NCBI RefSeq assembly: GCF_011683955.1
Contig: NZ_JAAQPI010000011.1
Location: 1 to 64,000, forward strand
DNA: 64,000 nucleotides
Direction of reading: 5' to 3'
Source of the DNA: Pseudomaricurvus alkylphenolicus
GTDB taxonomy: Bacteria > Pseudomonadota > Gammaproteobacteria > Pseudomonadales > Cellvibrionaceae
Shown here: piece after piece, positions 1-64,000 of the stretch
Layout of the letters: every line of letters starts with the position of its first letter
Position numbering within the stretch: the first letter of the stretch is position 1
Notes under the pieces: model-generated
What the model was told of the DNA's origin: nothing
The model's input: the letters and a program-made list of their open reading frames with translations, nothing else
Database searches by the model: none
Program-made: the position numbers and the translations under genes

Positions 1-75
1 CAAAACTGGGGGCTCACCCTGTCGCAGCTCGCCATATTCTTTGAAGGCCGGCTTGATGAAGTTATTGAATTATGA
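1..75 (+). CDS. C-terminal end of a CDS cut by the window edge (possible)
   Basis: Frame 1 is open from the first base to a TGA at 73-75 and encodes 24 residues ending in GRLDEVIEL. The composition looks like a genuine protein C terminus, but the fragment is too short to assign to any family. It would be convergent with the cupin gene that follows on the other strand. It could equally be chance read-through. Confidence 0.35.
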   Translation, partial: QNWGLTLSQLAIFFEGRLDEVIEL

Positions 76-147
76 TGTTATGCGGGAACGCCTAAACCCG
101 GCCTGACACAGAATTTTAGACGCTCCCGAGGTTTGAGTTGCGGCGGA

Positions 148-474
148 TCAGTTGGCCGGATCGTAAAAGACAGCAAGCCAAACGGTCACTTGCTGAGGAT
201 CAGTCCAAGTGACCCGATGGCGACAGTGGGCTGGAATATTCACATGGTCTCCAGCCTCAAGAGAGATCTCACGACCGTTGTCGTAACCTATCCGCGCTCC
301 ACCTTTGAGTAATATCACCCACTCGTGCTGTTCCTGGTCGTACCATTCTCCCCTGGGGGTGGTTTGACCATGAGAAAGAATTCGCTCCACCCGAACATTG
401 TTGCCTGTCAGTAAATCTTCAAATACTTCCTCGTCCAATGTGTCAGGCAGGTTCTTGAACAAATTATCTACCAC
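148..474 (-). CDS. Small cupin-domain protein
   Basis: This 108-residue protein is almost entirely one cupin barrel. The first cupin motif appears around residues 48-66 (EQHEWVILLKGGARI) and the second around 73-85 (LEAGDHVNIPAHCRHRV), with histidines placed to bind a metal. Stand-alone cupins of this size are usually uncharacterised; some are sugar or phosphomannose isomerase-like, so no substrate is inferred. The start is GTG at 474, with an AGGGG stretch about nine bases upstream. It lies 12 bases downstream of the zinc-ribbon membrane protein on the same strand, so the two may be cotranscribed. Confidence 0.8.
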   Translation of the reverse strand: MVDNLFKNLPDTLDEEVFEDLLTGNNVRVERILSHGQTTPRGEWYDQEQHEWVILLKGGARIGYDNGREISLEAGDHVNIPAHCRHRVTWTDPQQVTVWLAVFYDPAN

Positions 475-486
475 GATCTATAACCC

Positions 487-1251
487 CTAATCGCTCATGC
501 GCTGTTTTTGCTGGTATAGCAGCCAGGCACCCCAACCGTAACTGCATAAGATCAACAGAGTGCCAATACCGAAACTGATTTGGGCGTAAGTCCAGGCGGA
601 ATCCAAGGAGTTGGTCATGGTCAACAGATTACCCCAGTCATGGGCGCTTTCACCGAGACCGCGAATCAGGGGTATGGCCCGGTATGGGGCATCGGCTATA
701 TAGGGAGATACGTCGATAAAGCTCTGGCCACTCCACCACAACATAATGGAGGCCGCGAAGTTGTCGCGTTGTTTAATGCTAAAGGCCAGCATCAATCCCA
801 ACGGCATAATCACCTGGAACAGGCTGCCACCCAAAATTGACATAAATCGTCCGAACGGCGAAAAAAGTACGTGGCCAAATTCGTGAAAAGGCAAAATCAC
901 GTTATGCAAAAACGAGCCGCCGATACTGACCCAGGAAATACCGCCGAGAATAAACGACCAACCCCAAATAAAAAACACGCCGAATAGAAAAGCCCGGCCC
1001 CAAAAACTCAGGGGATCTACCTTATCCGGGACATACAAAAATTGCTCTCGCAAGCGGGTGCTGAACGTCGGGCTGGGTTCTGATTCAATCGATAAATCGT
1101 TATCGCCCTCGGGATCCTGCTGAGCTTGTTGCAGGGCTTGCCGCTCCAACCATTTCTTATAGGCAATGCCGCAGGAGGGACAAACGCCAGCAACAACGTG
1201 CGAGTCCGAACTCTGGCGTTGGTATCCGCATTTGGGGCAGGTGGTGATCAT
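487..1251 (-). CDS. Zinc-ribbon membrane protein with M50-like HExxH motif
   Basis: This 254-residue protein begins with a zinc ribbon (Cys5, Cys8, Cys24, Cys27), followed by a charged linker to about residue 75. The rest is a membrane domain with four or five hydrophobic segments. HEFGH at residues 123-127 fits the HExxH signature of zinc metallopeptidases. It sits inside a hydrophobic region, as in site-2-protease-like M50 proteins. An aspartate in the later segment near residues 178-187 (IDVSPYIAD) could be the third ligand. The real substrate is unknown, and it may be a non-proteolytic M50 relative. It lies just upstream of the cupin gene on the same strand. Confidence 0.65.
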   Translation of the reverse strand: MITTCPKCGYQRQSSDSHVVAGVCPSCGIAYKKWLERQALQQAQQDPEGDNDLSIESEPSPTFSTRLREQFLYVPDKVDPLSFWGRAFLFGVFFIWGWSFILGGISWVSIGGSFLHNVILPFHEFGHVLFSPFGRFMSILGGSLFQVIMPLGLMLAFSIKQRDNFAASIMLWWSGQSFIDVSPYIADAPYRAIPLIRGLGESAHDWGNLLTMTNSLDSAWTYAQISFGIGTLLILCSYGWGAWLLYQQKQRMSD

Positions 1252-1338
1252 GGGCGGCTCGCTTAGTGAGAATCCTTTGAGATTCTACACTGATTATAGT
1301 GGCGTGCCGCAAGCAACACATCCAAAGCGATTTAGTCG

Positions 1339-1845
1339 TCAATTACCGCTGTCGAACCGCAGGAAGTGCATCTTTAATTCACCATCCATTTCCAGCGACC
1401 ACTGATAGGCGCGACCGACAATCGACTGCAGGGATGAGCGCCAAAAACCCAGTGCCTCGGTGTTTTCCATCAATACACGAATCTGCCATTCGCCATGAAA
1501 ACGTTCGAGCATCAGCTGCAAGGCTTTTCGGCCAATACCCTGGCGGGCAAATCTCTGGAGCACGAAGAACTGCTCAATATCGTAGACACGGTATTTATTG
1601 GGGTACTTGCGTACCAGGGCAAAACCCGCCAGCTCACCGCCGGAAATGATAAAGAAAGGATGGTGGTCATCCCGTGACCAATAGGCGTCCAGCGCAGAGT
1701 GATCGACATCGAAGCGGCCATCATCACCCGGATTGGTAGCAAGTAAACCGGACAGATCGTAAACGTAATACTGAAACAGGTTTTCGAGCGCTGGCCGAGC
1801 CTGTTGCTCGATATCGACCAGGGTAACCTGTACTTCATCACTCAT
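1339..1845 (-). CDS. GNAT-family N-acetyltransferase
   Basis: The product of about 168 residues has the GNAT layout. A beta-strand pair surrounds the acceptor region (HHPFFIISGGELAGFALVRK), and an acetyl-CoA binding loop follows (RFARQGIGRKAL, matching R/Q-x-x-G-x-G/A). The C-terminal part contains NTEALGFWRS, typical of this fold. The reading frame extends to a TTG at 1881 with another ATG at 1863. The ATG at 1845 is preferred because the conserved fold begins soon after it and a GAG precedes it, but the start is uncertain. The acyl acceptor cannot be predicted. The gene is divergent from the desaturase gene. Confidence 0.75.
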   Translation of the reverse strand: MSDEVQVTLVDIEQQARPALENLFQYYVYDLSGLLATNPGDDGRFDVDHSALDAYWSRDDHHPFFIISGGELAGFALVRKYPNKYRVYDIEQFFVLQRFARQGIGRKALQLMLERFHGEWQIRVLMENTEALGFWRSSLQSIVGRAYQWSLEMDGELKMHFLRFDSGN

Positions 1846-2008
1846 GGTTAAAAGCTCTGGCATTTTAATGGTGTCGGGCAATTAACTGAGCCCCAGCCTA
1901 CTGGTCGTTACCGACCACGCGAACCATACCAGAGGCGTCAGCTCGCGAGAAGGGCCTGGCGACTTCCGGGTCACGAGTATTGAATTCAGCTCAAAATTAC
2001 ATCAAATA

Positions 2009-2037
2009 TTGATATTGGTAATTTTATGTAATAATCT
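2009..2037 (+). promoter_or_regulatory. Predicted sigma-70 promoter of the desaturase gene
   Basis: TTGATA at 2009-2014 and TAATCT at 2032-2037 are separated by 17 bases. This lies within an AT-rich stretch just upstream of the desaturase start at 2064. The match to the -35 and -10 consensus is good, and the resulting leader would be about 20 bases with an AGGAGA ribosome binding site. Confidence 0.5.
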
Positions 2038-2063
2038 GTCTCTATCAATCAGGAGACAAGCTC

Positions 2064-3089
2064 ATGAGTACGACAACCTCAGAAGATCTGTTTGCCGAAG
2101 GCCTGGAGCGGCAGACGGCCAGGCGACAGCTGACCCAATTGTTGGGCAAAGACACCGTTGCGAGCCTCCACCGCCGCTCAAATCTCTTTGGTTGGTGGGC
2201 GATAAGCTCTGTCTGGCTGGTGATTGGGACAGCTATGGCGGCCATTGTCTGGGCCCAACAGCAGCCGTTGTGGGTCGCAGTGCCAGTCACTATCCTGGCC
2301 ATCTTGTTTATTGCCGGTCGGCAGCTGGGTATGGCGATTCTGATGCACGAGGCTTCCCACCGGTCACTATTCGAGAATGTATGGCTGAACGACAACCTGA
2401 CGAATTGGCTCTGCGGCCATCCGATCTTTCTGGAGGTGGGTAAATACCGCAAACACCACTTTATTCACCATGCCAAAACGGGCACTTTTGAAGACATCGA
2501 TTATTCTCTGATCCGCGGATTCCCCACGACCAAAGCTTCGTTGGCACGTAAATTCTCCCGCGATCTGCTAGGGCTGACCGGCATTAAATCCCTGTTCGGG
2601 ATGGTATTAATGAACGCTGGGGTGCTGAAGTGGACGGTTGCCAGTGATATCGAGAAATTACCTCGCGAGGGACGCACAATCCGGGACTACACCGGCCAAT
2701 TCTTCAGGGAGGCCTGGCCCACGTTACTCACCAATGCTCTACTCTTCGCTATTCTCGCCACTGTGGGTCACCCGGAGCTTTACTTGGCTTGGTTGGTGGC
2801 TTATCTGAGTCCCTATTGGCTGTTTATCCGCATCCGGGCCATTGCCGAGCACGCCCTGACCGAAATGACTCCGGATATGCTAAAGAATACGCGCAGTACC
2901 CGCCCCAGCTTCTGGTCTCGCTCCTTTGTGGCACCGTTTCATGTGAACTACCACATTGAGCACCACGCGCTGGCATCGGCACCTTGCTGGCAATTGCCGA
3001 GGCTGCATCGCCTGCTCAGAGAGAAAAACGCGGTGCCCGAGCCTCCGGGTTATCTGGAGGTGCTGGGTAGGGTGTCCTCCAGGGTATGA
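2064..3089 (+). CDS. Membrane fatty acid desaturase
   Basis: This 341-residue integral membrane protein carries the three histidine boxes of the fatty acid desaturase superfamily. They are HEASH at 95-99, HHFIHH at 131-136 and HIEHH at 297-301. They bind the diiron centre on the cytoplasmic face. Hydrophobic segments lie around residues 45-62, 70-92 and in the 220-260 region. The family introduces double bonds or hydroxyl groups into acyl chains or related lipids; the precise regioselectivity cannot be told. The start is supported by AGGAGA upstream. It is convergent with the PaaX-like regulator 12 bases downstream. Confidence 0.9.
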   Translation: MSTTTSEDLFAEGLERQTARRQLTQLLGKDTVASLHRRSNLFGWWAISSVWLVIGTAMAAIVWAQQQPLWVAVPVTILAILFIAGRQLGMAILMHEASHRSLFENVWLNDNLTNWLCGHPIFLEVGKYRKHHFIHHAKTGTFEDIDYSLIRGFPTTKASLARKFSRDLLGLTGIKSLFGMVLMNAGVLKWTVASDIEKLPREGRTIRDYTGQFFREAWPTLLTNALLFAILATVGHPELYLAWLVAYLSPYWLFIRIRAIAEHALTEMTPDMLKNTRSTRPSFWSRSFVAPFHVNYHIEHHALASAPCWQLPRLHRLLREKNAVPEPPGYLEVLGRVSSRV

Positions 3090-3101
3090 ACACTCGCAGC
3101 C

Positions 3102-3917
3102 TTAACCCAGGCTGCGGTAGATCTTGCGCCAGTGCACCTTGCCCACTTCATCAAAGCGGGCCATGGTATCGATATAACGAGCCCTGGCCTGCGTATCGAT
3201 CATCTCGGTGGGCAGTAACGGATCAAACACGATGTGATGCAATATCCGGTCGCCAATCAGAAAGGTCTCGCGGGCGGCCACATCCGGTGTTAACTTGTCT
3301 GCCTGCACCATCCAGTTCTCCATTTCCCGTAAGCCCTCGGCGTACTGCTGCTCCAGGGCGTTGGTATCCCAGAGCTCCATCGCGGCCTTCTGCTCGGCTT
3401 GTTCCAGATCACCGAGCCTGAATACCATTGCTTCTCGCTCCAGCCCCAGGTTATAGAGCCTTTCGCGAGCACGAGCCACACCGCCCTCCAGGTTGTTGGG
3501 ACGCACCAGCAATCCCTGCTTGAACTCTTCAAAACCCACCAGTCTAAGAACGCGGCTGCGACGACGCAGGGCGGTGCGATCCGCCCGTCCCAGAGTGGCC
3601 ACGAACACCCCGATCCAATCTCCACTCCAAGACACCAGACTTTTCTCCAGCGATCTCCAGCCCGCCAGATTCTGGGCCAGCTCACGGCTGTGTTCACCCA
3701 ACTGATATTGGCTGCGGCCGCAGGTCTCGATCAGTTTATCCGCAGACAGTCGGGCCAGGGTGACGCGAATGTTGTTTGCGGTAATATCGAAGAGCTCGCC
3801 GACACGCACAAACTGTTGCGAGGTCAGGGGTTCTTCTGCAACCGAAAGGAGGTTGAGGACGAGGTGCTTGGGTTTGACGGCCAAAAGGGGCTCCGGGATG
3901 CGTGATGGGAGGCGCAA
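3102..3917 (-). CDS. PaaX-like transcriptional regulator
   Basis: The protein resembles the PaaX family of GntR-like repressors. A winged helix lies near the N terminus (SQQFVRVGELFDITANNIRV), and a C-terminal effector domain carries FLIGDRILHHIVFDPLLP. The open frame runs to an ATG at 4019, but the extra 34 residues are low in order and would crowd the divergent monooxygenase gene. A TTG at 3917 leading into PSRIPEPLLAVKPKHLVLNLLS is the more natural start and gives 271 residues. Classical PaaX responds to phenylacetyl-CoA; no paa genes are visible here, so its ligand is unknown. It is placed to control the divergent gene or the convergent desaturase. Confidence 0.75.
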   Translation of the reverse strand: MRLPSRIPEPLLAVKPKHLVLNLLSVAEEPLTSQQFVRVGELFDITANNIRVTLARLSADKLIETCGRSQYQLGEHSRELAQNLAGWRSLEKSLVSWSGDWIGVFVATLGRADRTALRRRSRVLRLVGFEEFKQGLLVRPNNLEGGVARARERLYNLGLEREAMVFRLGDLEQAEQKAAMELWDTNALEQQYAEGLREMENWMVQADKLTPDVAARETFLIGDRILHHIVFDPLLPTEMIDTQARARYIDTMARFDEVGKVHWRKIYRSLG

Positions 3918-4052
3918 GTATCTTAAGCTACAGAGGTCGAGAGTGCCAGCCGCCGAGGGGCTGGGCGAACAGCGAAAATTGTGATGGATCGAAATCGTAG
4001 ATTGTGTTTTTCTTCCCACATCAAATCAGCATCGACACCTGAGGAGTTTTAC

Positions 4053-4346
4053 ATGTATGCCGTCATCTTTAAAGCCGAGGTCAGGGAGTTTGACGAGACT
4101 TACTTTGAAACCGCCAATCGAATGCGTGATCTGGCACTAAACGAATATGGCTGCACGGAATTTACGGCCTGCACGGAAGGCAACTCTGAGTTGGCCATTT
4201 CCTATTGGCCGGACAAGGACAAAATTCGTGCGTGGAAAAACAACCCTGAGCACCGTAAAGCCCAGCAGCTGGGAAAGTCAAAGTGGTACAAATCATACCA
4301 GGTGCAAATCGTTGAGATTCTGCATGAGTATGGCGGTGAATCGTAA
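4053..4346 (+). CDS. Antibiotic biosynthesis monooxygenase-fold protein
   Basis: This 97-residue single-domain protein matches the ABM (dimeric ferredoxin-like) fold. Its core reads YWPDKDKIRAWKNNPEHRKAQ, and the helix-loop with WKN and EH is typical of this family. Proteins of this type can be cofactor-free monooxygenases, heme-degrading enzymes or simple stress proteins, and the sequence alone does not decide. The frame opens at 3981, but GAGGAG seven bases before the ATG at 4053 fixes that start. It is divergent from the PaaX-like regulator, which may control it, and convergent with the hybrid kinase. Confidence 0.8.
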   Translation: MYAVIFKAEVREFDETYFETANRMRDLALNEYGCTEFTACTEGNSELAISYWPDKDKIRAWKNNPEHRKAQQLGKSKWYKSYQVQIVEILHEYGGES

Positions 4347-4367
4347 ACACACACCGCCGCCGCTTTC

Positions 4368-6704
4368 CTATTCCAAGCTCTCCGAAATGGACAAGTCTGG
4401 CAGCCAGCGCTTCAGTTTACGGACCACTTCTTCTTCCTCAACCGGCTTCGCGATATAGTCATCCATACCTGCAGCCAGGCAGCGCTTGTCGTCTCCTGCG
4501 AGGGCATTTGCCGTACAGGCAATGATGGGAATCTGTCTGTTTTCTGCTCCTGCTTTGCCTTCTCGAATTAACCGAGTGGCGGAAAACCCATCCATAACGG
4601 GCATTTGACAGTCCATAAACACCAGGTCCCAGGTAAGGGCAGATGGTTGCTGCAGAAGATCCAGAGCCTGTTGACCATCATCCGCGCATTCGCTGTCGAT
4701 ACCAAGATCCTCCAGCATGAACTTTAGAGTCAACTGATTAACTTCGCTATCATCGACGATAAGTATACGAGCATGTTCTGAGTCCAGCGGCTGCTGGTTG
4801 TGAGCCGCATCGGCTGTTTCTGCTGGTGCCCTCAGCACACCTGCTTCCTGGACGGTGGGTGCTTTGTCGAAGTTTTGGATATTCTGAGGCTCGGCATTCA
4901 GGGTTTCTTGATATAACCCGACAGGTATTCGTGCCGTAAAACAACTGCCTTCTCCCGGAGTGCTGGCCACCGATATTTCGCCACTCATGGCTTTGCACAG
5001 CTGTTGGCTGATGGAAAGGCCCAGGCCAGTGCCGCCAAAACGGCGTGTTATAGAAGAGTCCGCCTGGGTAAAGTTATCAAACAGTTCATGAATCTCGTTC
5101 TCGGAGATTCCTATGCCGGTATCTCGGACATTGATCATCAAATCAACCGTTGCAGCCTGAAGCGTCGGCTCAGCATTCTGTAGCTGAGGTATACTCAATT
5201 CTATTGTCACGCTACCTTTGTCGGTGAATTTGACGGCATTTGAACTCAAATTGATCACAATCTGACAAATACGAACAAGGTCACCCACCAGCTCTTGGCG
5301 GATATTGGGATCAAGCATGATTTCAAAAGACAATCCCTTTTCTTCGGCATTTTGCTGCAATGTAGCTCTCAAATGATCGACAACCTGATGTATCGAAAAG
5401 GCAGAGTTTTCCAGTTTGAGCTTTCCGGATTCTATCTTGGAGAAATCCAGTATATCGTTGATGATGGTCATCAGGTGGCGGGCGGACAAATCAATGTTAC
5501 TGACAAACTGCCTTTGCTTACTGCTCAGTTGAGTCTTCTGCAACAAGCTCGTCATGCCCACGACACCATTCATTGGCGTTCTGATTTCGTGGCTCATATT
5601 AGCGAGAAATTCAGACTTGGCTTTTGTTGCGGCGTTTGCCTGCTCGATGGTCTCTTGTAGTTCCTGGTTTTTTATACGCAGTTTACTGGTCTGATCGATC
5701 ACTCGACTTCTCAGCTCGCCCTGTTTCAACAGCAGCGAACGACTAAAGAGTGCCAAAATAAGCGATGCCATTATCGACACGGTAATCAAAGACAACATCA
5801 ACAGATTACTTTGCGATATGGGATTGTTCACAGGGTAGATATCAAGTGACCATTCAGAGCCGGATATGTCAAATTCATAGCGGGGAACTCCCGCCTCATT
5901 TTCTGTGCACCGATCGACAATGGTATTTTCAGGATAACGGAATGCACCTCCTGTTTCTCCGCGTAAACAAAATCGGAAGGCTTCAAGATAGTAGTCGGGC
6001 AGTGAACGATTGAAAATAGGGCCCAGCGAATTTCCTGAGACAATAAAACCGGAGATGTTCCCGTCACGGGTAATCGGATAGGTGATAAAATAATGAGGCG
6101 CGGGCACGGCTGGTATGGGTTCAGACAAACCACTGATGTAGGCCTTGCCGGATTGCAGCACAACTTCGGTGTTTCGGTAAACAGGGCGATTCACTCCGAT
6201 ATTTCGCCCAAGAAAGTTCCTTACGATTTTCTCTTTCGGATAATGGTAAGCCACCGCCGTTAACCACCCGTCGTGACCCAAAAGCGGTTTGGGTTGAAAG
6301 GACGCGTAGTCAAAGTCAAAAAAGCGAAAGTCGCTAAAGACTTCGCTGTTTTTCTGGCGAATCTTATTCTGAATTTTATCGGCATCAGCAACAGGGCTGT
6401 AAACCAACCAGCTCAGAACAAAATCGCTGATTCTCTCATCTTGATAGGCGAGTCTGATAAATTGCTGAAATTCATCGTAGGAAACCCACTCCGAACTGGA
6501 AAACAAATGGGCGACTGAGGCGACCTGAAGAGTACGTTGACGAAACCCGGCTTCGATATTTCCGCCGATGGATTGGGTTTGCTCGTAGATCACGTCCCTC
6601 TGACGAGCTTGTTCTTGTTGGCGAACGGTGGTGAAGACACCCAGTGTCAATAACAAACCGGTGGATAGCACCAGCAAAAACACCCAGTTAGCCATCTTGT
6701 TCAT
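4368..6704 (-). CDS. CHASE-domain hybrid sensor histidine kinase
   Basis: The 778-residue protein starts with a membrane helix (residues 7-25), followed by a periplasmic CHASE sensor domain (about 50-280). A second membrane helix (302-322) and a short coiled linker (330-360) come next. The HisKA domain has the H-box [10 protein letters not shown] with phospho-acceptor His372. An HATPase_c domain (about 470-610) includes [11 protein letters not shown] receiver domain at 665-770 has acceptor Asp698 ([11 protein letters not shown]) and the conserved KP at 754-755. CHASE domains bind small extracellular ligands, but which one is unknown here. No separate output regulator lies next to it. It starts six bases after the VOC gene, so the two are probably cotranscribed. 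Confidence 0.93.
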
Positions 6705-6709
6705 GGATG

Positions 6710-7066
6710 TTACTCGAAAAAACAGATCTTGTTTCTGTCCAAGTCCCGTACATAGGCTGAGTATCGCCCGGATCGTTCTTTCGGTTCACCTTCGTCCACA
6801 CCACCTGATGAGAGTGCCTTTGCATACAGCCGGTCCACTTCTGAGGCAGAATCCAGGTTGAAGCCGACCATGGTGCCATTGCCGTTTGTTGCAGGCTGGC
6901 CATCAAAGGGTTCCGCCAGGGCAAACATAAAGTCCGGACCAGCCCACAGGGTCATACGTCCCTCAGCATGGATCTTGTTGATACCGCTGCCTGCAAAAAG
7001 AGCATCATAAAAACCGACCGAAGTGGCCATGTCATTGGTGCCAAAGACAAAATAGTTCATTTTCAT
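6710..7066 (-). CDS. VOC-family (glyoxalase/bleomycin-resistance fold) protein
   Basis: This 118-residue protein has the paired beta-alpha-beta-beta-beta architecture of the vicinal oxygen chelate superfamily. It begins [21 protein letters not shown] and ends [21 protein letters not shown], where the final Glu is a usual metal ligand. It resembles the small glyoxalase-like proteins of unknown substrate. AAAGGGGACAC lies upstream of the ATG at 7066. The six-base gap to the CHASE kinase suggests an operon, though a functional link is not obvious. Confidence 0.85.
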
Positions 7067-7442
7067 GATGAGTGTCCCCTTTAACTGAATTGACCGTCAT
7101 CGCGCATTACGCCTATACCTGGCTCGCCGCAGGCCCAAAGTCACCTTATGAGGCAAGATTAGCAGGTTTTGAAGGCATAAACCCGTTGTCAAGGGAGTTC
7201 CAGTGCAGCGCTCACACTGGGTTCTGGGTAAGCATACGATTATTGCGGTCTTGGGCTTGCTTCTCTGCGCGCAGGGAATTCATCGGCGTAGGGTATACCG
7301 GTTGACTATATAGTTGGTGAACATATGGGCATCAATATTGACCGGATTGTCACGCATTCCGTAGCAGCGGGCTCCGACCGCGACGGGAACTCTGCTGATT
7401 AACAGAGTCAATGCTTCTACTCTTAGAAGAAAATACCGAATC
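7067..7442. other. Intergenic stretch, no gene assigned
   Basis: These 376 bases separate the VOC gene from the small protein gene at 7443. The minus strand has an open frame of 73 codons (7280-7501), but it overlaps the end of the neighbouring gene and has no recognisable homology, so it is not called. I see no tRNA, strong terminator or repeat here. The region should contain the promoter of the VOC-kinase pair. Confidence 0.5.
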
Positions 7443-7799
7443 TCAGGCATGATAAGAACAACCACCGATAAGAATTTCTCCATCATGTTCTCTAAATTCA
7501 TACATCAGTAAACCGGGTTCCTTTCGTGATTCGAAGTTGACTTTCCAAATGACGATCACGTTATCCGGATTGCGGTGGATAGCGACGAAGTCGGAGATGG
7601 TGTGTTTTCCAAAGGTGTCGTAGTTCTCATTTATCTGTCGATTAAATTCACTTTCAGGAAAGGTTTGCTCAGGTGTTGCCGATAAGAAAAATCGACAAAA
7701 CCCCTGGAAGTCCTTTTTATTCCACGAATCTTCCGTATGTTCAGCGAGTGATTTAACGGTGTCTAGAATTTCGTTATCGCTGAATGCAGTCAATTTCAT
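7443..7799 (-). CDS. Small soluble protein, possibly NTF2/SnoaL-like
   Basis: This is a 118-residue protein that I do not recognise with certainty. A helical N terminus (ILDTVKSLAEHTEDSWNKKD) precedes a beta-rich C-terminal half (DFVAIHRNPDNVIVIWKVNF, GLLMYEFREHDGEILIGGCS). That is the order expected of an NTF2-like cone fold such as SnoaL or nuclear transport factor 2-like proteins. There is no signal peptide or membrane segment. AAGGAAACAGC directly before the ATG supports the start. It lies 25 bases downstream of the peptide transporter on the same strand. Confidence 0.6.
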   Translation of the reverse strand: MKLTAFSDNEILDTVKSLAEHTEDSWNKKDFQGFCRFFLSATPEQTFPESEFNRQINENYDTFGKHTISDFVAIHRNPDNVIVIWKVNFESRKEPGLLMYEFREHDGEILIGGCSYHA

Positions 7800-7824
7800 G
7801 CTGTTTCCTTAGAATGTGTAGAAC

Positions 7825-9453
7825 TCAATGTACGCCGTGCATTCCCTTCTTCAACAAGGGCGCCAGCAGCAACATAAACACACCCACTCCAATACCGGTC
7901 CACATCAGGAATTCATACAGCTCGGTATAAGTGGTCAGAGCAAGGGCCAAGTCCTGGGATTCGCCACCGGTAGTATCGATGGCCGCCATCTTGCCAATCC
8001 GGGTTGCTACGGTCTCCGACAGAGCTGTGGCCAAAAACCAGGTCCCCATACTGACTCCAACAACCCGTTTGATGGACAGTTTGGTGACAGCTGAAAGGCC
8101 AACCGGTGACAGGCAGAGTTCGCCGGTGGTATGCAACAGGTAGGCGAGGGTCAGCCAGACAACGGCAACCTTGCCGTCTTCGCCCAAAAAGCTGGCGCCG
8201 ACAACCATGGCGCCGAAGCCAAGGCCGGCCTGGATAATGCCGAGGGCAAATTTTACCGGGGTGCTGGGTTCCCAGCCCCGTTTGGCCAGCCACACCCAGA
8301 GGCCGGCGAACAGCGGTGCGCAGACGATGATAAAGAAGGGGTTGAGCGAGCCAAACATGGAGGCGCGCAATTCCGTTCCCATCACATTGCGGTCAACCAC
8401 GCGGTCGGCGTAGAGGGTCATGCTGCCTGCAGACTGCTCGAACAGCGCCCAAAATACCACCGAGGAAGCGATGAGAACCATCAGCACCAGCGTGCGTTGG
8501 AACTCTTCTTTTGTGCCCTTCATCAATGCATAGAGTGGAATACCGGCCAGAGCAATGACCAATAGAACATTTTGAGTGGCGTGTACAACGATTTCATTCT
8601 GCAGCAACAGCCAAACCACGGCCAGTGAGGCGATTCCCGCCAGGTAGATAATCCACTCGCGGTTGATGGGGCCCAAGAGCTTTTCTTTGAGAGATTCCGG
8701 GTCAGCTGGTTCAGCCAGTCCGTTCAGATATTTTTGACCTTTCAAAAAGGTGAACAGGCCCAACAGCATACCGATACCCGCAGCACCAAAGCCGTAGCCC
8801 CAACCAAAGGTTTCGCCAAGCCAGCCACACAGCAAAATGGCGGTGAAGGAGCCCAGGTTGATGCCCATATAGAAGATGGTGAATCCGGCGTCACGGCGAG
8901 GGTCATCCTGCGCGTACAGCTGGCCGACAATGGTGGAGATATTGGGTTTGAGGAAGCCTACTCCCACAGCGATCAGAGCCAGGGCCAGAAAGAAGACTTT
9001 CAGTGCCACGACGTCCTGAATGATGACACCTTCGCTCAGCAACGTGCCTGCCTTGAGTATTTCGCCGCTATTGAGCGTGATGTCGGTTGTCAGCACGGTG
9101 CCGGCAGCGTATTGCACCGCTTGTTGGCCTTCCACCGCCATGAGTGCATGGCCACCGGTGAGCAGCAGGGCGCCGAATACCACGGCCTTGCGCATGCCCA
9201 AGTAGCGGTCGGCCAGCAGGCCTCCGATAACGGGCAGGGCGTAAACCAGGCCCGCGTAGGCACCCAAGACGTCGTAGCCGGCGCTATCGGTGAAGAGATG
9301 GTACTTGGTCAAATACAGCAACAGCAGGTACTTCATGCCGTAGAAGGAGAAACGCTCCCAAAGCTCGGTGGCAAAACACACATAGAGTCCCTTGGGATGG
9401 CCGAACAGTTCGTCGCTCGCCAGGGCGGTGGTGGGGATGGATGTGGTGGTCAT
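7825..9453 (-). CDS. POT-family proton-dependent oligopeptide transporter
   Basis: The 542-residue protein has about 14 hydrophobic segments and the signatures of proton-dependent oligopeptide transporters in the major facilitator superfamily. These include GLLADRYLGMRKAV near residues 79-92 and FYMGINLGSF near 195-204 (the FYxxINxG motif). The N-terminal E33-R-F-S-F-Y segment (ELWERFSFYG) is the family's ExxERFxYY proton-coupling motif with small changes. Members import di- and tripeptides across the inner membrane. The gene may form a unit with the small gene downstream. Confidence 0.93.
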   Translation of the reverse strand: MTTTSIPTTALASDELFGHPKGLYVCFATELWERFSFYGMKYLLLLYLTKYHLFTDSAGYDVLGAYAGLVYALPVIGGLLADRYLGMRKAVVFGALLLTGGHALMAVEGQQAVQYAAGTVLTTDITLNSGEILKAGTLLSEGVIIQDVVALKVFFLALALIAVGVGFLKPNISTIVGQLYAQDDPRRDAGFTIFYMGINLGSFTAILLCGWLGETFGWGYGFGAAGIGMLLGLFTFLKGQKYLNGLAEPADPESLKEKLLGPINREWIIYLAGIASLAVVWLLLQNEIVVHATQNVLLVIALAGIPLYALMKGTKEEFQRTLVLMVLIASSVVFWALFEQSAGSMTLYADRVVDRNVMGTELRASMFGSLNPFFIIVCAPLFAGLWVWLAKRGWEPSTPVKFALGIIQAGLGFGAMVVGASFLGEDGKVAVVWLTLAYLLHTTGELCLSPVGLSAVTKLSIKRVVGVSMGTWFLATALSETVATRIGKMAAIDTTGGESQDLALALTTYTELYEFLMWTGIGVGVFMLLLAPLLKKGMHGVH

Positions 9454-9697
9454 AAAGTGTCCGCGTTATCGTTATTTCGGGGCTGTTGTACCCCTTTAGG
9501 ACGGTTAAGCGACGAAATACCGCAAAGGAACATCGACCTCTATTGAGGATCGTCGGCAGCCATTGGTCGGATTTTGGGTCAAGTATGTCCCAAACAGACT
9601 AAGATAAAGAGTGAAGGCGTTGCAATGATCTTGCTGAATTTCCTGGGCTCTTTACGGTATTTTGCCGCTGGGGGCCTCTGACTGGAGGAGGTATCCG

Positions 9698-10870
9698 GTG
9701 ATCGCTGTCTATCGTTGCCTCAGGTTGGTTGTTTCTATGGCCTGCTTGGCTTTATTGGCGGGTTGTATTGCCCAGCCCAAGTTAGCTGTGCAAGCCCCGA
9801 CGGATGCCGAGTTGCATTGGGCTCTCAGTGGCGAAGCCCTGCTGGGGCACCCGGTGAAGACGCTGCCAGAAGAGCAGGTAATGGCCTTAAGTGATGAGAT
9901 GCATCAGTTCCTGGAGCTCTATGTGACTTCCGGTGGCAATCGGCTCAAAAGTGCGAAGTTCAACAGTCTTTTACGGGCAATTTTTCACAACGGCATACTG
10001 GGTTTGCAGTATGACCCTCTGACCACTCATACCGCTGCCGAGACGTTCTATTTTCAGGAGGGTAATTGTCTGTCCTTCACCAGTATGTTTGTTGCACTGG
10101 CGCGAGAGGCGGGCTTAAAGGCGTATTTTAATGAGGTGCAGGTACCTCCTACCTGGGATATGCAGAGCCCAGGTACTCATGTGTATTATCGGCATATTAA
10201 CGCAGTGGTGGAGTTGCCCCGGGGCCGCAAGATCGTGGACCTGAACCGGGAGAATTATAATGTCGATTATCCCCAGGGTAAGGTGGATGACAGTTACGCC
10301 GAGGCGCAGTTCTATAATAACCGGGCGATGGAGAAGTTGTTCGAGCAGGATTTAAAGCAGGCGTTTCGTTATCAGCGCAAGGCGTTACAGTTGGCGCCAA
10401 AGTTGGAGTTCTTGTGGGCCAATTTCGGCACGATTTATCGCCGGGCCGGGCATTTCGATGAGGCGGAGGTGGCCTATCGGCGGGCCCTGGAGTTAAGTCC
10501 AAGGAATTTGCTGGTGATTAGTAATCTGGGACGGCTTTATCGCCAGCTGGAGCGGACTGAGGAGGCGCAGCAGTTTGAGTCGATGGCTCATCGTTTTCGG
10601 ATGAATAATCCGTATTTTCGCTACCATTTGGCAGAGGAGGCTCTGGAGCAGCGTCAGTTTGTTCAGGCCAGTGCTCATATAGAGGCGGCAATTGATTCTT
10701 ATAATGAGGATCATCGCTTTTTTTTCCTGGCGGCGCGGGTGGATAGTGCGTTGGGGCGCAGCGCCAGCGCCCGCAAGAATCTGGAGCGGGCGGTCAGCTT
10801 GACTAAGGATGCGGGGCAGCAGAGTCGTTATCGCAATAAGTTGGAGATGTTGTTTGCTGCTAAGCCATAG
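9698..10870 (+). CDS. Transglutaminase-like/TPR lipoprotein
   Basis: A GTG at 9698 preceded by GGAGGAG gives a 390-residue precursor; an in-frame TTG at 9662 is less likely. The first 22 residues are a lipoprotein signal with lipobox LLAGC. Residues about 60-190 resemble a transglutaminase-like papain fold: EGNCLSFTSMFVALAREAG contains the nucleophile-type Cys, and HINAVVELP and DLNREN supply likely His and Asp. The C-terminal half has tetratricopeptide repeats (QLAPKLEFLWANFGTIYRRA, LELSPRNLLVISNLGRLYRQ). Probably anchored to the outer membrane. The substrate is unknown. Confidence 0.8.
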   Translation: MIAVYRCLRLVVSMACLALLAGCIAQPKLAVQAPTDAELHWALSGEALLGHPVKTLPEEQVMALSDEMHQFLELYVTSGGNRLKSAKFNSLLRAIFHNGILGLQYDPLTTHTAAETFYFQEGNCLSFTSMFVALAREAGLKAYFNEVQVPPTWDMQSPGTHVYYRHINAVVELPRGRKIVDLNRENYNVDYPQGKVDDSYAEAQFYNNRAMEKLFEQDLKQAFRYQRKALQLAPKLEFLWANFGTIYRRAGHFDEAEVAYRRALELSPRNLLVISNLGRLYRQLERTEEAQQFESMAHRFRMNNPYFRYHLAEEALEQRQFVQASAHIEAAIDSYNEDHRFFFLAARVDSALGRSASARKNLERAVSLTKDAGQQSRYRNKLEMLFAAKP

Positions 10871-10930
10871 TTGCTGCGTTTAGCAACAAGGTTTCCGGCA
10901 CTCCTCAGATGTCGGACGGTGTTCTAGGTT

Positions 10931-11101
10931 GGTGCCTCAATCGCGTCGGCTGGGCGTTCCGTTTTCGGAGCGGTCGGGCGCCCATCCTGGGTTCCCTCAG
11001 TCCCCAAAATGCCGAGCTGAAAAACGCTCGTCATTTTGGCTCTTTCGGCACCCTCTATAATGCTCCGAAAACGAAACGCCCAGCCGCCGCTACCACCGTA
11101 G
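10931..11101 (+). repeat. Structured hairpin element, copy 1
   Basis: The element opens with GGTGCCTCAATCG. Its left arm at 10943-10971 pairs with a right arm at 11062-11090 with 27 of 29 positions complementary. A nested hairpin lies between them: CCAAAATG 11004-11011 pairs with CATTTTGG 11032-11039, and CGAGC 11013-11017 pairs with GCTCG 11026-11030. The same architecture recurs at 53679 and 62837 with different arm sequences. The open frames that cross it on both strands are by-products of the inverted repeat and are not called as genes. Confidence 0.8.
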
Positions 11102-11258
11102 TTCACTGAGTTTTTTTACCTCACATCTCTTGCTCTCTTATTGCCCAAATATTTGGGGGATTCTTTATCTCGGCCGTCTAATAAGACAAGCTGCCCAACC
11201 CTGTGGATTTGGTAAGCGGCGATATAATTCCCATCAAAAATCTAAGGCCAAACAAGCG

Positions 11259-13145
11259 ATGAATGCGTCTGCGCAGAACCTCTTTTCCCGAATTCCCACC
11301 CCAGTGTTGGCGACTGCCGTACGACGTGCGCGCCAATATCTCAAGCCGCTCGGTCGTATGGCTGCAGCGACCGCTGCGGTGGTGTCTCTAACCGCCTGTG
11401 TCAATGTGTCAGTGGAGTCCAAGAAGGAGCCCAAGGCTCTTAGTCAGCAGTTGCATAAGGTGTTTGCTGATTACCGTCAGTCCAATTTTGAACTCAACCC
11501 CATCAATGCAATGTTTGAAGGGGTAATGGATTACAACCACCGTTTGGGTGACGGCCTCAGTGATGATTATTTGTCGCAGTCTCTGGCGCTGGAGCAGCGT
11601 GCTCTGGAGTCTCTGCGGGCGATTGATCGCGATGCGCTGAGCGAGGCGGACCGCCTCAGTTATGATGTCTTTTTGTATCAACGTGAGGCCCGCGAGCAGT
11701 ATCTGAGCGAGGGCTATGGTCGTCTGGACACGTTGATTCCGGTGAGTCAGTTTTTTAGCTTGCCCAATTTTATGGCGGTGTTGGGCTCCGGTGCCTCGAC
11801 TCAGCCGTTTGCCACGGTGGCGGATTACGACAATTGGTTAGAGCGCATGGGTGAATTCAACCTGTGGGTTGATTTGGCTATTGAGCGTATGCGTCAGGGC
11901 ATGAGCGAAGGGGTGGTGCAGCCGCGTGTGTTGATTGAGCGCACCTTGCCTCAATTGCAGGCGCATATTGTCGACAAGGCGGAAGACAGTATTTTTTATA
12001 AACCTTTAACGATGTTCCCGGAGGTGGTCTCTACAGCAGATCGCGAGCGTCTGACGGTTTCATACCGCGAGGCTATTGAACAGCACTTTGTGCCCGCTTA
12101 TCGCCGCTTGCATGCATTCCTGCAGGAGGAATATCTGCCCACGACCCGCGCCAGTGTAGGCCTTGGGGATTTGCCGGGTGGCCAGGGTTGGTATGCCAGT
12201 AAGGTGCGTGAATATACCACCACGAATCTTAGCGCCGATCAGATTCATGAGATTGGCCTGCAACAGGTGAAACTGATTCGTGAGGAGATGTTGGCGATCA
12301 AGGCGCGGGTGGGTTTTGAAGGTGATCTGCGCGCCTTTTTTGATCATTTGCGCAGTGATCCCAAATTCCAGTACAAGACCGAGGCGGAGTTGCTGCAGGC
12401 CTACGAGGATGTCCGCACCGTCATTGATGCGGGGCTGCCGAAGTTGTTTGATATCGAGCCTCGCGCCCCTTATGTGATCAGGCCCACGGAGGCATTTCGT
12501 GCCGCTTCAGCGGCGGCGGCGGAATATAACTCGCCCGCACCGGATGGCAGCAAGCCAGGTATCTTTTACGTAAACACTTACGACCTGCCGGCCCGCCCCA
12601 CCTATATCCGCGAAGCCTTGTCGATACACGAGGCGGCGCCCGGTCATCATTTCCAGATTGCTATCGCTCAGGAGCTGGAGGGGCTGCCTGCGTTCCGTAA
12701 GTTTGATCATGTTACGGCTTATGTAGAAGGCTGGGGTCTGTACACGGAAAGCCTGGGTAAGGATCTGGGGCTCTATACAGATCCCTACCAGGAGTTTGGT
12801 GCCCTGACGATGGCGATGTGGCGCGCTTGTCGTTTGGTGGTGGACACGGGAATGCATGCCAAAGGCTGGAGTCGTGAGCAGGCGATTGAGTTAATGGCGG
12901 CCAACACGGCGCTGTCCCATACTGATATTGTGGCGGAGGTCGAGCGTTATATCGCTTTGCCGGGCCAGGCTCTGGCTTACATGATCGGTCGACTTAAGTT
13001 GCTGGAGCTGCGCGAGCGGGCCCAAATTACTCTGGGCGACAAGTACGACATTCGTGACTACCATCGAGTAGTATTGAGTGATGGCAGTCTTCCGTTGTCG
13101 ATTCTGGAGCAACAGGTGGATCGCTGGATAGCAACTTACAACTAA
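11259..13145 (+). CDS. DUF885-family lipoprotein, probable metallopeptidase
   Basis: The open frame begins at a TTG (11130), but the ATG at 11259 is the likely start and gives 628 residues. A membrane-directed segment ending in VVSLTAC looks like a lipobox after an unusually long N-terminal region. DUF885 proteins have a zinc-peptidase-like fold. Here the HExxH-type motif reads SIHEAAPGHHFQIA, followed by a later glutamate region (AYVEGWGLYTES) typical of the family. Related proteins are annotated as carboxypeptidase- or oligopeptidase-like, but activity is mostly untested. It heads a run of three genes with the two amidohydrolases. Confidence 0.85.
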   Translation: MNASAQNLFSRIPTPVLATAVRRARQYLKPLGRMAAATAAVVSLTACVNVSVESKKEPKALSQQLHKVFADYRQSNFELNPINAMFEGVMDYNHRLGDGLSDDYLSQSLALEQRALESLRAIDRDALSEADRLSYDVFLYQREAREQYLSEGYGRLDTLIPVSQFFSLPNFMAVLGSGASTQPFATVADYDNWLERMGEFNLWVDLAIERMRQGMSEGVVQPRVLIERTLPQLQAHIVDKAEDSIFYKPLTMFPEVVSTADRERLTVSYREAIEQHFVPAYRRLHAFLQEEYLPTTRASVGLGDLPGGQGWYASKVREYTTTNLSADQIHEIGLQQVKLIREEMLAIKARVGFEGDLRAFFDHLRSDPKFQYKTEAELLQAYEDVRTVIDAGLPKLFDIEPRAPYVIRPTEAFRAASAAAAEYNSPAPDGSKPGIFYVNTYDLPARPTYIREALSIHEAAPGHHFQIAIAQELEGLPAFRKFDHVTAYVEGWGLYTESLGKDLGLYTDPYQEFGALTMAMWRACRLVVDTGMHAKGWSREQAIELMAANTALSHTDIVAEVERYIALPGQALAYMIGRLKLLELRERAQITLGDKYDIRDYHRVVLSDGSLPLSILEQQVDRWIATYN

Positions 13146-13167
13146 TATTTACTCGTAATAACTACCT

Positions 13168-13188
13168 GGGGCGGAGTGACTCTGCCCC
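13168..13188 (+). other. Intergenic hairpin between the DUF885 and amidohydrolase genes
   Basis: GGGGCGGAG at 13168-13176 can pair with CTCTGCCCC at 13180-13188 across a three-base loop, with one mismatch. No T-run follows, so it is not a standard terminator. It may stabilise or process the transcript of the three-gene unit. Confidence 0.35.
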
Positions 13189-13207
13189 CACAACTTGAGA
13201 CAAAAGG

Positions 13208-14605
13208 ATGACTCTCAAAGGCTTATCTTTGATACCGTTGGCGGCGCTGCTGCTGAGCGCTTGCAGCCAACCGGTAAAACCTCCCGCGGAGCCCGATGAC
13301 GCCGTCGAGGCGCGTAAACCCTATGGCTCCACTTATCAGGTGCCCAGCAGCCCTGTGACATTAATTCGGGGCGCCACGGTGTTGACCGGTGATGGCCGGC
13401 AACTTAACCGTACCGATGTGTTGTTGAGTAATGGTCGTATCGAAGCGGTTGGGGCCAATATACCCTTGCCGGAGGGTGCCCGAGTGGTACCCGGTAATGG
13501 CAAATGGCTGACACCGGGTCTGATTGACGTGCATTCCCATATGGGGGTGTACCCGGCACCGGAAACCATCAATCATGCCGATGGCAATGAAATGACGTCG
13601 CCGGTCACGGCCGAAGTATGGGCGGAGCATTCCGTCTGGCCCCAGGATCCGCAATATGAGAAGGCGCTGGCTGGGGGCGTTACCACCTTTCAGGTACTGC
13701 CGGGTTCCGCCAATCTGTTTGGCGGCCGTGGCGTCACGCTCAAGAACGTGGCTTCGGTCACGGTTCAGGGTATGAAGTTCCCCGATGCTCCTCACAGTCT
13801 CAAGATGGCCTGTGGAGAAAACCCCAAACGGGTTTATGGCGAGAAAGGCACCATGCCTTCTACACGTATGGGCAATATGGCCGGCTTCCGTAAAGCCTGG
13901 ATCGATGCGGTCGAGTACCGCGAGAAGTGGCGGGCCTACGAGAAGAAAAAGAACGGCAAGCCGCCCAAGCGCGACCTCAAGCTGGAGACGCTGATGGGGG
14001 TGCTCGACGGTGAGATCCGCATCCATAACCACTGCTACCGCGCCGACGAAATGGCGCAGATGATCGACCTTTCCAAGGAGTTCAGTTACACCATCGCGGC
14101 CTTCCACCATGCCGTGGAGGCCTACAAGGTGGCGCCCTTGTTGGCGCAGGAGAATATCTGCGCGGTGATGTGGGCCGACTGGTGGGGTTTCAAGCAGGAG
14201 GCCTTTGATATGGTGCGTGAAAACCTGGCCTTGGTGGATTACGCCAAGGCTTGTGCGGTGATTCACTCCGATGACGGCATCCAGGTGCAGCGTTTGAATC
14301 AGGAGGTGGCCAAGGCAATGAGCGCCGGGCGTCGTATGGGGCTGGATATAACCCGCGCCCATGCTATTCGCTGGGTAACTCTCAATGCCGCCAAGAGTTT
14401 GGGACTGGATGACCGTATCGGTTCCATCACGGCCGGTAAAAATGCTGATCTGGTGCTCTGGAGCAGCGATCCCTTTAGCATTTACAGTAAGGCGGACAAG
14501 GTCTGGATTGACGGCGTATTGCGTTTCGATAGCGGCAAGCCCGGACTCACACCCACGAGGGATTTTAATCTCGGCGTGCTTAACCCAGAGGAGGACCGCC
14601 CATGA
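13208..14605 (+). CDS. Amidohydrolase lipoprotein (imidazolonepropionase-like)
   Basis: The 465-residue precursor has a short lipoprotein signal with lipobox LLLSAC. It is an amidohydrolase-superfamily TIM barrel with its first metal motif intact (GLIDVHSHMG, HxH). Later histidines are in HNHCYR and FHHAVEAY, and a catalytic aspartate is in VIHSDDG. The C-terminal composite-barrel return is GSITAGKNADLVLWSSDPF. Close relatives hydrolyse cyclic amides or N-blocked dipeptides, but the substrate is not deducible. AAAGG precedes the ATG. Its stop overlaps the start of the next amidohydrolase by four bases. Confidence 0.9.
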   Translation: MTLKGLSLIPLAALLLSACSQPVKPPAEPDDAVEARKPYGSTYQVPSSPVTLIRGATVLTGDGRQLNRTDVLLSNGRIEAVGANIPLPEGARVVPGNGKWLTPGLIDVHSHMGVYPAPETINHADGNEMTSPVTAEVWAEHSVWPQDPQYEKALAGGVTTFQVLPGSANLFGGRGVTLKNVASVTVQGMKFPDAPHSLKMACGENPKRVYGEKGTMPSTRMGNMAGFRKAWIDAVEYREKWRAYEKKKNGKPPKRDLKLETLMGVLDGEIRIHNHCYRADEMAQMIDLSKEFSYTIAAFHHAVEAYKVAPLLAQENICAVMWADWWGFKQEAFDMVRENLALVDYAKACAVIHSDDGIQVQRLNQEVAKAMSAGRRMGLDITRAHAIRWVTLNAAKSLGLDDRIGSITAGKNADLVLWSSDPFSIYSKADKVWIDGVLRFDSGKPGLTPTRDFNLGVLNPEEDRP

Positions 14606-15882
14606 GTGCCACTAGTAAACTGCGCCGTTGGTTCGGTGCTCTGGTAGCGGCCAGTGGTCTGTCGGTCACTGCGTCGCTTGCGGCCGACGCCGTTCTGATC
14701 AGTAACGCCGACGTGTATACGCCCCACGGGATTAAGGCCTCGACAGATGTGTTGATCCGCGATGGAGTCATTCGTGCAATTGGCCCTGAGCTGTGGGCGC
14801 CGGATAACGCACGCCGCATTGATGCCACGGGCATGAGCCTGACACCGGGGTTCTTTAACGGTGACACCCATCTTGGGGTGGAGGAAATCAGCGCGATTGA
14901 GAGCACGGTGGACACCAGCAGTGGTGATCCAAGGGTGACCGCTGCCATGAAGGTCGCCGATGGCTTTAATCCCGACTCAATCCTGATTCCCCACAACCGT
15001 ATGCAGGGGCTCACGCATGCCCTGGTAACCCCTGAGAGTAACGCCGGTTTGTTTGCCGGCCAAGCAGCCTTGATCACTCTCAATAGCCATGGTCAGCAGA
15101 TTCTGAATGACAGTGTTGCGGTGGTGCTCAGCCTGGGTGAAAGTGGCCAGCATCTGGCCGGTGGCTCACGCGCTGTGGCCATGGCTCTGGTGCGGGAGGC
15201 GCTGGACGACGCCAAGGACTATGCGGCCAACAAGGCTGCGGTCAGGCGTGGCGAACGCCGCGACTATGCGTTGTCTCTGCAGGATCTGAATGCTCTCGGT
15301 CCAGTAGTAAGCGGTCGCAAACCCCTGATTGTCCATGTAGAAAGAGCTGACGATATTCTCAGAGCGCTTAAATTGGGTAAGGATTACGGTCTTAAGTTGA
15401 TTTTGGCCGGAGTCAGTGAAGGCTGGCGCGTGGCTGATGAGATCGCTGCCGGTGCCAAAGCGGTGATCTTCGACCCTATTCATAACCTGCCCGATGCCTA
15501 CGAGTCTTTGGGAGCCCGTCTCGACAACGCCCGTATCATGCAACAGGCCGGGGTGAAGCTGATCTTTACCGGGATGGGCTGGCAGAATACCCACAATGCG
15601 TTCCTGGTGCGTCAATCCGCCGGTAATGCCGTGGCCAATGGACTCGATAAGCTGGCTGCCATTAACGCCATGACGCTAAACCCCGCTGAGGTATTTGGTT
15701 TAAAAGGGGGCAAGCTGGCAGTAGGATCGCCTGCGACGCTGGTGCTTTGGAGTGGTGACCCACTGGAGATGCTGAGCGAGCCGGAGATGGTGTTGATAGA
15801 GGGCCGGGAAATGTCCCTGGTAAGCCGGGCCACGCGCCTGCGTGACCGCTACTTTCGCCGTTTGCAGGCTCACTCTCGGTAG
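14602..15882 (+). CDS. Amidohydrolase-like protein with degenerate metal site
   Basis: This 426-residue paralogue has a cleavable signal peptide (residues 1-23, ending SLAADA). It shows the same barrel order as its upstream neighbour: PGFFNGDTHLGV near 79-90, later LIVHVERADD, and a C-terminal KLAVGSPATLVLWSGDPL. The usual HxH motif reads DTH, and the later aspartate region reads FTGMGWQNTHN without the expected Asp. It may therefore be inactive or use another chemistry. The ATG overlaps the upstream stop (ATGA), so the two are probably translationally coupled and may form a heteromeric pair. Confidence 0.85.
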   Translation: MSATSKLRRWFGALVAASGLSVTASLAADAVLISNADVYTPHGIKASTDVLIRDGVIRAIGPELWAPDNARRIDATGMSLTPGFFNGDTHLGVEEISAIESTVDTSSGDPRVTAAMKVADGFNPDSILIPHNRMQGLTHALVTPESNAGLFAGQAALITLNSHGQQILNDSVAVVLSLGESGQHLAGGSRAVAMALVREALDDAKDYAANKAAVRRGERRDYALSLQDLNALGPVVSGRKPLIVHVERADDILRALKLGKDYGLKLILAGVSEGWRVADEIAAGAKAVIFDPIHNLPDAYESLGARLDNARIMQQAGVKLIFTGMGWQNTHNAFLVRQSAGNAVANGLDKLAAINAMTLNPAEVFGLKGGKLAVGSPATLVLWSGDPLEMLSEPEMVLIEGREMSLVSRATRLRDRYFRRLQAHSR

Positions 15883-15919
15883 AGAGAATCTCTAGTGCAA
15901 TCTATTTAATACGTTATAC

Positions 15920-16672
15920 CTAGCTGTTATTTTGCTCCTGCGCAGTTTTCGCTTGCTGTGCGATGCTGTCGCAGGAGTGCTCATCCATCGGTCCCATGGC
16001 CACCTGAGCGTGTAGCGCCTGCCACTGGTCGAAGTCGGTGGCGATCTTGACGCGCTTGTCCGCGAGTTTCACTGAACTGCCCTTGGCGTAGCCGCTGCGC
16101 TTGCCTAAACCGAGTTTATAAGCCTTCATACTGGGCAGGGTATTACTGTCCGGGTGGAATACTTTCAGGCTGCCCGTAAAGTCGGCCAGATAGAAGGGCA
16201 CCTGCCAGTCTTTGGCCAGGCGAGTGTCCACATCCGAAAAATACCGACGACTGAAATGTGGCCCGCCATGGGTGTGCCAGAAGGCAACTACCTCATACTG
16301 TTTGGGTAACTGCAGCCGGATATTTATGCGATCTTCTCCCGCCACACCGCCGGCAGCGGTATAGACATAGTGGCCCTGTCGCCGGTGGCGCAACACCGCC
16401 CCCATATACTCACGGTCCTCAGCTATGGAAAGCGGGTTAAAATAGTTACTGGCCGCAATGACTGCGCTTTCCGGATCAGCAAAAATATCCCGCCCCTCTG
16501 AGGCGGGAGCTGCCTGTTCAGGAAGCCGGTCAACACTTAGCGAGTGGTCGTGATGGCAGGCCTGAGAGGACTCCATCGCTTCTGGCGTCAGGGCCCCAAC
16601 GGTGGAAATCTGCAGGGCCAAGGCGGTAAGCAGCCCCGACACCAAGTGTTTGTAACCGCGAGTGGTTTTCAT
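15920..16672 (-). CDS. Secreted DUF4329 protein with JAMM-like motif
   Basis: The 250-residue precursor has a signal peptide (residues 1-28, ending TVGALT). The mature part matches DUF4329, a domain also found in Rhs-type proteins. It contains HTH followed by ten residues and SDVD (HTHGGPHFSRRYFSDVD), an arrangement matching the HxH-x(7-10)-SxxD zinc motif of JAMM/MPN+ peptidases. An upstream Glu in REYMGAVLRH could be the general base. GAGG sits before the ATG. The gene is divergent from the CadC-like regulator across 210 bases, so that regulator could control it. Zinc-dependent amide hydrolysis in the periplasm is an inference. Confidence 0.7.
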   Translation of the reverse strand: MKTTRGYKHLVSGLLTALALQISTVGALTPEAMESSQACHHDHSLSVDRLPEQAAPASEGRDIFADPESAVIAASNYFNPLSIAEDREYMGAVLRHRRQGHYVYTAAGGVAGEDRINIRLQLPKQYEVVAFWHTHGGPHFSRRYFSDVDTRLAKDWQVPFYLADFTGSLKVFHPDSNTLPSMKAYKLGLGKRSGYAKGSSVKLADKRVKIATDFDQWQALHAQVAMGPMDEHSCDSIAQQAKTAQEQNNS

Positions 16673-16882
16673 GACGACCTCTGTCTCTGTCTGCGGCGAT
16701 GCCGCGTTGGCAAGTGGGGCCAGTGTCGGAAAACCTGGGAGCAGAGACCTGAAGAAAGTCAGTTTTATGCTGATGTTTTCCTCAAATACTGCTATAAAAA
16801 CCTTCGGAAAACCTTCGGATAATTTTACAACCCCTTAACTATCAATAACTTAGTTGTTTGGGGGTTAGATGGCTGGCAAGTT

Positions 16883-19465
16883 ATGGACAATGATCTGAAT
16901 CAGGGCTTTATTCTTGGCGAGTGGCGGGTCGAACCCTTGAACGGTGGTTTGGTCAAGGCCGGTCATCGCCAACACCTTGAGCCCAAGGTCATGGATGTGC
17001 TGCTTTGCCTGGCTCGGGCCGGTGGCGAAACGGTCAGCCGTGAGCAGCTGCTCAGTGAAGTTTGGGCCGGAGTTGTTGTCAGTGAGGAAGTACTTACTCG
17101 CGCAGTTTCAGAACTGCGCAGTCTGCTGGGAGATACCGCTCGTGAGAAACGTTTTGTTGGTACTGTGCCCAAGCGTGGCTACCGGTTGTTACTCCAGCCA
17201 CAGCCGCTGCAAGAATCCGTACCAGCCCCTGTTGCTCCTCAAAGGGTAGAGGCTGCGTCCGAGGTCGCTGCTCAGACAACGCCTCCCGCTGAGCTTATCC
17301 CTGCTGCTGCGCCGTCCCCGGCTGCAGCACAGGTGCAGCCGACGCCAGTCCCCGGCATGACGGCAGCCAATCCGGCGCCATTGCCCTGGTACGCTCTGCT
17401 GCTGCAAACCTTGAATTCGGTTGTCAGTACCATCGGCAGCGTACTGATCTACTGTGTTCTGATTGGCTGCGGTCTGGTAGCGGCGCTGGTGTTGATTGCC
17501 GTAATGAATGACGATGAGGCTACGGTGGCCATCCACCACGGCGATGAAAAAGCCGAAATGCTGTTAGACCAAGTGTTTGATCGGGTGGAGGAGCGTCTCA
17601 ATGGAGCACCCAGCACCGCCAAGGGCATGACGCCGGCAAAAACCATTGCCGTACTGCCCTTTGTAAGCCTCTCGGGCGACTCTAACCAAGCGTTCTTTGC
17701 CGATGGCCTCTCAGAAGACATCCGCAATGCACTGATTACGATTCCGGAAATTCGGGTAGTGGCCAGAACCTCCTCACGAGTGTTTAAGGATCAGGCGAAA
17801 GATGTTCGGGAGATTGGGCGCGAGCTCGACGCCCATGTGCTGGTAGAGGGTACTGTTCGGATTCAGGGCGACCGGGTGCGGGTAACTGTGCAATTGACGG
17901 ACACCGAAGAGGGCTATCCGCTATGGGCGGGCAGCTACGACCGGGATATGGCCGATGCCTTCGCTATCCAGCGGGAAATCGCTCAGGAGGTGGCGCAAAA
18001 ACTGGAGTTGCAGCTGACACCTCATCCTCAGGCCTCTGTAAATGCCGGCGCCTACGAAAAGTACCTGCTGGGACGCCACTATTGGCATCAGCGCACCCCG
18101 GAATCCCTGCGCAAGGCGGCCGATGAATTTGAACGGGCCATCGAAATCCAGCCCGATTACGCACTGGCGTACTCGGGTCTGGCAGACGCCTACAGTTTTA
18201 CGGTTATTTATGGGGAAATGGGCGGAGATCCCGACAAAGGCCGGGTAGATAAGGAGTCTGAAGAGGTCCAAAAGGCACAGCGCTATGTGGATAAGGCTTT
18301 GCAGCTCGCGCCGCGACTGGCCGAGGCCTACGCTTCCCAGGGGATTATTCACGAATTGAAGGGTGAATACGGTCTGGCCCGCAGGGCACATGAACGTGCC
18401 GTACAGCTCAAACCCGCTTATTCCATGGCTCGTATGTGGCTGGGTAATGCCCTCATGACCGACGGAGAGCTCAGCGGTGCCTACAATCAATACAGTGCGG
18501 CTTTAGATAACGATCCTTTGCACCCCAAGATCCAACACAACTACCTCTCTGTGCTGCAAAAACAGGGGCGCTATGACGAAGCCTTGCGTCTGGGGGAGCA
18601 GTTTTTTAACCAATCGCGGGACGAATCATTACTGAAAATGCAGTTGTACGGCCTGTACTCGGCTGGCCGCTATGATGAGGTGCTGGATTTCGCCCTGCGG
18701 CACAACTTCCCGGCGGAGAAACAAAATTACGTCAATGCTACGGTAGTGGACGCGCTAATCCGGCTCGGCCAATTTGAGGATGCCGGCAACTTGCTGGAGC
18801 AGTTACGACCCGAGCTGGATTCCTGGCGCCTGGCGCTGTTGGATATGGCCATGGCCATGCGGACAAACAATAACGGCGCCGTAGAGGCCATCGCCAAGCG
18901 CGTAGAAGCCATCCACCCGGAGGATATGTGGGCCAACCAGGCGCGCTGCGAAAACTATGAGGCGGCTGGCCTGGCCAGAGCGGACTATTGGCGAGGACTC
19001 GGTGCCTACAAGCGGGGTGATTATGCCGGGGCCAGTGATTATTTCGAAAGCGCTCACGACAACGGCGGCGGTTGTTGGCAGGAACCTGATATCGAGCTTT
19101 CGGTATTACTCTACCGAGCGGATGTCGCCGGACTTTTAAACCAGAGCGCACTCAAACGCCAGCTTTTGAGAGAGATCGAGAAGCGCATTCAGAATATGCG
19201 TGCCCAGGGTTGGGGGCATATGTCGCTGCAGGCATCGGAGCTGGTTTACTTTATCCTCAGCAACCAACCGGTGAAACTGGCCACCACCTTGCAGCGAATG
19301 CTGCAGCAGGACTTGCAGCCGCTCGGACTGGCCGCCATTGATCCCATGCTCACACGGTATTTGACGTTTGCCGATACCAAGGCGCAGTTTGCGGTGTTGC
19401 GAAAGAGCTTTGATGAAATGCAAACACGGGGCAGCCAGAAGCAGCTGGCAAAGTTTGGGATTTGA
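16883..19465 (+). CDS. CadC-like membrane transcriptional regulator with TPR domain
   Basis: The 860-residue protein begins with an OmpR/PhoB-type winged helix (about 10-105; VSEEVLTRAVSELRSLLGD and FVGTVPKRGYRL are typical). A proline/alanine-rich linker (110-170) and one membrane helix (185-208) follow. Outside the membrane there is a TolB-like domain (250-385; KTIAVLPFVSLSGD and FADGLSEDIRNAL). Tetratricopeptide repeats fill most of 390-660. Such one-component regulators bind DNA while anchored in the inner membrane and sense a periplasmic cue through the C-terminal part. The neighbouring divergent DUF4329 gene is a possible target. Confidence 0.88.
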   Translation: MDNDLNQGFILGEWRVEPLNGGLVKAGHRQHLEPKVMDVLLCLARAGGETVSREQLLSEVWAGVVVSEEVLTRAVSELRSLLGDTAREKRFVGTVPKRGYRLLLQPQPLQESVPAPVAPQRVEAASEVAAQTTPPAELIPAAAPSPAAAQVQPTPVPGMTAANPAPLPWYALLLQTLNSVVSTIGSVLIYCVLIGCGLVAALVLIAVMNDDEATVAIHHGDEKAEMLLDQVFDRVEERLNGAPSTAKGMTPAKTIAVLPFVSLSGDSNQAFFADGLSEDIRNALITIPEIRVVARTSSRVFKDQAKDVREIGRELDAHVLVEGTVRIQGDRVRVTVQLTDTEEGYPLWAGSYDRDMADAFAIQREIAQEVAQKLELQLTPHPQASVNAGAYEKYLLGRHYWHQRTPESLRKAADEFERAIEIQPDYALAYSGLADAYSFTVIYGEMGGDPDKGRVDKESEEVQKAQRYVDKALQLAPRLAEAYASQGIIHELKGEYGLARRAHERAVQLKPAYSMARMWLGNALMTDGELSGAYNQYSAALDNDPLHPKIQHNYLSVLQKQGRYDEALRLGEQFFNQSRDESLLKMQLYGLYSAGRYDEVLDFALRHNFPAEKQNYVNATVVDALIRLGQFEDAGNLLEQLRPELDSWRLALLDMAMAMRTNNNGAVEAIAKRVEAIHPEDMWANQARCENYEAAGLARADYWRGLGAYKRGDYAGASDYFESAHDNGGGCWQEPDIELSVLLYRADVAGLLNQSALKRQLLREIEKRIQNMRAQGWGHMSLQASELVYFILSNQPVKLATTLQRMLQQDLQPLGLAAIDPMLTRYLTFADTKAQFAVLRKSFDEMQTRGSQKQLAKFGI

Positions 19466-19473
19466 TTCCGGCG

Positions 19474-19812
19474 CTAGCGCATGACCGGGATCAAAAGCGA
19501 AGATAAATACGCCATTATCCATAGACAAAAAAGAGTGATGACTTTCACTCGATAGTCTTTTGTTCGGATACCCTCAAACTTAGATTCTTCACTAAATCTG
19601 ATATCACCCGCTCTACCGCCATAGAGCCAGAACCCAAAAATCATTCCTGGAATCATTACCAATATTTCAGCACCTGAATTGCCTCTGAGCGTGTCGAGAT
19701 GCCCCATCTGATACGCTACAAAGTATATCCATATAGCTCCACTGAAGCCCAACGCACCAAAGCAACTTAGAAATAGCGAACCGTCGACAACTCCCTTTAA
19801 TATGTTCTTCAT
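19474..19812 (-). CDS. Small three-helix membrane protein, unrecognised
   Basis: An ATG at 19812 preceded by AAGGAAAGG gives 112 residues; the frame extends to 19851 without a better start. Three hydrophobic segments (about 8-34, 50-64 and 89-109) are joined by a charged loop (GGRAGDIRFSEESKFEGIRT). I recognise no family. The gene lies on the same strand, 76 bases downstream of the secreted glycine-rich protein gene, in DNA that looks more AT-rich than its surroundings. The pairing of a small exported protein and a small membrane protein is reminiscent of toxin and immunity genes, but this is speculative. Confidence 0.6.
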   Translation of the reverse strand: MKNILKGVVDGSLFLSCFGALGFSGAIWIYFVAYQMGHLDTLRGNSGAEILVMIPGMIFGFWLYGGRAGDIRFSEESKFEGIRTKDYRVKVITLFCLWIMAYLSSLLIPVMR

Positions 19813-19888
19813 TCTTATACCTTTCCTTGTTAACAGAATACCCGACGGCATGTATCCCTGGTCTCGAAAGATACAAACCGTCTTAAGA

Positions 19889-20485
19889 TCATTGAGCGTA
19901 TATGGTAATGATGCTCTTATTGCTTCCGCGATTGTACGATCCTGCGCTAAAGTTTATGGTGGCCGGTCGAAAGCCCACTTCTCCTCCGCCAAATCTGGGA
20001 ACAGCGTTCTTGCCTAGCCCAAGCTCTTCAACACTAGTGTTTGCTCTCTTCTCTGCCTGCCTTAGAGTTTCAGCGATAATCGCTCCTGTGATGGCGGAGC
20101 CTCCCGGCCCTTTGAACCATACTCCTTGCATTCCTCCGAGCATGCCAAATGCTCCTGCTTTAAGGTAGTCGCCTGCTGTCTTGCCGCCATTAAATACATC
20201 GTCTATTCCTGTCGTTAAGACGGCTGCACCACCTCCGGCAGAAGCATGAGTAAGGACCGTTCTTAATGCAGCGGTAGTAGCATGGGAAAACCCTAAGAAC
20301 TCACCGGTTGTCGAGTCGCTTTCTTCTTGGGTAAGTTCCTGAATCAGCGAGAAATCCGGATGGTCAAAAGCAAGGTTCAGAATATCCTCTTTGCCGGGAT
20401 CAGAGTTCGCGCCGAAAGCAGGTAAGGTCATCTGCGTCAGGCAGACACCGAGTGACAAAACCAAAGCATGTTTTCTGAGTTTCAT
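19889..20485 (-). CDS. Secreted glycine-rich protein, unrecognised
   Basis: The 198-residue precursor has a clear signal peptide (residues 1-25, MKLRKH start, cleavage after PAFGA). The mature chain has a polar N-terminal segment (to about 65). A long hydrophobic glycine- and alanine-rich region (75-135) follows, with repeated GG and GxxxG patterns such as GAFGMLGGMQGVWF. The end is polar. That composition is typical of membrane-inserting or pore-forming peptides and of glycine-zipper proteins, but I see no known family. It forms a likely pair with the downstream membrane protein. Confidence 0.55.
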   Translation of the reverse strand: MKLRKHALVLSLGVCLTQMTLPAFGANSDPGKEDILNLAFDHPDFSLIQELTQEESDSTTGEFLGFSHATTAALRTVLTHASAGGGAAVLTTGIDDVFNGGKTAGDYLKAGAFGMLGGMQGVWFKGPGGSAITGAIIAETLRQAEKRANTSVEELGLGKNAVPRFGGGEVGFRPATINFSAGSYNRGSNKSIITIYAQ

Positions 20486-20667
20486 AGATAGTTCCTTCTA
20501 TCGATTCTAGTGAATTCGAGCTCTCCCGAGTCACACCACTATGCAGGTGTCGCAATCTCATTTAGCAAAATGAGGCAGTTTTCCCATAGGGAAAACAAAA
20601 AATCGGGCAGGGAATTATCGAACCACCGCAACAGCGGACAAACAGCCATCCTTGGTTAGCTCGCGTG

Positions 20668-20811
20668 ATGCATCCCTGGGCGAGTTTTGAAGAGGTCTGG
20701 GAGGATGCTAAGCGCAATTGGCAATCAGGTCAATCCGTCAGGAAAGAGCAGGAAGCAATTCGGTACGGATTTATGAGTTCAAAAAAAGAGGCCCGCATAA
20801 GCGGGCCTTGA
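20668..20811 (+). CDS. Possible short ORF or gene remnant
   Basis: An ATG at 20668 opens a 47-codon frame rich in charged and aromatic residues (WASFEEVWEDAKRNW) that ends within the terminator hairpin of the neighbouring receptor gene. The frame is open upstream to 20590 without a better start, which could mean the tail of a decayed gene. No ribosome binding site is evident. Real coding is doubtful. Confidence 0.2.
   Translation: MHPWASFEEVWEDAKRNWQSGQSVRKEQEAIRYGFMSSKKEARISGP
20782..20808 (-). terminator. Rho-independent terminator of the TonB receptor gene
   Basis: GGCCCGC at 20790-20796 and GCGGGCC at 20801-20807 form a stable stem with loop ATAA. On the minus strand it is followed by a run of seven T. 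It lies 29 bases beyond the receptor stop codon at 20837. Confidence 0.85.
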
Positions 20812-20836
20812 GGAAGAGAGCGGTTACAGCTCGGAC

Positions 20837-23641
20837 TTAGAAGCTGTAAGTTACTTTGGTGTAGTAGAAGCGACCCATCCAGTCATACACAGTAGAGGTG
20901 TTGGTGGAGATGGCTGGGATGAACTCAGGTTCTTCGTCGGTGAGGTTTTCAATACCTGCAACCACACGGAAGTTACCGAAGTTCATGCTGCCGGTCAGGT
21001 CGAAGTAGTGAACAGCGTCCACGGAGTCAACCACATCCAGAGAAGGAACAACAGGATCAGCGTCAGCATCGTGGATGTAACGGTGAGTCAGGCCCACGTC
21101 CCAGTTGTCCTGCGCCAGGTTGAAGGACAGGTTGGAGCGAATGCGTGGGTAACCGGCCCAGGCGCTGTTGTCCATCGCAATGCGGTCGGTGAAGTTCTCT
21201 TCGCTGCCGTCGTCGCTGATTTCCTTGTACTCGATCAGGTAGTTGGCCAACCAGTTGACGCTGAAACGACCGAAGTCGGTGTCCATGGCGTAGTTCAGAG
21301 TCATGTCAACACCGCTGGATTCCAGACTCGCCAGGTTTTCGTTCAGTACTTCCAGGCGAATGATGTTGCCCTGCTCATTACGACCGATACGAGCACAATC
21401 GGCGGCAGCCAAGCCTGGAGTGTTGTAGCAGTTGTTGATAACACCTGTCACATCACGAGCCTGAATGGCGTTGTCCACCTCGATTTCGTAGTAGTCCAGA
21501 GCGAGTGAGAAATCTTCAATAAAGCTCGGAGTCCAAACGATGCCAAAGGTAAGGTTGTCGGCGGTTTCTGCTTCCAGATCCGGGTTACCACCTTCGGAAA
21601 CTTTCAGCTGACCGGCGTTTTGAATGTAACCTGCGGGCACACCTGCAGCAGCACAGTTAGCACCAACGGTTGTACTGGTATCGCCACCATAGCCGGAACA
21701 GGGATCACCGACAGCGTCGAAAGTATCAGAGATACCACCGAACAGCTCCATGATATTAGGTGCACGGAATGCGGTAGAAGACACAGCACGAATACGCAAA
21801 TCTTCAAACGGGCTCCAGCTCACACCAATTTTATAAGTGGAGTCGTCACCAATGGTGTTGTAATCAGAGTAACGCCAGGCCAGGTCCATAGACAGGTTAT
21901 CGGCCAGAGGCGCATCTTCGATCAGAGGCAGGTTCATTTCCGCGTAAAATTCAGTTACGTCGTACTCACCGCTGGTGGACTGAGAGAAGTTACCACCGGA
22001 ATCACCGGACTGGGTCACCGCAGACTTACGGCTGCCACCTTCTTCTTCACGGTATTCGAATCCCGCGGCGAAACCAACAGTACCGGCAGGCAGCTCGAAC
22101 AGATCACCGCTAATATTACCGGCAAGCTGCATCATTTCGTATTCGTTGAACTCGGTGTCATCGAACAGAATGTAGTTGGCAAAGGCATCGGTTACGTCAC
22201 CGCGACCGAAGATATCAATGGCATCACCAGGAGCTGCTTGTGCGTTGGAACAGCCTACGTCAGCGTCACACTTGTCGGGGTCAACAGCAATACGCAGTTT
22301 ACCAACGTTAACCTGGTCGAAGGTTTCTTCGAACACTTCGGAACGGCCCCAGTTGAAGTGGGCATCCCAGGTCCAGCCGTTGGTGAATTCACCTTCCAGC
22401 CCAACCAGAGTGCTTACAGTTTCGCCCTGGTATTCAAACTGACGAGTTCCGGCATCTTGTGCGCGCCAGTCCATGATAAAACCGGTGGCAGCGGAGTTAA
22501 CAGCCAGTTCTTCGGCCTGGATCATCGCCAGTGCATCAGAAGGAATGTGCGGGTTTGTGAAAGGTACGGGCACCATGTCGGTGAACTGACCGTGGGCACC
22601 GGAGATCGGCAAGCCAGGGAAACCAAGGGAGCCTTCGCGATCAGTGTAGCTGACTTCGGTGATCAGGTTCAGCGTGTCAGTCAGTTCGTAGTTACCTTTC
22701 AAGAAGAAGGAAGTCTTCTGATTGGGGCTCAGCAGGGAAACATCGTTACCCAGGTTATAGTTAAAGCGGCAGGGCTCGTAACCGTCGATGGCTTGGCCAT
22801 TGGCGCCGCCACACTCGGTAAAGTCGAGACCACTGTCCGCATCAGGAGCAAAAGCAATGGAGCTCCCGTTGGACGGGCGATAGTATTTGCCCCAAGGTGG
22901 AATACCGGAACCGTTCAGGGTGGCGCCGCCACCGAAGTCGATGATCACGGGATCCTGCGACCAGGGACGATCGGCAAAGGTCACTTCTTTTTCTTCGGCA
23001 AATGAAACGCCAAATGTGATATTACCTTTGTCAAAGTTCGCGCCCATGACCATGGACAGGTCGTATCGGTCTCCATCCTGTTCGCCGGATTGGCCTCCGC
23101 CAACACTTAGCTCAACGCCTTCGAAGTCCTGCTTTAAAATTACGTTAACAACACCACCAACGGCGTCGGAACCATAAACAGCTGAGGAACCGTCACCGAG
23201 GACTTCAACACGCTCGATCATGTTGACGGGGATGTTGTTCAAGTCACCGACCAGACCGGTGCCCAGTACGGTGGAAACAAAACGACGACCATTGACCAGC
23301 AGGAGAGTACGTTGCTCACCCAGGTTGCGCATTTCTACTGAGCGCACACCTTGGCCAGCGTTGGAGTTGTTTTCGCTGGTGCCGTTCATAGTTACCGACG
23401 GAATCTCCTTTAGAATTTCCTGTACGGTAATGGCATTGGCTTTGGTGATGGTTTCACTGCTGATGATGTTCATGGGGCCAACGTAGTCCAGTGGGTCACG
23501 GGCAATACGTGAGCCGGTCACCATTACTTCTTCGATGGCTTCTTCGTTGTCAGCAGTTGCCGTCAGGGGCATCATGGAGGCGGCGGTCAGACCGAGGACG
23601 GCCATCTTCACCGCTGTAGACAGAGTGTTCTTTTTAGTCAT
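20837..23641 (-). CDS. TonB-dependent outer-membrane receptor (no STN domain)
   Basis: The ATG at 23641, preceded by GAGAGGAAG, gives 934 residues; the frame upstream is non-coding leader. A signal peptide is followed by the TonB box region (EEAIEEVMVTGSRI). The plug domain carries VEVLGDGSSAVYGSDAVGGVVNV. A large beta-barrel ends in aromatic VTYSF, as needed for outer-membrane insertion. The sequence style (GSRI, NRIAMD, frequent acidic loops) is that of the large receptors of marine gammaproteobacteria that take up oligosaccharides, peptides or other organic ligands rather than only iron. The ligand is unknown. No enzyme genes for a specific glycan lie beside it. Confidence 0.93.
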   Translation of the reverse strand: MTKKNTLSTAVKMAVLGLTAASMMPLTATADNEEAIEEVMVTGSRIARDPLDYVGPMNIISSETITKANAITVQEILKEIPSVTMNGTSENNSNAGQGVRSVEMRNLGEQRTLLLVNGRRFVSTVLGTGLVGDLNNIPVNMIERVEVLGDGSSAVYGSDAVGGVVNVILKQDFEGVELSVGGGQSGEQDGDRYDLSMVMGANFDKGNITFGVSFAEEKEVTFADRPWSQDPVIIDFGGGATLNGSGIPPWGKYYRPSNGSSIAFAPDADSGLDFTECGGANGQAIDGYEPCRFNYNLGNDVSLLSPNQKTSFFLKGNYELTDTLNLITEVSYTDREGSLGFPGLPISGAHGQFTDMVPVPFTNPHIPSDALAMIQAEELAVNSAATGFIMDWRAQDAGTRQFEYQGETVSTLVGLEGEFTNGWTWDAHFNWGRSEVFEETFDQVNVGKLRIAVDPDKCDADVGCSNAQAAPGDAIDIFGRGDVTDAFANYILFDDTEFNEYEMMQLAGNISGDLFELPAGTVGFAAGFEYREEEGGSRKSAVTQSGDSGGNFSQSTSGEYDVTEFYAEMNLPLIEDAPLADNLSMDLAWRYSDYNTIGDDSTYKIGVSWSPFEDLRIRAVSSTAFRAPNIMELFGGISDTFDAVGDPCSGYGGDTSTTVGANCAAAGVPAGYIQNAGQLKVSEGGNPDLEAETADNLTFGIVWTPSFIEDFSLALDYYEIEVDNAIQARDVTGVINNCYNTPGLAAADCARIGRNEQGNIIRLEVLNENLASLESSGVDMTLNYAMDTDFGRFSVNWLANYLIEYKEISDDGSEENFTDRIAMDNSAWAGYPRIRSNLSFNLAQDNWDVGLTHRYIHDADADPVVPSLDVVDSVDAVHYFDLTGSMNFGNFRVVAGIENLTDEEPEFIPAISTNTSTVYDWMGRFYYTKVTYSF

Positions 23642-23785
23642 GATAACTTCCTCTCGTTCGTTGTTATGCGAGTCGCAGCAATTTATTCGCTGTCGATTTG
23701 GGTACAACTGATAATGAGACGAAGGGTTTTTGGAACACCTCAAAAAAAATTAACAAAAATTTAGTGGTTTTTTATGAACCGCCAG

Positions 23786-24262
23786 TCACTGTACTCTACG
23801 GACACCGATTGTGCGCTTGGTACCTTCCACTTTCATGTCGTAAAAACCAAAAAAGTTCTTTGAAATCGTGACCTTGGGGTTGTCCAGTTGCGTGTGCCAG
23901 GTATTGCTGTAGCGCTGTTCCCAGACTTGACCGTTTTGCAGCCGGAATTTGGTTTTTCCCTTCCAGCCGTGAAACGAGCCGTCGATGGCGCTGTGAATTT
24001 CCGTGTTGGCCTCTTCTTTTACCTCCGCCACGGTTTTTTGGAGGATGTCCGCCTCGTTGGCGGTGTAACGGATCAGCCAGCGGTCCAGCGCTTTAAGCTC
24101 TTGCGGCGAAAGCTGTTGCAAGCCGGCGGCGTTAAACGTCTTCTCATCCATCAGCTGCTTTATACCGGGAAAGGTCTTATCCGCCAGCGCCAGTGGGGAG
24201 ATCAAGGCCGAGGCACAGCCCAGGGCCAAAAGCGAGGCGCGCAAGGATCTGAGAGCAACCAT
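23786..24262 (-). CDS. Exported small protein, unrecognised
   Basis: The ATG at 24262 with GGAG upstream gives 158 residues; a TTG four codons earlier is less likely. Residues 1-27 are a signal peptide ending PLALA. The mature part has a helical segment (LQQLSPQELKALDRWLIRYT) and then a beta-rich part (KFRLQNGQVWEQRY, KVTISKNFFGFYDMKVEG) that looks like a small barrel of SH3 type. Similar secreted proteins occur in related bacteria without assigned function. It sits between the two TonB receptors on the same strand. Confidence 0.65.
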   Translation of the reverse strand: MVALRSLRASLLALGCASALISPLALADKTFPGIKQLMDEKTFNAAGLQQLSPQELKALDRWLIRYTANEADILQKTVAEVKEEANTEIHSAIDGSFHGWKGKTKFRLQNGQVWEQRYSNTWHTQLDNPKVTISKNFFGFYDMKVEGTKRTIGVRRVQ

Positions 24263-24364
24263 AACAGGCTCCAAAAAAATTAAGGGTCAACAGATGCTAG
24301 ACGAACGGGGAGGCAAACCCCTCAAAAGCGGCTTGTTCTCAGAGACTCTTTCGCACAAGCCCCT

Positions 24365-27337
24365 TTAGAAGCTCTGACTCAGACGCAGGTACCAGAAGCG
24401 GCCTTTGATGTCGTAGGTGCGGGCGTCGTAGTTGTCGTTAAAGGCCGAGGCGGCGAACGGCGGTTGCTCATCCAGCAGGTTGTCAGCACCCAGGCTGACT
24501 TGCAGCCCCCGCACCAGGCTTGGCCGATAGTTGAACTGCAGATCGTGGGTAACCCAGTTATCGATGCTGCGGCTGTCGTCGCTAAAGGGAATGTCCTCCC
24601 GCAGCGAGCTGACGTAGTTGAGGCTATAGCTCAGCTCAAAGTCATCTCGACTCCAGACCAGGCCACCGTTGAGCTTCCATTCCGGAATGGCACCGTGGCC
24701 TTCTTTGGCATCGTCAGTAAAGGTACCGGCAAGGTCTTTGGTCTCTGACTGGTCCGTCACACGGCTGAGAAATTCTGCAATATGAGAGGCGTTGAGACTG
24801 AACACCAGGTTGCCTTGTGGTAAAGGGACCTGATAACGCATGGCCAGATCCAGGCCCTGAATTTCTCTGGCTCCAATATTGATAAAGGGGGCAAACAGTT
24901 TGGTGATATTGCCATTGGCATCCCGTTGCACCAGTTCGCCAAAGTTACCCAGCTCGGCGTTTTCATCCAGGATCGTCTGGGGGCTGGAATCGACGACATT
25001 GCGCTGTTTGATCCGGAAGTAGTCGAGGCTCAGAGACAGATTGGACCAATCCAGTGGTGTCCACACGAGGCCCAGGCTGTAACTGGTGGATTCCTCCGGT
25101 GACAATTCGGCGTCACCACTGAATTCGGTCAGGTACTGAATACGGGTGGGGTCACTTTGTTGACTGCATCCTGACAGCACACCCACATTCGCTTCAATAG
25201 AGCAGGGGTCTTCCAGAAACGCCTGGGTGCGGAAGCCGCCTTTGTGGAGCTCATCAAGGCTGGGAGCTCGGAAACCCTCAGAATAGGTGGCGCGTAGCAA
25301 CAGATCGCGCACCGGCCGGTAGCGCAAGCCTAATTTCGGACTGGTATTGTCGCCAAAGTCGCTGTAATGGGAGTGACGTGCCGCCAATTCGAGATCCAGG
25401 CTATAGACGCCGGGGGCGTTGGCCAGCAAGGGCAGCTGCACTTCAAAGAAGATTTCAGCAATGTCTCTTTCGCCGCGGGTGGAACCAATGCTGATACCAC
25501 CGATCAGCTCATCGTTAGCGCTGTAGTTGCGGGGGGAGAGCGAGGAGCGCTCGCGGCGTACGTCGATACCAGCGGCAAAGAATACCGGCCCGGCGTCCAG
25601 TTGCGTGGCCATGGTATCGACAATCAGGTTGGCGCCGTACAGTTGGCTGTAACCATCAAGGCGGGCGTCACGGGTGATATAGGCCAGCTGTTCAGCGCTG
25701 ATGGAACCCGGCGGGCCAAACAGGTTCAGAGGCTCACAGCCATCAATGGCGGTGCCTCGGCAGTCCGGCCCCAGGGCTTGAGCCACCCGCAGGCCATCGA
25801 GCAGGTTGGAGATGGTTTCGTCGGCCTCGCTGCGGCTCCAGTACAAGTGACTGTCCCAATGCAGATTGCCATCACTGCCTTCCAGCCCGATGTTAAAACG
25901 ATAGCTTTGAGATTGGTTTTCCTGCTCCCGTGCCGGCAGTTCCAGAATACGCCGCCGCACGTCGTCCAAGTCTGTACCGAACGGATTGTAGGGGTTGTCG
26001 GCAGAGACCGGCAGGGGAATTTCTTCAAAGGCGGTATAAAGCGGGGTAGAGGCAAGGCTGATGGTGGCGCGGGTCTTGGAATAGGAACCCTCGGCGGTTA
26101 ACTCCAGTTTGTCGTTGAGCTCATAGTGACCACTCATAAACAGACTGTAGCGGTGGGATGGTGAGATCGACGAGGTCTGGGTCTGATAGTTGAACAGGTC
26201 ATCGTCGGTCGCTTCCCGATAGTGACCGATCTGCGATCCACCCTCGGGCAGGTTGCGGTATTGTTCGTCCAGAATGAGGACCTGTTCATCGGGCAGCGTA
26301 ATGCGGCTGGTTTCTGTTGCACTGACCCTCTGGTCGACACCGCCCCGTGGCCGACCATCGGCATTGGCTGACAGGCTTCGGTCGCGGCTGTACAGACCGT
26401 TTTGGGAATAGTAGGTGGCCGAGAGCAGGAGGCCGCCGCGCTCACCGGTGGTGCCCCAGAGCAGGTTGCTGGTCAGGGTTTCCAGGTCACCGCGGCTGCT
26501 TTCGCCGTAGTATTGCTCCAGTTGCAGTCCATCATAGTCGGTGCGCATCACAATATTGACGACACCGGCGATGGCGTCTGAACCGTAAATGGCGGAGGCA
26601 CCGTCTTTCAGGATCTCGATGCGCTCCACTGCGGCTGGCGGAATGCTGTTGAGATCGACAGAGTCGCCTGCCTGGCCATCAAAAGCCACCCGCTGGCCGT
26701 TGATCAGCACCAGGGTGTTGTTGGCGGGCAGGCCCCGCAGTGTCACGGTGGCAGTGCCGTCACCGCCGTTACTCACGGCAGTGCTGGTGGAGTTGCCGGA
26801 TACCGCCGGTACAAATTTGAGGAATTCCCCCAGGCTTTGAGAGCCGCTGCGGGCCAGTTCGGGTGCGGAAATAATATCCACCGGCGAGGAGCCTTCTAGG
26901 TCGGAGCGATTGATGCGCGAGCCGGTCACCGAGCGACCGATGACCATCATTTCCTCAAAATACTCAACGGGATAAACGTGATTCTCTTCCTCACCCCCTG
27001 TTTCCGGCGGTCGCGGCACAATGGCGACCACTCTGGGACTGATCTCCCGGTAAGTCAGAGGCGTTTGTTCCAGCAACTTCTCCAGTGCCTGGCGGGGGCT
27101 GATTTCACCCTTTAAGGCCGGTGCCTGTTGATGAAGGACCAGAGGAGAGGGAAATACAATGCTCAGGCCGCTGCGTTTACCCAGATCGATCAACGAGGAT
27201 GACAGCCGCTGTGGAGGCAATTGCAGTGTTTGGGCAGTATCCAGCGCCGCCGCCTGAATCGGGCTCAGCGTTCCAACAGTTAACGGCAAAGCCGCAACCA
27301 GGGCCAGCAGGGAAGAATGAGCGCGACGGAATACCAT
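24365..27337 (-). CDS. TonB-dependent receptor with N-terminal STN signalling domain
   Basis: The 990-residue precursor has a signal peptide (to about residue 30). An STN domain follows (about 38-115; LSSSLIDLGKRSGLSIVF and ALEKLLEQTPLTYREI), then a plug with VERIEILKDGASAIYGSDAI. The long barrel finishes with WYLRLSQSF. The STN domain is the periplasmic signalling module that contacts a FecR-type anti-sigma factor. This fits the FecR and ECF sigma genes just upstream on the same strand (28547 and 29495). The three probably form a cell-surface signalling system in which ligand binding activates the sigma factor. The ligand is unknown. Confidence 0.93.
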   Translation of the reverse strand: MVFRRAHSSLLALVAALPLTVGTLSPIQAAALDTAQTLQLPPQRLSSSLIDLGKRSGLSIVFPSPLVLHQQAPALKGEISPRQALEKLLEQTPLTYREISPRVVAIVPRPPETGGEEENHVYPVEYFEEMMVIGRSVTGSRINRSDLEGSSPVDIISAPELARSGSQSLGEFLKFVPAVSGNSTSTAVSNGGDGTATVTLRGLPANNTLVLINGQRVAFDGQAGDSVDLNSIPPAAVERIEILKDGASAIYGSDAIAGVVNIVMRTDYDGLQLEQYYGESSRGDLETLTSNLLWGTTGERGGLLLSATYYSQNGLYSRDRSLSANADGRPRGGVDQRVSATETSRITLPDEQVLILDEQYRNLPEGGSQIGHYREATDDDLFNYQTQTSSISPSHRYSLFMSGHYELNDKLELTAEGSYSKTRATISLASTPLYTAFEEIPLPVSADNPYNPFGTDLDDVRRRILELPAREQENQSQSYRFNIGLEGSDGNLHWDSHLYWSRSEADETISNLLDGLRVAQALGPDCRGTAIDGCEPLNLFGPPGSISAEQLAYITRDARLDGYSQLYGANLIVDTMATQLDAGPVFFAAGIDVRRERSSLSPRNYSANDELIGGISIGSTRGERDIAEIFFEVQLPLLANAPGVYSLDLELAARHSHYSDFGDNTSPKLGLRYRPVRDLLLRATYSEGFRAPSLDELHKGGFRTQAFLEDPCSIEANVGVLSGCSQQSDPTRIQYLTEFSGDAELSPEESTSYSLGLVWTPLDWSNLSLSLDYFRIKQRNVVDSSPQTILDENAELGNFGELVQRDANGNITKLFAPFINIGAREIQGLDLAMRYQVPLPQGNLVFSLNASHIAEFLSRVTDQSETKDLAGTFTDDAKEGHGAIPEWKLNGGLVWSRDDFELSYSLNYVSSLREDIPFSDDSRSIDNWVTHDLQFNYRPSLVRGLQVSLGADNLLDEQPPFAASAFNDNYDARTYDIKGRFWYLRLSQSF

Positions 27338-27527
27338 GTTATCGAGTACTGCCAGATACCTTTTCGGGTGCAGGCGACAGTAAGGTTTACGCGCCTGACC
27401 AAATACACCCTTCCGGTTATATAGTATTCAGCTCAGGGTTTCAATGAAGGCTTGGCGCAAATGGCCAGGTTTGCCTGGCCGTTTTTGCCATCAAATGGGG
27501 GGCGGAGGTGCGCTTGGTTCGGCACCC

Positions 27528-28547
27528 CTAGGGGGTTTCAGAGATGTTTCGATACAGGCGTTGTTGGTCCAGGCTGAGGTCGAAGCTGGCCATCAGCGCG
27601 TCCAGTGTCTCGGCCGGTGCAGCCACACTGAAGGTACCTGAGACACGCAGGTCGCGCAGCGATTCGTCATCCAAATTAACCGGCAGCTCCAAGTAGCGAT
27701 TGAGCTCGGCTACTGCCTCAGTCAGGGGGCTTTGGTTGAAAATCAGCGTCTTCTCTCGCCAGGCCAGTGCCGCTTGTGTGCGGCTGGAGCGGATTTCGGT
27801 CAGCCCGCGTTTGCCGAAGCTGGCTTCCTGATTGGCAATCAGACGCTCAGAGCTTGGGTTCGGGGTGGAGGCGTCCGTCTGCTCTCGCAGCTGAACAATG
27901 CCCTCAGTGACCACAACAAGGGTTTCCGTAATGTGGCGATGAATATTAAATGCCGTGCCTACCGCTGTGACAGTACCGGCACCCACGTCCACAACAAACG
28001 GGCGCTCACGGTCTTTGGCAACCTGGAAGTAGGCTTCGCCACGCAACAAGCGCAGCTGACGCTGATCCTCACTAAAAGAGACCTGCAGGTGAGAGCGGGT
28101 GTTGAGGTCAATGATTGAGCCATCGGCCAGCGTAATCTGGCGCTGCTCGCCGGCGCCGGTGGAATAGCTGTCGACCCGAATGTCCGGTGTGCCTGGCAGT
28201 AGGGTAACCAGTGCAATAACGCCGGCGATACAGGCCATGGCGAGACCGCTCTGCCAGCCACTCCAGCTACTGAACCAACCGCTGGTTTGGGGTTCTTCGA
28301 CCGAGGGGGTGGCGGGTGTTTGGAGCTGCATCTGCGACTCGACATCCGGCAGATAAGCTGCGGTGGCGGTGGCTTCCCAGGAGGAAGACATATCATCAAA
28401 TGCGCGGCAATGCTCGTCGCTCTGATTCAGCCAGCGAGAGAAATCCTGTTTGTCACGGGCAGTTACCTGGTCCGAGCGCAGCCGGGCAATCCAGCCCGCA
28501 GCTTCGTCCAGTAACTCATCATAGTTTTGTGAAATGGTCTGACTCAC
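27528..28547 (-). CDS. FecR-like transmembrane anti-sigma factor
   Basis: The 339-residue protein has the FecR order. An N-terminal cytoplasmic anti-sigma part contains the DUF4880-type helix (EAAGWIARLRSDQVTARDKQ, AFDDMSSSWEAT). A single membrane helix lies at about 104-122. A periplasmic FecR domain (about 130-230) contains RQITLADGSIIDLNTRS and FVVDVGAGTVTAVGTAFNIH. A C-terminal STN-like segment includes PAETLDALMASFDLSL. It would hold the sigma factor inactive until the STN receptor is engaged. A 408-base gap separates it from the sigma gene, wider than usual for this pair. Confidence 0.9.
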   Translation of the reverse strand: MSQTISQNYDELLDEAAGWIARLRSDQVTARDKQDFSRWLNQSDEHCRAFDDMSSSWEATATAAYLPDVESQMQLQTPATPSVEEPQTSGWFSSWSGWQSGLAMACIAGVIALVTLLPGTPDIRVDSYSTGAGEQRQITLADGSIIDLNTRSHLQVSFSEDQRQLRLLRGEAYFQVAKDRERPFVVDVGAGTVTAVGTAFNIHRHITETLVVVTEGIVQLREQTDASTPNPSSERLIANQEASFGKRGLTEIRSSRTQAALAWREKTLIFNQSPLTEAVAELNRYLELPVNLDDESLRDLRVSGTFSVAAPAETLDALMASFDLSLDQQRLYRNISETP

Positions 28548-28955
28548 GTTTCACTACCTGTGCACATGTCCCATGTGCTGTTTTACATTAACCTTAATTC
28601 TCACGGGGTTCCCAAACATTGCGATCCATAGTGCTCTGTGCTTTCTGGCGATCTTCCCTAACCCAGGCACAAATTCAGTATAGTCACAGACGCCGGCCTC
28701 AATATATCGGCCTTAGAATCGATTTCGATTAGACCGCACTACCTTGGAACAGTTTCCCCCGACAAGTCATTAATTCGCCTGACTTTCAAGAAACCCCCAA
28801 GGATTGTCTGTTTTTTGGCCAGTTTTGGGACGCGGAATTGTACCACGACCACTGTGGACTCAACAGTCGTCTTGCATTTAGTAGACGTACTAAAACGTCT
28901 TCCACCCACAATTTTTCAGCATTTTTTTTGCAGTTGAGTGAAAAACGCAAACTTT
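28548..28955. other. Long intergenic gap between sigma factor and FecR genes
   Basis: These 408 bases hold no convincing open frame and no clear terminator. There is a near-palindrome around 28876-28895 (TTTAGTAGACGTACTAAAAC) and several AT-rich blocks that could be a promoter for the FecR-receptor pair. In most FecI/FecR systems the two genes are adjacent, so the spacing implies separate transcription of the anti-sigma and receptor genes. Confidence 0.4.
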
Positions 28956-29495
28956 TCAGCGTTTCTCTTCGCCTGTGACAAGCTTGCGACTGTGTTTCAG
29001 GGCCTGCAGGATATATTTTTCCACGCTGGAGACGGACACCGACATCTCCTTGGCGATCTCGCTGTAGGAGAGCCCTTTAACCCGGTGCAACAGGAAGGCC
29101 TGCCTGCATTTCAGGGGTAGCTCGTTCATGGCCTGCTGCAGGTTGTCCAGATCGCGTCTTGCGGACAACAGTCTTTCAGGAGTGCAGTAATCCGTAAGGC
29201 TTGAGTATTCCTCGTCGGCCAGTTGATCGCGACTGAAGGTTTGCTGAAGGTAATTCTGGTGAAGTTTCTCACGCCTGAGCATATCTATGGCGAGGTTGGA
29301 GGCGGTCTGGTAGAGGTAAGCCTTGGGGTTCTCCAGTTCGCCTTCTTCGGCCAGGCGCTGAATTCGGATAAAGGCATTTTGGGCGATGTCTTCCGCATCC
29401 TGCTCGCTGTTGACCTTGCGTTTCAGAAAGCGCACGAGTGCCTTCGCATGGTTGGCAAAGAGCGATTCGAGTCTGTTGTGCTTGTTATTCGCCAT
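28956..29495 (-). CDS. ECF-family RNA polymerase sigma factor (FecI-like)
   Basis: The 179-residue protein has the two sigma-70 helical domains expected of extracytoplasmic-function factors. Region 2 lies at about 10-80 (ALVRFLKRKVNSEQDAEDIA, AYLYQTASNLAIDM). Region 4 lies at about 120-175 (LPLKCRQAFLLHRVKGLSYS, VSVSSVEKYILQALKH). There is no extra sensor domain. It is the head of a run with FecR and the STN receptor and probably controls that receptor gene. Confidence 0.93.
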   Translation of the reverse strand: MANNKHNRLESLFANHAKALVRFLKRKVNSEQDAEDIAQNAFIRIQRLAEEGELENPKAYLYQTASNLAIDMLRREKLHQNYLQQTFSRDQLADEEYSSLTDYCTPERLLSARRDLDNLQQAMNELPLKCRQAFLLHRVKGLSYSEIAKEMSVSVSSVEKYILQALKHSRKLVTGEEKR

Positions 29496-29612
29496 CGGGT
29501 TTCAGAAGGGGACCCATCTTATTATTGCTTTAACTCATCGGTCTGTTTTTATCGACCTGGGGCAGCCGCGATTTATAGCACAGCCCGCCGAGGTAAAACA
29601 GTCGGGTCCGCC

Positions 29613-30044
29613 CTATTCTTTGCCAGTGGCGTTTTGCAGCTGCTGCAGCAATACCGGCGGCAGCGGACAGCGGCGGTTGTGATTGTAGTCGTAGTACACG
29701 ATTTTGCCTTCTCCTTCGGCCACCACGCGGTTGTGCCGCTCGCTCACCACCGTATAGACATGGGTGAAACAGTCCTCTTTGAGATCTTTGACCTGAGCAC
29801 TGATGTACACCTCATCCGGGAAATCCAGTGGGGCCTTAAAGCGGCAGCGGGTTTCCGCCAGGATGGGACCGGTGTTGTCGCTGGCCATTACCGCCATGAT
29901 ACCTATGGCGGTAAAGTGACCAATGCGGGCGTGTTCGAAATAACGAAAGTACTCGGTGTTATTGACGTGCTGAAAGGCGTCCAGCTCACCCCAGGTGACC
30001 TTGTGGTGGTAAACGTAGGGGTGATCTTCCAAAAGCGGGTGCAT
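29613..30044 (-). CDS. Acyl-CoA thioesterase (hot-dog fold)
   Basis: An ATG at 30044 gives 144 residues; the open frame beyond it to 30209 runs into the ntrC end and lacks homology. The 4HBT hot-dog fold is shown by VTWGELDAFQHVNNTEYFRY near residues 15-34, where the Asp of the HV-NN motif is the catalytic acid in 4-hydroxybenzoyl-CoA-type thioesterases. A later strand with CRFKAPLDFPDEVYISAQV supports it. The preferred acyl-CoA is unknown. It follows ntrC by 73 bases on the same strand. Confidence 0.85.
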   Translation of the reverse strand: MHPLLEDHPYVYHHKVTWGELDAFQHVNNTEYFRYFEHARIGHFTAIGIMAVMASDNTGPILAETRCRFKAPLDFPDEVYISAQVKDLKEDCFTHVYTVVSERHNRVVAEGEGKIVYYDYNHNRRCPLPPVLLQQLQNATGKE

Positions 30045-30117
30045 AGGCGTCCATGTGGCGGCGGATGAGTGAATCCGCCCCAGTTTAATGCAGGAGGTGA
30101 GTTTATCAACCTCCGCC

Positions 30118-31536
30118 TTATTCGCCGTCGCCGTTGTCTGACATACCCAGTTCCTTGAGCTTGCGGGTGAGGGTATTGCGCCCCCAGCCCAGCAGGTTGG
30201 CAGCGTCACGTTTGCGACCGGCGGTATGCTTGAGCGCAGTTTCGATCAGTGCTTTCTCAAACGTCGGCACGGCCTCAGACAAGATGTCGTGCTGGCCGCG
30301 AGCCAGCGCCTGGTCGGCCCAGTGGCGCAGGGCTTTTTCCCAGTCGCCGGAGGGTGAATCCTGGTCGCGGCTGTCCATCAGCTCTGGCGGCAGGTCTTCC
30401 AGGTGCACTTCGCGACCGGATGCCATCACGGTAATCCAGCGGCAGGTGTTCTCCAGCTGGCGCACGTTGCCCGGCCAGTCGAGGGTGCAAAGATAATTCT
30501 CGGTCTCCGGCAGCAGTATCTTGGTTTCCACCTCCAGCTCTTTGGCGGCTTTGTGGAAAAAATGCTGGGCCAGTTTGGGGACGTCCTCGCGGCGATCGCC
30601 CAACTTGGGGATGTGGATGCGGATGACATTCAGGCGGTGGAACAAGTCCTCCCGAAAACGGTTCTCTTCCACCAGGGTTTCGAGATTCTGGTGAGTGGCG
30701 GCGATGATGCGCACATCCACCTTGACCGGAGTATGGCCGCCGACTCGGTAAAACTCACCATCGGCCAGCACCCGCAACAGCCGGGTTTGGGTTTCGGCGG
30801 GCATATCGCCAATTTCGTCGAGAAACAGTGTGCCGCCGTTGGCCTGCTCAAAGCGGCCCTGGCGCTGGCCGCCAGCACCGGTAAAGGCGCCTTTTTCGTG
30901 GCCGAACAGCTCCGACTCAATCAGATCCTTGGGAATGGCGGCCATGTTCAGGGCAATGAAGGTGTTGCTGCGGCGGGGGCTGTGACGGTGCAGGGCCCGG
31001 GCCACCAGCTCTTTACCGGTACCGGATTCACCGTTGATCAATACGGTGATATTGGACTGGGACAGTCGCCCAATGGCTCGGAACACCTCCTGCATGGCAG
31101 GTGCCTCGCCGATGATTTCGGTACCCAGTTCAGGCTCCTGTGGCGGATTTTCCTGCTGTTGCTCCTGCGCGTGGGCCAGTGCACGTTTGATCACCGCCAC
31201 CGCTTCGTCCACATCAAAAGGCTTGGGCAGGTACTCAAAGGCGCCGCCCTGGTAAGCCGACACGGCGCTGTCGAGATCGGAGTGGGCGGTCATGATAATC
31301 ACCGGCAGGGTGGGCATGTCGTCCGAGAGGATTTTCAGTAGCGACAGTCCGTCAGTGCCCGGCATGCGTACATCCGTAATCACGGCGTCGGGGCGACTGG
31401 TCTTGAGCGCGTTAAGGGCGCGGTCCCCGCTTTCAAAAGCCGTGCAGGTAATACCCTCTTGCTGCAGAGCGCGCTCCAATACCCAGCGAATTGAACGATC
31501 GTCGTCTATGATCCAGACGTTATTGGGTGGCTGCAT
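30118..31536 (-). CDS. ntrC: Nitrogen regulator NtrC
   Basis: The 472-residue sigma-54 activator has a receiver domain with acceptor Asp55 ([10 protein letters not shown]). An AAA+ domain has Walker [11 protein letters not shown] and the sigma-54-contact motif GAFTGA. A C-terminal Fis-type helix-turn-helix follows ([20 protein letters not shown]). Phosphorylated NtrC activates sigma-54 promoters of nitrogen genes. The start lies inside the end of ntrB (overlap of 17 bases), the usual translational coupling. A consensus NtrC site is present upstream of glnA in this same window. Confidence 0.97.
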
Positions 31537-32629
31537 GGTGTTGTTCCAGTGGTATATAGATAGAAAATGTCGTTTTGCCCGGGTGGCTGCTGCACTCGAT
31601 CAGGCCCTGATGCTGCTGGATCAGGTGCTGGGAAATTGCCAGACCCAGACCGGTGCCTTCGGCGCGACCGGTAATCATCGGGTAGAAAATGTCTTCAACA
31701 ATATGGCTGGGAATTCCCGGGCCGTTGTCTTCAATGTCAATCCGACACACCAGATTGTGATATTGGCGGCCGATGGTGAATTGGCGCTGGATACGGGTTC
31801 GCAGAGCGATAGAACTGTTCTCGCTCAGGTCGGCTTCCTGCAGGGCCTGCATAGCGTTGCGGGCTATATTGAGCATCGCCTGGATCAGCATCTCTTTGTC
31901 GCCGGGAAAGTCCGGAATACTGGGGTCGTAGTCCCGTTTCAGGCGGATGTCGCCGCCGCACTCGGCATGGATAACCGTGGCTACCCGTTCCAGCACTTCG
32001 TGCACATTGATGTCTTCGAAATTGGGCAGTTGGCGCGGGCCGAGCATTCGGTCTACCAGATTACGCAGGCGGTCCACCTCTTCAATAATGATCTGGGTGA
32101 ACTCTTGCAGCTCCTCGGCGGGCAGCTCCCGTTCAAGCAACTGAGCCGCGCCACGAATGCCTCCCAAGGGGTTCTTGATCTCGTGGGCCATGCTGCGGAC
32201 CAGATTGCGGGTCGTCTCCTGGGAGGAAATCAGTGCCTCTTCACGGCTGATGCGGAGCAAGCGGTCCAGTGCCACAATTTCGATCAACAGCCCGGCTTTG
32301 TCGGGCAAGGGGGTGACAGAGTAATCGACGGTGAGTTTGGCCCCGTTGTGCAGATGCCATTGGGAGCGGCGCTTGGTGTACTGGGCGTCTTCGTCTGCCG
32401 CCGCCTTCAGTGCTTCTTCGGCGGAGGCATCACTCTCCCGAAAGTAGTGTACGAACGGCGTATCCAGAACCTTGCTGCGACTGACCGCCAACATCATTTC
32501 AGCAGAGGGGTTGATGTGCACCAGACGCAGAGAGTTGTCCAATACCACCACGGCGACATTGAGGTGGTCAAAGATGGACTTGTAGTGCTGCTCGCTGGAG
32601 TTAGCACCGGTTCCTGCTGGTATCGACAT
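31520..32629 (-). CDS. ntrB: Nitrogen sensor kinase NtrB
   Basis: The ATG at 32629 with AGGA upstream gives 369 residues; the frame reaches 32686 without a better start. A PAS domain lies near residues 15-110 (SIFDHLNVAVVVLDNSLRLV). The H-box is MAHEIKNPLGGIRGAAQLL, and an HATPase region contains DNGPGIP and GTGLGLAISQ. It has no membrane helix and is cytosolic like classical NtrB, which is controlled by the PII protein. It phosphorylates NtrC, whose gene overlaps its 3' end. Confidence 0.97.
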   Translation of the reverse strand: MSIPAGTGANSSEQHYKSIFDHLNVAVVVLDNSLRLVHINPSAEMMLAVSRSKVLDTPFVHYFRESDASAEEALKAAADEDAQYTKRRSQWHLHNGAKLTVDYSVTPLPDKAGLLIEIVALDRLLRISREEALISSQETTRNLVRSMAHEIKNPLGGIRGAAQLLERELPAEELQEFTQIIIEEVDRLRNLVDRMLGPRQLPNFEDINVHEVLERVATVIHAECGGDIRLKRDYDPSIPDFPGDKEMLIQAMLNIARNAMQALQEADLSENSSIALRTRIQRQFTIGRQYHNLVCRIDIEDNGPGIPSHIVEDIFYPMITGRAEGTGLGLAISQHLIQQHQGLIECSSHPGKTTFSIYIPLEQHHAATQ

Positions 32630-32862
32630 TGAGTCCTGCCGTCGTCTGGACGGGTGTGGCCGAGGATATTTCCCGCGGATAATCACCCAGAGTTTATAGG
32701 GTTCTTACAGTTAGCTTCTGTAAGAGCAAGAAACGAACCAATACGGCGCACTCGCCCCTTTTCGGTGAAATCAGGGCTTTCAGGTACTAAGTGGTGTTTC
32801 TCTACTCTTAAGTATGCACCAAAAATGTGCAGGCGGGTGTTGGGGAGGGAAGTTTTAGGGCG

Positions 32863-33393
32863 TCAGTTGAGAACGGAGCGACGCTGAACAAAAATGGTTA
32901 TCGGCGATGATTGGGAGATAACCTTCCCTTTGCGAGTGACCACAGCAGCGTGCAAGCGGTGTTCACCACGGTAAATATTCTTGAGTACGCCCTGGTTGCT
33001 TTGACTGGCGGGCCCATAGGGCTGACCGTTAACAAAGAGCTGCATACGGTGATTCTTATGCAGATTTGGAGCGATTAATACGTTAACGGGCACATCCTGC
33101 TGGCCCATGGGTACCTGCAACCCCATACCAGGGGACAGAATACGCACCTGATAACGCTTGGGGGCTGGTTCCTGGTTTTCCTCCTCGCTGGTGTCAGTAC
33201 CAGGACGAGTGCGGACTTGAATAGCGGGTTGAGTGTTGATCTGTGGCAGATCGACAGCATCGGCTTTTTCCTTGGGAGTGTCGGAATAGGTCACATTGCC
33301 GTTTTCATCTACGGTTTTGTAGATTTCTGCCCACATTGGTAATGACAAGGTGGTGCAAAAGCATCCAATCAAGGCGACTATTCTGGCATTCAT
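32863..33393 (-). CDS. Exported DUF4124-domain protein
   Basis: The ATG at 33393 gives 176 residues; a GTG at 33414 is an alternative. Residues 1-22 are a signal peptide ending PMWA. The DUF4124 domain follows at once (EIYKTVDENGNVTYSDTPKE), then a proline-rich linker and a beta domain with QLFVNGQPYGPASQS and HRLHAAVVTRKGKVI. DUF4124 proteins are common next to glnA and ntrBC in gammaproteobacteria. Their role is unknown, probably in the envelope. Confidence 0.8.
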   Translation of the reverse strand: MNARIVALIGCFCTTLSLPMWAEIYKTVDENGNVTYSDTPKEKADAVDLPQINTQPAIQVRTRPGTDTSEEENQEPAPKRYQVRILSPGMGLQVPMGQQDVPVNVLIAPNLHKNHRMQLFVNGQPYGPASQSNQGVLKNIYRGEHRLHAAVVTRKGKVISQSSPITIFVQRRSVLN

Positions 33394-33448
33394 GGTCGTT
33401 TTCCGTGTAATCACTACCCTAGGTTAGCGTTTTTGACAGACACAAAAA

Positions 33449-33470
33449 AGCCCCGGCGCAGGCCGGGGCT
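33449..33470 (-). terminator. Rho-independent terminator of glnA
   Basis: AGCCCCGGC at 33449-33457 and GCCGGGGCT at 33462-33470 form a perfect nine-base stem with loop GCAG. It is flanked by T-runs in both orientations, so it could act on either strand. It lies 43 bases beyond the glnA stop codon and separates glnA from the DUF4124 gene. Confidence 0.9.
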
Positions 33471-33512
33471 TTTTAGAAGATGCTTAGAGGTTGAGAACCT
33501 CCAGGCTTCGAC

Positions 33513-34919
33513 TTATACGGAGTAGTACATGTCGAATTCTACCGGGTGAGTGGTGTGCTCAACGCGGTAAACTTCTTCCATCTTCAGCTCGATGTAGGCG
33601 TCGATGGCGTCGTCAGTGAATACACCACCGGCAGTCAGGAACTCACGATCTTCGGCCAGGCAGTCCAGAGCTTCACGCAGAGAACCGGCAACCTGAGGAA
33701 TCTCAGCAGCTTCTTCAGCAGGCAGGTCGTACAGATCCTTGTCGGCAGCGTCGCCAGGGTGGATCTTGTTCTTAACACCGTCGATACCGGCCATCAGCAT
33801 GGCAGCGAACATCAGGTATGGGTTAGCGGTAGGATCACCGAAGCGGGCTTCGATACGCTTGCCCTTAGGAGAAGGCACGTAAGGAATACGGATGGAAGCG
33901 GAACGGTTACGGGCAGAATATGCCAGCATAACAGGGGCTTCGAAGCCGGGGATCAGACGCTTGTAGGAGTTGGTGGAAGCATTGGCGAAGGCGTTGATGG
34001 CCTTGGCGTGCTTGATGATACCACCGATGTAGTACAGAGCGGTTTCGCTCAGACCAGCGTAGGCGTCACCAGCGAACTGGTTCTCACCGTCTTTCCAGAA
34101 AGACTGGTGGCAGTGCATGCCGGAACCGTTGTCGCCAACGATAGGCTTGGGCATGAAGGTGGCAGTCTTGCCGTAAGCGTGAGCAACGTTGTGTACGCAG
34201 TACTTCAGGATCTGAACTTCGTCAGCTTTCTTAACCAGGGTGTTGAACTTGACACCGATCTCACACTGGCCAGCGGTACCTACTTCGTGGTGGTGTACTT
34301 CCACGTCCAGGCCCATCTGCTCCATAGCGGCACACATAGCGGCGCGGATGTCGTGCAGGCTGTCTACTGGAGGTACTGGGAAGTAACCACCTTTAACGCC
34401 TGGACGGTGACCCATGTTGCCGTCGTTGAAGTCGTGAGAAGTGGCCCAGGCCGCTTCTTCAGAGTTGATCTTGTAGAAAGCACCGGACATGTCGGCGCCC
34501 CACTTGATGTCATCGAATACGAAGAACTCAGGCTCAGGACCGAAGAAAGCGGTGTCACCCAGTCCAGTGGACTTCAGGTACTCTTCAGCGCGCTCGGCGA
34601 TGGAGCGGGGGTCGCGCTCGTAGCCCTGCATGGTGGAAGGCTCAACGATGTTGCAACGGATAATTACGGTAGGCTCATCGGTGAAGGGGTCCAGGATGGC
34701 AGTGCTGTCGTCTGGCATCAGGATCATGTCGGATTCGTTGATACCCTTCCAGCCTTCGATGGAGGAGCCGTCAAACATCTTGCCTTCTTCGAAGAAGTCA
34801 TCGTCAACTTCGGAAATGGGGATAGAAACGTGCTGCTCTTTACCCTTGGTGTCAGTGAAACGCAGGTCAACCCAGCGTGCTTCGCTTTCTTTGATCAGAT
34901 TCAGAGTTTTCTCTGACAT
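33513..34919 (-). CDS. glnA: Glutamine synthetase type I
   Basis: The ATG at 34919 with TTTGGAGG upstream gives 468 residues, the normal length. The protein has the beta-grasp N domain ([20 protein letters not shown]) and the metal and glutamate site motifs [11 protein letters not shown] and [10 protein letters not shown]. The adenylylation loop is [11 protein letters not shown], whose Tyr is the target of GlnE in this family. It makes glutamine from glutamate, ammonia and ATP in the cytosol. A sigma-54 promoter and NtrC sites lie upstream, tying it to the ntrB-ntrC genes downstream. Confidence 0.98.
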
Positions 34920-35072
34920 GTGGATGCCTCCAAAATGGCCTAGCCAAGACGAAATTAACAATTTATTGGGAAAAAGCCTTCCTCGTGTCCTTCTTCGTGA
35001 GACCGCGGGAAGTCAGCCACGCATTCTTCACGTTTTATCTGCAGGACGCAAGAGAGAGTGAGCGATAACAGG

Positions 35073-35087
35073 GCAAATTGTATGCCA
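35073..35087 (-). promoter_or_regulatory. Sigma-54 promoter of glnA
   Basis: On the minus strand the sequence reads TGGCATACAATTTGC. It has GG at -24 and GC at -12 separated by ten bases, matching TGGCACG-N4-TTGC with two mismatches outside the invariant positions. Transcription would start near 35061, giving a leader of about 140 bases before glnA. Confidence 0.8.
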
Positions 35088-35161
35088 GTGTTAAATATTG
35101 GGTGAAATCGCCGCAACCGCTGTAATTACAAGGGCTTAGGAGCCACCTTAAAATTTCCATA

Positions 35162-35208
35162 TGCACCAGAGTGGTGCTGGAATTAGAGTGTAGACCCAAA
35201 ATGGTGCA
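35162..35208. promoter_or_regulatory. NtrC enhancer sites upstream of glnA
   Basis: TGCACCAGAGTGGTGCT at 35162-35178 matches the NtrC consensus TGCACC-N5-GGTGCA at 11 of 12 half-site positions. A weaker partner, AGACCCAAAATGGTGCA at 35192-35208, lies 30 bases further upstream, near an integral number of helical turns. Both sit about 75-120 bases upstream of the sigma-54 promoter, the normal place for an NtrC enhancer. Confidence 0.8.
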
Positions 35209-35422
35209 TTTGCAGCCAGGGTATGGAAATTCCGTGAAATTGATGGATTTTCAGGAGGAAATCAGACGCTAAATAGCAGTCGGGCAAAGGGAAAACTCCC
35301 TGCCGTAAGGTTAGACTGTGACTATGCGGTGGCATTTTCACCTGCGTGTTGGCGTTGGTTGCTTTATAATCGCGCGCCCGCGGTCCCCCTCAACACACTC
35401 ATCTGTACTGGTTGTCATTACT

Positions 35423-36880
35423 ATGCATTTTCTCGTCAAACTGTTTCCGGAAATCACCATCAAAAGTGCGCCGGTGCGTAAGCGCTTTATCCGCCACTTG
35501 CGAGAGAACCTGAAAGAGCTGTTCAAGGGGCTCGAGTTTCCGGTAACCGTCACCCGGGATTGGGACAAGATCGACGTACTCTCAGAGCGGAACGATGCTC
35601 AAGCCAAGGCCCAAGTGGCGGAGATCCTGTCAAATACACCGGGTATCGCTCATTTCTCACTGGTGCACAGCTTTCCTCTGGTTGATGAAGAGGACGTGTT
35701 CCAGAAAACCAAGTCCATATGGGGGGATGCTCTGAAGGGTAAGACCTTCTGTGTGCGTATCAAGCGCCAGGGGGACCACGACTTCACCTCCACCGACATG
35801 GAGCGCTATGTCGGTGGAGGCCTGAATCAGCATACCGAGGCGGCTGGGGTCCGGCTTAAGGATCCGGACATCACCGTGCGTTTGGAAATCAAGCGCAATC
35901 AGGTTCACGTGATCGAGGAGCAAACTCCGGGGCTGGGGGGATTCCCGCTCGGTAGCCAGGAGCCCGTACTGTCTCTGATTTCCGGTGGTTTTGATTCAAC
36001 GGTTTCCAGCTATCTGACCATTAAGCGCGGCATTCGCACCCATTTCTGCTTCTTTAACCTTGGTGGCCGTGCCCACGAAGTAGGTGTGAAGGAAGTGGCG
36101 TACTACCTGTGGAAGAAATATGGTGCTTCGCACCGGGTGATGTTTGTCACTGTGCCTTTTGAAGATGTGGTAGCCGAAATCCTGGAAAAGGTGGAAAACT
36201 CACAGATGGGGGTGGTACTCAAACGCATGATGCTGAGGGCCGCCACTCAAGTGGCCAAAGAGATGGAGATTCCTGCACTGGTCACAGGTGAGGCGGTGGC
36301 GCAGGTATCCAGCCAGACGTTGACCAATTTGACCGTGATCGACAGCGTTACCGACACATTGGTACTGCGACCGCTGATCACCATGGATAAGGGCGACATT
36401 ATTAACACCGCCCGCAAGATTGGCACCGAGGACTTTGCTGCCGCTATGCCGGAGTACTGTGGCGTGATTTCGCGTAAGCCGACAACCCGTGCCCAGGAGG
36501 AAAAGGTCTCGGCAGAGGAAGGTAACTTCGACTTCGCGGTGCTTGATCGAGCTATCGAAACCCGCCGTATGGTGGGCATTGACCAGGTGATTGACGATTT
36601 GGAACCAGAGGTTCAGGTCGAGGTACAAGAGCAGGTGCAGGCCCGGCAGGTGGTCATTGATGTTCGCCACCCCGACGAAGAAGAACTCAAACCCCTGCAG
36701 CTTGAAGGCATCGACGTGCTTAAGATCCCCTTCTATCGTCTCAGCAATGAATTTAGTCGCCTGGACGCGGGTACCGAATACCTGCTGTATTGTGAGAAAG
36801 GCATTATGAGCCAGCTCCACGCGGCCAATCTCAAGGATGCCGGCTACCAGAATCTGGGCGTCTATCGGCCCGCAAAATAA
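35423..36880 (+). CDS. thiI: tRNA 4-thiouridine synthase ThiI with rhodanese domain
   Basis: The ATG at 35423 gives 485 residues, close to the E. coli protein; the frame upstream is leader. An N-terminal ferredoxin-like and THUMP region is followed by the PP-loop ATP motif SGGFDSTVSS and the adenylation domain with PEYCGVISRKPTTRA. The C-terminal rhodanese domain carries EYLLYCEKGIMSQLHA, whose Cys carries the persulfide. The enzyme makes 4-thiouridine in tRNA and supplies sulfur for the thiazole of thiamine. The gene is divergent from glnA, as often seen in gammaproteobacteria. Confidence 0.97.
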   Translation: MHFLVKLFPEITIKSAPVRKRFIRHLRENLKELFKGLEFPVTVTRDWDKIDVLSERNDAQAKAQVAEILSNTPGIAHFSLVHSFPLVDEEDVFQKTKSIWGDALKGKTFCVRIKRQGDHDFTSTDMERYVGGGLNQHTEAAGVRLKDPDITVRLEIKRNQVHVIEEQTPGLGGFPLGSQEPVLSLISGGFDSTVSSYLTIKRGIRTHFCFFNLGGRAHEVGVKEVAYYLWKKYGASHRVMFVTVPFEDVVAEILEKVENSQMGVVLKRMMLRAATQVAKEMEIPALVTGEAVAQVSSQTLTNLTVIDSVTDTLVLRPLITMDKGDIINTARKIGTEDFAAAMPEYCGVISRKPTTRAQEEKVSAEEGNFDFAVLDRAIETRRMVGIDQVIDDLEPEVQVEVQEQVQARQVVIDVRHPDEEELKPLQLEGIDVLKIPFYRLSNEFSRLDAGTEYLLYCEKGIMSQLHAANLKDAGYQNLGVYRPAK

Positions 36881-36901
36881 CCAGAAAGGACGGTATATGC
36901 T

Positions 36902-36920
36902 CCGCACCATAACGGTGCGG
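36902..36920 (+). other. Hairpin after thiI
   Basis: CCGCACC and GGTGCGG form a perfect seven-base stem with loop ATAAC, 21 bases after the thiI stop. The sequence downstream is not T-rich, so it is at best a weak terminator. Confidence 0.4.
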
Positions 36921-36979
36921 CGATCGTTGTCCTAGATTGCGTTTGTCCTCACCCGGTAAGCTGGGTAAAGTAACTGCCT

Positions 36980-36985
36980 TATAAT
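36980..36985 (+). promoter_or_regulatory. Possible -10 box for the GGDEF/EAL gene
   Basis: A perfect TATAAT lies 19 bases before the ATG at 37005. No good -35 match is seen at the right distance, so the assignment is tentative. Confidence 0.3.
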
Positions 36986-37004
36986 AATGACAACTGGCGA
37001 TTGA

Positions 37005-39440
37005 ATGGGGCTGAGAACAAAACTACTGGTCATGTTGCTGGGACTGCTGCTGTTTCCGCTGGCGGTGCTAAGCGGCGGTGCTTACTGGTACTTTGAAAAC
37101 AAGCTGCAAAAAGAAGCCCTAAGCTACCTGAACAATATCGTGGGTCAGTTGATCCTCAACGCCCGCACTGAGCTTGAGCGGCCCCGTCTGGCTGCGGAGC
37201 AGTTAGCAGTAGACCCGCGTATGACAGGCCATCTTGGTGATATTCGGGTCAGTCGCGCGGCGGTCACCGACCGCTTGCGGGCTTTCCAAATGCTCAATCC
37301 TTCCATTCAGCATATTTCCCTGCACGATCATCGTGGTCGACTGCGTGCCCAACAGGCGTTGCCCGGTGGCGGTTTGTCTGGCTCTGCGTTGGAAGACATG
37401 CGTATGTTTGGTGGTCTCTACCCGGATCAATTGGAACAACAGCTGCTGAATGAGGGGCATCTCGGTGAACTGGTCAGCTTGGATGATGGCAGCAGCGCGC
37501 TCAGGATTGCGGTCGCAGTGACCAACCGAGCGGGCAATCAGTTGCTTGGCTACCTGCTCCTGACCACCAGCATGGGTGGTCTGGAGAAGATGATTTTCGA
37601 GAACGACACCCGTACCACCCGCTTCTTCTTTATAGATGCACAGGGTGCGCTCTTGGCCAAATCCGAGGGCATCACCTTTACCGTGCTGCCCAAGTCAGCA
37701 CTCGCAGGTACCAATGAAGAAACCAGCGAGGGGCAGCGTTACTCTGAGGTGGAGTTGGCGGGGGTTTCCTACCTGCTCAATCTACGCCGGGTTAATGACG
37801 GCATCTGGCTCGGTTCCATGATTGACTTGGATGCCATCACCATCAGCAGTCTGGATTTTCTCTATGTGCTGATTCCGGCTACCGCAGTATTGTTTTCAGT
37901 GATTGGCTTTGTTCTCTACCTGAGGGTGGCTCGGGACATTATCAAACCCATTGATCGCCTTATCGATGCCACCCGCGATATCTCCAAGGGGCAGTTCCAG
38001 CCGCGGATTGATATTGACTCCAATGACGAGCTGGGGGAACTGGCCCAGGCATTCCGGGTGATGGGTGTACAGCTTAACGACACTAATGAAAAGGTCATGC
38101 AGCTGGCCTTTTACGACCCCCTCACTCGATTGCCCAACCGTAACACCCTCAAGCTGACTCTAAAATCGATGATCGAGCAGGCCGAGAGAAATAAAATGCT
38201 TCTGGCGGTGCTGTTTATCGATCTGGATGATTTTAAGAAAGTGAATGACCGCCTCGGGCACGAAGCCGGGGATGAGCTGTTGGTGCAAATCGGGCAGCGT
38301 TTGCAAAAGCGTTTGCGCGGCGGGGATATGATTGCGGGTACCTCTCGGGACGAGCTGCCCGAGCAGGTGATCAGCCGGCGCGGCGGTGACGAGTTTAATG
38401 CCCTGATCAATCAAGTGCGTCACCCCAGGGAGGCGGCGCTGGTGGCCGAGCGTCTGATTACGGATATTAATGAGCCTGTGATGCTGGGGGGCAGCCCGGT
38501 CAGCGTCGGCGCCAGCGTGGGCGTGGCGCTGTACCCTCAGGATGGCAAGGATCCGGATACTCTGCTGCGCCACGCCGACATGGCGATGTACGAAGCCAAA
38601 AACCTGGGCAAGAACAAGTACTATCTGTTCACCGAGGCGATTAACACCCAGGTACACCAACGTCTGGAGCTGGAGCAGAATATTGCCAAGGGGCTGGTGA
38701 ACAATGAATTCCAGTTGTACTACCAGCCCAAGGTGGATCTGAAAACCATGCGTGTGGCTGGGTTCGAGGCTTTGATTCGTTGGATTGACCCCGAAAAGGG
38801 CATGATCTCTCCGGCCGAATTTATCCCGGTGGCAGAAGAGTCCAATCTGATCCACGATCTGGGCCGCTGGGTGATGGCAGAAGCTCTGCATCAGCTGCAG
38901 CTTTGGGAGTCCGAACTGCCGATGGGCCTTCGCATCGCCATCAATGTCTCCGCCCGGCAGATGGCACAGGAGAACTTTGCCGAACAGATTATCAGCCTGG
39001 CCCAGCAGTTTGGTGTGCCCCTGACCCGGTTGGAGATTGAACTGACGGAGACCAGCATCCTGACCGACGAAATCCTGGTCAAGCAGCATCTCTATGCCCT
39101 GCGTACTGCAGGGGTTAAGGTGAGTCTGGATGATTTCGGCACCGGCTATTCCTCTTTGACGTTTCTGCGCAACCTGCCCATCGACAGCGTCAAGATCGAT
39201 CGCAGCTTTGTCATGCGCCTGGCTCAGGACAGTGAATCCCAGGCGATAGTGCTGTCGGTGCTGGAGCTGTGTGACAAGTTGTCGCTGGAGACCGTGGCCG
39301 AAGGGGTGGAAACCCCGGACCAGCTGACCTTTCTGGCCGCCAATGACTGCACTGAGGGGCAGGGGTACCTGTTCGCCCGGCCATTGCCTGCCGACGATGT
39401 ACTCAAATTTCTTCAGGCGCCGGAATACCTCGCTCTCTAA
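37005..39440 (+). CDS. Membrane-bound GGDEF-EAL protein with periplasmic sensor
   Basis: The 811-residue protein has an N-terminal membrane helix (8-28), a periplasmic Cache-like sensor region (about 35-280) and a second helix (285-310). A HAMP domain follows (310-365; PIDRLIDATRDISKGQFQPR). The GGDEF domain (about 375-535) has an intact RRGGDEF near 456-462. The EAL domain (about 550-800) has FEALIRW near 587 and later DDFGTGYSS. Both catalytic motifs are intact, so it could make and degrade cyclic-di-GMP, with one activity usually dominating. It is soon after thiI but probably has its own promoter. The signal sensed is unknown. Confidence 0.93.
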   Translation: MGLRTKLLVMLLGLLLFPLAVLSGGAYWYFENKLQKEALSYLNNIVGQLILNARTELERPRLAAEQLAVDPRMTGHLGDIRVSRAAVTDRLRAFQMLNPSIQHISLHDHRGRLRAQQALPGGGLSGSALEDMRMFGGLYPDQLEQQLLNEGHLGELVSLDDGSSALRIAVAVTNRAGNQLLGYLLLTTSMGGLEKMIFENDTRTTRFFFIDAQGALLAKSEGITFTVLPKSALAGTNEETSEGQRYSEVELAGVSYLLNLRRVNDGIWLGSMIDLDAITISSLDFLYVLIPATAVLFSVIGFVLYLRVARDIIKPIDRLIDATRDISKGQFQPRIDIDSNDELGELAQAFRVMGVQLNDTNEKVMQLAFYDPLTRLPNRNTLKLTLKSMIEQAERNKMLLAVLFIDLDDFKKVNDRLGHEAGDELLVQIGQRLQKRLRGGDMIAGTSRDELPEQVISRRGGDEFNALINQVRHPREAALVAERLITDINEPVMLGGSPVSVGASVGVALYPQDGKDPDTLLRHADMAMYEAKNLGKNKYYLFTEAINTQVHQRLELEQNIAKGLVNNEFQLYYQPKVDLKTMRVAGFEALIRWIDPEKGMISPAEFIPVAEESNLIHDLGRWVMAEALHQLQLWESELPMGLRIAINVSARQMAQENFAEQIISLAQQFGVPLTRLEIELTETSILTDEILVKQHLYALRTAGVKVSLDDFGTGYSSLTFLRNLPIDSVKIDRSFVMRLAQDSESQAIVLSVLELCDKLSLETVAEGVETPDQLTFLAANDCTEGQGYLFARPLPADDVLKFLQAPEYLAL

Positions 39441-39621
39441 GGGGCTACCCATATCGTCACAATAGGGAATTAGGCTACTTCACAGTCCGGCAGTGTCCGG
39501 CATGCCGCTAACGGATGCGGGCGCCAGCCGCATCAGTTATAATCCCGCACCATTTTTTAACGGCCCTGTTGTTGACTGTCCTGTTTCAGCCCCTGGCTCG
39601 GCCCGCACTGAGAATCCCGTT

Positions 39622-41430
39622 GTGATCGAAAAACTCCGTAATATCGCCATTATTGCCCACGTAGACCACGGCAAGACGACCCTGGTAGACAAACTTTTGA
39701 GCCAATCCGGCACGTTGGACCGCAAAGACGAAGGTGCTGAGCGCATCATGGACTCCAACGACCAGGAGAAGGAACGCGGGATTACCATCCTGGCGAAAAA
39801 CACGGCCATCAGCTGGAACGATTACCGCATTAACATCGTGGATACTCCGGGGCACGCCGACTTCGGTGGTGAGGTGGAGCGGGTTCTGTCTATGGTGGAC
39901 TCGGTACTGTTGCTGGTTGACGCCGTTGATGGCCCCATGCCCCAGACCCGTTTTGTAACCTCCAAGGCGTTTGAGCAGGGTCTGAAGCCCATTGTTGTGA
40001 TTAACAAGATTGACCGTCCGGGTGCCCGCCCCGATTGGGTCATGGATCAGGTGTTTGATCTGTTCGACAGCCTGGGAGCGACCGACGAGCAGCTGGACTT
40101 CCCTGTGATTTATGCCTCCGCCATCAATGGTATTGCCGGTGACGACCCGGAAGAAATGGCAGAGGACATGACGCCGCTGTACCAAATGATTGTCGATCGC
40201 GTGCCCGCCCCGGACGTCGACCCGGAGGGTAACTTCCAGATGCAGGTTTCCGCCCTGGATTACGACAGCTATGTGGGTGTTATCGGTGTGGGTCGTATCA
40301 CCCGCGGTACGCTCAAGCCCAATCAGCAGGTGGTGGTTAAGTCGTCCAGTGGTGAAGAGCGCAAGGGCAAGGTGTTGAACGTGAAGGGCTATCTGGGTCT
40401 GGATCGCGTCGAGACCGAGTTGGCCACAGCCGGTGATATTGTGTGTATTAACGGTATCGATGGTCTGAGTATTTCGGACACGCTGTGTGATCCGGAGCAT
40501 GTTGAGGCGTTGCCGGCACTGAGCGTGGATGAGCCTACGGTCAGCATGACGTTTATGGTGAACGATTCCCCATTCGCCGGACTGGAAGGCAAGTTTGTTA
40601 CCTCTCGCAATATCAAGGAACGCCTGGATCAAGAATTGATTCACAATGTGGCGCTGCGGGTCGAGCAGGGTGACAGTGCGGATAAGTTTATTGTATCCGG
40701 CCGCGGTGAGTTGCATCTCTCGGTTCTGATTGAAACCATGCGCCGCGAAGGTTTTGAGATGGGTATTTCCCGTCCTGAGGTGGTTCAGCGTGAGGTGGAC
40801 GGTGAGATCCAGGAGCCTTATGAGCAGGTGGTGATTGATGTTGAGGAGCAGCATCAGGGCGCCATCATGGAAGAGTTGGGTTTGCGCAAGGCTGAGCTGA
40901 CGAATATGGAGCCGGATGGCAAGGGTCGTATTCGTTTGGAGTTTATGGCGCCGTCTCGCGGGCTGATTGGTTTCCGTGGTTTGTTCCTGACGTTGACGTC
41001 GGGCTCCGGGATCATGACCAGTATTTTTGATCACTATGGCCCGGTGAAAGAGGGTGAGGTGGTGAGTCGTCAGAACGGTGTTCTGGTGAGTATGGTTAAG
41101 GGTAAGACGCTGTCTTATGCACTCTATACCTTGCAGGATCGCGGCCGTCTGTTTCTGGGGCACGCTGTTGAGGTGTATGAGGGGCAGATTATTGGTATCC
41201 ATTCCCGCTCGAACGATTTGGTGGTGAATCCGACCAAGGGCAAGCAGCTGACGAATGTGCGTGCTTCCGGTACGGATGAGGCACTGACTCTGGTGCCGCC
41301 GATTCGTCACACGTTGGAGCAGGCGTTGGAGTTTATTGAGGATGATGAGCTGGTGGAAGTGACTCCCGAGAGCATTCGTTTGCGCAAGAAACTGTTGAAA
41401 GAGAACGAGCGTAAGCGGGCCAAGAAGTAA
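39622..41430 (+). CDS. typA: Ribosome-associated GTPase TypA/BipA
   Basis: A GTG at 39622 gives 602 residues, near the 607 of E. coli BipA; the longer frame from 39493 is unrelated leader. The GTPase motifs are clear: G1 AHVDHGKTT (residues 12-20), G3 DTPGHADF and G4 [10 protein letters not shown]. Beta-barrel, EF-G-like domains and the BipA-specific C-terminal domain follow ([20 protein letters not shown]). It binds ribosomes and supports 50S assembly and growth at low temperature or under stress. It has no obvious operon partners. Confidence 0.97.
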
Positions 41431-41543
41431 TTGGCTCCCTGACCACATAAACGAATATCTTCCTGTCTTATCTTTCAGTCCGTTTTGTGCCATAACCGGT
41501 CTTAGAAATTCGCAGGATTGGTACTCTGACGGCGTTGTTTATG

Positions 41544-41730
41544 CGTAGGGCGGATTAGGCGCTTGCGCCGTAATCCGCCGGTTCTGCCGGAGATGTTCGT
41601 TGGCTGCGGCCCGGTTTTTAACACCCTTGAATATGCCTGCAACAGGTGATTTGTACACGGCCGCCGCCAATTTAAACCTTCGGCGGATCGGTGGATTACG
41701 AAGCGCAAAGCGCTTCTAATCCACCCTACG
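41544..41730. repeat. Inverted pair of short palindromic repeats (BIME-like)
   Basis: A 37-base palindrome at 41544-41580 (starts CGTAGGGCGGATTAGGC and returns through GTAATCCGCCG) faces a second copy at 41690-41730 in the opposite orientation (GGTGGATTACGAAGC to CTAATCCACCCTACG). About 110 bases separate them. Related copies are at 53621 and 56323-56437. The layout is that of REP elements arranged as an inverted pair; no transposase is present. Confidence 0.75.
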
Positions 41731-41971
41731 TCGTGCGGCCGTTGCGGACATTATCGAACGCCCATGGTGCCCTGAACCAGGATTATGAACTTCCGGTTAT
41801 GGCACGTTGCTGTAGGTCAGATTACACTTGGTTCCTGAGTGTGCAATCCTTGCCGCAATTTTCGACGATGACGAAAACAGATGATCTGGATGGCGTAATC
41901 ATTGATCGTCATTTTAGTGTCATAAACCCATCTTATTGTCGTCCCGCCAACTTTCACTGTGGGAACTAACG

Positions 41972-43330
41972 GTGCTGAATTCTATTAAGCGACCTTTGTT
42001 GTTTTGTTTAACAGCGGCTTTCTTGTCGATTGGGCTGTCCCCGATGGCCTTCGCTTCTCTTGCCAAATTTCCCGATGCCACTTCCGGTAAGTTGTTCCAG
42101 GTGAGTGGATCAAACACGGTTGGTGCCAGTCTGATGAAAAGCCTGTTGGTTAATTACCTAGAAGCCAAGGGGGCGTCGAAAGTGCGTGTTGTACCTCTAT
42201 CGACGGAGAATGAGTATCGTGTCGAGGGGCTCGTGAAGGGGCTGCCGGTGTTTGTAGAGGTGGCAGCACACGGATCGAGTACCGGTTTTAAAGCGTTGTT
42301 GGGCAGCAGCACAGATATTGCGATGTCGTCGAGGCCGATTAAGGGCAAAGAGGTGGATGGTCTTGCGGGCTTCGGTAATATGCGCAGTTTTGACGCAGAG
42401 CATGTGATTGCCATTGATGGGTTGGCGGTGGTGGTGCATCGCAATAATCCTGTGCAACAGCTGAATCTGGATCAGTTGGCCGCGATTTTTTCGGGGCAGA
42501 TCAGCAACTGGCGTGAGGTGGGTGGCGATAACCGGGTCATCAGTCTTTATGCCCGCGATGACAAGTCGGGTACCTGGGATACGTTTAAGAGTCTGGTATT
42601 GCGTAAGAAGGTGAAATTGTCGTCTGACGCACGCCGGTTTGAGTCGAATGATGAGCTGTCGGATTTGGTTTCCGGGGACGTTGGCGGCATTGGTTTTGTG
42701 GGCTTGGCGTCGGTGCGAAGTTCTCGCGCGCTGTTGGTGTCGGATGTCGGCACTCAAGCGTTGGTGCCGGAGAAGGTGAGCGTGGCGACGGAGGATTATC
42801 CGTTATCCCGCCGATTGTTTTTGTATACGCCACCTCAGCAGTCGATGCCGTTTATCCGCGAATTTATCGGTTTTATTCAAACGGACGAAGGTCAGCAGCA
42901 GGTGCAGGAGACCGGTTTCGTTTCTCAGGTATTGATTACCACGCCGGTGCCAGAGGTACGACGGGGGCCTCGGGAGTATCTGGAATTAACTCAGGGGGCG
43001 CAGCGGCTGTCGGTGAATTTTCGTTTTGATCAGGGCAGTGCCCGGCTCGACAATAAGGCGCAGCAGGATATTCAACGCCTGGTGGCTTATATGAGTCGCG
43101 AGGAGAATCAGGGCAAGCGCCTGACGTTGATCGGTTTTGGCGATGCGAAACAGACCCAGGCGCGGGCTATGGTGCTGTCAAAATTGCGGGCGGTGGCAGT
43201 GAAGTCGGCACTACGTAAAGTTGGCATCTCCACTGCACCGGTGGCGGGGTTTGGTGCTTATTTGCCTGTCGCTGCCAATAGCGGCAGTGGAAAAGTGAAA
43301 AACCGCCGCGTTGAGGTCTGGGTAAACTGA
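41972..43330 (+). CDS. PstS-like binding domain fused to an OmpA-like domain
   Basis: A GTG at 41972 gives 452 residues; a TTG at 41936 is an alternative. A signal peptide (ending MAFA) is followed by a PstS-like periplasmic phosphate-binding fold (about 40-315; VSGSNTVGASL, LIARQD-type segment YARDDKSGTWDTFKSL). From about 340 an OmpA-C-like domain follows (LSVNFRFDQGSARLDNKAQQ ... NRRVEVW), which binds peptidoglycan. The combination suggests a wall-tethered phosphate- or anion-binding protein. No pst transporter genes adjoin it. It is convergent with the diguanylate cyclase gene eight bases on. Confidence 0.85.
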   Translation: MLNSIKRPLLFCLTAAFLSIGLSPMAFASLAKFPDATSGKLFQVSGSNTVGASLMKSLLVNYLEAKGASKVRVVPLSTENEYRVEGLVKGLPVFVEVAAHGSSTGFKALLGSSTDIAMSSRPIKGKEVDGLAGFGNMRSFDAEHVIAIDGLAVVVHRNNPVQQLNLDQLAAIFSGQISNWREVGGDNRVISLYARDDKSGTWDTFKSLVLRKKVKLSSDARRFESNDELSDLVSGDVGGIGFVGLASVRSSRALLVSDVGTQALVPEKVSVATEDYPLSRRLFLYTPPQQSMPFIREFIGFIQTDEGQQQVQETGFVSQVLITTPVPEVRRGPREYLELTQGAQRLSVNFRFDQGSARLDNKAQQDIQRLVAYMSREENQGKRLTLIGFGDAKQTQARAMVLSKLRAVAVKSALRKVGISTAPVAGFGAYLPVAANSGSGKVKNRRVEVWVN

Positions 43331-43338
43331 TTTAATGG

Positions 43339-44781
43339 TTATTGCGCAATAGTTAAACTCTCAACTCTATTGCGACCATTGCGTTTGGCCTGGTAAAGCG
43401 CCCGATCGGCTCGTGACAGCAAGCTCTCTTGCGAATCTCCGGCATCTATACTGGCGACACCAAAACTGACGGTTTGATTCCCTGCCCCCTGAAAATTGTG
43501 CTGGGCGATTTTGGTGCGCAGGTTCTCCGCCAGATGGCGGGCACCTTCCAAACTGGTCTGAGGGCAAATCACCAAAAACTCTTCGCCGCCCCAGCGCCCT
43601 AAGGTATCCACTTCGCGAGTATGCTGTTGCAGCAGATGGGCTAAATCCTGCAGGCAGCTGTCGCCAACCTGGTGGCCAAATTCATCGTTGATTTGTTTGA
43701 AGTGATCAATGTCCAGCATGATCACGGATAAAGGCTGCCGAAAGCGTTCGAAACGATAAATTTCTTTGCGTAAACTCTCATGCAAGCGCAATCGGTTATT
43801 CAGTCCGGTCAATTGATCGGTGGCCGCCAAGTGTTCCAGCTGTTGGTTTTTTTGTTGCAGTTCGCTTTGTGCGTGGCTCAGTTCCAGCAGTGCATTGTGA
43901 GCCACTCGGTTGGCTGCCACCAGGCGTCGATTCCAGTAGAACATGCCGAGCAACACCAGCGCGGTTGCGATAATCCAACGCAATAAAGGGCCGTAGTCAA
44001 AACCCTGTTCAAAGCGAATGGAAATCCAACGATCATAAATAGCCCTTTTCTCTTGTTCATCTACTGCATCCATCGCTTTTTGCAAAATGCTGGTCAGCAG
44101 AGGTTCATCGTTGCGCACGGCGATCGATGGGGATGATGTGAAGTCGAGTTTGCCCGAGATCTTGATGTCGAGAAAGTCACCTCGTTGAATGGCATAGCCA
44201 ATCGACAATACCGAATCGATGTAGCCAAACGCCTGCCGGTTGCGAACCTGTTGCAATCCGTCGTAGATATTATCCACTTCAATCAACTGGACGTCAGGAT
44301 TCGCCTGACGCAGGAAGTGTCCGATGGCGTAGCCTTTAACGATTGCCAAGGGTTGATGACTGACCTGTTCAAGGTCTTCCACAAACAATTTGTCATTGGT
44401 GGTTGCGATCACAAATGGATAGGTCAGATAGGGATCGGTGAAGTCCAGGTACTGGTGTCGCTCGGGTGTTGGGCGAGCCATCGAAATCAAATCGCAGCGT
44501 CGTTCCCTGGCGGCATCGAGAGTGTCCTGCCAGGAGTTGGTGGGGTAGAGCGTGATCTGTAAGCCGCTGCGCTCAGCAAATAACGCCAGATAGTCAGCCG
44601 CTATGCCCTCGTGTTGACCCGCTTCGTTGATACGCTCGTAGGGCATCCACTCCGGGTCCACGCACATCAATAATTCGCCCTTGTGGGCCATATAAGCGCG
44701 TTCGTCGTCAGTCAGTTCCAGAGCCCAGCTGAGCCCCGCAGTCCACGCCAGCAAGGCGAGGGCTAGTGCGCGGAGTGCCAT
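43339..44781 (-). CDS. Periplasmic-binding diguanylate cyclase
   Basis: The 480-residue protein (ATG 44781; GTG 44787 also possible) starts with a signal peptide. It has a type-3 solute-binding domain (about 30-250; MCVDPEWMPYERINEAGQHE and later ISGKLDFTSSPSIAVRNDE), a membrane helix (262-280) and a coiled linker. The cytoplasmic GGDEF domain has RWGGEEF, an accepted active variant. It probably senses an amino acid or similar solute and makes cyclic-di-GMP. Its solute-binding fold echoes the double domain in the neighbouring lytic transglycosylase. Confidence 0.92.
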   Translation of the reverse strand: MALRALALALLAWTAGLSWALELTDDERAYMAHKGELLMCVDPEWMPYERINEAGQHEGIAADYLALFAERSGLQITLYPTNSWQDTLDAARERRCDLISMARPTPERHQYLDFTDPYLTYPFVIATTNDKLFVEDLEQVSHQPLAIVKGYAIGHFLRQANPDVQLIEVDNIYDGLQQVRNRQAFGYIDSVLSIGYAIQRGDFLDIKISGKLDFTSSPSIAVRNDEPLLTSILQKAMDAVDEQEKRAIYDRWISIRFEQGFDYGPLLRWIIATALVLLGMFYWNRRLVAANRVAHNALLELSHAQSELQQKNQQLEHLAATDQLTGLNNRLRLHESLRKEIYRFERFRQPLSVIMLDIDHFKQINDEFGHQVGDSCLQDLAHLLQQHTREVDTLGRWGGEEFLVICPQTSLEGARHLAENLRTKIAQHNFQGAGNQTVSFGVASIDAGDSQESLLSRADRALYQAKRNGRNRVESLTIAQ

Positions 44782-44978
44782 GACCACTGGCGCGAATTAT
44801 GGGTGATAAATCTGTACATCCTGTCTGGCTACACTCAGTCGGGGCCACGTCGGCCCAATGTGGCGTGTGGCGGCAATCTCTTTTGCGGGTCCGTTAGACA
44901 TATTATCGGACAAATCTGCAAAATCTGTAGCGCTTTTTCGAATTGAGCCGGTTTTTTGGCGGTTTTGTTATGCAAGTT

Positions 44979-47078
44979 TTATCGTGCTCCCAGTTGTAAA
45001 TAACCCAGGTAGCGATCCCGGATCGATTTTACGTAGTGCACGGGTTCTGATCCTCGCACGTAACCAAAGCGCGCCTTGCGGAAGTATTCGGGTTTGGACA
45101 ACATCAGCATGGCTTTCTCAACGTGATCAAACCAGCGGTTGGGGTCAAGCCCCTGCTGGAGGGCAAGGCGTCGGGCATCGCGTACGTGACCTGCACCGGC
45201 GTTATAGGCCGCGAGCGTAAAGAAGACCCGCTCCTGCAGGTCCAGCTCGCCGGGAAATCGCTGTTCCAGCCAGTGCATATAGGCAATACCGGCGGCAATT
45301 CCGTTGCGGGGTTGGTCCAGATCCTGGTAGCCCATTTCCTTGGCGGTGCGAGGCATGACTTGCATCAGTCCCCTGGCACCCGCAAATGAAACCGCCTTGG
45401 GATCGAATTTACTTTCCTGGTACATTTGCGCAACAAGTAAGCGCCAGTCCATACCATGGGCTTTGGCCAGGGGTTTGATCAACTCATCGTAAGGGGAGAG
45501 GGCAGAACCCTCAACCACCCGGTCTGACTGATGTTTTTCGATACGTCGACGATTCTTGAAGTACTTGTTGTAGGTGACGTTGTAAAAGAGGCCGCGATAG
45601 TGCTCCTCGATAAAACCGTTGAGCCGTTCCCGCAGTTGAGGCTGATCCGGGCGTAGCCCCCAGCTGATATCAGACTGCTCACTCAGAGGCCGAATCGCCT
45701 TGAGGTTACCTCGGTGAGTATTTTCCAGGGCAACCAGATGCGAATCCGCTGCAGTATAATCGAATTCACCCTGAACCAGTTTGTCGATCAGGTTTTCCGT
45801 GCTGGCTTGTGGATAGGTGGCGATTTCAATTTCAATCCCCTGTTTTTGTAATGCCAGAAAGTGTGAGTAGAATACCGTGGCAGGGTTTACCCCCACCCGT
45901 TTGCCAGCCAGTTGTTGCAAGTCATCGATGTCGGCGCTGTCGAGCGAGCCCACCAGCTGTTCACTCACTCTCAGATAAGGCTCACTGAACACCAGTCCCA
46001 TCGCTTCACGTTGTTGTGAGCGGGTCAGGGATGCAGCGATCACATCGCCCTCACCATCCTTCAATGCTTGAATCAACTCATCAATATTGTCTTTAAGAAT
46101 CACTGAAACGTGTAACTGGTGCTGTTGCGCGAATTTTCGCATTAAATCCAGGTCAAACCCCATCAGTTCGCCGCGCCACATAAAGTAGCTGGCGGGATTG
46201 TTCAGTGTCAGCATGCGCAGGCGACCACTGTTCACCACTTGTTGCCAGTCCCGATGTTGCAGGCTGTGCGCTGAAGCCTGCAGATGATGAGCAACCAGAA
46301 ACTGGTTGAGTTGTGCCTGTAATAGGGGGTTGTTTTGTCGAGTGGCCCAGGCAATCGCCCTGGCGCGTTTTAGCGTGGGGCCCTTGAACAGTTGTGGATG
46401 GTCCAGCAGCAGGACATTGGCGACGTCGCTGTCCAACACGGTAGCATCGTATTCTCCGTTGAGCAGTCCACTCAGCATATCGCTGTCACTGTAGTGGGAG
46501 GGTGCCAGCGAAAGCTGCAGCTGCATCTTCTGCTTCTGTTGTAATTGCTCCAGAGACTGCAGGTAGGTTGTGCCGGCAGGCACAGACACATGCAGGCCCG
46601 CGAGCTGTTCCAGTGAGTCGAGAGATTGTCGACTGATGACCACTTCGCTGACCCGGTTGATCGGGCGACTGAACGCTACCTGTTGCTGGCGTTGCTCAGT
46701 GACCGTCAGATTCGTCACAATCAGATCGCCGCGACCTTGGCGCAGCATGGGAATCAGTTCGTCAAAGGCGTCCACAAACACCCACTGAACATCCAGTGCC
46801 AGGTGTTTTGCGAACGCAGCCGCCACTTGTTGGTAACCGTAGACGGGAATGCCGTCCCGAGGTAGGGCGTCGGCGCCATCGAACCGTGGCGCCAGCAGGC
46901 GCAGGCGGCCGTGTTGGCGGAGCTGTGGAAGATCACCGGTCTCCTCATAGTGTTGTGGAGCCTCGGGTTTGGCGTCTGTTTCAGGGAGCGCGCTCTTGGA
47001 AGCGTCGGGGGTGGGTTCGCTACAGGCACAGAGCAGTGCGATCAATAGGCCTAGCAGCAACAGACGGTGTGCACGCAT
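44979..47078 (-). CDS. MltF-like lytic transglycosylase with two solute-binding domains
   Basis: The 699-residue lipoprotein (lipobox LLCAC) is longer than MltF of E. coli, about 520 residues. The first type-3 solute-binding domain spans about 55-270 (GRLRLLAPRF, GRGDLIVTNLTVTEQR). A second spans about 285-500 (GRLRMLTLNN, GEGDVIAASLTRSQQR). The SLT domain at about 530-680 has the catalytic Glu in MYQESKFDPKAVS and GLMQVMPRTAKEMG. It would cleave peptidoglycan at the outer membrane, with the tandem domains regulating it. AAAGGG precedes the ATG. Confidence 0.88.
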   Translation of the reverse strand: MRAHRLLLLGLLIALLCACSEPTPDASKSALPETDAKPEAPQHYEETGDLPQLRQHGRLRLLAPRFDGADALPRDGIPVYGYQQVAAAFAKHLALDVQWVFVDAFDELIPMLRQGRGDLIVTNLTVTEQRQQQVAFSRPINRVSEVVISRQSLDSLEQLAGLHVSVPAGTTYLQSLEQLQQKQKMQLQLSLAPSHYSDSDMLSGLLNGEYDATVLDSDVANVLLLDHPQLFKGPTLKRARAIAWATRQNNPLLQAQLNQFLVAHHLQASAHSLQHRDWQQVVNSGRLRMLTLNNPASYFMWRGELMGFDLDLMRKFAQQHQLHVSVILKDNIDELIQALKDGEGDVIAASLTRSQQREAMGLVFSEPYLRVSEQLVGSLDSADIDDLQQLAGKRVGVNPATVFYSHFLALQKQGIEIEIATYPQASTENLIDKLVQGEFDYTAADSHLVALENTHRGNLKAIRPLSEQSDISWGLRPDQPQLRERLNGFIEEHYRGLFYNVTYNKYFKNRRRIEKHQSDRVVEGSALSPYDELIKPLAKAHGMDWRLLVAQMYQESKFDPKAVSFAGARGLMQVMPRTAKEMGYQDLDQPRNGIAAGIAYMHWLEQRFPGELDLQERVFFTLAAYNAGAGHVRDARRLALQQGLDPNRWFDHVEKAMLMLSKPEYFRKARFGYVRGSEPVHYVKSIRDRYLGYLQLGAR

Positions 47079-47167
47079 GGATATCCCTTTCTCCTGATTG
47101 GCTTCTGCACCCAGTGTAACAACTGTATCCCATAAGGTGTACGAGCTTGTCGTTCAGGAAAAGGCTG

Positions 47168-47965
47168 CTAGCGGCGGGCGTCACCCGGCAGGGCAGAATA
47201 ATAACCATTGTGTTCGCGCACTTCGGCGTGGATTCCGTAAAGGTCGCTCACGCGTTCACTGGTAATAAGATCCGTCTTGTTTCCGTCGGCGATTACCTCG
47301 CCGTCGCGGATAAAGATGACCCGTTCAATTTCGGGAATAATTTCATCAATATGGTGAGTGGCCAGCAACACGGACGCCCCTCTCGCAACTAACCGGCGCA
47401 TATCATTCAGCACTTGAAAGCTGCCCTGCAGGTCGAGGCTGCTGGTCGGTTCGTCAAACACCACCGTAGACGGTTTGTGGATCAGCGCACGGGCCAGAAT
47501 CAGGCGGCGTTGCTGGCCGCTGGAGAGGTGGTGAAACATCTTGTCTCTCAGTGGCAAGAGTTGGAGCTCCGCCATAACCGCTTCTGTCAGCTGTCGCTGC
47601 TCATCGGTCACATCAAACTGATAGAGGTGGCCAATGGTGCCGAGCAGCCCAGAGAGAACCACATCGAAACCGGTGGTGATAGGCAGATAGTTGGTCTGAA
47701 AATCGTAGGATACCCAGCCAATTTTCTCCCTTAATTGTTTAACGTTGACGACATCACTGCCAAAAATTCGCACCCAGCTGTCTTCTTTCTCCATCGGGTA
47801 AATTTCCCGCGTCAGCAATTTCAACAGCGTGGATTTACCGGCGCCGTTGGGGCCGAGGATGGCGACATTTTCACCCTGCTCGATGGTCAGGTTGAGATCG
47901 GTGAACACGCGGGTTTCACCGCGGCAGGCCGTGACGTTACGAATATCGAGCAGGGGAGTGGTCAT
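47168..47965 (-). CDS. ABC transporter ATP-binding protein (orphan)
   Basis: This 265-residue ATPase has Walker A GPNGAGKST, signature LSSGQQRRL and Walker B TVVFDEPTSSLD, followed by an H-loop (LLATHHIDEI). No permease or binding-protein gene is adjacent, so its partner is unknown. It follows serA by 57 bases on the same strand, and cotranscription is possible. It resembles the general ABC ATPases used for metal or small-molecule export in related bacteria, but that is weak. Confidence 0.85.
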   Translation of the reverse strand: MTTPLLDIRNVTACRGETRVFTDLNLTIEQGENVAILGPNGAGKSTLLKLLTREIYPMEKEDSWVRIFGSDVVNVKQLREKIGWVSYDFQTNYLPITTGFDVVLSGLLGTIGHLYQFDVTDEQRQLTEAVMAELQLLPLRDKMFHHLSSGQQRRLILARALIHKPSTVVFDEPTSSLDLQGSFQVLNDMRRLVARGASVLLATHHIDEIIPEIERVIFIRDGEVIADGNKTDLITSERVSDLYGIHAEVREHNGYYSALPGDARR

Positions 47966-48022
47966 AAACAGCTTTCAGTACAACAGACCTGCAGGGCCAA
48001 AGGCCCCGAAGGCCGGTATTGA

Positions 48023-49252
48023 TCAGAAGAGTACGCGACAGCGCACGGTACCTTCGATGTTGCGCAGTTGCTGCAGCGCCACATCACTGTACTCAGCGTC
48101 AATATCCACCACAACGTAACCCACATTCTCGTTGGTCTGCAGGTATTGGGCGGCAATATTGATGTTGTTCTCTGAAAACACCTGGTTGATCTTGGTCAGA
48201 ATGCCGGGCACGTTTTGGTGAACGTGCAGCAGACGGTGTGCATTGGGGTGTTCGGGCAGGGCCACTTCCGGCAGGTTGACGGAAGAGGTAGTGGTGCCGT
48301 TGTCGGAGTACTTCACCAGCTTTTCGGCCACTTCGAAGCCGATGTTCTCTTGAGCCTCCATGGTGGAACCACCAATGTGAGGAGTCAGAATGGCGTTATC
48401 GAAGGCGCGCAATGGTGATATGAACTCTTCGTCGTTGCCGCGGGGCTCAACCGGGAACACGTCGATCGCGGTTCCGCCCAGATGGCCGGACTCCAATGAC
48501 GCGGCCAGGGCATCGATGTCGACGACGGTGCCGCGAGCGGCGTTGAGAAAGATAGCGCCTTTCTTCATCTGCGAGAATTCTTTCTCACCGATCATATCCT
48601 GGGTGGCGGCGGTCTCAGGCACGTGCAGGGAGACAACGTCAGCCTGGGCCAGAAGCTCGTCCATGGCGCGTACCTGGTTGGCGTTACCCAGAGGCAGCTT
48701 GGTGACCACATCGTAGAAGATCACGTTCATACCCAGGGATTCGGCCAGCACACTCACCTGAGTACCGATGGAACCGTAGCCGATAATACCCAGGGTTTTG
48801 CCGCGAATTTCGAAGGAGCCAGCGGCGGACTTGAGCCAGCCACCGCGGTGACACACCGCGTTCTTTTCGGGAATACCGCGCAGCAGCAGAATCGCTTCGG
48901 CAATCACCAGCTCAGCAACGGAGCGAGTGTTGGAGTAGGGAGCATTGAACACCGCGATGCCGTGCTCCTGGGCAGCGACCAGGTCTACCTGATTGGTGCC
49001 AATGCAGAAGCAACCCACCGCAATCAGTTTGGGGGCGTTCTCAAACACGCGGCGGGTCAGCTGGGTGCGGGAGCGGATACCGACAAAGTGCGCGGTTTTG
49101 ATCTTCTCGATCAGCTCCTCTTCGGGCAGTGAAGTCTTGAGATACTCCACATTGGTGTAGCCGGCGGCTTCCAGGGTGTTGACTGCGGACTGGTGTACAC
49201 CTTCCAGCAGTAAGAAGCGAATTTTGCTTTTGTCCAGTGACGTCTTTGACAT
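48023..49252 (-). CDS. serA: D-3-phosphoglycerate dehydrogenase
   Basis: The 409-residue enzyme has the E. coli length. Its Rossmann motif is GIIGYGSIGTQ near 157-167, the catalytic region includes NAARGTVVDIDAL, and the C-terminal ACT domain starts near 335 (HVHQNVPGILTKINQVFSEN) with serine-binding potential. It oxidises 3-phosphoglycerate in serine synthesis and is usually feedback inhibited through the ACT domain. It is divergent from the FAA hydrolase gene. Confidence 0.97.
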   Translation of the reverse strand: MSKTSLDKSKIRFLLLEGVHQSAVNTLEAAGYTNVEYLKTSLPEEELIEKIKTAHFVGIRSRTQLTRRVFENAPKLIAVGCFCIGTNQVDLVAAQEHGIAVFNAPYSNTRSVAELVIAEAILLLRGIPEKNAVCHRGGWLKSAAGSFEIRGKTLGIIGYGSIGTQVSVLAESLGMNVIFYDVVTKLPLGNANQVRAMDELLAQADVVSLHVPETAATQDMIGEKEFSQMKKGAIFLNAARGTVVDIDALAASLESGHLGGTAIDVFPVEPRGNDEEFISPLRAFDNAILTPHIGGSTMEAQENIGFEVAEKLVKYSDNGTTTSSVNLPEVALPEHPNAHRLLHVHQNVPGILTKINQVFSENNINIAAQYLQTNENVGYVVVDIDAEYSDVALQQLRNIEGTVRCRVLF

Positions 49253-49468
49253 GGGGAGTCTTGCACCTCGAATTGCATGTCGTCCACAGCGCTCCTCGCC
49301 CCGTCTTTCAAGGGGTGTAGGATGCCGGGGGCCTGAATTTTGGGCGCGCTATGATAGCATAGGCCGCTGGCGGATAGATGGCTAAATCGCCCTTTTTATA
49401 CTCTAAAAAGGGCAAATGCTTAGTGAAAAAGCCGATATTCAGACGAAATCTCAGGAGTTACCTCTTTC

Positions 49469-50128
49469 ATGACGTATCAACACCAATGGCAAGATGGCAG
49501 TCCCATGGCGTGGAGCCCCGGCAAGGTGGTCTGTGTCGGCCGCAATTACGCCGATCATGCCCGCGAGCTCAACAATCCGGTTCCCGCCGAACCCCTACTG
49601 TTTATCAAGCCGGCTTCCGCCCTGGTACCACTGGCAGAACCCATCGAGCTGCCTCGCGAGCGGGGCGATTGCCACATCGAGACGGAAATGTCGCTGCTGA
49701 TTGGCAGTCCGCTGAGCCGTGCCGGAGAAGATGAAGCTTTAGAGGCGATCGCAGGGGTGGGCATCGGATTTGATCTGACCCTGCGGGAGCTGCAGTCGAA
49801 ACTGAAGCAAAAGGGCCACCCCTGGGAGCTGGCCAAGGCCTTTGATGGCAGCTGCCCGCTGTCGGTGTTTGTGCGCCCCGAGGGTTTGGATTGGGGCAGT
49901 GTGCAACTGCAGTTGATTCGCAACGGGCAGCTACAGCAGAATGGCAATTCCGCCGCGATGATCACCCCGGTTGCCAGTTTGCTGTCTTATATCAGTCAGC
50001 ATTTTAGTCTGCAGCCGGGTGATGTGGTGCTGACGGGCACCCCCGCTGGCGTCGGGCCTTTGTCTGTGGGTGATCAATTGCAGGTGAAGTTGGACGACCG
50101 GTTGGAGGTTACTACGCGCGCGCGCTGA
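49469..50128 (+). CDS. Fumarylacetoacetate hydrolase-family protein
   Basis: The 219-residue protein is a single FAH-fold unit of the fumarylpyruvate hydrolase and acylpyruvase type. Its metal-binding motifs are CVGRNYADHARELN near 26-39 and HIETEMSLLIG, with a C-terminal GDVVLTGTPAGVGPL. AGGAG lies ten bases before the ATG. Members hydrolyse carbon-carbon bonds of acylpyruvates in the cytosol, and some are oxaloacetate decarboxylases. The specific substrate is not known. Confidence 0.88.
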   Translation: MTYQHQWQDGSPMAWSPGKVVCVGRNYADHARELNNPVPAEPLLFIKPASALVPLAEPIELPRERGDCHIETEMSLLIGSPLSRAGEDEALEAIAGVGIGFDLTLRELQSKLKQKGHPWELAKAFDGSCPLSVFVRPEGLDWGSVQLQLIRNGQLQQNGNSAAMITPVASLLSYISQHFSLQPGDVVLTGTPAGVGPLSVGDQLQVKLDDRLEVTTRAR

Positions 50129-50238
50129 CGCGGATTCAACTGCACATTCAACGCTTGCACTTATTGCCCTCGGGCAGCTACAGGGAACAGCGTCAAATTG
50201 GTTTTGTCCTGGCTATGAGTCTTTTTGGCTAAGGACTC

Positions 50239-51252
50239 TTACCCGGGCAGATGGGCTTCGCGATAGCTGCCCGGGGTCATCCCGGTCCACTTCTTAAAGG
50301 CGCGGTTAAAGGCGCTGGGCTCGCTGAAGCCCATCAGGGTCACAATCTCATTGATGGGGGTGTTGAGCTTGACCAGGTGGTACACGGCCATGTCCCGGCG
50401 CACAGCGTCTTTGATCTCCTGATAGGTATTCCCCTCTTCCTTCAGGCGCCGACGCAGGGTCTGGGTGGTGGTGTGCAGGCGCTCGGCCACCCTTTCGAAG
50501 GGCAATCGCTCGACCGAATCCTCGTTTTGCAGCATGCGCTGGATATTGGCGGTCAGGCTGTTGTCCGTCTGGTAGTGGGTCAGCAGGCCCTGGGGCGCAT
50601 CGCGCAGGAATTCGGTCAGGGTTTGCGGGGTCTGCACGACCGGCATATCCAGGAAGCGACGGTTAAAGACAATACTGTTGCGACCCTGATTAAAGTAGTG
50701 CCGGCAGGGGAAAATATCGTCAAACATGCCGGCCCACTCGGGTTTGTCGAAGGTCACATGAATGCGGTCGAGCAACAGGGGTTTGTCGATCATCCAGCTG
50801 GACCAGCGGATGCGAACAATCAGCATGCTGGTGGTGACAAAGGCAATATCGAGATTCTTGGGGTTGTCCAATTCGATACTGAAGATGGCTTCTTCGCCTT
50901 TTTCCTCCAGAGTACCGCGAATACCTACGTCTACCAATTCAAAAAAGCGTGAGTGTCGCAACAGAGCTTTGCGCAAGTTGGGGCAGGTAATGCTGGCGTG
51001 GCAGCCCATGGCGAACAGGCCCGATCTCAGCGGGCGGGGGTGAAAGCCCGCCCCTTCGTCATCCATATCCTGCCAGACATGGGTGATCAGGCGTTTAAAA
51101 TCCCACAGCGAGATGCTGCGGGATTCATCGCTCAGTGCCAGGGGGTCGAGCTCAAGATCACTGAGGACCTTCTGCGGCTGATAGCCGCAAGACGCCGGGC
51201 CTTGCATAAAGCCGCTTAAAAAGCCGGGATGTATATCGGACCGCTTGCTCAT
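50239..51252 (-). CDS. AraC-family transcriptional regulator
   Basis: The 337-residue protein has an N-terminal arabinose-binding-like domain of the PF12625 type (about 20-215; TCPNLRKALLRHSRFFELVD). An AraC helix-turn-helix pair ends at the C terminus (NEIVTLMGFSEPSAFNRAFK, KWTGMTPGSYRE). Such regulators often control fatty acid or amino acid use genes, but nothing near it clearly fits. It is adjacent to rpiA on the same strand with 30 bases between them. Confidence 0.9.
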   Translation of the reverse strand: MSKRSDIHPGFLSGFMQGPASCGYQPQKVLSDLELDPLALSDESRSISLWDFKRLITHVWQDMDDEGAGFHPRPLRSGLFAMGCHASITCPNLRKALLRHSRFFELVDVGIRGTLEEKGEEAIFSIELDNPKNLDIAFVTTSMLIVRIRWSSWMIDKPLLLDRIHVTFDKPEWAGMFDDIFPCRHYFNQGRNSIVFNRRFLDMPVVQTPQTLTEFLRDAPQGLLTHYQTDNSLTANIQRMLQNEDSVERLPFERVAERLHTTTQTLRRRLKEEGNTYQEIKDAVRRDMAVYHLVKLNTPINEIVTLMGFSEPSAFNRAFKKWTGMTPGSYREAHLPG

Positions 51253-51282
51253 GGTGACCGATTGTAACAGCCCAGTCAGGCT

Positions 51283-51954
51283 TTATGCACGAACGGTCTC
51301 AACACCGGTTTCGCGGCCGATCAACAATACGTCTGCCGGGCGGGAGGCGAACAGGCCATTGGTGACGACTCCGACGATCTGGTTGATGGCGGTCTCGGTT
51401 TCCACCGGATTGGTAATCGCCATGTTGTGCACGTCCAGGATCACGTTGCCGTTATCGGTGACACAGTCCTGGCGATAGACCGGGTCACCCCCCAGTTTGA
51501 CCAGCTCACGGGCCACATGGGAGCGGGCCATGGGAATAACTTCCACCGGTAGAGGGAAGTTACCCAGTACGTCCACCCACTTGCTGCCATCGGCGATACA
51601 GACAAACTCGTCGGCGACGGCGGCAACGATTTTCTCGCGGGTAAGGGCGGCGCCACCACCTTTAATCAGCTCCAAAGCGGGGTTGGTTTCGTCGGCGCCA
51701 TCCACATAGACCACCAGGCTGTCGACGCTGTTGAGGTCGTAGACGGGAATGCCGTGGGCCTTGAGCCGCTCGGCCGAGGCTTCGGAGCTGGCCACGGTGC
51801 CGTCAAAGCTGCCTTTGATTTCCGCCAGGTAGTCAATAAAGAAGTTGGCGGTGGAGCCGGTGCCGACACCGACAATGCTGTCGCTGTCGAGTTTGGGCTG
51901 GATGTAGTCAACGGCCGCTTTGGCGACGGCTTGTTTCAGTTCGTCCTGGGTCAT
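51283..51954 (-). CDS. rpiA: Ribose-5-phosphate isomerase A
   Basis: The 223-residue protein has the RpiA signatures [14 protein letters not shown] near 25-38, [20 protein letters not shown] and [19 protein letters not shown], with the usual catalytic Glu region around 103-107. It interconverts ribose 5-phosphate and ribulose 5-phosphate. It is divergent from ilvA, and the 117-base gap should hold both promoters. Confidence 0.97.
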
Positions 51955-52071
51955 GGTCTCTGGTTCGCTGGGAGTGGTAAACAGCGCGCTATTATACGGT
52001 TGGGGGAATGGGAATTCGATAGGGCTTCCATTAGTATTGCTGGCTTGTTTTTTCCAACCACTGAGAATCCC

Positions 52072-53586
52072 ATGCCCCAGTCTTACGTCAAGCGTATCCT
52101 CGATGCCCGCATCTACGATGTGGCGGTCGAGACTCCTCTGGATCGAGCCCGATTGATGTCCGCCCGTCTCAATAATCAGGTGTTATTGAAGCGCGAGGAT
52201 CTGCAGCCGGTGTTTTCGTTCAAGATTCGCGGGGCTTATAACAAGTTGCGTTTGTTGAGTGAGGAGCAGCGCCAGAACGGTGTGATTGCGGCGTCAGCGG
52301 GTAACCACGCCCAAGGGTTGGCACTCTCGGCCCAGGAGATGGGGGTAAAGGCGACGATTGTGATGCCTCGCACAACGCCGGCGATCAAGGTGGATGCGGT
52401 TCGGGCTCGCGGTGCCCGAGTGGTGCTGCACGGGGATACTTATGATGAGGCGTCTGCCCATGCGCAGGCATTGGTTGGGGAGAAGGGGCTGACCTATATC
52501 CACCCCTATGATGATCCGGATGTGATTGCCGGGCAGGGCACTGTGGCTCTGGAGGTGCTGCGCCAGCATCCCGGTCAGATCGATGCGGTGTTTGTGCCGG
52601 TTGGCGGCGGCGGGCTCTGCGCGGGTATGGCGGCTTATATTAAGTATGTGCGGCCGGAGACGAAGGTGTTTGCGGTTGAACCGGAGGATGCCGCCTGCCT
52701 CAAGGCGGCGCTGGATAAGAAGCGCCGGGTGACTTTACCTCATGTGGGGATTTTTGCCGACGGGGTGGCGGTTGCGCAGATTGGTAAGGAGACGTACCGG
52801 GTGCTCAAGGATACGGTGGATGGTGTAATCACTGCCAATACGGATGAGATGTGCGCTGCGATCAAGGATATTTTTGAGGATACGCGTTCGATCACTGAGC
52901 CGGCGGGAGCTTTGGCCCTGGCGGGGTTGAAGAAGTACGTTGAGGAAAACGGTTGTGAGGGGCAGACGCTGGTGGCGGTGGCCAGTGGGGCCAATACGAA
53001 TTTCGATCGCCTGCGTTATATTTCTGAGCGTACCGAAATCGGTGAAAAGCGTGAGGCGATCCTGGCGGTAACGATTGCCGAGAAGGCGGGTTCCTATAAG
53101 AAATTCTGTAAGGATTTGGGTAAGCGCAATATTACGGAGTTTAATTACCGCTTTGCCGATGAGCATGAGGCGCGGATTTTTGTCGGTGTGCAGGTGTCGC
53201 CGGACCATAATGATCGTCGGGAGATGGTGCAGGAGTTGCGCGATAAGGGTTATCAGGTGGTGGATATGACCGATAACGAGGCGGCCAAGCTGCATATTCG
53301 TCATATGGTCGGAGGCCATGCGCCGCTGGTGGATAATGAGCAGGTGCTGCGGTTTGAGTTTCCGGAGCGTCCCGGGGCTTTGTTTAACTTTTTGGCGAAG
53401 TTGGCGGGGCGCTGGAATATTTCGATGTTTCATTACCGCAATCATGGTTCGGCTTATGGTCGGGTGTTGGTGGGGATGCAGGTGCCCAAGGCTGAGCGTC
53501 GGGAGATGAAGCAGTTTTTGGATGATCTTGGGTATGGTTATTGGGATGAGACTGAAAACGAGGCTTATCAGTTTTTTCTTGGCTAG
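52072..53586 (+). CDS. ilvA: Threonine ammonia-lyase, biosynthetic
   Basis: The ATG at 52072 gives 504 residues; the frame before it runs over the rpiA region. The PLP-binding Lys is in [12 protein letters not shown] near residue 51, and the phosphate-binding loop is [10 protein letters not shown]. Two ACT-like regulatory domains follow (from about 325 and 420: [38 protein letters not shown]). This is the isoleucine-sensitive biosynthetic form that makes 2-oxobutanoate from threonine. Confidence 0.97.
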
Positions 53587-53620
53587 CTTGCCTTTGGACG
53601 GCCCCGTCTTTCCGTATCCC

Positions 53621-53653
53621 CGTAGGGTGCATTAGCCGAAGGCGTAATGCACC
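53621..53653 (+). repeat. Short palindromic repeat (REP-like), single copy
   Basis: CGTAGGGTGCATTAGCC is followed by GAAGGCGTAATGCACC, making a near-perfect palindrome of 33 bases. It belongs to the same family as 41544-41730 and 56323-56437, but the middle base triplet is GCA/TGC rather than GGA/TCC on both arms. It lies 35 bases after ilvA. Confidence 0.7.
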
Positions 53654-53678
53654 ATTGATGCATCAAGGCCCGTAACTG

Positions 53679-53851
53679 GGTGCCTCAATCGCGGCGGTCG
53701 ACGGGCCCATTTTCAGAGCTGTCGGGCGGCCCTCCAGGCTGCCCTCGGTCACGAAAAAGCCCGGCAAAAGACGCCGGTCTTTTTCCCTCCTTCGGCGCCC
53801 TCTTTGATGCTCTGAAAATGGACCCGCCGACCGCCGCTAACACCGTGGTGC
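53679..53851 (+). repeat. Structured hairpin element, copy 2
   Basis: It opens with GGTGCCTCAATCG, as in copy 1. The left arm at 53691-53719 pairs with the right arm at 53809-53837 at 27 of 29 positions, with different base pairs from copies 1 and 3. The inner hairpin pairs GAAAAAG 53753-53759 with CTTTTTC 53779-53785, and CCGGC 53761-53765 with GCCGG 53773-53777. Arms are 89 bases apart, as in the other copies. Open frames crossing it on both strands are not called. Confidence 0.8.
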
Positions 53852-54273
53852 GTGTGGGTTTGTGCCTCAATTGTCAGGTTCTTGGTTGGATGTCGGGTCA
53901 ATAATGGAATGGTGGCCTGCACCAACTTGGTGCGGGCCGGGCTTTTGGCACTTAATCTCTCGTTACCACGGTGCTTATTTATTTAGGCGTCAACTTCGGA
54001 AAACACGCGACACTGGCACACTTTTCTACCTTTAACTGTGATCGGTTCCACTTTTGTTGGTGGGTGCTTACATCTGCTGCGATCGTGGTCACATCTGGCC
54101 TGATGTTGCCTTTATTGGCTTGACGGTGGGGTTAAAATGGAACTTTTCACAGAGGTGTTCGTCAAAAGCTTGGCGAACCGCGCATTTTTAGGTATAAACC
54201 TTGCTCTCATTGCTCAAGAGTCGCCCAGCGCGGTTCAAGAATAAGCCATAAGAAGGGCATTAGGGGAATAACA
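53852..54273. other. Intergenic region with a structured segment
   Basis: No gene is supported in these 422 bases. Near the right end, GAACCGCGC at 54175-54183 pairs with GCGCGGTTC at 54228-54236, extended by CTTG and CAAG outside it, just upstream of the small ORF at 54274. The stem would fit a structured leader or a small RNA. No tRNA-like fold is seen. Confidence 0.4.
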
Positions 54274-54414
54274 ATGAAATTAGACGTACTTACTGTGGCA
54301 GTGTTTGTTTTTGCCGTCGGGGTCATGGCCAGCGCTATGGATTTAAGCGAGGCTTTTGCCGACGAACCTCTGCCTCCGACAGCTCTGCAGCAAGGTACTA
54401 CCGCTCAGCGCTGA
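54274..54414 (+). CDS. Very small exported or membrane peptide
   Basis: An ATG preceded by TAGGGGAATAAC opens a 46-codon frame. The peptide has a hydrophobic stretch (LTVAVFVFAVGVMASAM) that could be a signal peptide or a single membrane anchor. A short polar tail follows (DEPLPPTALQQGTTAQR). I do not recognise it. A stem upstream (54169-54239) and palindromes downstream suggest it is transcribed on its own. Confidence 0.45.
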   Translation: MKLDVLTVAVFVFAVGVMASAMDLSEAFADEPLPPTALQQGTTAQR

Positions 54415-54651
54415 TCGTGATATCGGCCTGGTATGGATGCCGGGCCTGTTGACTTCTCCCTCCAAGCACTCTCTTTATCCAAACACTGTCTTAACAATCT
54501 GGCGCGGTCACGTCGGCGTTCCCGTGCGTGGGAAGATCCGCGTTAGGGAGGAATAGGTAGCGGGCCCGATACCGCTGGGCCCACCGGCTTCGTCAAAGCT
54601 CCCCTAATCAGCTTTGGCGACGAAGAGGGTCGGTCGCCTAGACGGGGTCGC
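54415..54651. other. Intergenic palindromes and 13-base tandem repeat
   Basis: GGGCCC at 54562-54567 pairs with GGGCCC at 54577-54582. AAAGCT at 54595-54600 pairs with AGCTTT at 54610-54615, with CGTC and GACG outside. GGTCGCCTAGACG occurs at 54632-54644 and again at 54646-54658, and the second copy carries the stop codon of the minus-strand gene. No gene is seen. Confidence 0.5.
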
Positions 54652-54933
54652 CTAGACGCGAAATTCCATCTGCTCGGATCCGCTGGCCAGTCGCGAGAAG
54701 ATGCCAACGCAATCGATGGTTTCGGGGCGGCTGTTGTCGCTGGAGATGGCATCGACCTGGTCGATGCTGATACCGCCGGCGTTCAGTTCCTGCATTTTGC
54801 GAGCCGCAAGTTTACGCAGTACGCCACCGCTGGATTGAAACGGGTCTGCGTGGAACTGGGCGCAGTAGCGTACCCAGAATTGTTCACCGGTGTTGGACCA
54901 GTGAGCCAGTGAGAAGTATCCGCGATATACCAT
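54652..54933 (-). CDS. Small soluble protein, unrecognised
   Basis: The ATG at 54933 with GGAG upstream gives 93 residues; an earlier in-frame start at 54945 is less likely. The protein has no signal peptide or membrane helix. Motif-like stretches are YRGYFSLAHWSNTGEQFWVR and a C-terminal CVGIFSRLASGSEQMEFRV. I recognise no family. Its TAG stop lies in a 13-base tandem repeat, so a duplication may have set the C-terminal end. Confidence 0.55.
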   Translation of the reverse strand: MVYRGYFSLAHWSNTGEQFWVRYCAQFHADPFQSSGGVLRKLAARKMQELNAGGISIDQVDAISSDNSRPETIDCVGIFSRLASGSEQMEFRV

Positions 54934-55104
54934 AAATAACTCCAACCAACGGGCTTGTGGCCCGTGAAAGTTTGTAGTGACGGGGTAAGGCGTCGCTACA
55001 GATCTGTCATTACCTGAAGCGGTGGGTTCCGCTGCTCAGGTGTGTTCAATATGTCAGTGAATGGCTGAATGCTGACTGAATAGTACCAGCTGGTCAGCCA
55101 ATCG

Positions 55105-56196
55105 TTAATCCTGGTGATTGATGTAGACCCTGGGGGTTCGCAGGGGCATGCGGGTAATCAGCTCGTAGCCAATGGTACCCGCTCGCTCAGCGATGTCATT
55201 GACCGCGAGCTGTTGTCCCCAACACTCTACCTCGTCACCTACCTGTACGACGGTTAAGTCCGTCACATCCACAGTAATCATGTCCATAGAAACGCGACCG
55301 GCCAGTTGTGCCTGTTGGCCATTGACCATAATGGGGGTGCCGTTGGGGGCGTGGCGGGGGTAGCCATCGCCGTAGCCCATGGCTACGGTAGCAATCACGG
55401 AGCGGCGCTGGGCGATCCAGCTGCGGCCGTAGCCGACGGTTTCACCGGGTTCTATGGTGCGCAGGCCAATGATTTTGGACTTGAGAGTCATCACTGGCTT
55501 GAGTTTGTCCGCTTCGGGGTGGCTGCCCGGGAAAGGCGAGGCGCCGTAGAGCATGATGCCGGGGCGGTTGTAATCGCCGCGGGATTGTTCCCAGCCCAAT
55601 ATGCCAGCGGAGTTGGCCATGCTGACGGGGGCGTTAATGCCTTCGGCCATGGCGGCAAAGTTGTCGATTTGTTGCTGGGTAAAGTCGCTGTCCAGTTCAT
55701 CGGCGGCGGCAAAGTGGGTCGCCAGGACGATGTCGTTGTCTACATGGGGGAGTGGTTGGAGTTTCTCCCAGGACTGACGCAGTTGTTCGTCCATGAGGCC
55801 CAGGCGGTGCATGCCGGAGTCGGCTTTGAGCCAGACCCTTACCGGAGTATCGATTTCGGCGTTGGCAATCATGTCGACCTGCTCGGGGCCGCTGGCCATC
55901 AACCAGAACTCTTGTTCGCTGGCGGTCTTAACTTCGTCGCTTTCAAACGGGCCTTCAAGCAGAAGAATGGGTTTGCGAATACCGGCTTCGCGCAATTCAA
56001 TGGCTTCCTCGATACAGGCGACAGCGAGGGCGGGAGCCAGAGGCTCCAGAGTTTTTGCCACTTCCACGGCGCCATGACCATAGGCGTTGGCCTTTACCAC
56101 ACCCAAGGTCTGGGCGGAGGGCGCCAGGCTCTGCGCCAACTGAAAGTTGTGGCGCACGGCGGCGAGGTCAACAATGGCTTGGGCGGGACGACTCAT
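55105..56196 (-). CDS. alr: Alanine racemase
   Basis: The ATG at 56196 gives 363 residues, the usual length. The PLP lysine is in VVKANAYGHG near residue 35, and the second catalytic Tyr region is ETVGYGRSWIAQ. The C-terminal beta domain ends GYELITRMPLRTPRVYI. It interconverts L- and D-alanine for peptidoglycan or catabolism. It follows the D-amino-acid aminotransferase gene on the same strand (gap 268 bases with repeats), an unusual but meaningful neighbourhood. Confidence 0.96.
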   Translation of the reverse strand: MSRPAQAIVDLAAVRHNFQLAQSLAPSAQTLGVVKANAYGHGAVEVAKTLEPLAPALAVACIEEAIELREAGIRKPILLLEGPFESDEVKTASEQEFWLMASGPEQVDMIANAEIDTPVRVWLKADSGMHRLGLMDEQLRQSWEKLQPLPHVDNDIVLATHFAAADELDSDFTQQQIDNFAAMAEGINAPVSMANSAGILGWEQSRGDYNRPGIMLYGASPFPGSHPEADKLKPVMTLKSKIIGLRTIEPGETVGYGRSWIAQRRSVIATVAMGYGDGYPRHAPNGTPIMVNGQQAQLAGRVSMDMITVDVTDLTVVQVGDEVECWGQQLAVNDIAERAGTIGYELITRMPLRTPRVYINHQD

Positions 56197-56322
56197 GGCA
56201 TCAATCTCGGTTATAAAATGCCCGCCGTGGTGGGCCACGGCGGGCTAAGATCGCGGTATCACCGCTATTTCGTCTTGCAATCAGTAATAAATTCTATTTT
56301 GTCACACAGCTTCACCACACAG

Positions 56323-56437
56323 CGTAGGGGGGATTAGCGAAGCGTAATCCACCTTTGACTGGGAATCTGCCACATCATCGGTGGATTCCAACAGTAGGCG
56401 CTTTAGGCGACGGCTTCGCCTAATCCACCCTTCTACG
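56323..56437. repeat. Inverted pair of short palindromic repeats (BIME-like)
   Basis: The first unit at 56323-56353 reads CGTAGGGGGGATTAGC and returns as GCGTAATCCACC. The second at 56380-56437 reads GGTGGATTCC and returns through CCTAATCCACCC to CTACG in the opposite sense. The family and the paired layout match 41544-41730. The pair occupies most of the gap between alr and the aminotransferase gene. Confidence 0.7.
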
Positions 56438-56464
56438 TGAGAACGTGATGTAACAAAGCAGTTA

Positions 56465-57322
56465 TTAGTAATCGTACTTGCTGGCGCTGTAGAGTTTCTG
56501 AGCGGCTTCCCATACGTCGCCGATCTGACCGTTGCCGATGGGCTTACCGTCCACTTCAACCACCGCGGCGATTTCTTTGGAGGAGGAGGTCACCCATACT
56601 TCGTCAGCGGCAAACACTTCTTCCATGGTCACGATGCGCTCTTCGACTTTGATGGAGCCATCTTTGCGCAAGATGTCCAGCAGCATGTAACGGGTAATAC
56701 CGGGCAGGATCTGGTTGTCCAGTGGTGGTGTGGCAACTACGCCGTCTTTCACAACGTAGGCGTTACAGGCAGAGGCTTCGGTCAGTTCGTTGTTGGCATT
56801 GAACAGCAGGGTTTCGTTGGCGCCCTGAGAGTAACCGTGCTGAAAGTGCATGACATTGCCCAGCAGCGCAGTGGATTTAATGTGGCAGCGTTCCCAGCGC
56901 AGGTCGCGGGTGGTGCTGACTTTGTAACCCTTGGCCTGGGTTTTGTCGGCAACCGGTGCAGCGGGAATTTCAAAAGCAAAAGCGAAAACGGTGGGAGGTA
57001 CGCCTTCCGGGTAAGCGTGGAAACGTTTGCTGTCGGCACCACGGCTCACGTGCAGGTAGATACCCAGGTTGCCACTGCCGTTTTTTTCGATCAGCCCCTG
57101 ACACACGTCACGCCATTGCTCCACAGACCAGTTAAAGTCGATGCCGATTTCACGCATGCCATTGTTCATGCGTTCGATGTGGGGGGCGAAACCTACCAGC
57201 TTGCCGTCGTAGGAGGGAACAACTTCGTAGATGCCATCGCCAAACAAAAAACCGCGATCCATGGGGGAGATTTTCGCCTCTTCCATTGGCATAAATGAAT
57301 CATTCAGGAAAACAATGCTCAT
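56465..57322 (-). CDS. D-amino-acid aminotransferase (class IV, D-alanine transaminase)
   Basis: The ATG at 57322 with AAAGGTGACACC upstream gives 285 residues. The protein is a fold-IV PLP aminotransferase. Typical segments are RGFLFGDGIYEVVPSYDGK near 23-41, the PLP lysine in CHIKSTALLGNVMH near 147, and ELTEASACNAYVVKDGVV. The length and FGDGIYEVV resemble Bacillus D-alanine transaminase more than branched-chain enzymes. D-alanine plus 2-oxoglutarate to D-glutamate is therefore likely, but a 4-amino-4-deoxychorismate lyase-like or branched-chain role is not excluded. Confidence 0.85.
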   Translation of the reverse strand: MSIVFLNDSFMPMEEAKISPMDRGFLFGDGIYEVVPSYDGKLVGFAPHIERMNNGMREIGIDFNWSVEQWRDVCQGLIEKNGSGNLGIYLHVSRGADSKRFHAYPEGVPPTVFAFAFEIPAAPVADKTQAKGYKVSTTRDLRWERCHIKSTALLGNVMHFQHGYSQGANETLLFNANNELTEASACNAYVVKDGVVATPPLDNQILPGITRYMLLDILRKDGSIKVEERIVTMEEVFAADEVWVTSSSKEIAAVVEVDGKPIGNGQIGDVWEAAQKLYSASKYDY

Positions 57323-57369
57323 GGTGTCACCTTTTATCTCGGGCACGCGGGGCCCGTTCAAAACGTCTG

Positions 57370-57385
57370 TTATCAATGGGGCAAA
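57370..57385. promoter_or_regulatory. Motif shared with the pxp upstream region
   Basis: TTATCAATGGGGCAAA on the plus strand lies 48 bases before the aminotransferase start. The complement strand at 62641-62657, upstream of the DUF1445/pxp genes, reads TTATCAATTTGGGCAAA. Two control regions of one gene cluster sharing this motif could mean one regulator, such as the LysR protein between them. Confidence 0.35.
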
Positions 57386-57431
57386 CTTTATCATAGGGGT
57401 TTGGGAGAAAAATAAGTGATCTCCCACTTTA

Positions 57432-57479
57432 TTAGACGATTCCCCGGATAAGGGGGGCAAAAATCGAGAAATCGTCTAA
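57432..57479. promoter_or_regulatory. Long inverted repeat between lysR and the aminotransferase gene
   Basis: TTAGACGATT at 57432-57441 and AATCGTCTAA at 57470-57479 are perfect inverted repeats of ten bases separated by 28 bases. CCCC and GGGG near the centre can pair as a nested stem. It may be an operator for the aminotransferase gene or a transcript end for lysR. Confidence 0.45.
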
Positions 57480-57536
57480 ATTGCCGATAGGACAACCAGA
57501 ATAGGCAGTCGGAAATGGTCAGTGGGTTTCGCTGTG

Positions 57537-58430
57537 TTATTCGCCGCTGATAATGTCCCGGCTGCTGTCGGCGAGTAATCGCGGCAGGATGCGATCATCA
57601 TCCATGCGCCAGTTACTGCTGAAGTCGAGCGCCGGAGGTGGCTGCACGGTATCCAGCTCCATCAGTTGTTCCTGTTCCAGACAATCCGCCACCAGCGGTT
57701 TGGGCAGGAGGGTTATACCCAGACCCTGTCTTGCCAGGGTCAGCAGGCTTTCCACTGAGCTGCAGGTGTGCAGCATGGGCCGGCTGTCGGCCAGGGGCCG
57801 GAAGAAGTCTTGCAGGTACTGCCAGGGGCGGGTGTTGCGGGGGAAGCTGAGTACCGGAAAGCGCGCCAGTTGGTCCAGCTCCAATGTACCCGACAGGCTG
57901 CTATGCTCATCGAGTAACATGGGAGCGGCTACCCAGCATTGCTCATAACTGCACAATGGTTGGCTGGCCATGGCATTGGAGTGCTCACGGGCGACCATCA
58001 GGGCGAGGTCCAGTTGGTGATTTTCCAGCTGCTTTTGCAGATTGGTGGAGATATCCACCGCGATCTCGAATTCGATCAGCGGGAACTGCTCTCGCCAATG
58101 GCTGAGCAGTGGCCCCACCCACAGATAGGCGAGGGTATCGGCAATACCAACTTTAATGTTGCCGGTCTCGGGCACTTCCTCGCTGATCTGGTTTTTCATT
58201 TCACGGCTGATGGCCACCAGTTTTTCGGCGTAGGGCAGCAACTGCTGGCCGCGGGCTGTAAGACGGGTGCCGCCAGTGTCGCGAATAAACAGCTTCACGC
58301 CGAGTTCTGATTCCAGGGCGGCAATCCGTGCTGATACCGCCGGCTGGGTAGCGTGCAGTTGACGGGCCGCGGCGTGGAAGCTTTCCAGGTGCGCCACCTT
58401 AACGAAGGTCATCAAATTTCGAATTCGCAT
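57537..58430 (-). CDS. LysR-family transcriptional regulator
   Basis: The 297-residue protein has an N-terminal winged helix (AARQLHATQPAVSARIAALE at about 21-40) and a LysR substrate-binding domain (from about 90, PETGNIKVGIADTLAYLWVG). It sits between the D-glutamate cyclase-like gene and the aminotransferase gene on the same strand, so it is the natural local regulator of the cluster. The inducer could be a D-amino acid or 5-oxoproline, but this is inference. Confidence 0.93.
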   Translation of the reverse strand: MRIRNLMTFVKVAHLESFHAAARQLHATQPAVSARIAALESELGVKLFIRDTGGTRLTARGQQLLPYAEKLVAISREMKNQISEEVPETGNIKVGIADTLAYLWVGPLLSHWREQFPLIEFEIAVDISTNLQKQLENHQLDLALMVAREHSNAMASQPLCSYEQCWVAAPMLLDEHSSLSGTLELDQLARFPVLSFPRNTRPWQYLQDFFRPLADSRPMLHTCSSVESLLTLARQGLGITLLPKPLVADCLEQEQLMELDTVQPPPALDFSSNWRMDDDRILPRLLADSSRDIISGE

Positions 58431-58507
58431 AGTTCGATCCCGTTATCCACGTTAAACCAGGCCCGCAAGGAGCGTTTATCTATATCTTTGAGTACTGCGG
58501 CGGACGA

Positions 58508-59374
58508 TCAGGCAAACCCGGTCGCTTTGCGCAGTTCCTCAATCACACTAATCCCCTCGGAGGCGGGCATGCCGTCCTCAGTGAGGGTGTTCTCTCTGCT
58601 GACGCCATCGACACTGCCGCGCTCTGACAGGTACTGCAGAATTTTGAGGCTGTCGATCTCGCCCAGCAGATCTTTCTGTTCCCACCAACCGAGCATGGCG
58701 ATCAGGCCATGAGCGGCCCAGTTGGATACGTCCGCAATCACCAGTTCGGTACAAGTAGTGGCGGCGGGAACAATGTTCAAATTCTGCAGGGCATCGGAGA
58801 TATTGCCCATGCCGATTTCGTTGCCGCCGTCGCCGATGGCAATGGTGGGGCAATCCGCCTGCTGCAAGAAGGTATCAAAGCAGGCGGCGCGAGGGCTGAT
58901 GTCTTCGCCACGCATGTTGTAGTAGTTGCCATCGGCAGCCATGCCGGGACGTTCGATGGAGATAATCAACTCAGGTTGCAGGGCGGTCAGTGCCGATCTG
59001 GCTTCCTGCTCGCGCTCGCTGTGTGGTCCAACGATGATTTCCTGAATCCGATAGGTATCTGCCAATGCAGTAGACAGGGGCGCACCGCAGACAATCACCG
59101 GTTTGGCGCCCAGGGTTTCGAGTGCATCATAGAGGGCGATAGCGCCCACGGGGCCATCCGTTTCAAAAGTATCCACAACCGGGAAGCCGGTACCGATCAG
59201 AACGGTTGCGCCTTTTTGCTTATCCGTAACGGCTTTGATCAAACGTGCGGCACGGCGATAGTATCCGGCTTCCAGTGCCGGCTGCACGTCTTTCATGCCG
59301 CGCGGATTGCGGGCCACCAGAATGTCTTCGATCTGTTGGCTCAGGTCCTGTTCGTTAATGCTGGTATTGCTCAT
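58508..59374 (-). CDS. DUF4392 protein, D-glutamate cyclase C-terminal homologue
   Basis: The 288-residue cytosolic protein matches DUF4392. Its segments TGFPVVDTFETDGPVGAIAL, SIERPGMAADGNYYNMRGED and AIGDGGNEIGMGNISDA are typical of the family. In mammals this domain forms the C-terminal part of D-glutamate cyclase (DGLUCY), which turns D-glutamate into 5-oxo-D-proline. The DUF1445 half is encoded separately at 61762-62550. It lies ten bases after pxpC on the same strand and is probably in the same operon, supporting a role in the 5-oxoproline route. Activity of the split pair is untested. Confidence 0.87.
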   Translation of the reverse strand: MSNTSINEQDLSQQIEDILVARNPRGMKDVQPALEAGYYRRAARLIKAVTDKQKGATVLIGTGFPVVDTFETDGPVGAIALYDALETLGAKPVIVCGAPLSTALADTYRIQEIIVGPHSEREQEARSALTALQPELIISIERPGMAADGNYYNMRGEDISPRAACFDTFLQQADCPTIAIGDGGNEIGMGNISDALQNLNIVPAATTCTELVIADVSNWAAHGLIAMLGWWEQKDLLGEIDSLKILQYLSERGSVDGVSRENTLTEDGMPASEGISVIEELRKATGFA

Positions 59375-59383
59375 AAGACTTCT

Positions 59384-60325
59384 CTAATTCTCTTCAACCG
59401 CTTCCAGTTGCGCTGCACCAAAGCGACTGTGCGCCAGGTTCAGGGCGTTGTGAGCGCAATCGATGGTGATGGCACTAAAGTTGACTTTGCCGCCGGGCAT
59501 CAGCTGGGCCAGTTTGGCCAGATCCAGAGACAGCACGGAACCAATCTTGGGGTAGCCACCAATGGTCTGGCGGTCATTCATTAATACGATGGGTTGCCCG
59601 TCGGCGGGAACCTGGATGGCACCCAGGCAAATTCCCTCGGACAGGATTCCCTCGATACTGGAAACCACCTGCGGTCCGGTCAGGCGATAACCCATACGGT
59701 CACAGCGCTCGCTCACCTCAAAGGTGTTGTGGAAAAACAGACGCTGTTGCACCCGATCGAAGGTGTGTTCCTGATAGCCGGGAATGACTCGCAGGGTGAT
59801 CTCGTTGCTGTACTCGGGGCGCTCGTCTTCGGGGACTTGCCAGAGAGACTCGCTGGTGTCGGGGTTACAGGCAATCTCATCACCTGCTTTCAGGGGGGCG
59901 CCGTCAAAACCGCCCAGGCTTTCGCGCACAACGGTTGCGGTACTGCCAAAGCTGGGGTCCACCTGGAAGCCGCCCGCGACTGCAATATAAGCTCTGCAAC
60001 CGTTGGTGGTGTAGCCAAGCTCCAATGTGTCGCCGGACTTAAGAATATGGGTCTGCCAGCGTTCCGCTTCCGCGCCGTTGATCTTTAGCGGCATTTCACC
60101 GCCGGTGACGGCGACGCGGGTATCGACATTGACCTGGAGCTTGAGTCCACCCACGCTGACTTCGATGGCGGTAGCACCGGGCTCGTTTTCGCAGAGCCGG
60201 TTGGCCCAGTGAAACGCCAGCGGATCCATAGGGCCGCCATTGGTGAGACCGATCTGGTGTTTACCGAAACGACCGGCGTCCTGCAGCAGGGCCAGAATGC
60301 CGGGGTTGATAATCTTCACACTCAT
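59384..60325 (-). CDS. pxpC: 5-oxoprolinase subunit C
   Basis: The 313-residue protein belongs to the biotin-dependent carboxyltransferase-like (KipA/AHS2) family. It has NPGILALLQDAGRFGKHQIG at residues 7-26 and later QTIGGYPKIGSVLSLDLAKL near the C terminus. With PxpA and PxpB it forms ATP-dependent 5-oxoprolinase. Its ATG overlaps the pxpB stop (ATGA), which implies coupled translation. Confidence 0.94.
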   Translation of the reverse strand: MSVKIINPGILALLQDAGRFGKHQIGLTNGGPMDPLAFHWANRLCENEPGATAIEVSVGGLKLQVNVDTRVAVTGGEMPLKINGAEAERWQTHILKSGDTLELGYTTNGCRAYIAVAGGFQVDPSFGSTATVVRESLGGFDGAPLKAGDEIACNPDTSESLWQVPEDERPEYSNEITLRVIPGYQEHTFDRVQQRLFFHNTFEVSERCDRMGYRLTGPQVVSSIEGILSEGICLGAIQVPADGQPIVLMNDRQTIGGYPKIGSVLSLDLAKLAQLMPGGKVNFSAITIDCAHNALNLAHSRFGAAQLEAVEEN

Positions 60326-61017
60326 TCGATACCTCCCTCGGGCAGTTCACCGCCCAGCGCTAAAAACTCCTCCCGTTCAATGGATTTGAAACGTACCCGA
60401 TCACCCACGGTGACCGGCATGGTGGGTTCAGCCTGGGGATCGAACATGGGCGTGGGGCAAAGACCAATCAGATTCCAGCCACCAGGAGAGACCGCTGGGT
60501 ATACAGCAGTTTGTTGGTCGGCAATGGCAACGGCGCCTTTGGGAACCTTCTGACGGGGAGTGCTTAAGCGGGGTGCGGCAATGCGCTCGTTAACCTGACC
60601 CAGATAGGCGAAACCAGGCGCAAAGCCAATCGCGTATACGCGATATTCATCGCCCTGGTGCAGATCGATCACCTCTTGCACGCTCATTTGTGCGCGGTCT
60701 GCCAGTGCGGCCAGATCGGGACCGGATTCTTCAGAGTAATACACGGGCAGTTCTACCAGGCGACCTTCGCCTACCACAGCATCGTTATCATCACCGGCGG
60801 CGCTGTGTATTGCTTGACGCACGGCCAAATGGTCGGTCAGCAATGGATTAAACAGCACCAATAGCGAGGCGTAAGAAGGTACCAGATCAATCAGACCGTC
60901 ACCCAGCAAGCCGGGCAGACGCTGGGCAGTCTGTTGAACCCGCGCGGAGATGGTGGGACTGGTCTCCTCCCCGAAATAAATGATCAGGGCGTTTTCGCCC
61001 GCGACGTGAATCTTCAT
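60322..61017 (-). CDS. pxpB: 5-oxoprolinase subunit B
   Basis: The 231-residue protein is of the KipI/AHS1 family, recognised by AIGFAPGFAYLGQVNERIAA and TAVYPAVSPGGWNLIGLCPT. It works with PxpC and PxpA in ATP-dependent opening of 5-oxoproline to glutamate. Starts and stops of pxpA-pxpB-pxpC overlap by four bases each. The KipI name comes from a sporulation kinase inhibitor in Bacillus; this gene is clearly in the metabolic context. Confidence 0.94.
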   Translation of the reverse strand: MKIHVAGENALIIYFGEETSPTISARVQQTAQRLPGLLGDGLIDLVPSYASLLVLFNPLLTDHLAVRQAIHSAAGDDNDAVVGEGRLVELPVYYSEESGPDLAALADRAQMSVQEVIDLHQGDEYRVYAIGFAPGFAYLGQVNERIAAPRLSTPRQKVPKGAVAIADQQTAVYPAVSPGGWNLIGLCPTPMFDPQAEPTMPVTVGDRVRFKSIEREEFLALGGELPEGGIE

Positions 61018-61748
61018 GCCGTGATCAGCTCCCGGATGGCTTCAATTGCTTGCACGCCTTCCATATTGTCGCCATGTACGCACAGGGTATCAGCCTGCAG
61101 GTTGAGGGTGTGGCCACTGACGGTAGTGATGGTGCCTTCGTCATTGAGCTGCTTGACCTGAGCCAGCATTTTTTCGCGCGTGTGCACGGCACCGGGCTTG
61201 GAACGGGCCAACAGGCGGCCATCATCGTCGTAACAGCGGTCGGCAAAGGCTTCAAAGTATAGTTTCAGGCCTCGGTTGGCGGCTTCTTCCCGATGCAGGT
61301 CGGCATTGGGGGTGGCTTGCAGCATCAGACGGATGGGGCGGTGGTAAGCGGCCATGGCGTCCATGATGGCGTGGCGAACAGCGTCCTTGGCCATCATGTC
61401 GTTGTAGAGCGCACCGTGGGGTTTGGCGTAGGCCAGCTCCAGGCCCTGGCTGCGGGCCATGCCATCGAGTGCGGAGATCTGGTAGGTAATAAATGCTTTG
61501 ATCTCGTCGCCAGAGCAGTTCATGGAGCGGCGGCCGAAACCCACAAGGTCCGGGTAGCTGGGGTGAGCACCGACGGTAACTTCGTGTTGTTTGGCCAGGG
61601 TCAGGGTTTTGTTGATCACCAGAGGATCGCCACCGTGAAAGCCACAGGCGATATTGGCCTGGTCTATGTGAGGCATAACGGCCTCGTCCATGCCCATTTT
61701 CCAGGAGCCGAAGCTCTCGCCCAGGTCGCAGTTGAGTAACAGTGCCAT
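61014..61748 (-). CDS. pxpA: 5-oxoprolinase subunit A (LamB/YcsF family)
   Basis: The ATG at 61748 gives 244 residues; the frame beyond it is shadow of the DUF1445 gene. The family signature LNCDLGESFGSWKMG lies at the start, with HIDQANIACGFHGGDP at about 27-42 and VGAHPSYPDLVGFGRR after it. The protein provides the LamB/YcsF subunit of 5-oxoprolinase. It lies 13 bases after the DUF1445 gene, so the whole block from 62550 down to 59384, probably to 58508, is one transcript. Confidence 0.95.
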   Translation of the reverse strand: MALLLNCDLGESFGSWKMGMDEAVMPHIDQANIACGFHGGDPLVINKTLTLAKQHEVTVGAHPSYPDLVGFGRRSMNCSGDEIKAFITYQISALDGMARSQGLELAYAKPHGALYNDMMAKDAVRHAIMDAMAAYHRPIRLMLQATPNADLHREEAANRGLKLYFEAFADRCYDDDGRLLARSKPGAVHTREKMLAQVKQLNDEGTITTVSGHTLNLQADTLCVHGDNMEGVQAIEAIRELITA

Positions 61749-61761
61749 AAGTCTCGTCTCC

Positions 61762-62550
61762 TTACAGGATTGCCAGGCGGCTATTGGGCAAATCGGATAC
61801 CACCATGCAGCCGGGGCTGTGGGTGATGCAGAAGGGGGGCTTGGCTTCCATGATGGCGGCCTGTGGAGTAACACCGCAGGCGGTAAAGACGGGAACTTCG
61901 CCGTCTTTGATGGTGACAGCGTCGCCATAGTCGGGACGGCCTACATCAGGAATACCTATATCTTCCGGGCTGCCAAAGTGTACCGGCGCTCCGTGTACTG
62001 ACGGGAAGCGCGAGCAGATCTGGATCATGCGGATGGCGTCGGCCGGCACGAACGGACGCATGCTGACAACCATGTTGCCTTTGAAGCGACCGGCGGGCTG
62101 GCAGGCGATGTTGGTGTCGTACATGGGGACGTTAACCCCTTCGGCGATGTTGCGAATTTCGAGGCCGTCGGCCTGCAGTGCTTCTTCGAAGGAGAAGGAG
62201 CAGCCAATCAGGAAGGTGACGAGGTCGTCACGCCAGACGTCGGAGATGTCGGTAACTTCCCGGGCGAGTTCGCCGTTTTCCCAGATGCGGTAGCTGGGTA
62301 CGTCGGTGCGGATGTCAAAATCGGGGCCGATGGTGCCGATGTTGGTTTGGCCGGGTTCTGCGGCCATGGCTACAACGGGGCAGGGCTTGGGGTTGAGTTG
62401 GCAGAATTGGAGGAATTCTGCGGCCCAGTCTTTGGGCAGGATTGCGACGTTGCACTGTACATATCCATCGCAGTAACCGGAGGTGTTACCGGTGTGTTCT
62501 CCGCTGCGGATCCGGGCGCGCAGCTCGCTGGGGGTCAGTGGTGCAGACAT
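61762..62550 (-). CDS. DUF1445 (YcsI/UPF0317) protein, D-glutamate cyclase N-terminal homologue
   Basis: The 262-residue protein matches the YcsI family (UPF0317, DUF1445), often called putative hydro-lyase. It has [20 protein letters not shown] at residues 24-43, [20 protein letters not shown] and a C-terminal [18 protein letters not shown]. In mammals DUF1445 is the N-terminal half of DGLUCY, so this and the DUF4392 gene are the two halves of one enzyme encoded separately. It is the first gene of the pxp operon. Confidence 0.9.
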
Positions 62551-62640
62551 CTATCATCCTCTCAAGTCGATTCACGGTCGGTCGCGGTCTATTTGGCCGG
62601 CTATTTTCGAGGGCGTCGATGGTGGTGTCCAATTCAGGTT

Positions 62641-62703
62641 TTTGCCCAAATTGATAATTTTCTTTTATCAAGGGTAGTTGTTGGGCGGAAATTTGTCCAA
62701 ATT
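62641..62703. promoter_or_regulatory. Candidate operator region of the DUF1445-pxp operon
   Basis: Two direct copies of TTTGYCCAAATT lie at 62641-62652 and 62692-62703. A perfect seven-base inverted repeat, TTGATAA and TTATCAA, lies at 62651-62671 between them. All are 90-155 bases upstream of the operon's first start codon at 62550. The near-palindromic ATTTGTCCAAAT fits a dimeric regulator. Confidence 0.4.
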
Positions 62704-62836
62704 CTGAGGTTTTTTGTGAGTGGTTGTGGACAGGTTGTTGGTTTTGTTTATCAGTTTTGGGGGTGAGAGCGGGAAAAGAGCTTTCTGTTCGGTGCCATTA
62801 GAGGTTGTTGTGGGGTATCTGGGGAGCTTCTTGTTG

Positions 62837-62996
62837 GGTGCCTCAATCGGTGGCTGGGGGAGTCATTTTCGGAGCTGGTCGGCGGCCCTCCGGGCTTCCC
62901 TCAGTTACGAAAAAGCCAAGCAAACGGCGCTTGTCTTTTTCGTGCCTTCGGCGCTCTCCTTTTACGCTCCGAAAATAACTCCCCCAGCCACCTTGG
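62837..62996 (+). repeat. Structured hairpin element, copy 3
   Basis: It opens with GGTGCCTCAATCG, then a left arm at 62849-62875 that pairs with a right arm at 62966-62992 at 26 of 27 positions. The inner hairpin pairs CGAAAAAG 62908-62915 with CTTTTTCG 62935-62942, and CAAGC 62917-62921 with GCTTG 62929-62933. The arms are 90 bases apart. The right flank differs from copies 1 and 2. It lies between the ODP-like gene and the pxp operon; open frames across it on both strands are not called. Confidence 0.8.
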
Positions 62997-63053
62997 CTTT
63001 TGTGAGGCGTTGGGTGTGGTGCCCTAAAGGTCATGGGGTCAGACTCCTTGGTC

Positions 63054-63788
63054 TTAGGAAACCGCGACTCCCACTTCCAACCCCTCAAACCAATCCAGGA
63101 ACCGCTGAATATTATCCCCTGTAAAAATACGCCCGTGCTGGGGCGCCATGATGTCAATATCCATCTGCCGGACCCGGTTGATCCAATCCAGTTTGGCCCG
63201 GTTGGAGGGCATCCAGCGCTGGTGGAATTTGCGCATCTTGGGGATATGCTGGTCAAAGTTGTCCACTTCCATGGGGGCGTTGATGTCTTCCAGTGCCGCT
63301 CCCACATCACCGCTCATCAGGACCTTGGCGTGGGGATCGTAGATATGGAAGTTGCCGGAGGAGTGCAGGTAGTGAGCGGGCACCATTTCGATTTCGACAC
63401 CGCCGAGGTTGATGACGCCACCGGTGTCGGCAATCGGGTTGTAGGTGATGTTGTTCATGCCGAAGTGGCGAATAAAGCCTTCCCACAGCCAGGGGGAGTG
63501 GAGTGTGGCTTCGGGCAGTGCCTGGTCCCAGAGGCCCAGGGAGGAGATGATGTCCGGGTCCTGGTGGGAGGCGAACAGATCGGTGAGCTCTTCCAGGGAG
63601 ACTTCCCGCAATACCGCGGCAAGCATGGGGGCAAACAGTTCGATGCCACCCGGGTCCATCAGCAGCGCCCGCTGCCCCGCTCGCAGGAGGTATTGGTTGG
63701 TATCGATAATTTTATCGGGCTTGTTGGGGTCGCGCCCAAACATCAGCCACTGGGTTTTGGCGCTGGAGGCGAGTTTGTGCACTTTCAT
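63054..63788 (-). CDS. ODP-type metallo-beta-lactamase-fold diiron protein
   Basis: The ATG at 63788 with GGAAGATTGACACTC upstream gives 244 residues. The fold is that of flavodiiron/ODP proteins. The first metal motif is SHQDPDIISSL near 97-107, then AHYLHSSGNFHIYDP, SGDVGAALED and a final PQHGRIF. ODP proteins bind oxygen at a diiron site without a flavodoxin domain, and in some bacteria act as oxygen sensors for chemotaxis. A partial gene upstream on the same strand may be its partner. Confidence 0.85.
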   Translation of the reverse strand: MKVHKLASSAKTQWLMFGRDPNKPDKIIDTNQYLLRAGQRALLMDPGGIELFAPMLAAVLREVSLEELTDLFASHQDPDIISSLGLWDQALPEATLHSPWLWEGFIRHFGMNNITYNPIADTGGVINLGGVEIEMVPAHYLHSSGNFHIYDPHAKVLMSGDVGAALEDINAPMEVDNFDQHIPKMRKFHQRWMPSNRAKLDWINRVRQMDIDIMAPQHGRIFTGDNIQRFLDWFEGLEVGVAVS

Positions 63789-63803
63789 GAGTGTCAATCT
63801 TCC

Positions 63804-64000
63804 TTAATAGTGGTGGTGCAGGTCGTCGGTGGCTTCCACCAGCAGCTGCTGGGCGGACTGCAGGTGTTGTTTGATTTGGTCCGCGGCGTTGGCAATGTTG
63901 GTGGCGATCACTTCGAGCTGCGGTTTAAAGCTGCCCGCCTGGGAGGCTTCCACCTTGGAGGTGCTGGAGATGATGGCCGCCGCTCGAATTTGCTGTTGGG
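63804..64000 (-). CDS. C-terminal part of a gene cut by the window edge
   Basis: The minus strand is open from the window end to a TAA at 63804-63806, giving 64 residues. They are helical and rich in Gln and Ala (KQHLQSAQQLLVEATDDLHH, ATNIANAADQI), with a pattern like the signalling helix bundle of chemotaxis receptors or similar coiled coils. The stop is 15 bases before the ODP start, so the two genes are cotranscribed. Assignment needs the missing N terminus. Confidence 0.6.
   Translation of the reverse strand, partial: QQQIRAAAIISSTSKVEASQAGSFKPQLEVIATNIANAADQIKQHLQSAQQLLVEATDDLHHHY

Follow-up and report, generated by a model that had tools for sequence, protein, structure and literature searches.

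The window analysed here is a stretch of 64,000 nucleotides from Pseudomaricurvus alkylphenolicus (contig NZ_JAAQPI010000011.1). Its minus strand carries a cluster of eight genes, and the coordinates together with profile matches confirmed the strand and place originally predicted for all of them. The cluster comprises the following features, listed in the direction of transcription:

62652-62670, minus strand: probable LysR operator with the sequence TGATAA-N7-TTATCA, upstream of DUF1445 and 101 bases from its start
61762-62550, minus strand: DUF1445 gene (PF07286, D-Glu_cyclase), first gene of the operon; matches NF003969 and PF07286
61014-61748, minus strand: pxpA, 5-oxoprolinase subunit A (LamB/YcsF); matches NF003816
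60322-61017, minus strand: pxpB, 5-oxoprolinase subunit B; matches TIGR00370
59384-60325, minus strand: pxpC, 5-oxoprolinase subunit C; TIGR00724 over cut-off
58508-59374, minus strand: DUF4392 gene (PF14336, currently named GLUCM-like_C); matches PF14336, with metal-site acids
57537-58430, minus strand: lysR, LysR-family regulator gene; family profile match, paired with the operator
57370-57393, minus strand: direct repeat TGATAA-N12-TGATAA in the lysR-dat gap, of uncertain function
56465-57322, minus strand: dat, D-amino-acid aminotransferase-like class IV aminotransferase; PF01063 and structure relatives
56220-56245, minus strand: G+C-rich hairpin of 11 pairs (10 G-C) directly before alr, from a pattern scan only
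55105-56196, minus strand: alr, alanine racemase; family profile match, the genome's sole alr over cut-off

The first five genes, from DUF1445 to DUF4392, are separated by a gap of 13 bases, two overlaps of 4 bases each and a gap of 9 bases. Wider gaps precede lysR (77 bases), dat (214) and alr (268); the cluster can be called compact as far as its fifth or sixth gene, a description that fits dat and alr less well in this genome than in relatives, where these two frequently almost abut. The start of pxpA was placed at 61748, in agreement with relatives, within a listed reading frame that extends upstream to 61928, and the start codons of dat and alr were likewise set by comparison with relatives. 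The hairpin before alr is possibly a terminator or attenuator; the pattern scan yielded 15 terminator-like sites against 9.1 in shuffled sequences. No Rfam match above the gathering scores was found within 54000-64000.

Conservation of this neighbourhood had been named as a check on the original prediction, and the neighbourhood proved to be strongly conserved. Where sufficient upstream DNA was available, DUF1445 and pxpABC were each found near the DUF4392 gene in 64 of 66 loci, and dat was present in 63 of the 74 loci with sufficient downstream DNA. Because the same order returns across many genera, the arrangement exceeds chance. Neighbour families other than the eight core ones each occurred in 14 of the 80 loci at most, and there was no transporter among the core families of these 80 loci. 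In two genomes (G046 and G376) pxpABC adjoins dat without DUF1445 or DUF4392, one of the two having a pxpA from a different branch. In another (G479), the DUF4392 gene lies one gene apart from murD- and murL-like genes. DUF1445 also stands next to pxp genes on Paracoccus and Lactiplantibacillus plasmids.

We take ycsI of Bacillus subtilis to be a DUF1445 gene. The ycsF-ycsG-ycsI-kipIA operon of this organism and the pxpTABC operon of Corynebacterium glutamicum share the pxpABC subunits with the cluster; the former contains ycsI as well (PMC10448178), and the latter has a GntR-type regulator and a transporter (PMC13274462). What sets the cluster apart from both operons is the addition of DUF4392, dat, alr and lysR. 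A literature search, with most subscription journals outside its reach, gave no account of the cluster among the matches listed. The parts are known; their joint arrangement appears to be new.

The 5-oxoprolinase subunits were assigned from profile scores. PxpA and PxpB exceeded the cut-offs of NF003816 (339.5; cut-off 213) and TIGR00370 (169.6; cut-off 145.55), and PxpC that of the broad model TIGR00724 (269.9, 230.2), while its score of 216.5 with the equivalog model NF045499 stayed under the cut-off of 500. Exactly one pxpB over cut-off was present in 49/49 DUF4392-bearing genome handles, among which G058 duplicates G004; in G039, G071 and G086 this single pxpB lies apart from DUF4392. The window genome has an additional weak, divergent pxp set on contig 10. 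A second, L-specific PxpABC, which would have hinted at D-specificity of the cluster enzyme, was thus not found in these 49 handles. In trees, the linked PxpA and PxpB rows cluster (two label changes compared with approximately ten in shuffles); they do not form one clean branch, and many of the unlinked rows are long.

The DUF1445 protein scored 221.9 bits with PF07286 (cut-off 25) and 408.8 with NF003969, named 'putative hydro-lyase' (cut-off 324), and the solved structures 3db9 and 2pif are relatives. For the DUF4392 protein, PF14336 gave 232 bits (cut-off 27.9); its metal-binding acids E71, D73, E141, D182, E186 and D267 all align with those of TON_0340 (6/6) and are invariant in sets of 12 and 17 sequences. 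Comparing the fold of models of both proteins gave no racemase or cyclase among the best 50 matches each, and all matches beyond their own families (2pif and 3db9; TON_0340) were poor. Both domains, PF07286 and PF14336, also make up animal DGLUCY (9030617O03Rik / C14orf159), whose N-terminal half is matched by DUF1445 and whose C-terminal half by DUF4392, with the metal-binding acids of the DUF4392 fold retained in the window protein. In the animal enzyme, however, the domains form one protein, whereas the cluster encodes them as two, with pxpABC between their genes; we therefore did not file the cluster proteins as DGLUCY itself. D-glutamate cyclase has already been tabulated among the human proteins with split relatives in bacteria, in a row '0, 6' (PMC11580864) that we read as the counts of full-length and split forms.

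Dat has the class IV fold (PF01063, 163.9 bits), and its nine best PDB sequence matches are D-amino-acid aminotransferases. R100, H102 and K149 were invariant in 13/13 sequences compared; R100 and H102 presumably represent the R-x-H carboxylate-binding motif. Its scores with D-amino-acid aminotransferase (D-AAT) models far exceed those with branched-chain models but stay below the NCBIfam cut-offs (NF005209, 254 against 320; TIGR01121, 240.1 against 277.45), and for this reason we call it D-AAT-like. A branched-chain enzyme, named as a possible refutation of the original prediction, is thus not what these data indicate.

The window genome (99.59 percent complete) contains one alr and no murI over cut-off, along with two PF01177 racemase-like proteins under the MurI cut-off. 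Most likely, to judge from this gene content, Alr and Dat serve as a biosynthetic source of D-glutamate for peptidoglycan and not only as the start of catabolism. Among 80 genomes examined, a Dat relative was found in 46/46 of those lacking murI; four of the genomes studied (G001, G014, G033 and G039) have Dat and no TIGR00067 match at E 0.001. Marinobacterium jannaschii, Neptunomonas antarctica and Aliamphritea spongicola are examples of murI-less relatives, and their genomes carry a second Dat-like gene. The survey of 281 Gammaproteobacteria placed MurI below cut-off in 185, of which 166 have a Dat relative, compared with 40 of the 96 murI-bearing genomes. Loss of murI is not required, as the cluster and murI occur together in 6/12 relatives and 14/50 named genomes. 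Most of the murI-less Gammaproteobacteria are without DUF4392, which was found in only 2 of the 281. Replacement of MurI by Dat is a known second route to peptidoglycan D-glutamate (PMC8788868), and the same enzyme role is proposed here; what differs is that dat is physically joined to a possible D-glutamate outlet. MurD2-MurL, whose likes lie near DUF4392 in G479, is also a MurI-free route, but acts on the bound residue without free D-glutamate (same source).

The single LysR regulator noted at the outset gained a probable target. The palindrome TGATAA-N7-TTATCA has the form typical of LysR sites, and its spacer of 7 was read from the aligned sequences of four members of the genus. When two mismatches at most are allowed, it precedes DUF1445 in 27/29 lysR-bearing loci (15 exact) compared with 2/43 loci without lysR; L032-L034, which repeat G003, G004 and G002, were excluded. 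When the three loci that originally revealed the motif are set aside, 24/26 match, 12 of them exactly. The associated p of 3e-15 is overstated because the loci are related by kinship. At no more than one mismatch, spacer 7 occurred in 25/29 lysR-bearing loci and spacers 3-6 and 8-12 in 0/29; a separate test of spacer 8 was also negative. The palindrome is thus a probable operator, and LysR probably an activator of the DUF1445 operon. Matches of the type of the direct repeat upstream of dat arose in 12/100 window shuffles, and an operator before dat was unsupported (6/34 versus 2/41, p 0.13).

From the computed genes, their order, the operator, the lack of a murI over cut-off and the presence of Dat, we are inclined, with confidence just above even, to regard the cluster as a D-glutamate supply-and-drain module, all of whose reactions, and their direction of flow, we infer. 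Alr would make D-alanine, and Dat would transfer its amino group to 2-oxoglutarate, yielding D-glutamate for peptidoglycan in place of MurI. The DUF1445 and DUF4392 proteins would cyclize surplus or recycled D-glutamate to 5-oxoproline, PxpABC would open the ring to glutamate at the expense of ATP, and LysR would turn on this drain operon via TGATAA-N7-TTATCA. The chain of D-amino-acid conversions originally predicted fits this module, while the word 'catabolic' suits its second half only. Supply and drainage are favoured by the conserved neighbourhood, by the single alr and the lack of a murI over cut-off in the window genome, by the presence of Dat in murI-less genomes and its D-AAT-like character, by the DUF4392 metal site, by the pairing of operator and lysR, by pxpABC beside dat in G046 and G376, and by the conversion of D-glutamate to 5-oxo-D-proline described for mouse DGLUCY (PMC5339696). 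Against it stand the coexistence of cluster and murI, the sub-cut-off scores of Dat, the rarity of DUF4392 in Gammaproteobacteria, the description of PxpABC as acting on 5-oxo-L-proline (PMC13274462) and that of TON_0340, a DUF4392 protein, as a weak Mn-dependent phosphatase (PMC5132392).

The objection raised from the beginning, that PxpABC is known for the L and DGLUCY for the D form of 5-oxoproline, stands and has become sharper. If the cyclase and PxpABC both acted on the D form, the result would be an ATP-wasting loop. Net formation of L-glutamate requires an inversion, and no cluster gene is known to invert; opening of 5-oxo-D-proline retains the centre and gives D-glutamate, so either inversion occurs somewhere or the operon serves D-glutamate salvage. 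Tentatively, and with rather low confidence, the operon may be a one-way, ATP-driven converter of D- to L-glutamate in which D-glutamate is closed to 5-oxo-D-proline, DUF1445, DUF4392 or PxpABC inverts the centre at the ring stage, and PxpABC then opens the ring to L-glutamate. If true, it would substitute for MurI running in reverse and might account for the ability of the lineages that have it to lose murI.

Salvage proper, in which PxpABC would open 5-oxo-D-proline derived from D-glutamate back to wall D-glutamate and DUF1445 and DUF4392 would open the ring or use another substrate, needs no inversion and agrees with pxpABC beside dat in the two genomes lacking both DUF genes. Closure of the 5-oxoproline ring is, however, probably favoured, and a cyclase within the same operon would reverse the gain; we consider salvage unlikely. 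Equally unlikely in our estimation is a nutrient or recycling route, in the spirit of the original prediction, by which external or wall-turnover D-amino acids pass through Dat, D-glutamate and the operon to glutamate while the wall is supplied elsewhere. The LysR regulator suits such an inducible route, and half of the cluster-bearing relatives keep murI and so do not need Dat for supply; the window genome, on the other hand, has to supply D-glutamate with one alr and no murI over cut-off, and the core families of the 80 loci lack a transporter.

Still less probable is a clean-up of L-5-oxoproline only, with PxpABC in its ordinary function, DUF4392 acting as some other enzyme such as a phosphatase, and dat and alr adjacent for reasons that have nothing to do with it. 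The reports on PxpABC and TON_0340 cited above agree with it, and the one pxpB in 49/49 handles may do the ordinary job, but the repeated joining of dat with pxpABC and DUF4392 across many genera and the murD- and murL-like genes in G479 both point to D-glutamate. Lowest in our ranking is a wall supply that does not come from Dat but from MurD2-MurL, a YgeA-like racemase or a DapF with two functions. MurL (PMC8788868) and bifunctional DapF (PMC5885031) have been described outside this system, and the two PF01177 proteins might be candidates; the four genomes with Dat and without any TIGR00067 match argue against it.

The association of a Dat relative with the absence of MurI is relevant to the choice of MurI as a drug target. 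Direct access to the system is offered by the operator, and a reporter could reveal the D-amino acid or 5-oxoproline sensed by LysR. To our knowledge, no roles have been assigned to the two domains of the mitochondrial D-glutamate cyclase; the cluster offers a concrete, testable role for its relatives in bacteria, the proteins with DUF1445 or DUF4392.

The eight genes of the original prediction were confirmed in the window with the identities assigned there.

55105-62550, minus strand: gene cluster of DUF1445, pxpA, pxpB and pxpC (5-oxoprolinase subunits), DUF4392, lysR, dat (D-amino-acid aminotransferase-like) and alr (alanine racemase)
63054-63797, minus strand: ODP-family metallo-beta-lactamase-fold protein (PF19583), approximately 500 bases upstream of the operon

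DUF1445, pxpABC and DUF4392 form a tight block, followed by spacings of 77 bases to lysR, 214 to dat and 268 to alr, which is preceded by a hairpin. According to the layout given in PMC5132392, DUF4392 (PF14336) corresponds to the C-terminal portion of the D-glutamate cyclase of animals, from which its current Pfam name GLUCM-like_C derives, and DUF1445 (PF07286) is the remaining part. The PF19583 protein is absent from the families conserved with the operon in the loci of relatives. Contig 10 of the window genome (8.88 Mb, completeness 99.59%) holds divergent pxpA-, pxpB- and pxpC-like genes as a second set, in which pxpA and pxpB are separated by a gap (locus L153, 6877-10809).

DUF4392 was present in 12 of 58 genomes, the window genome counted, and the complete set of DUF1445, pxpABC, DUF4392, dat and alr was found in 8 of the 11 others, five of which also have lysR. 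In genome G014, dat and alr do not adjoin the cluster and sit together elsewhere on the same contig; in G033, alr does not adjoin the cluster. Genome G039 has a reduced cluster, pxpA-DUF4392-dat-alr, lacking DUF1445, pxpB and pxpC (locus L030, 7642-11173). For named genomes, the scan retained the top 80 of 494 relatives (three of them duplicates of G002-G004) and is therefore tilted toward near kin. Among 66 loci with 4 kb of upstream DNA, DUF1445, pxpA, pxpB and pxpC were each found in 64. The exceptions are L055 (no DUF1445 or pxpABC), L081 (no DUF1445) and L108 of Reinekea marinisedimentorum (9208-11727), a reduced DUF1445-DUF4392-dat cluster without pxpABC; both here and in G039, pxpB is located elsewhere in the genome. 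Downstream, dat was present in 63, lysR in 32 and alr in 26 of the 74 loci with 4.5 kb of sequence, the alr locus counts leaving out weaker matches below 45% identity; dat is missing from the other 11 loci, among them those of Leucothrix, Cocleimonas and Thiothrix. Where both flanks were available (n = 63), DUF1445, pxpABC, DUF4392 and dat occurred together in 51 loci, 20 of them with alr.

In wider samples, DUF4392 was found in 2 of 281 evenly drawn Gammaproteobacteria and in 11 of 397 Pseudomonadota, the window genome being one in each case. Among the ten other Pseudomonadota, dat adjoins DUF4392 in G563 and G493, and DUF1445 does so in these two as well as in G660 and G632, the latter having dat approximately 8 kb away. 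DUF1445 lies some kb from DUF4392 in G640 and G749, as do pxpA and pxpB in G420. The sole partner-like match in the partner scan of G479 was a weak class IV aminotransferase at the far edge of the locus, and no cluster partners were found in the stretch inspected around DUF4392 in G503 and G433. A Pseudoalteromonas plasmid carries DUF1445-pxpA-DUF4392-dat. Since DUF4392 and its partners thin out in the wider samples, the tight form of the cluster belongs mainly to Gammaproteobacteria.

Four members of the genus share the motif TGATAA-N7-TTATCA upstream of DUF1445. In a survey of 88 loci, the window left out, this box (at most two mismatches) was present in 27 of 29 lysR-bearing loci with readable upstream DNA compared with 2 of 43 without lysR, and in 24 of 26 lysR-bearing loci when those used for discovery were left out. 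Spacers of 3-6 and 8-12 yielded nothing in this survey. The box in the window is centred approximately 65 bases upstream of a guessed start site, a usual position for LysR activators; the underlying promoter match is no commoner than in shuffled sequences, but the four members of the genus do conserve the region of its first hexamer. Upstream of dat, operator evidence was weak.

All six metal-binding acids of the DUF4392 protein TON_0340 are present in the window protein and invariant in the sequences compared. In G046 and G376, both without DUF4392, pxpABC still adjoins dat, in G046 together with alr. As the G046 pxpA belongs to another branch of the pxpA tree, the link between 5-oxoprolinase and Dat is not a single frozen accident. 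DUF1445 accompanies 5-oxoprolinase genes on plasmids of Paracoccus and Lactiplantibacillus, where neither DUF4392 nor dat is annotated in the stretch examined; on an Acidovorax plasmid its neighbours are a TRAP transporter and a gene of the hydantoinase/oxoprolinase family. We infer that DUF4392 may track D-Glu and DUF1445 5-oxoproline. Distant DUF4392 proteins (about 30% identical) have different neighbours, so the family overall need not have a single common substrate. On an Agrobacterium plasmid (L174, 3980-12981), a distant DUF4392 gene lies by threonine/serine dehydratase and RidA genes, with beta-hydroxyaspartate cycle genes further on; these neighbours suggest another substrate. In G479 (L179, 9754-14711), one gene separates DUF4392 from murD-like and murL-like genes, which represent another type of D-Glu pathway that does without MurI; the murL-like gene scores 267 with the MurL model (cut-off 700). 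In G640 (L181, 5180-15901), a 3573-codon open frame contains two DUF4392 stretches, between which the sequence, judged by eye, resembles Asp/Glu racemase; DUF1445 and a lysR-like gene follow.

The route proposed originally, from Alr and Dat through D-Glu and 5-oxoproline to glutamate, stands as a chain, with biosynthesis as the likelier role of its first half and a stereochemical gap at its last step. The mouse cyclase product is given as 5-oxo-D-proline in PMC5339696, and if the bacterial proteins behaved likewise, ring opening would return D-Glu. Either the centre is inverted somewhere along the route, or PxpABC hands back D-Glu as salvage, or both DUF proteins act on some other substrate; structure comparison of the DUF proteins did not help in choosing among the three. 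The individual parts are already known and their arrangement is conserved; no description of it was found in the literature searched, which did not extend to the founding PxpABC paper.

The biosynthetic reading of the first half concerns the supply of D-Glu. No murI (glutamate racemase) scored above the TIGR00067 cut-off in the window genome, the two weak matches being PF01177 racemase-like proteins; alr gave one match above cut-off and one weak match. murI was absent from 6 of 12 DUF4392-bearing genomes compared with 4 of 46 others (Fisher p 0.003, without kinship correction). It was also absent from 36 of 50 named DUF4392-bearing genomes (two of them duplicates of G002 and G004), for which completeness is not given, so that some absences may be gaps, and from 18 of 29 when records titled as MAG or uncultured were set aside by our own sorting. 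A Dat relative at E 1e-35, searched for in 80 of 108 genomes, was present in 46 of 46 murI-less and 19 of 34 murI-bearing genomes; the 15 murI-bearing genomes without one are G071 and 14 family relatives chosen as controls, and, of the murI-less genomes, G038, G050, G051 and G076 have only a more distant relative (38 to 42% identical). Among the 281 Gammaproteobacteria the figures were 166 of 185 murI-less versus 40 of 96 murI-bearing genomes (odds ratio 12, no kinship correction), and only the window genome, G318 and G376 have a relative more than 50% identical. Nineteen of these 185 murI-less genomes also lack a Dat relative at this threshold. Residues R100, H102 and K149 of Dat are kept in all 13 sequences compared, and its closest solved structures are D-AAT, with scores below the NCBIfam cut-offs. 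Taken together, the lack of murI above cut-off, the Dat relatives in murI-less genomes and the D-AAT-like Dat make Alr and Dat the most likely source of D-Glu in this cell. The cluster also occurs in murI-bearing genomes, including four of five same-genus relatives, which weighs against a strict tie between the two, and thus may permit the loss of murI rather than result from it.
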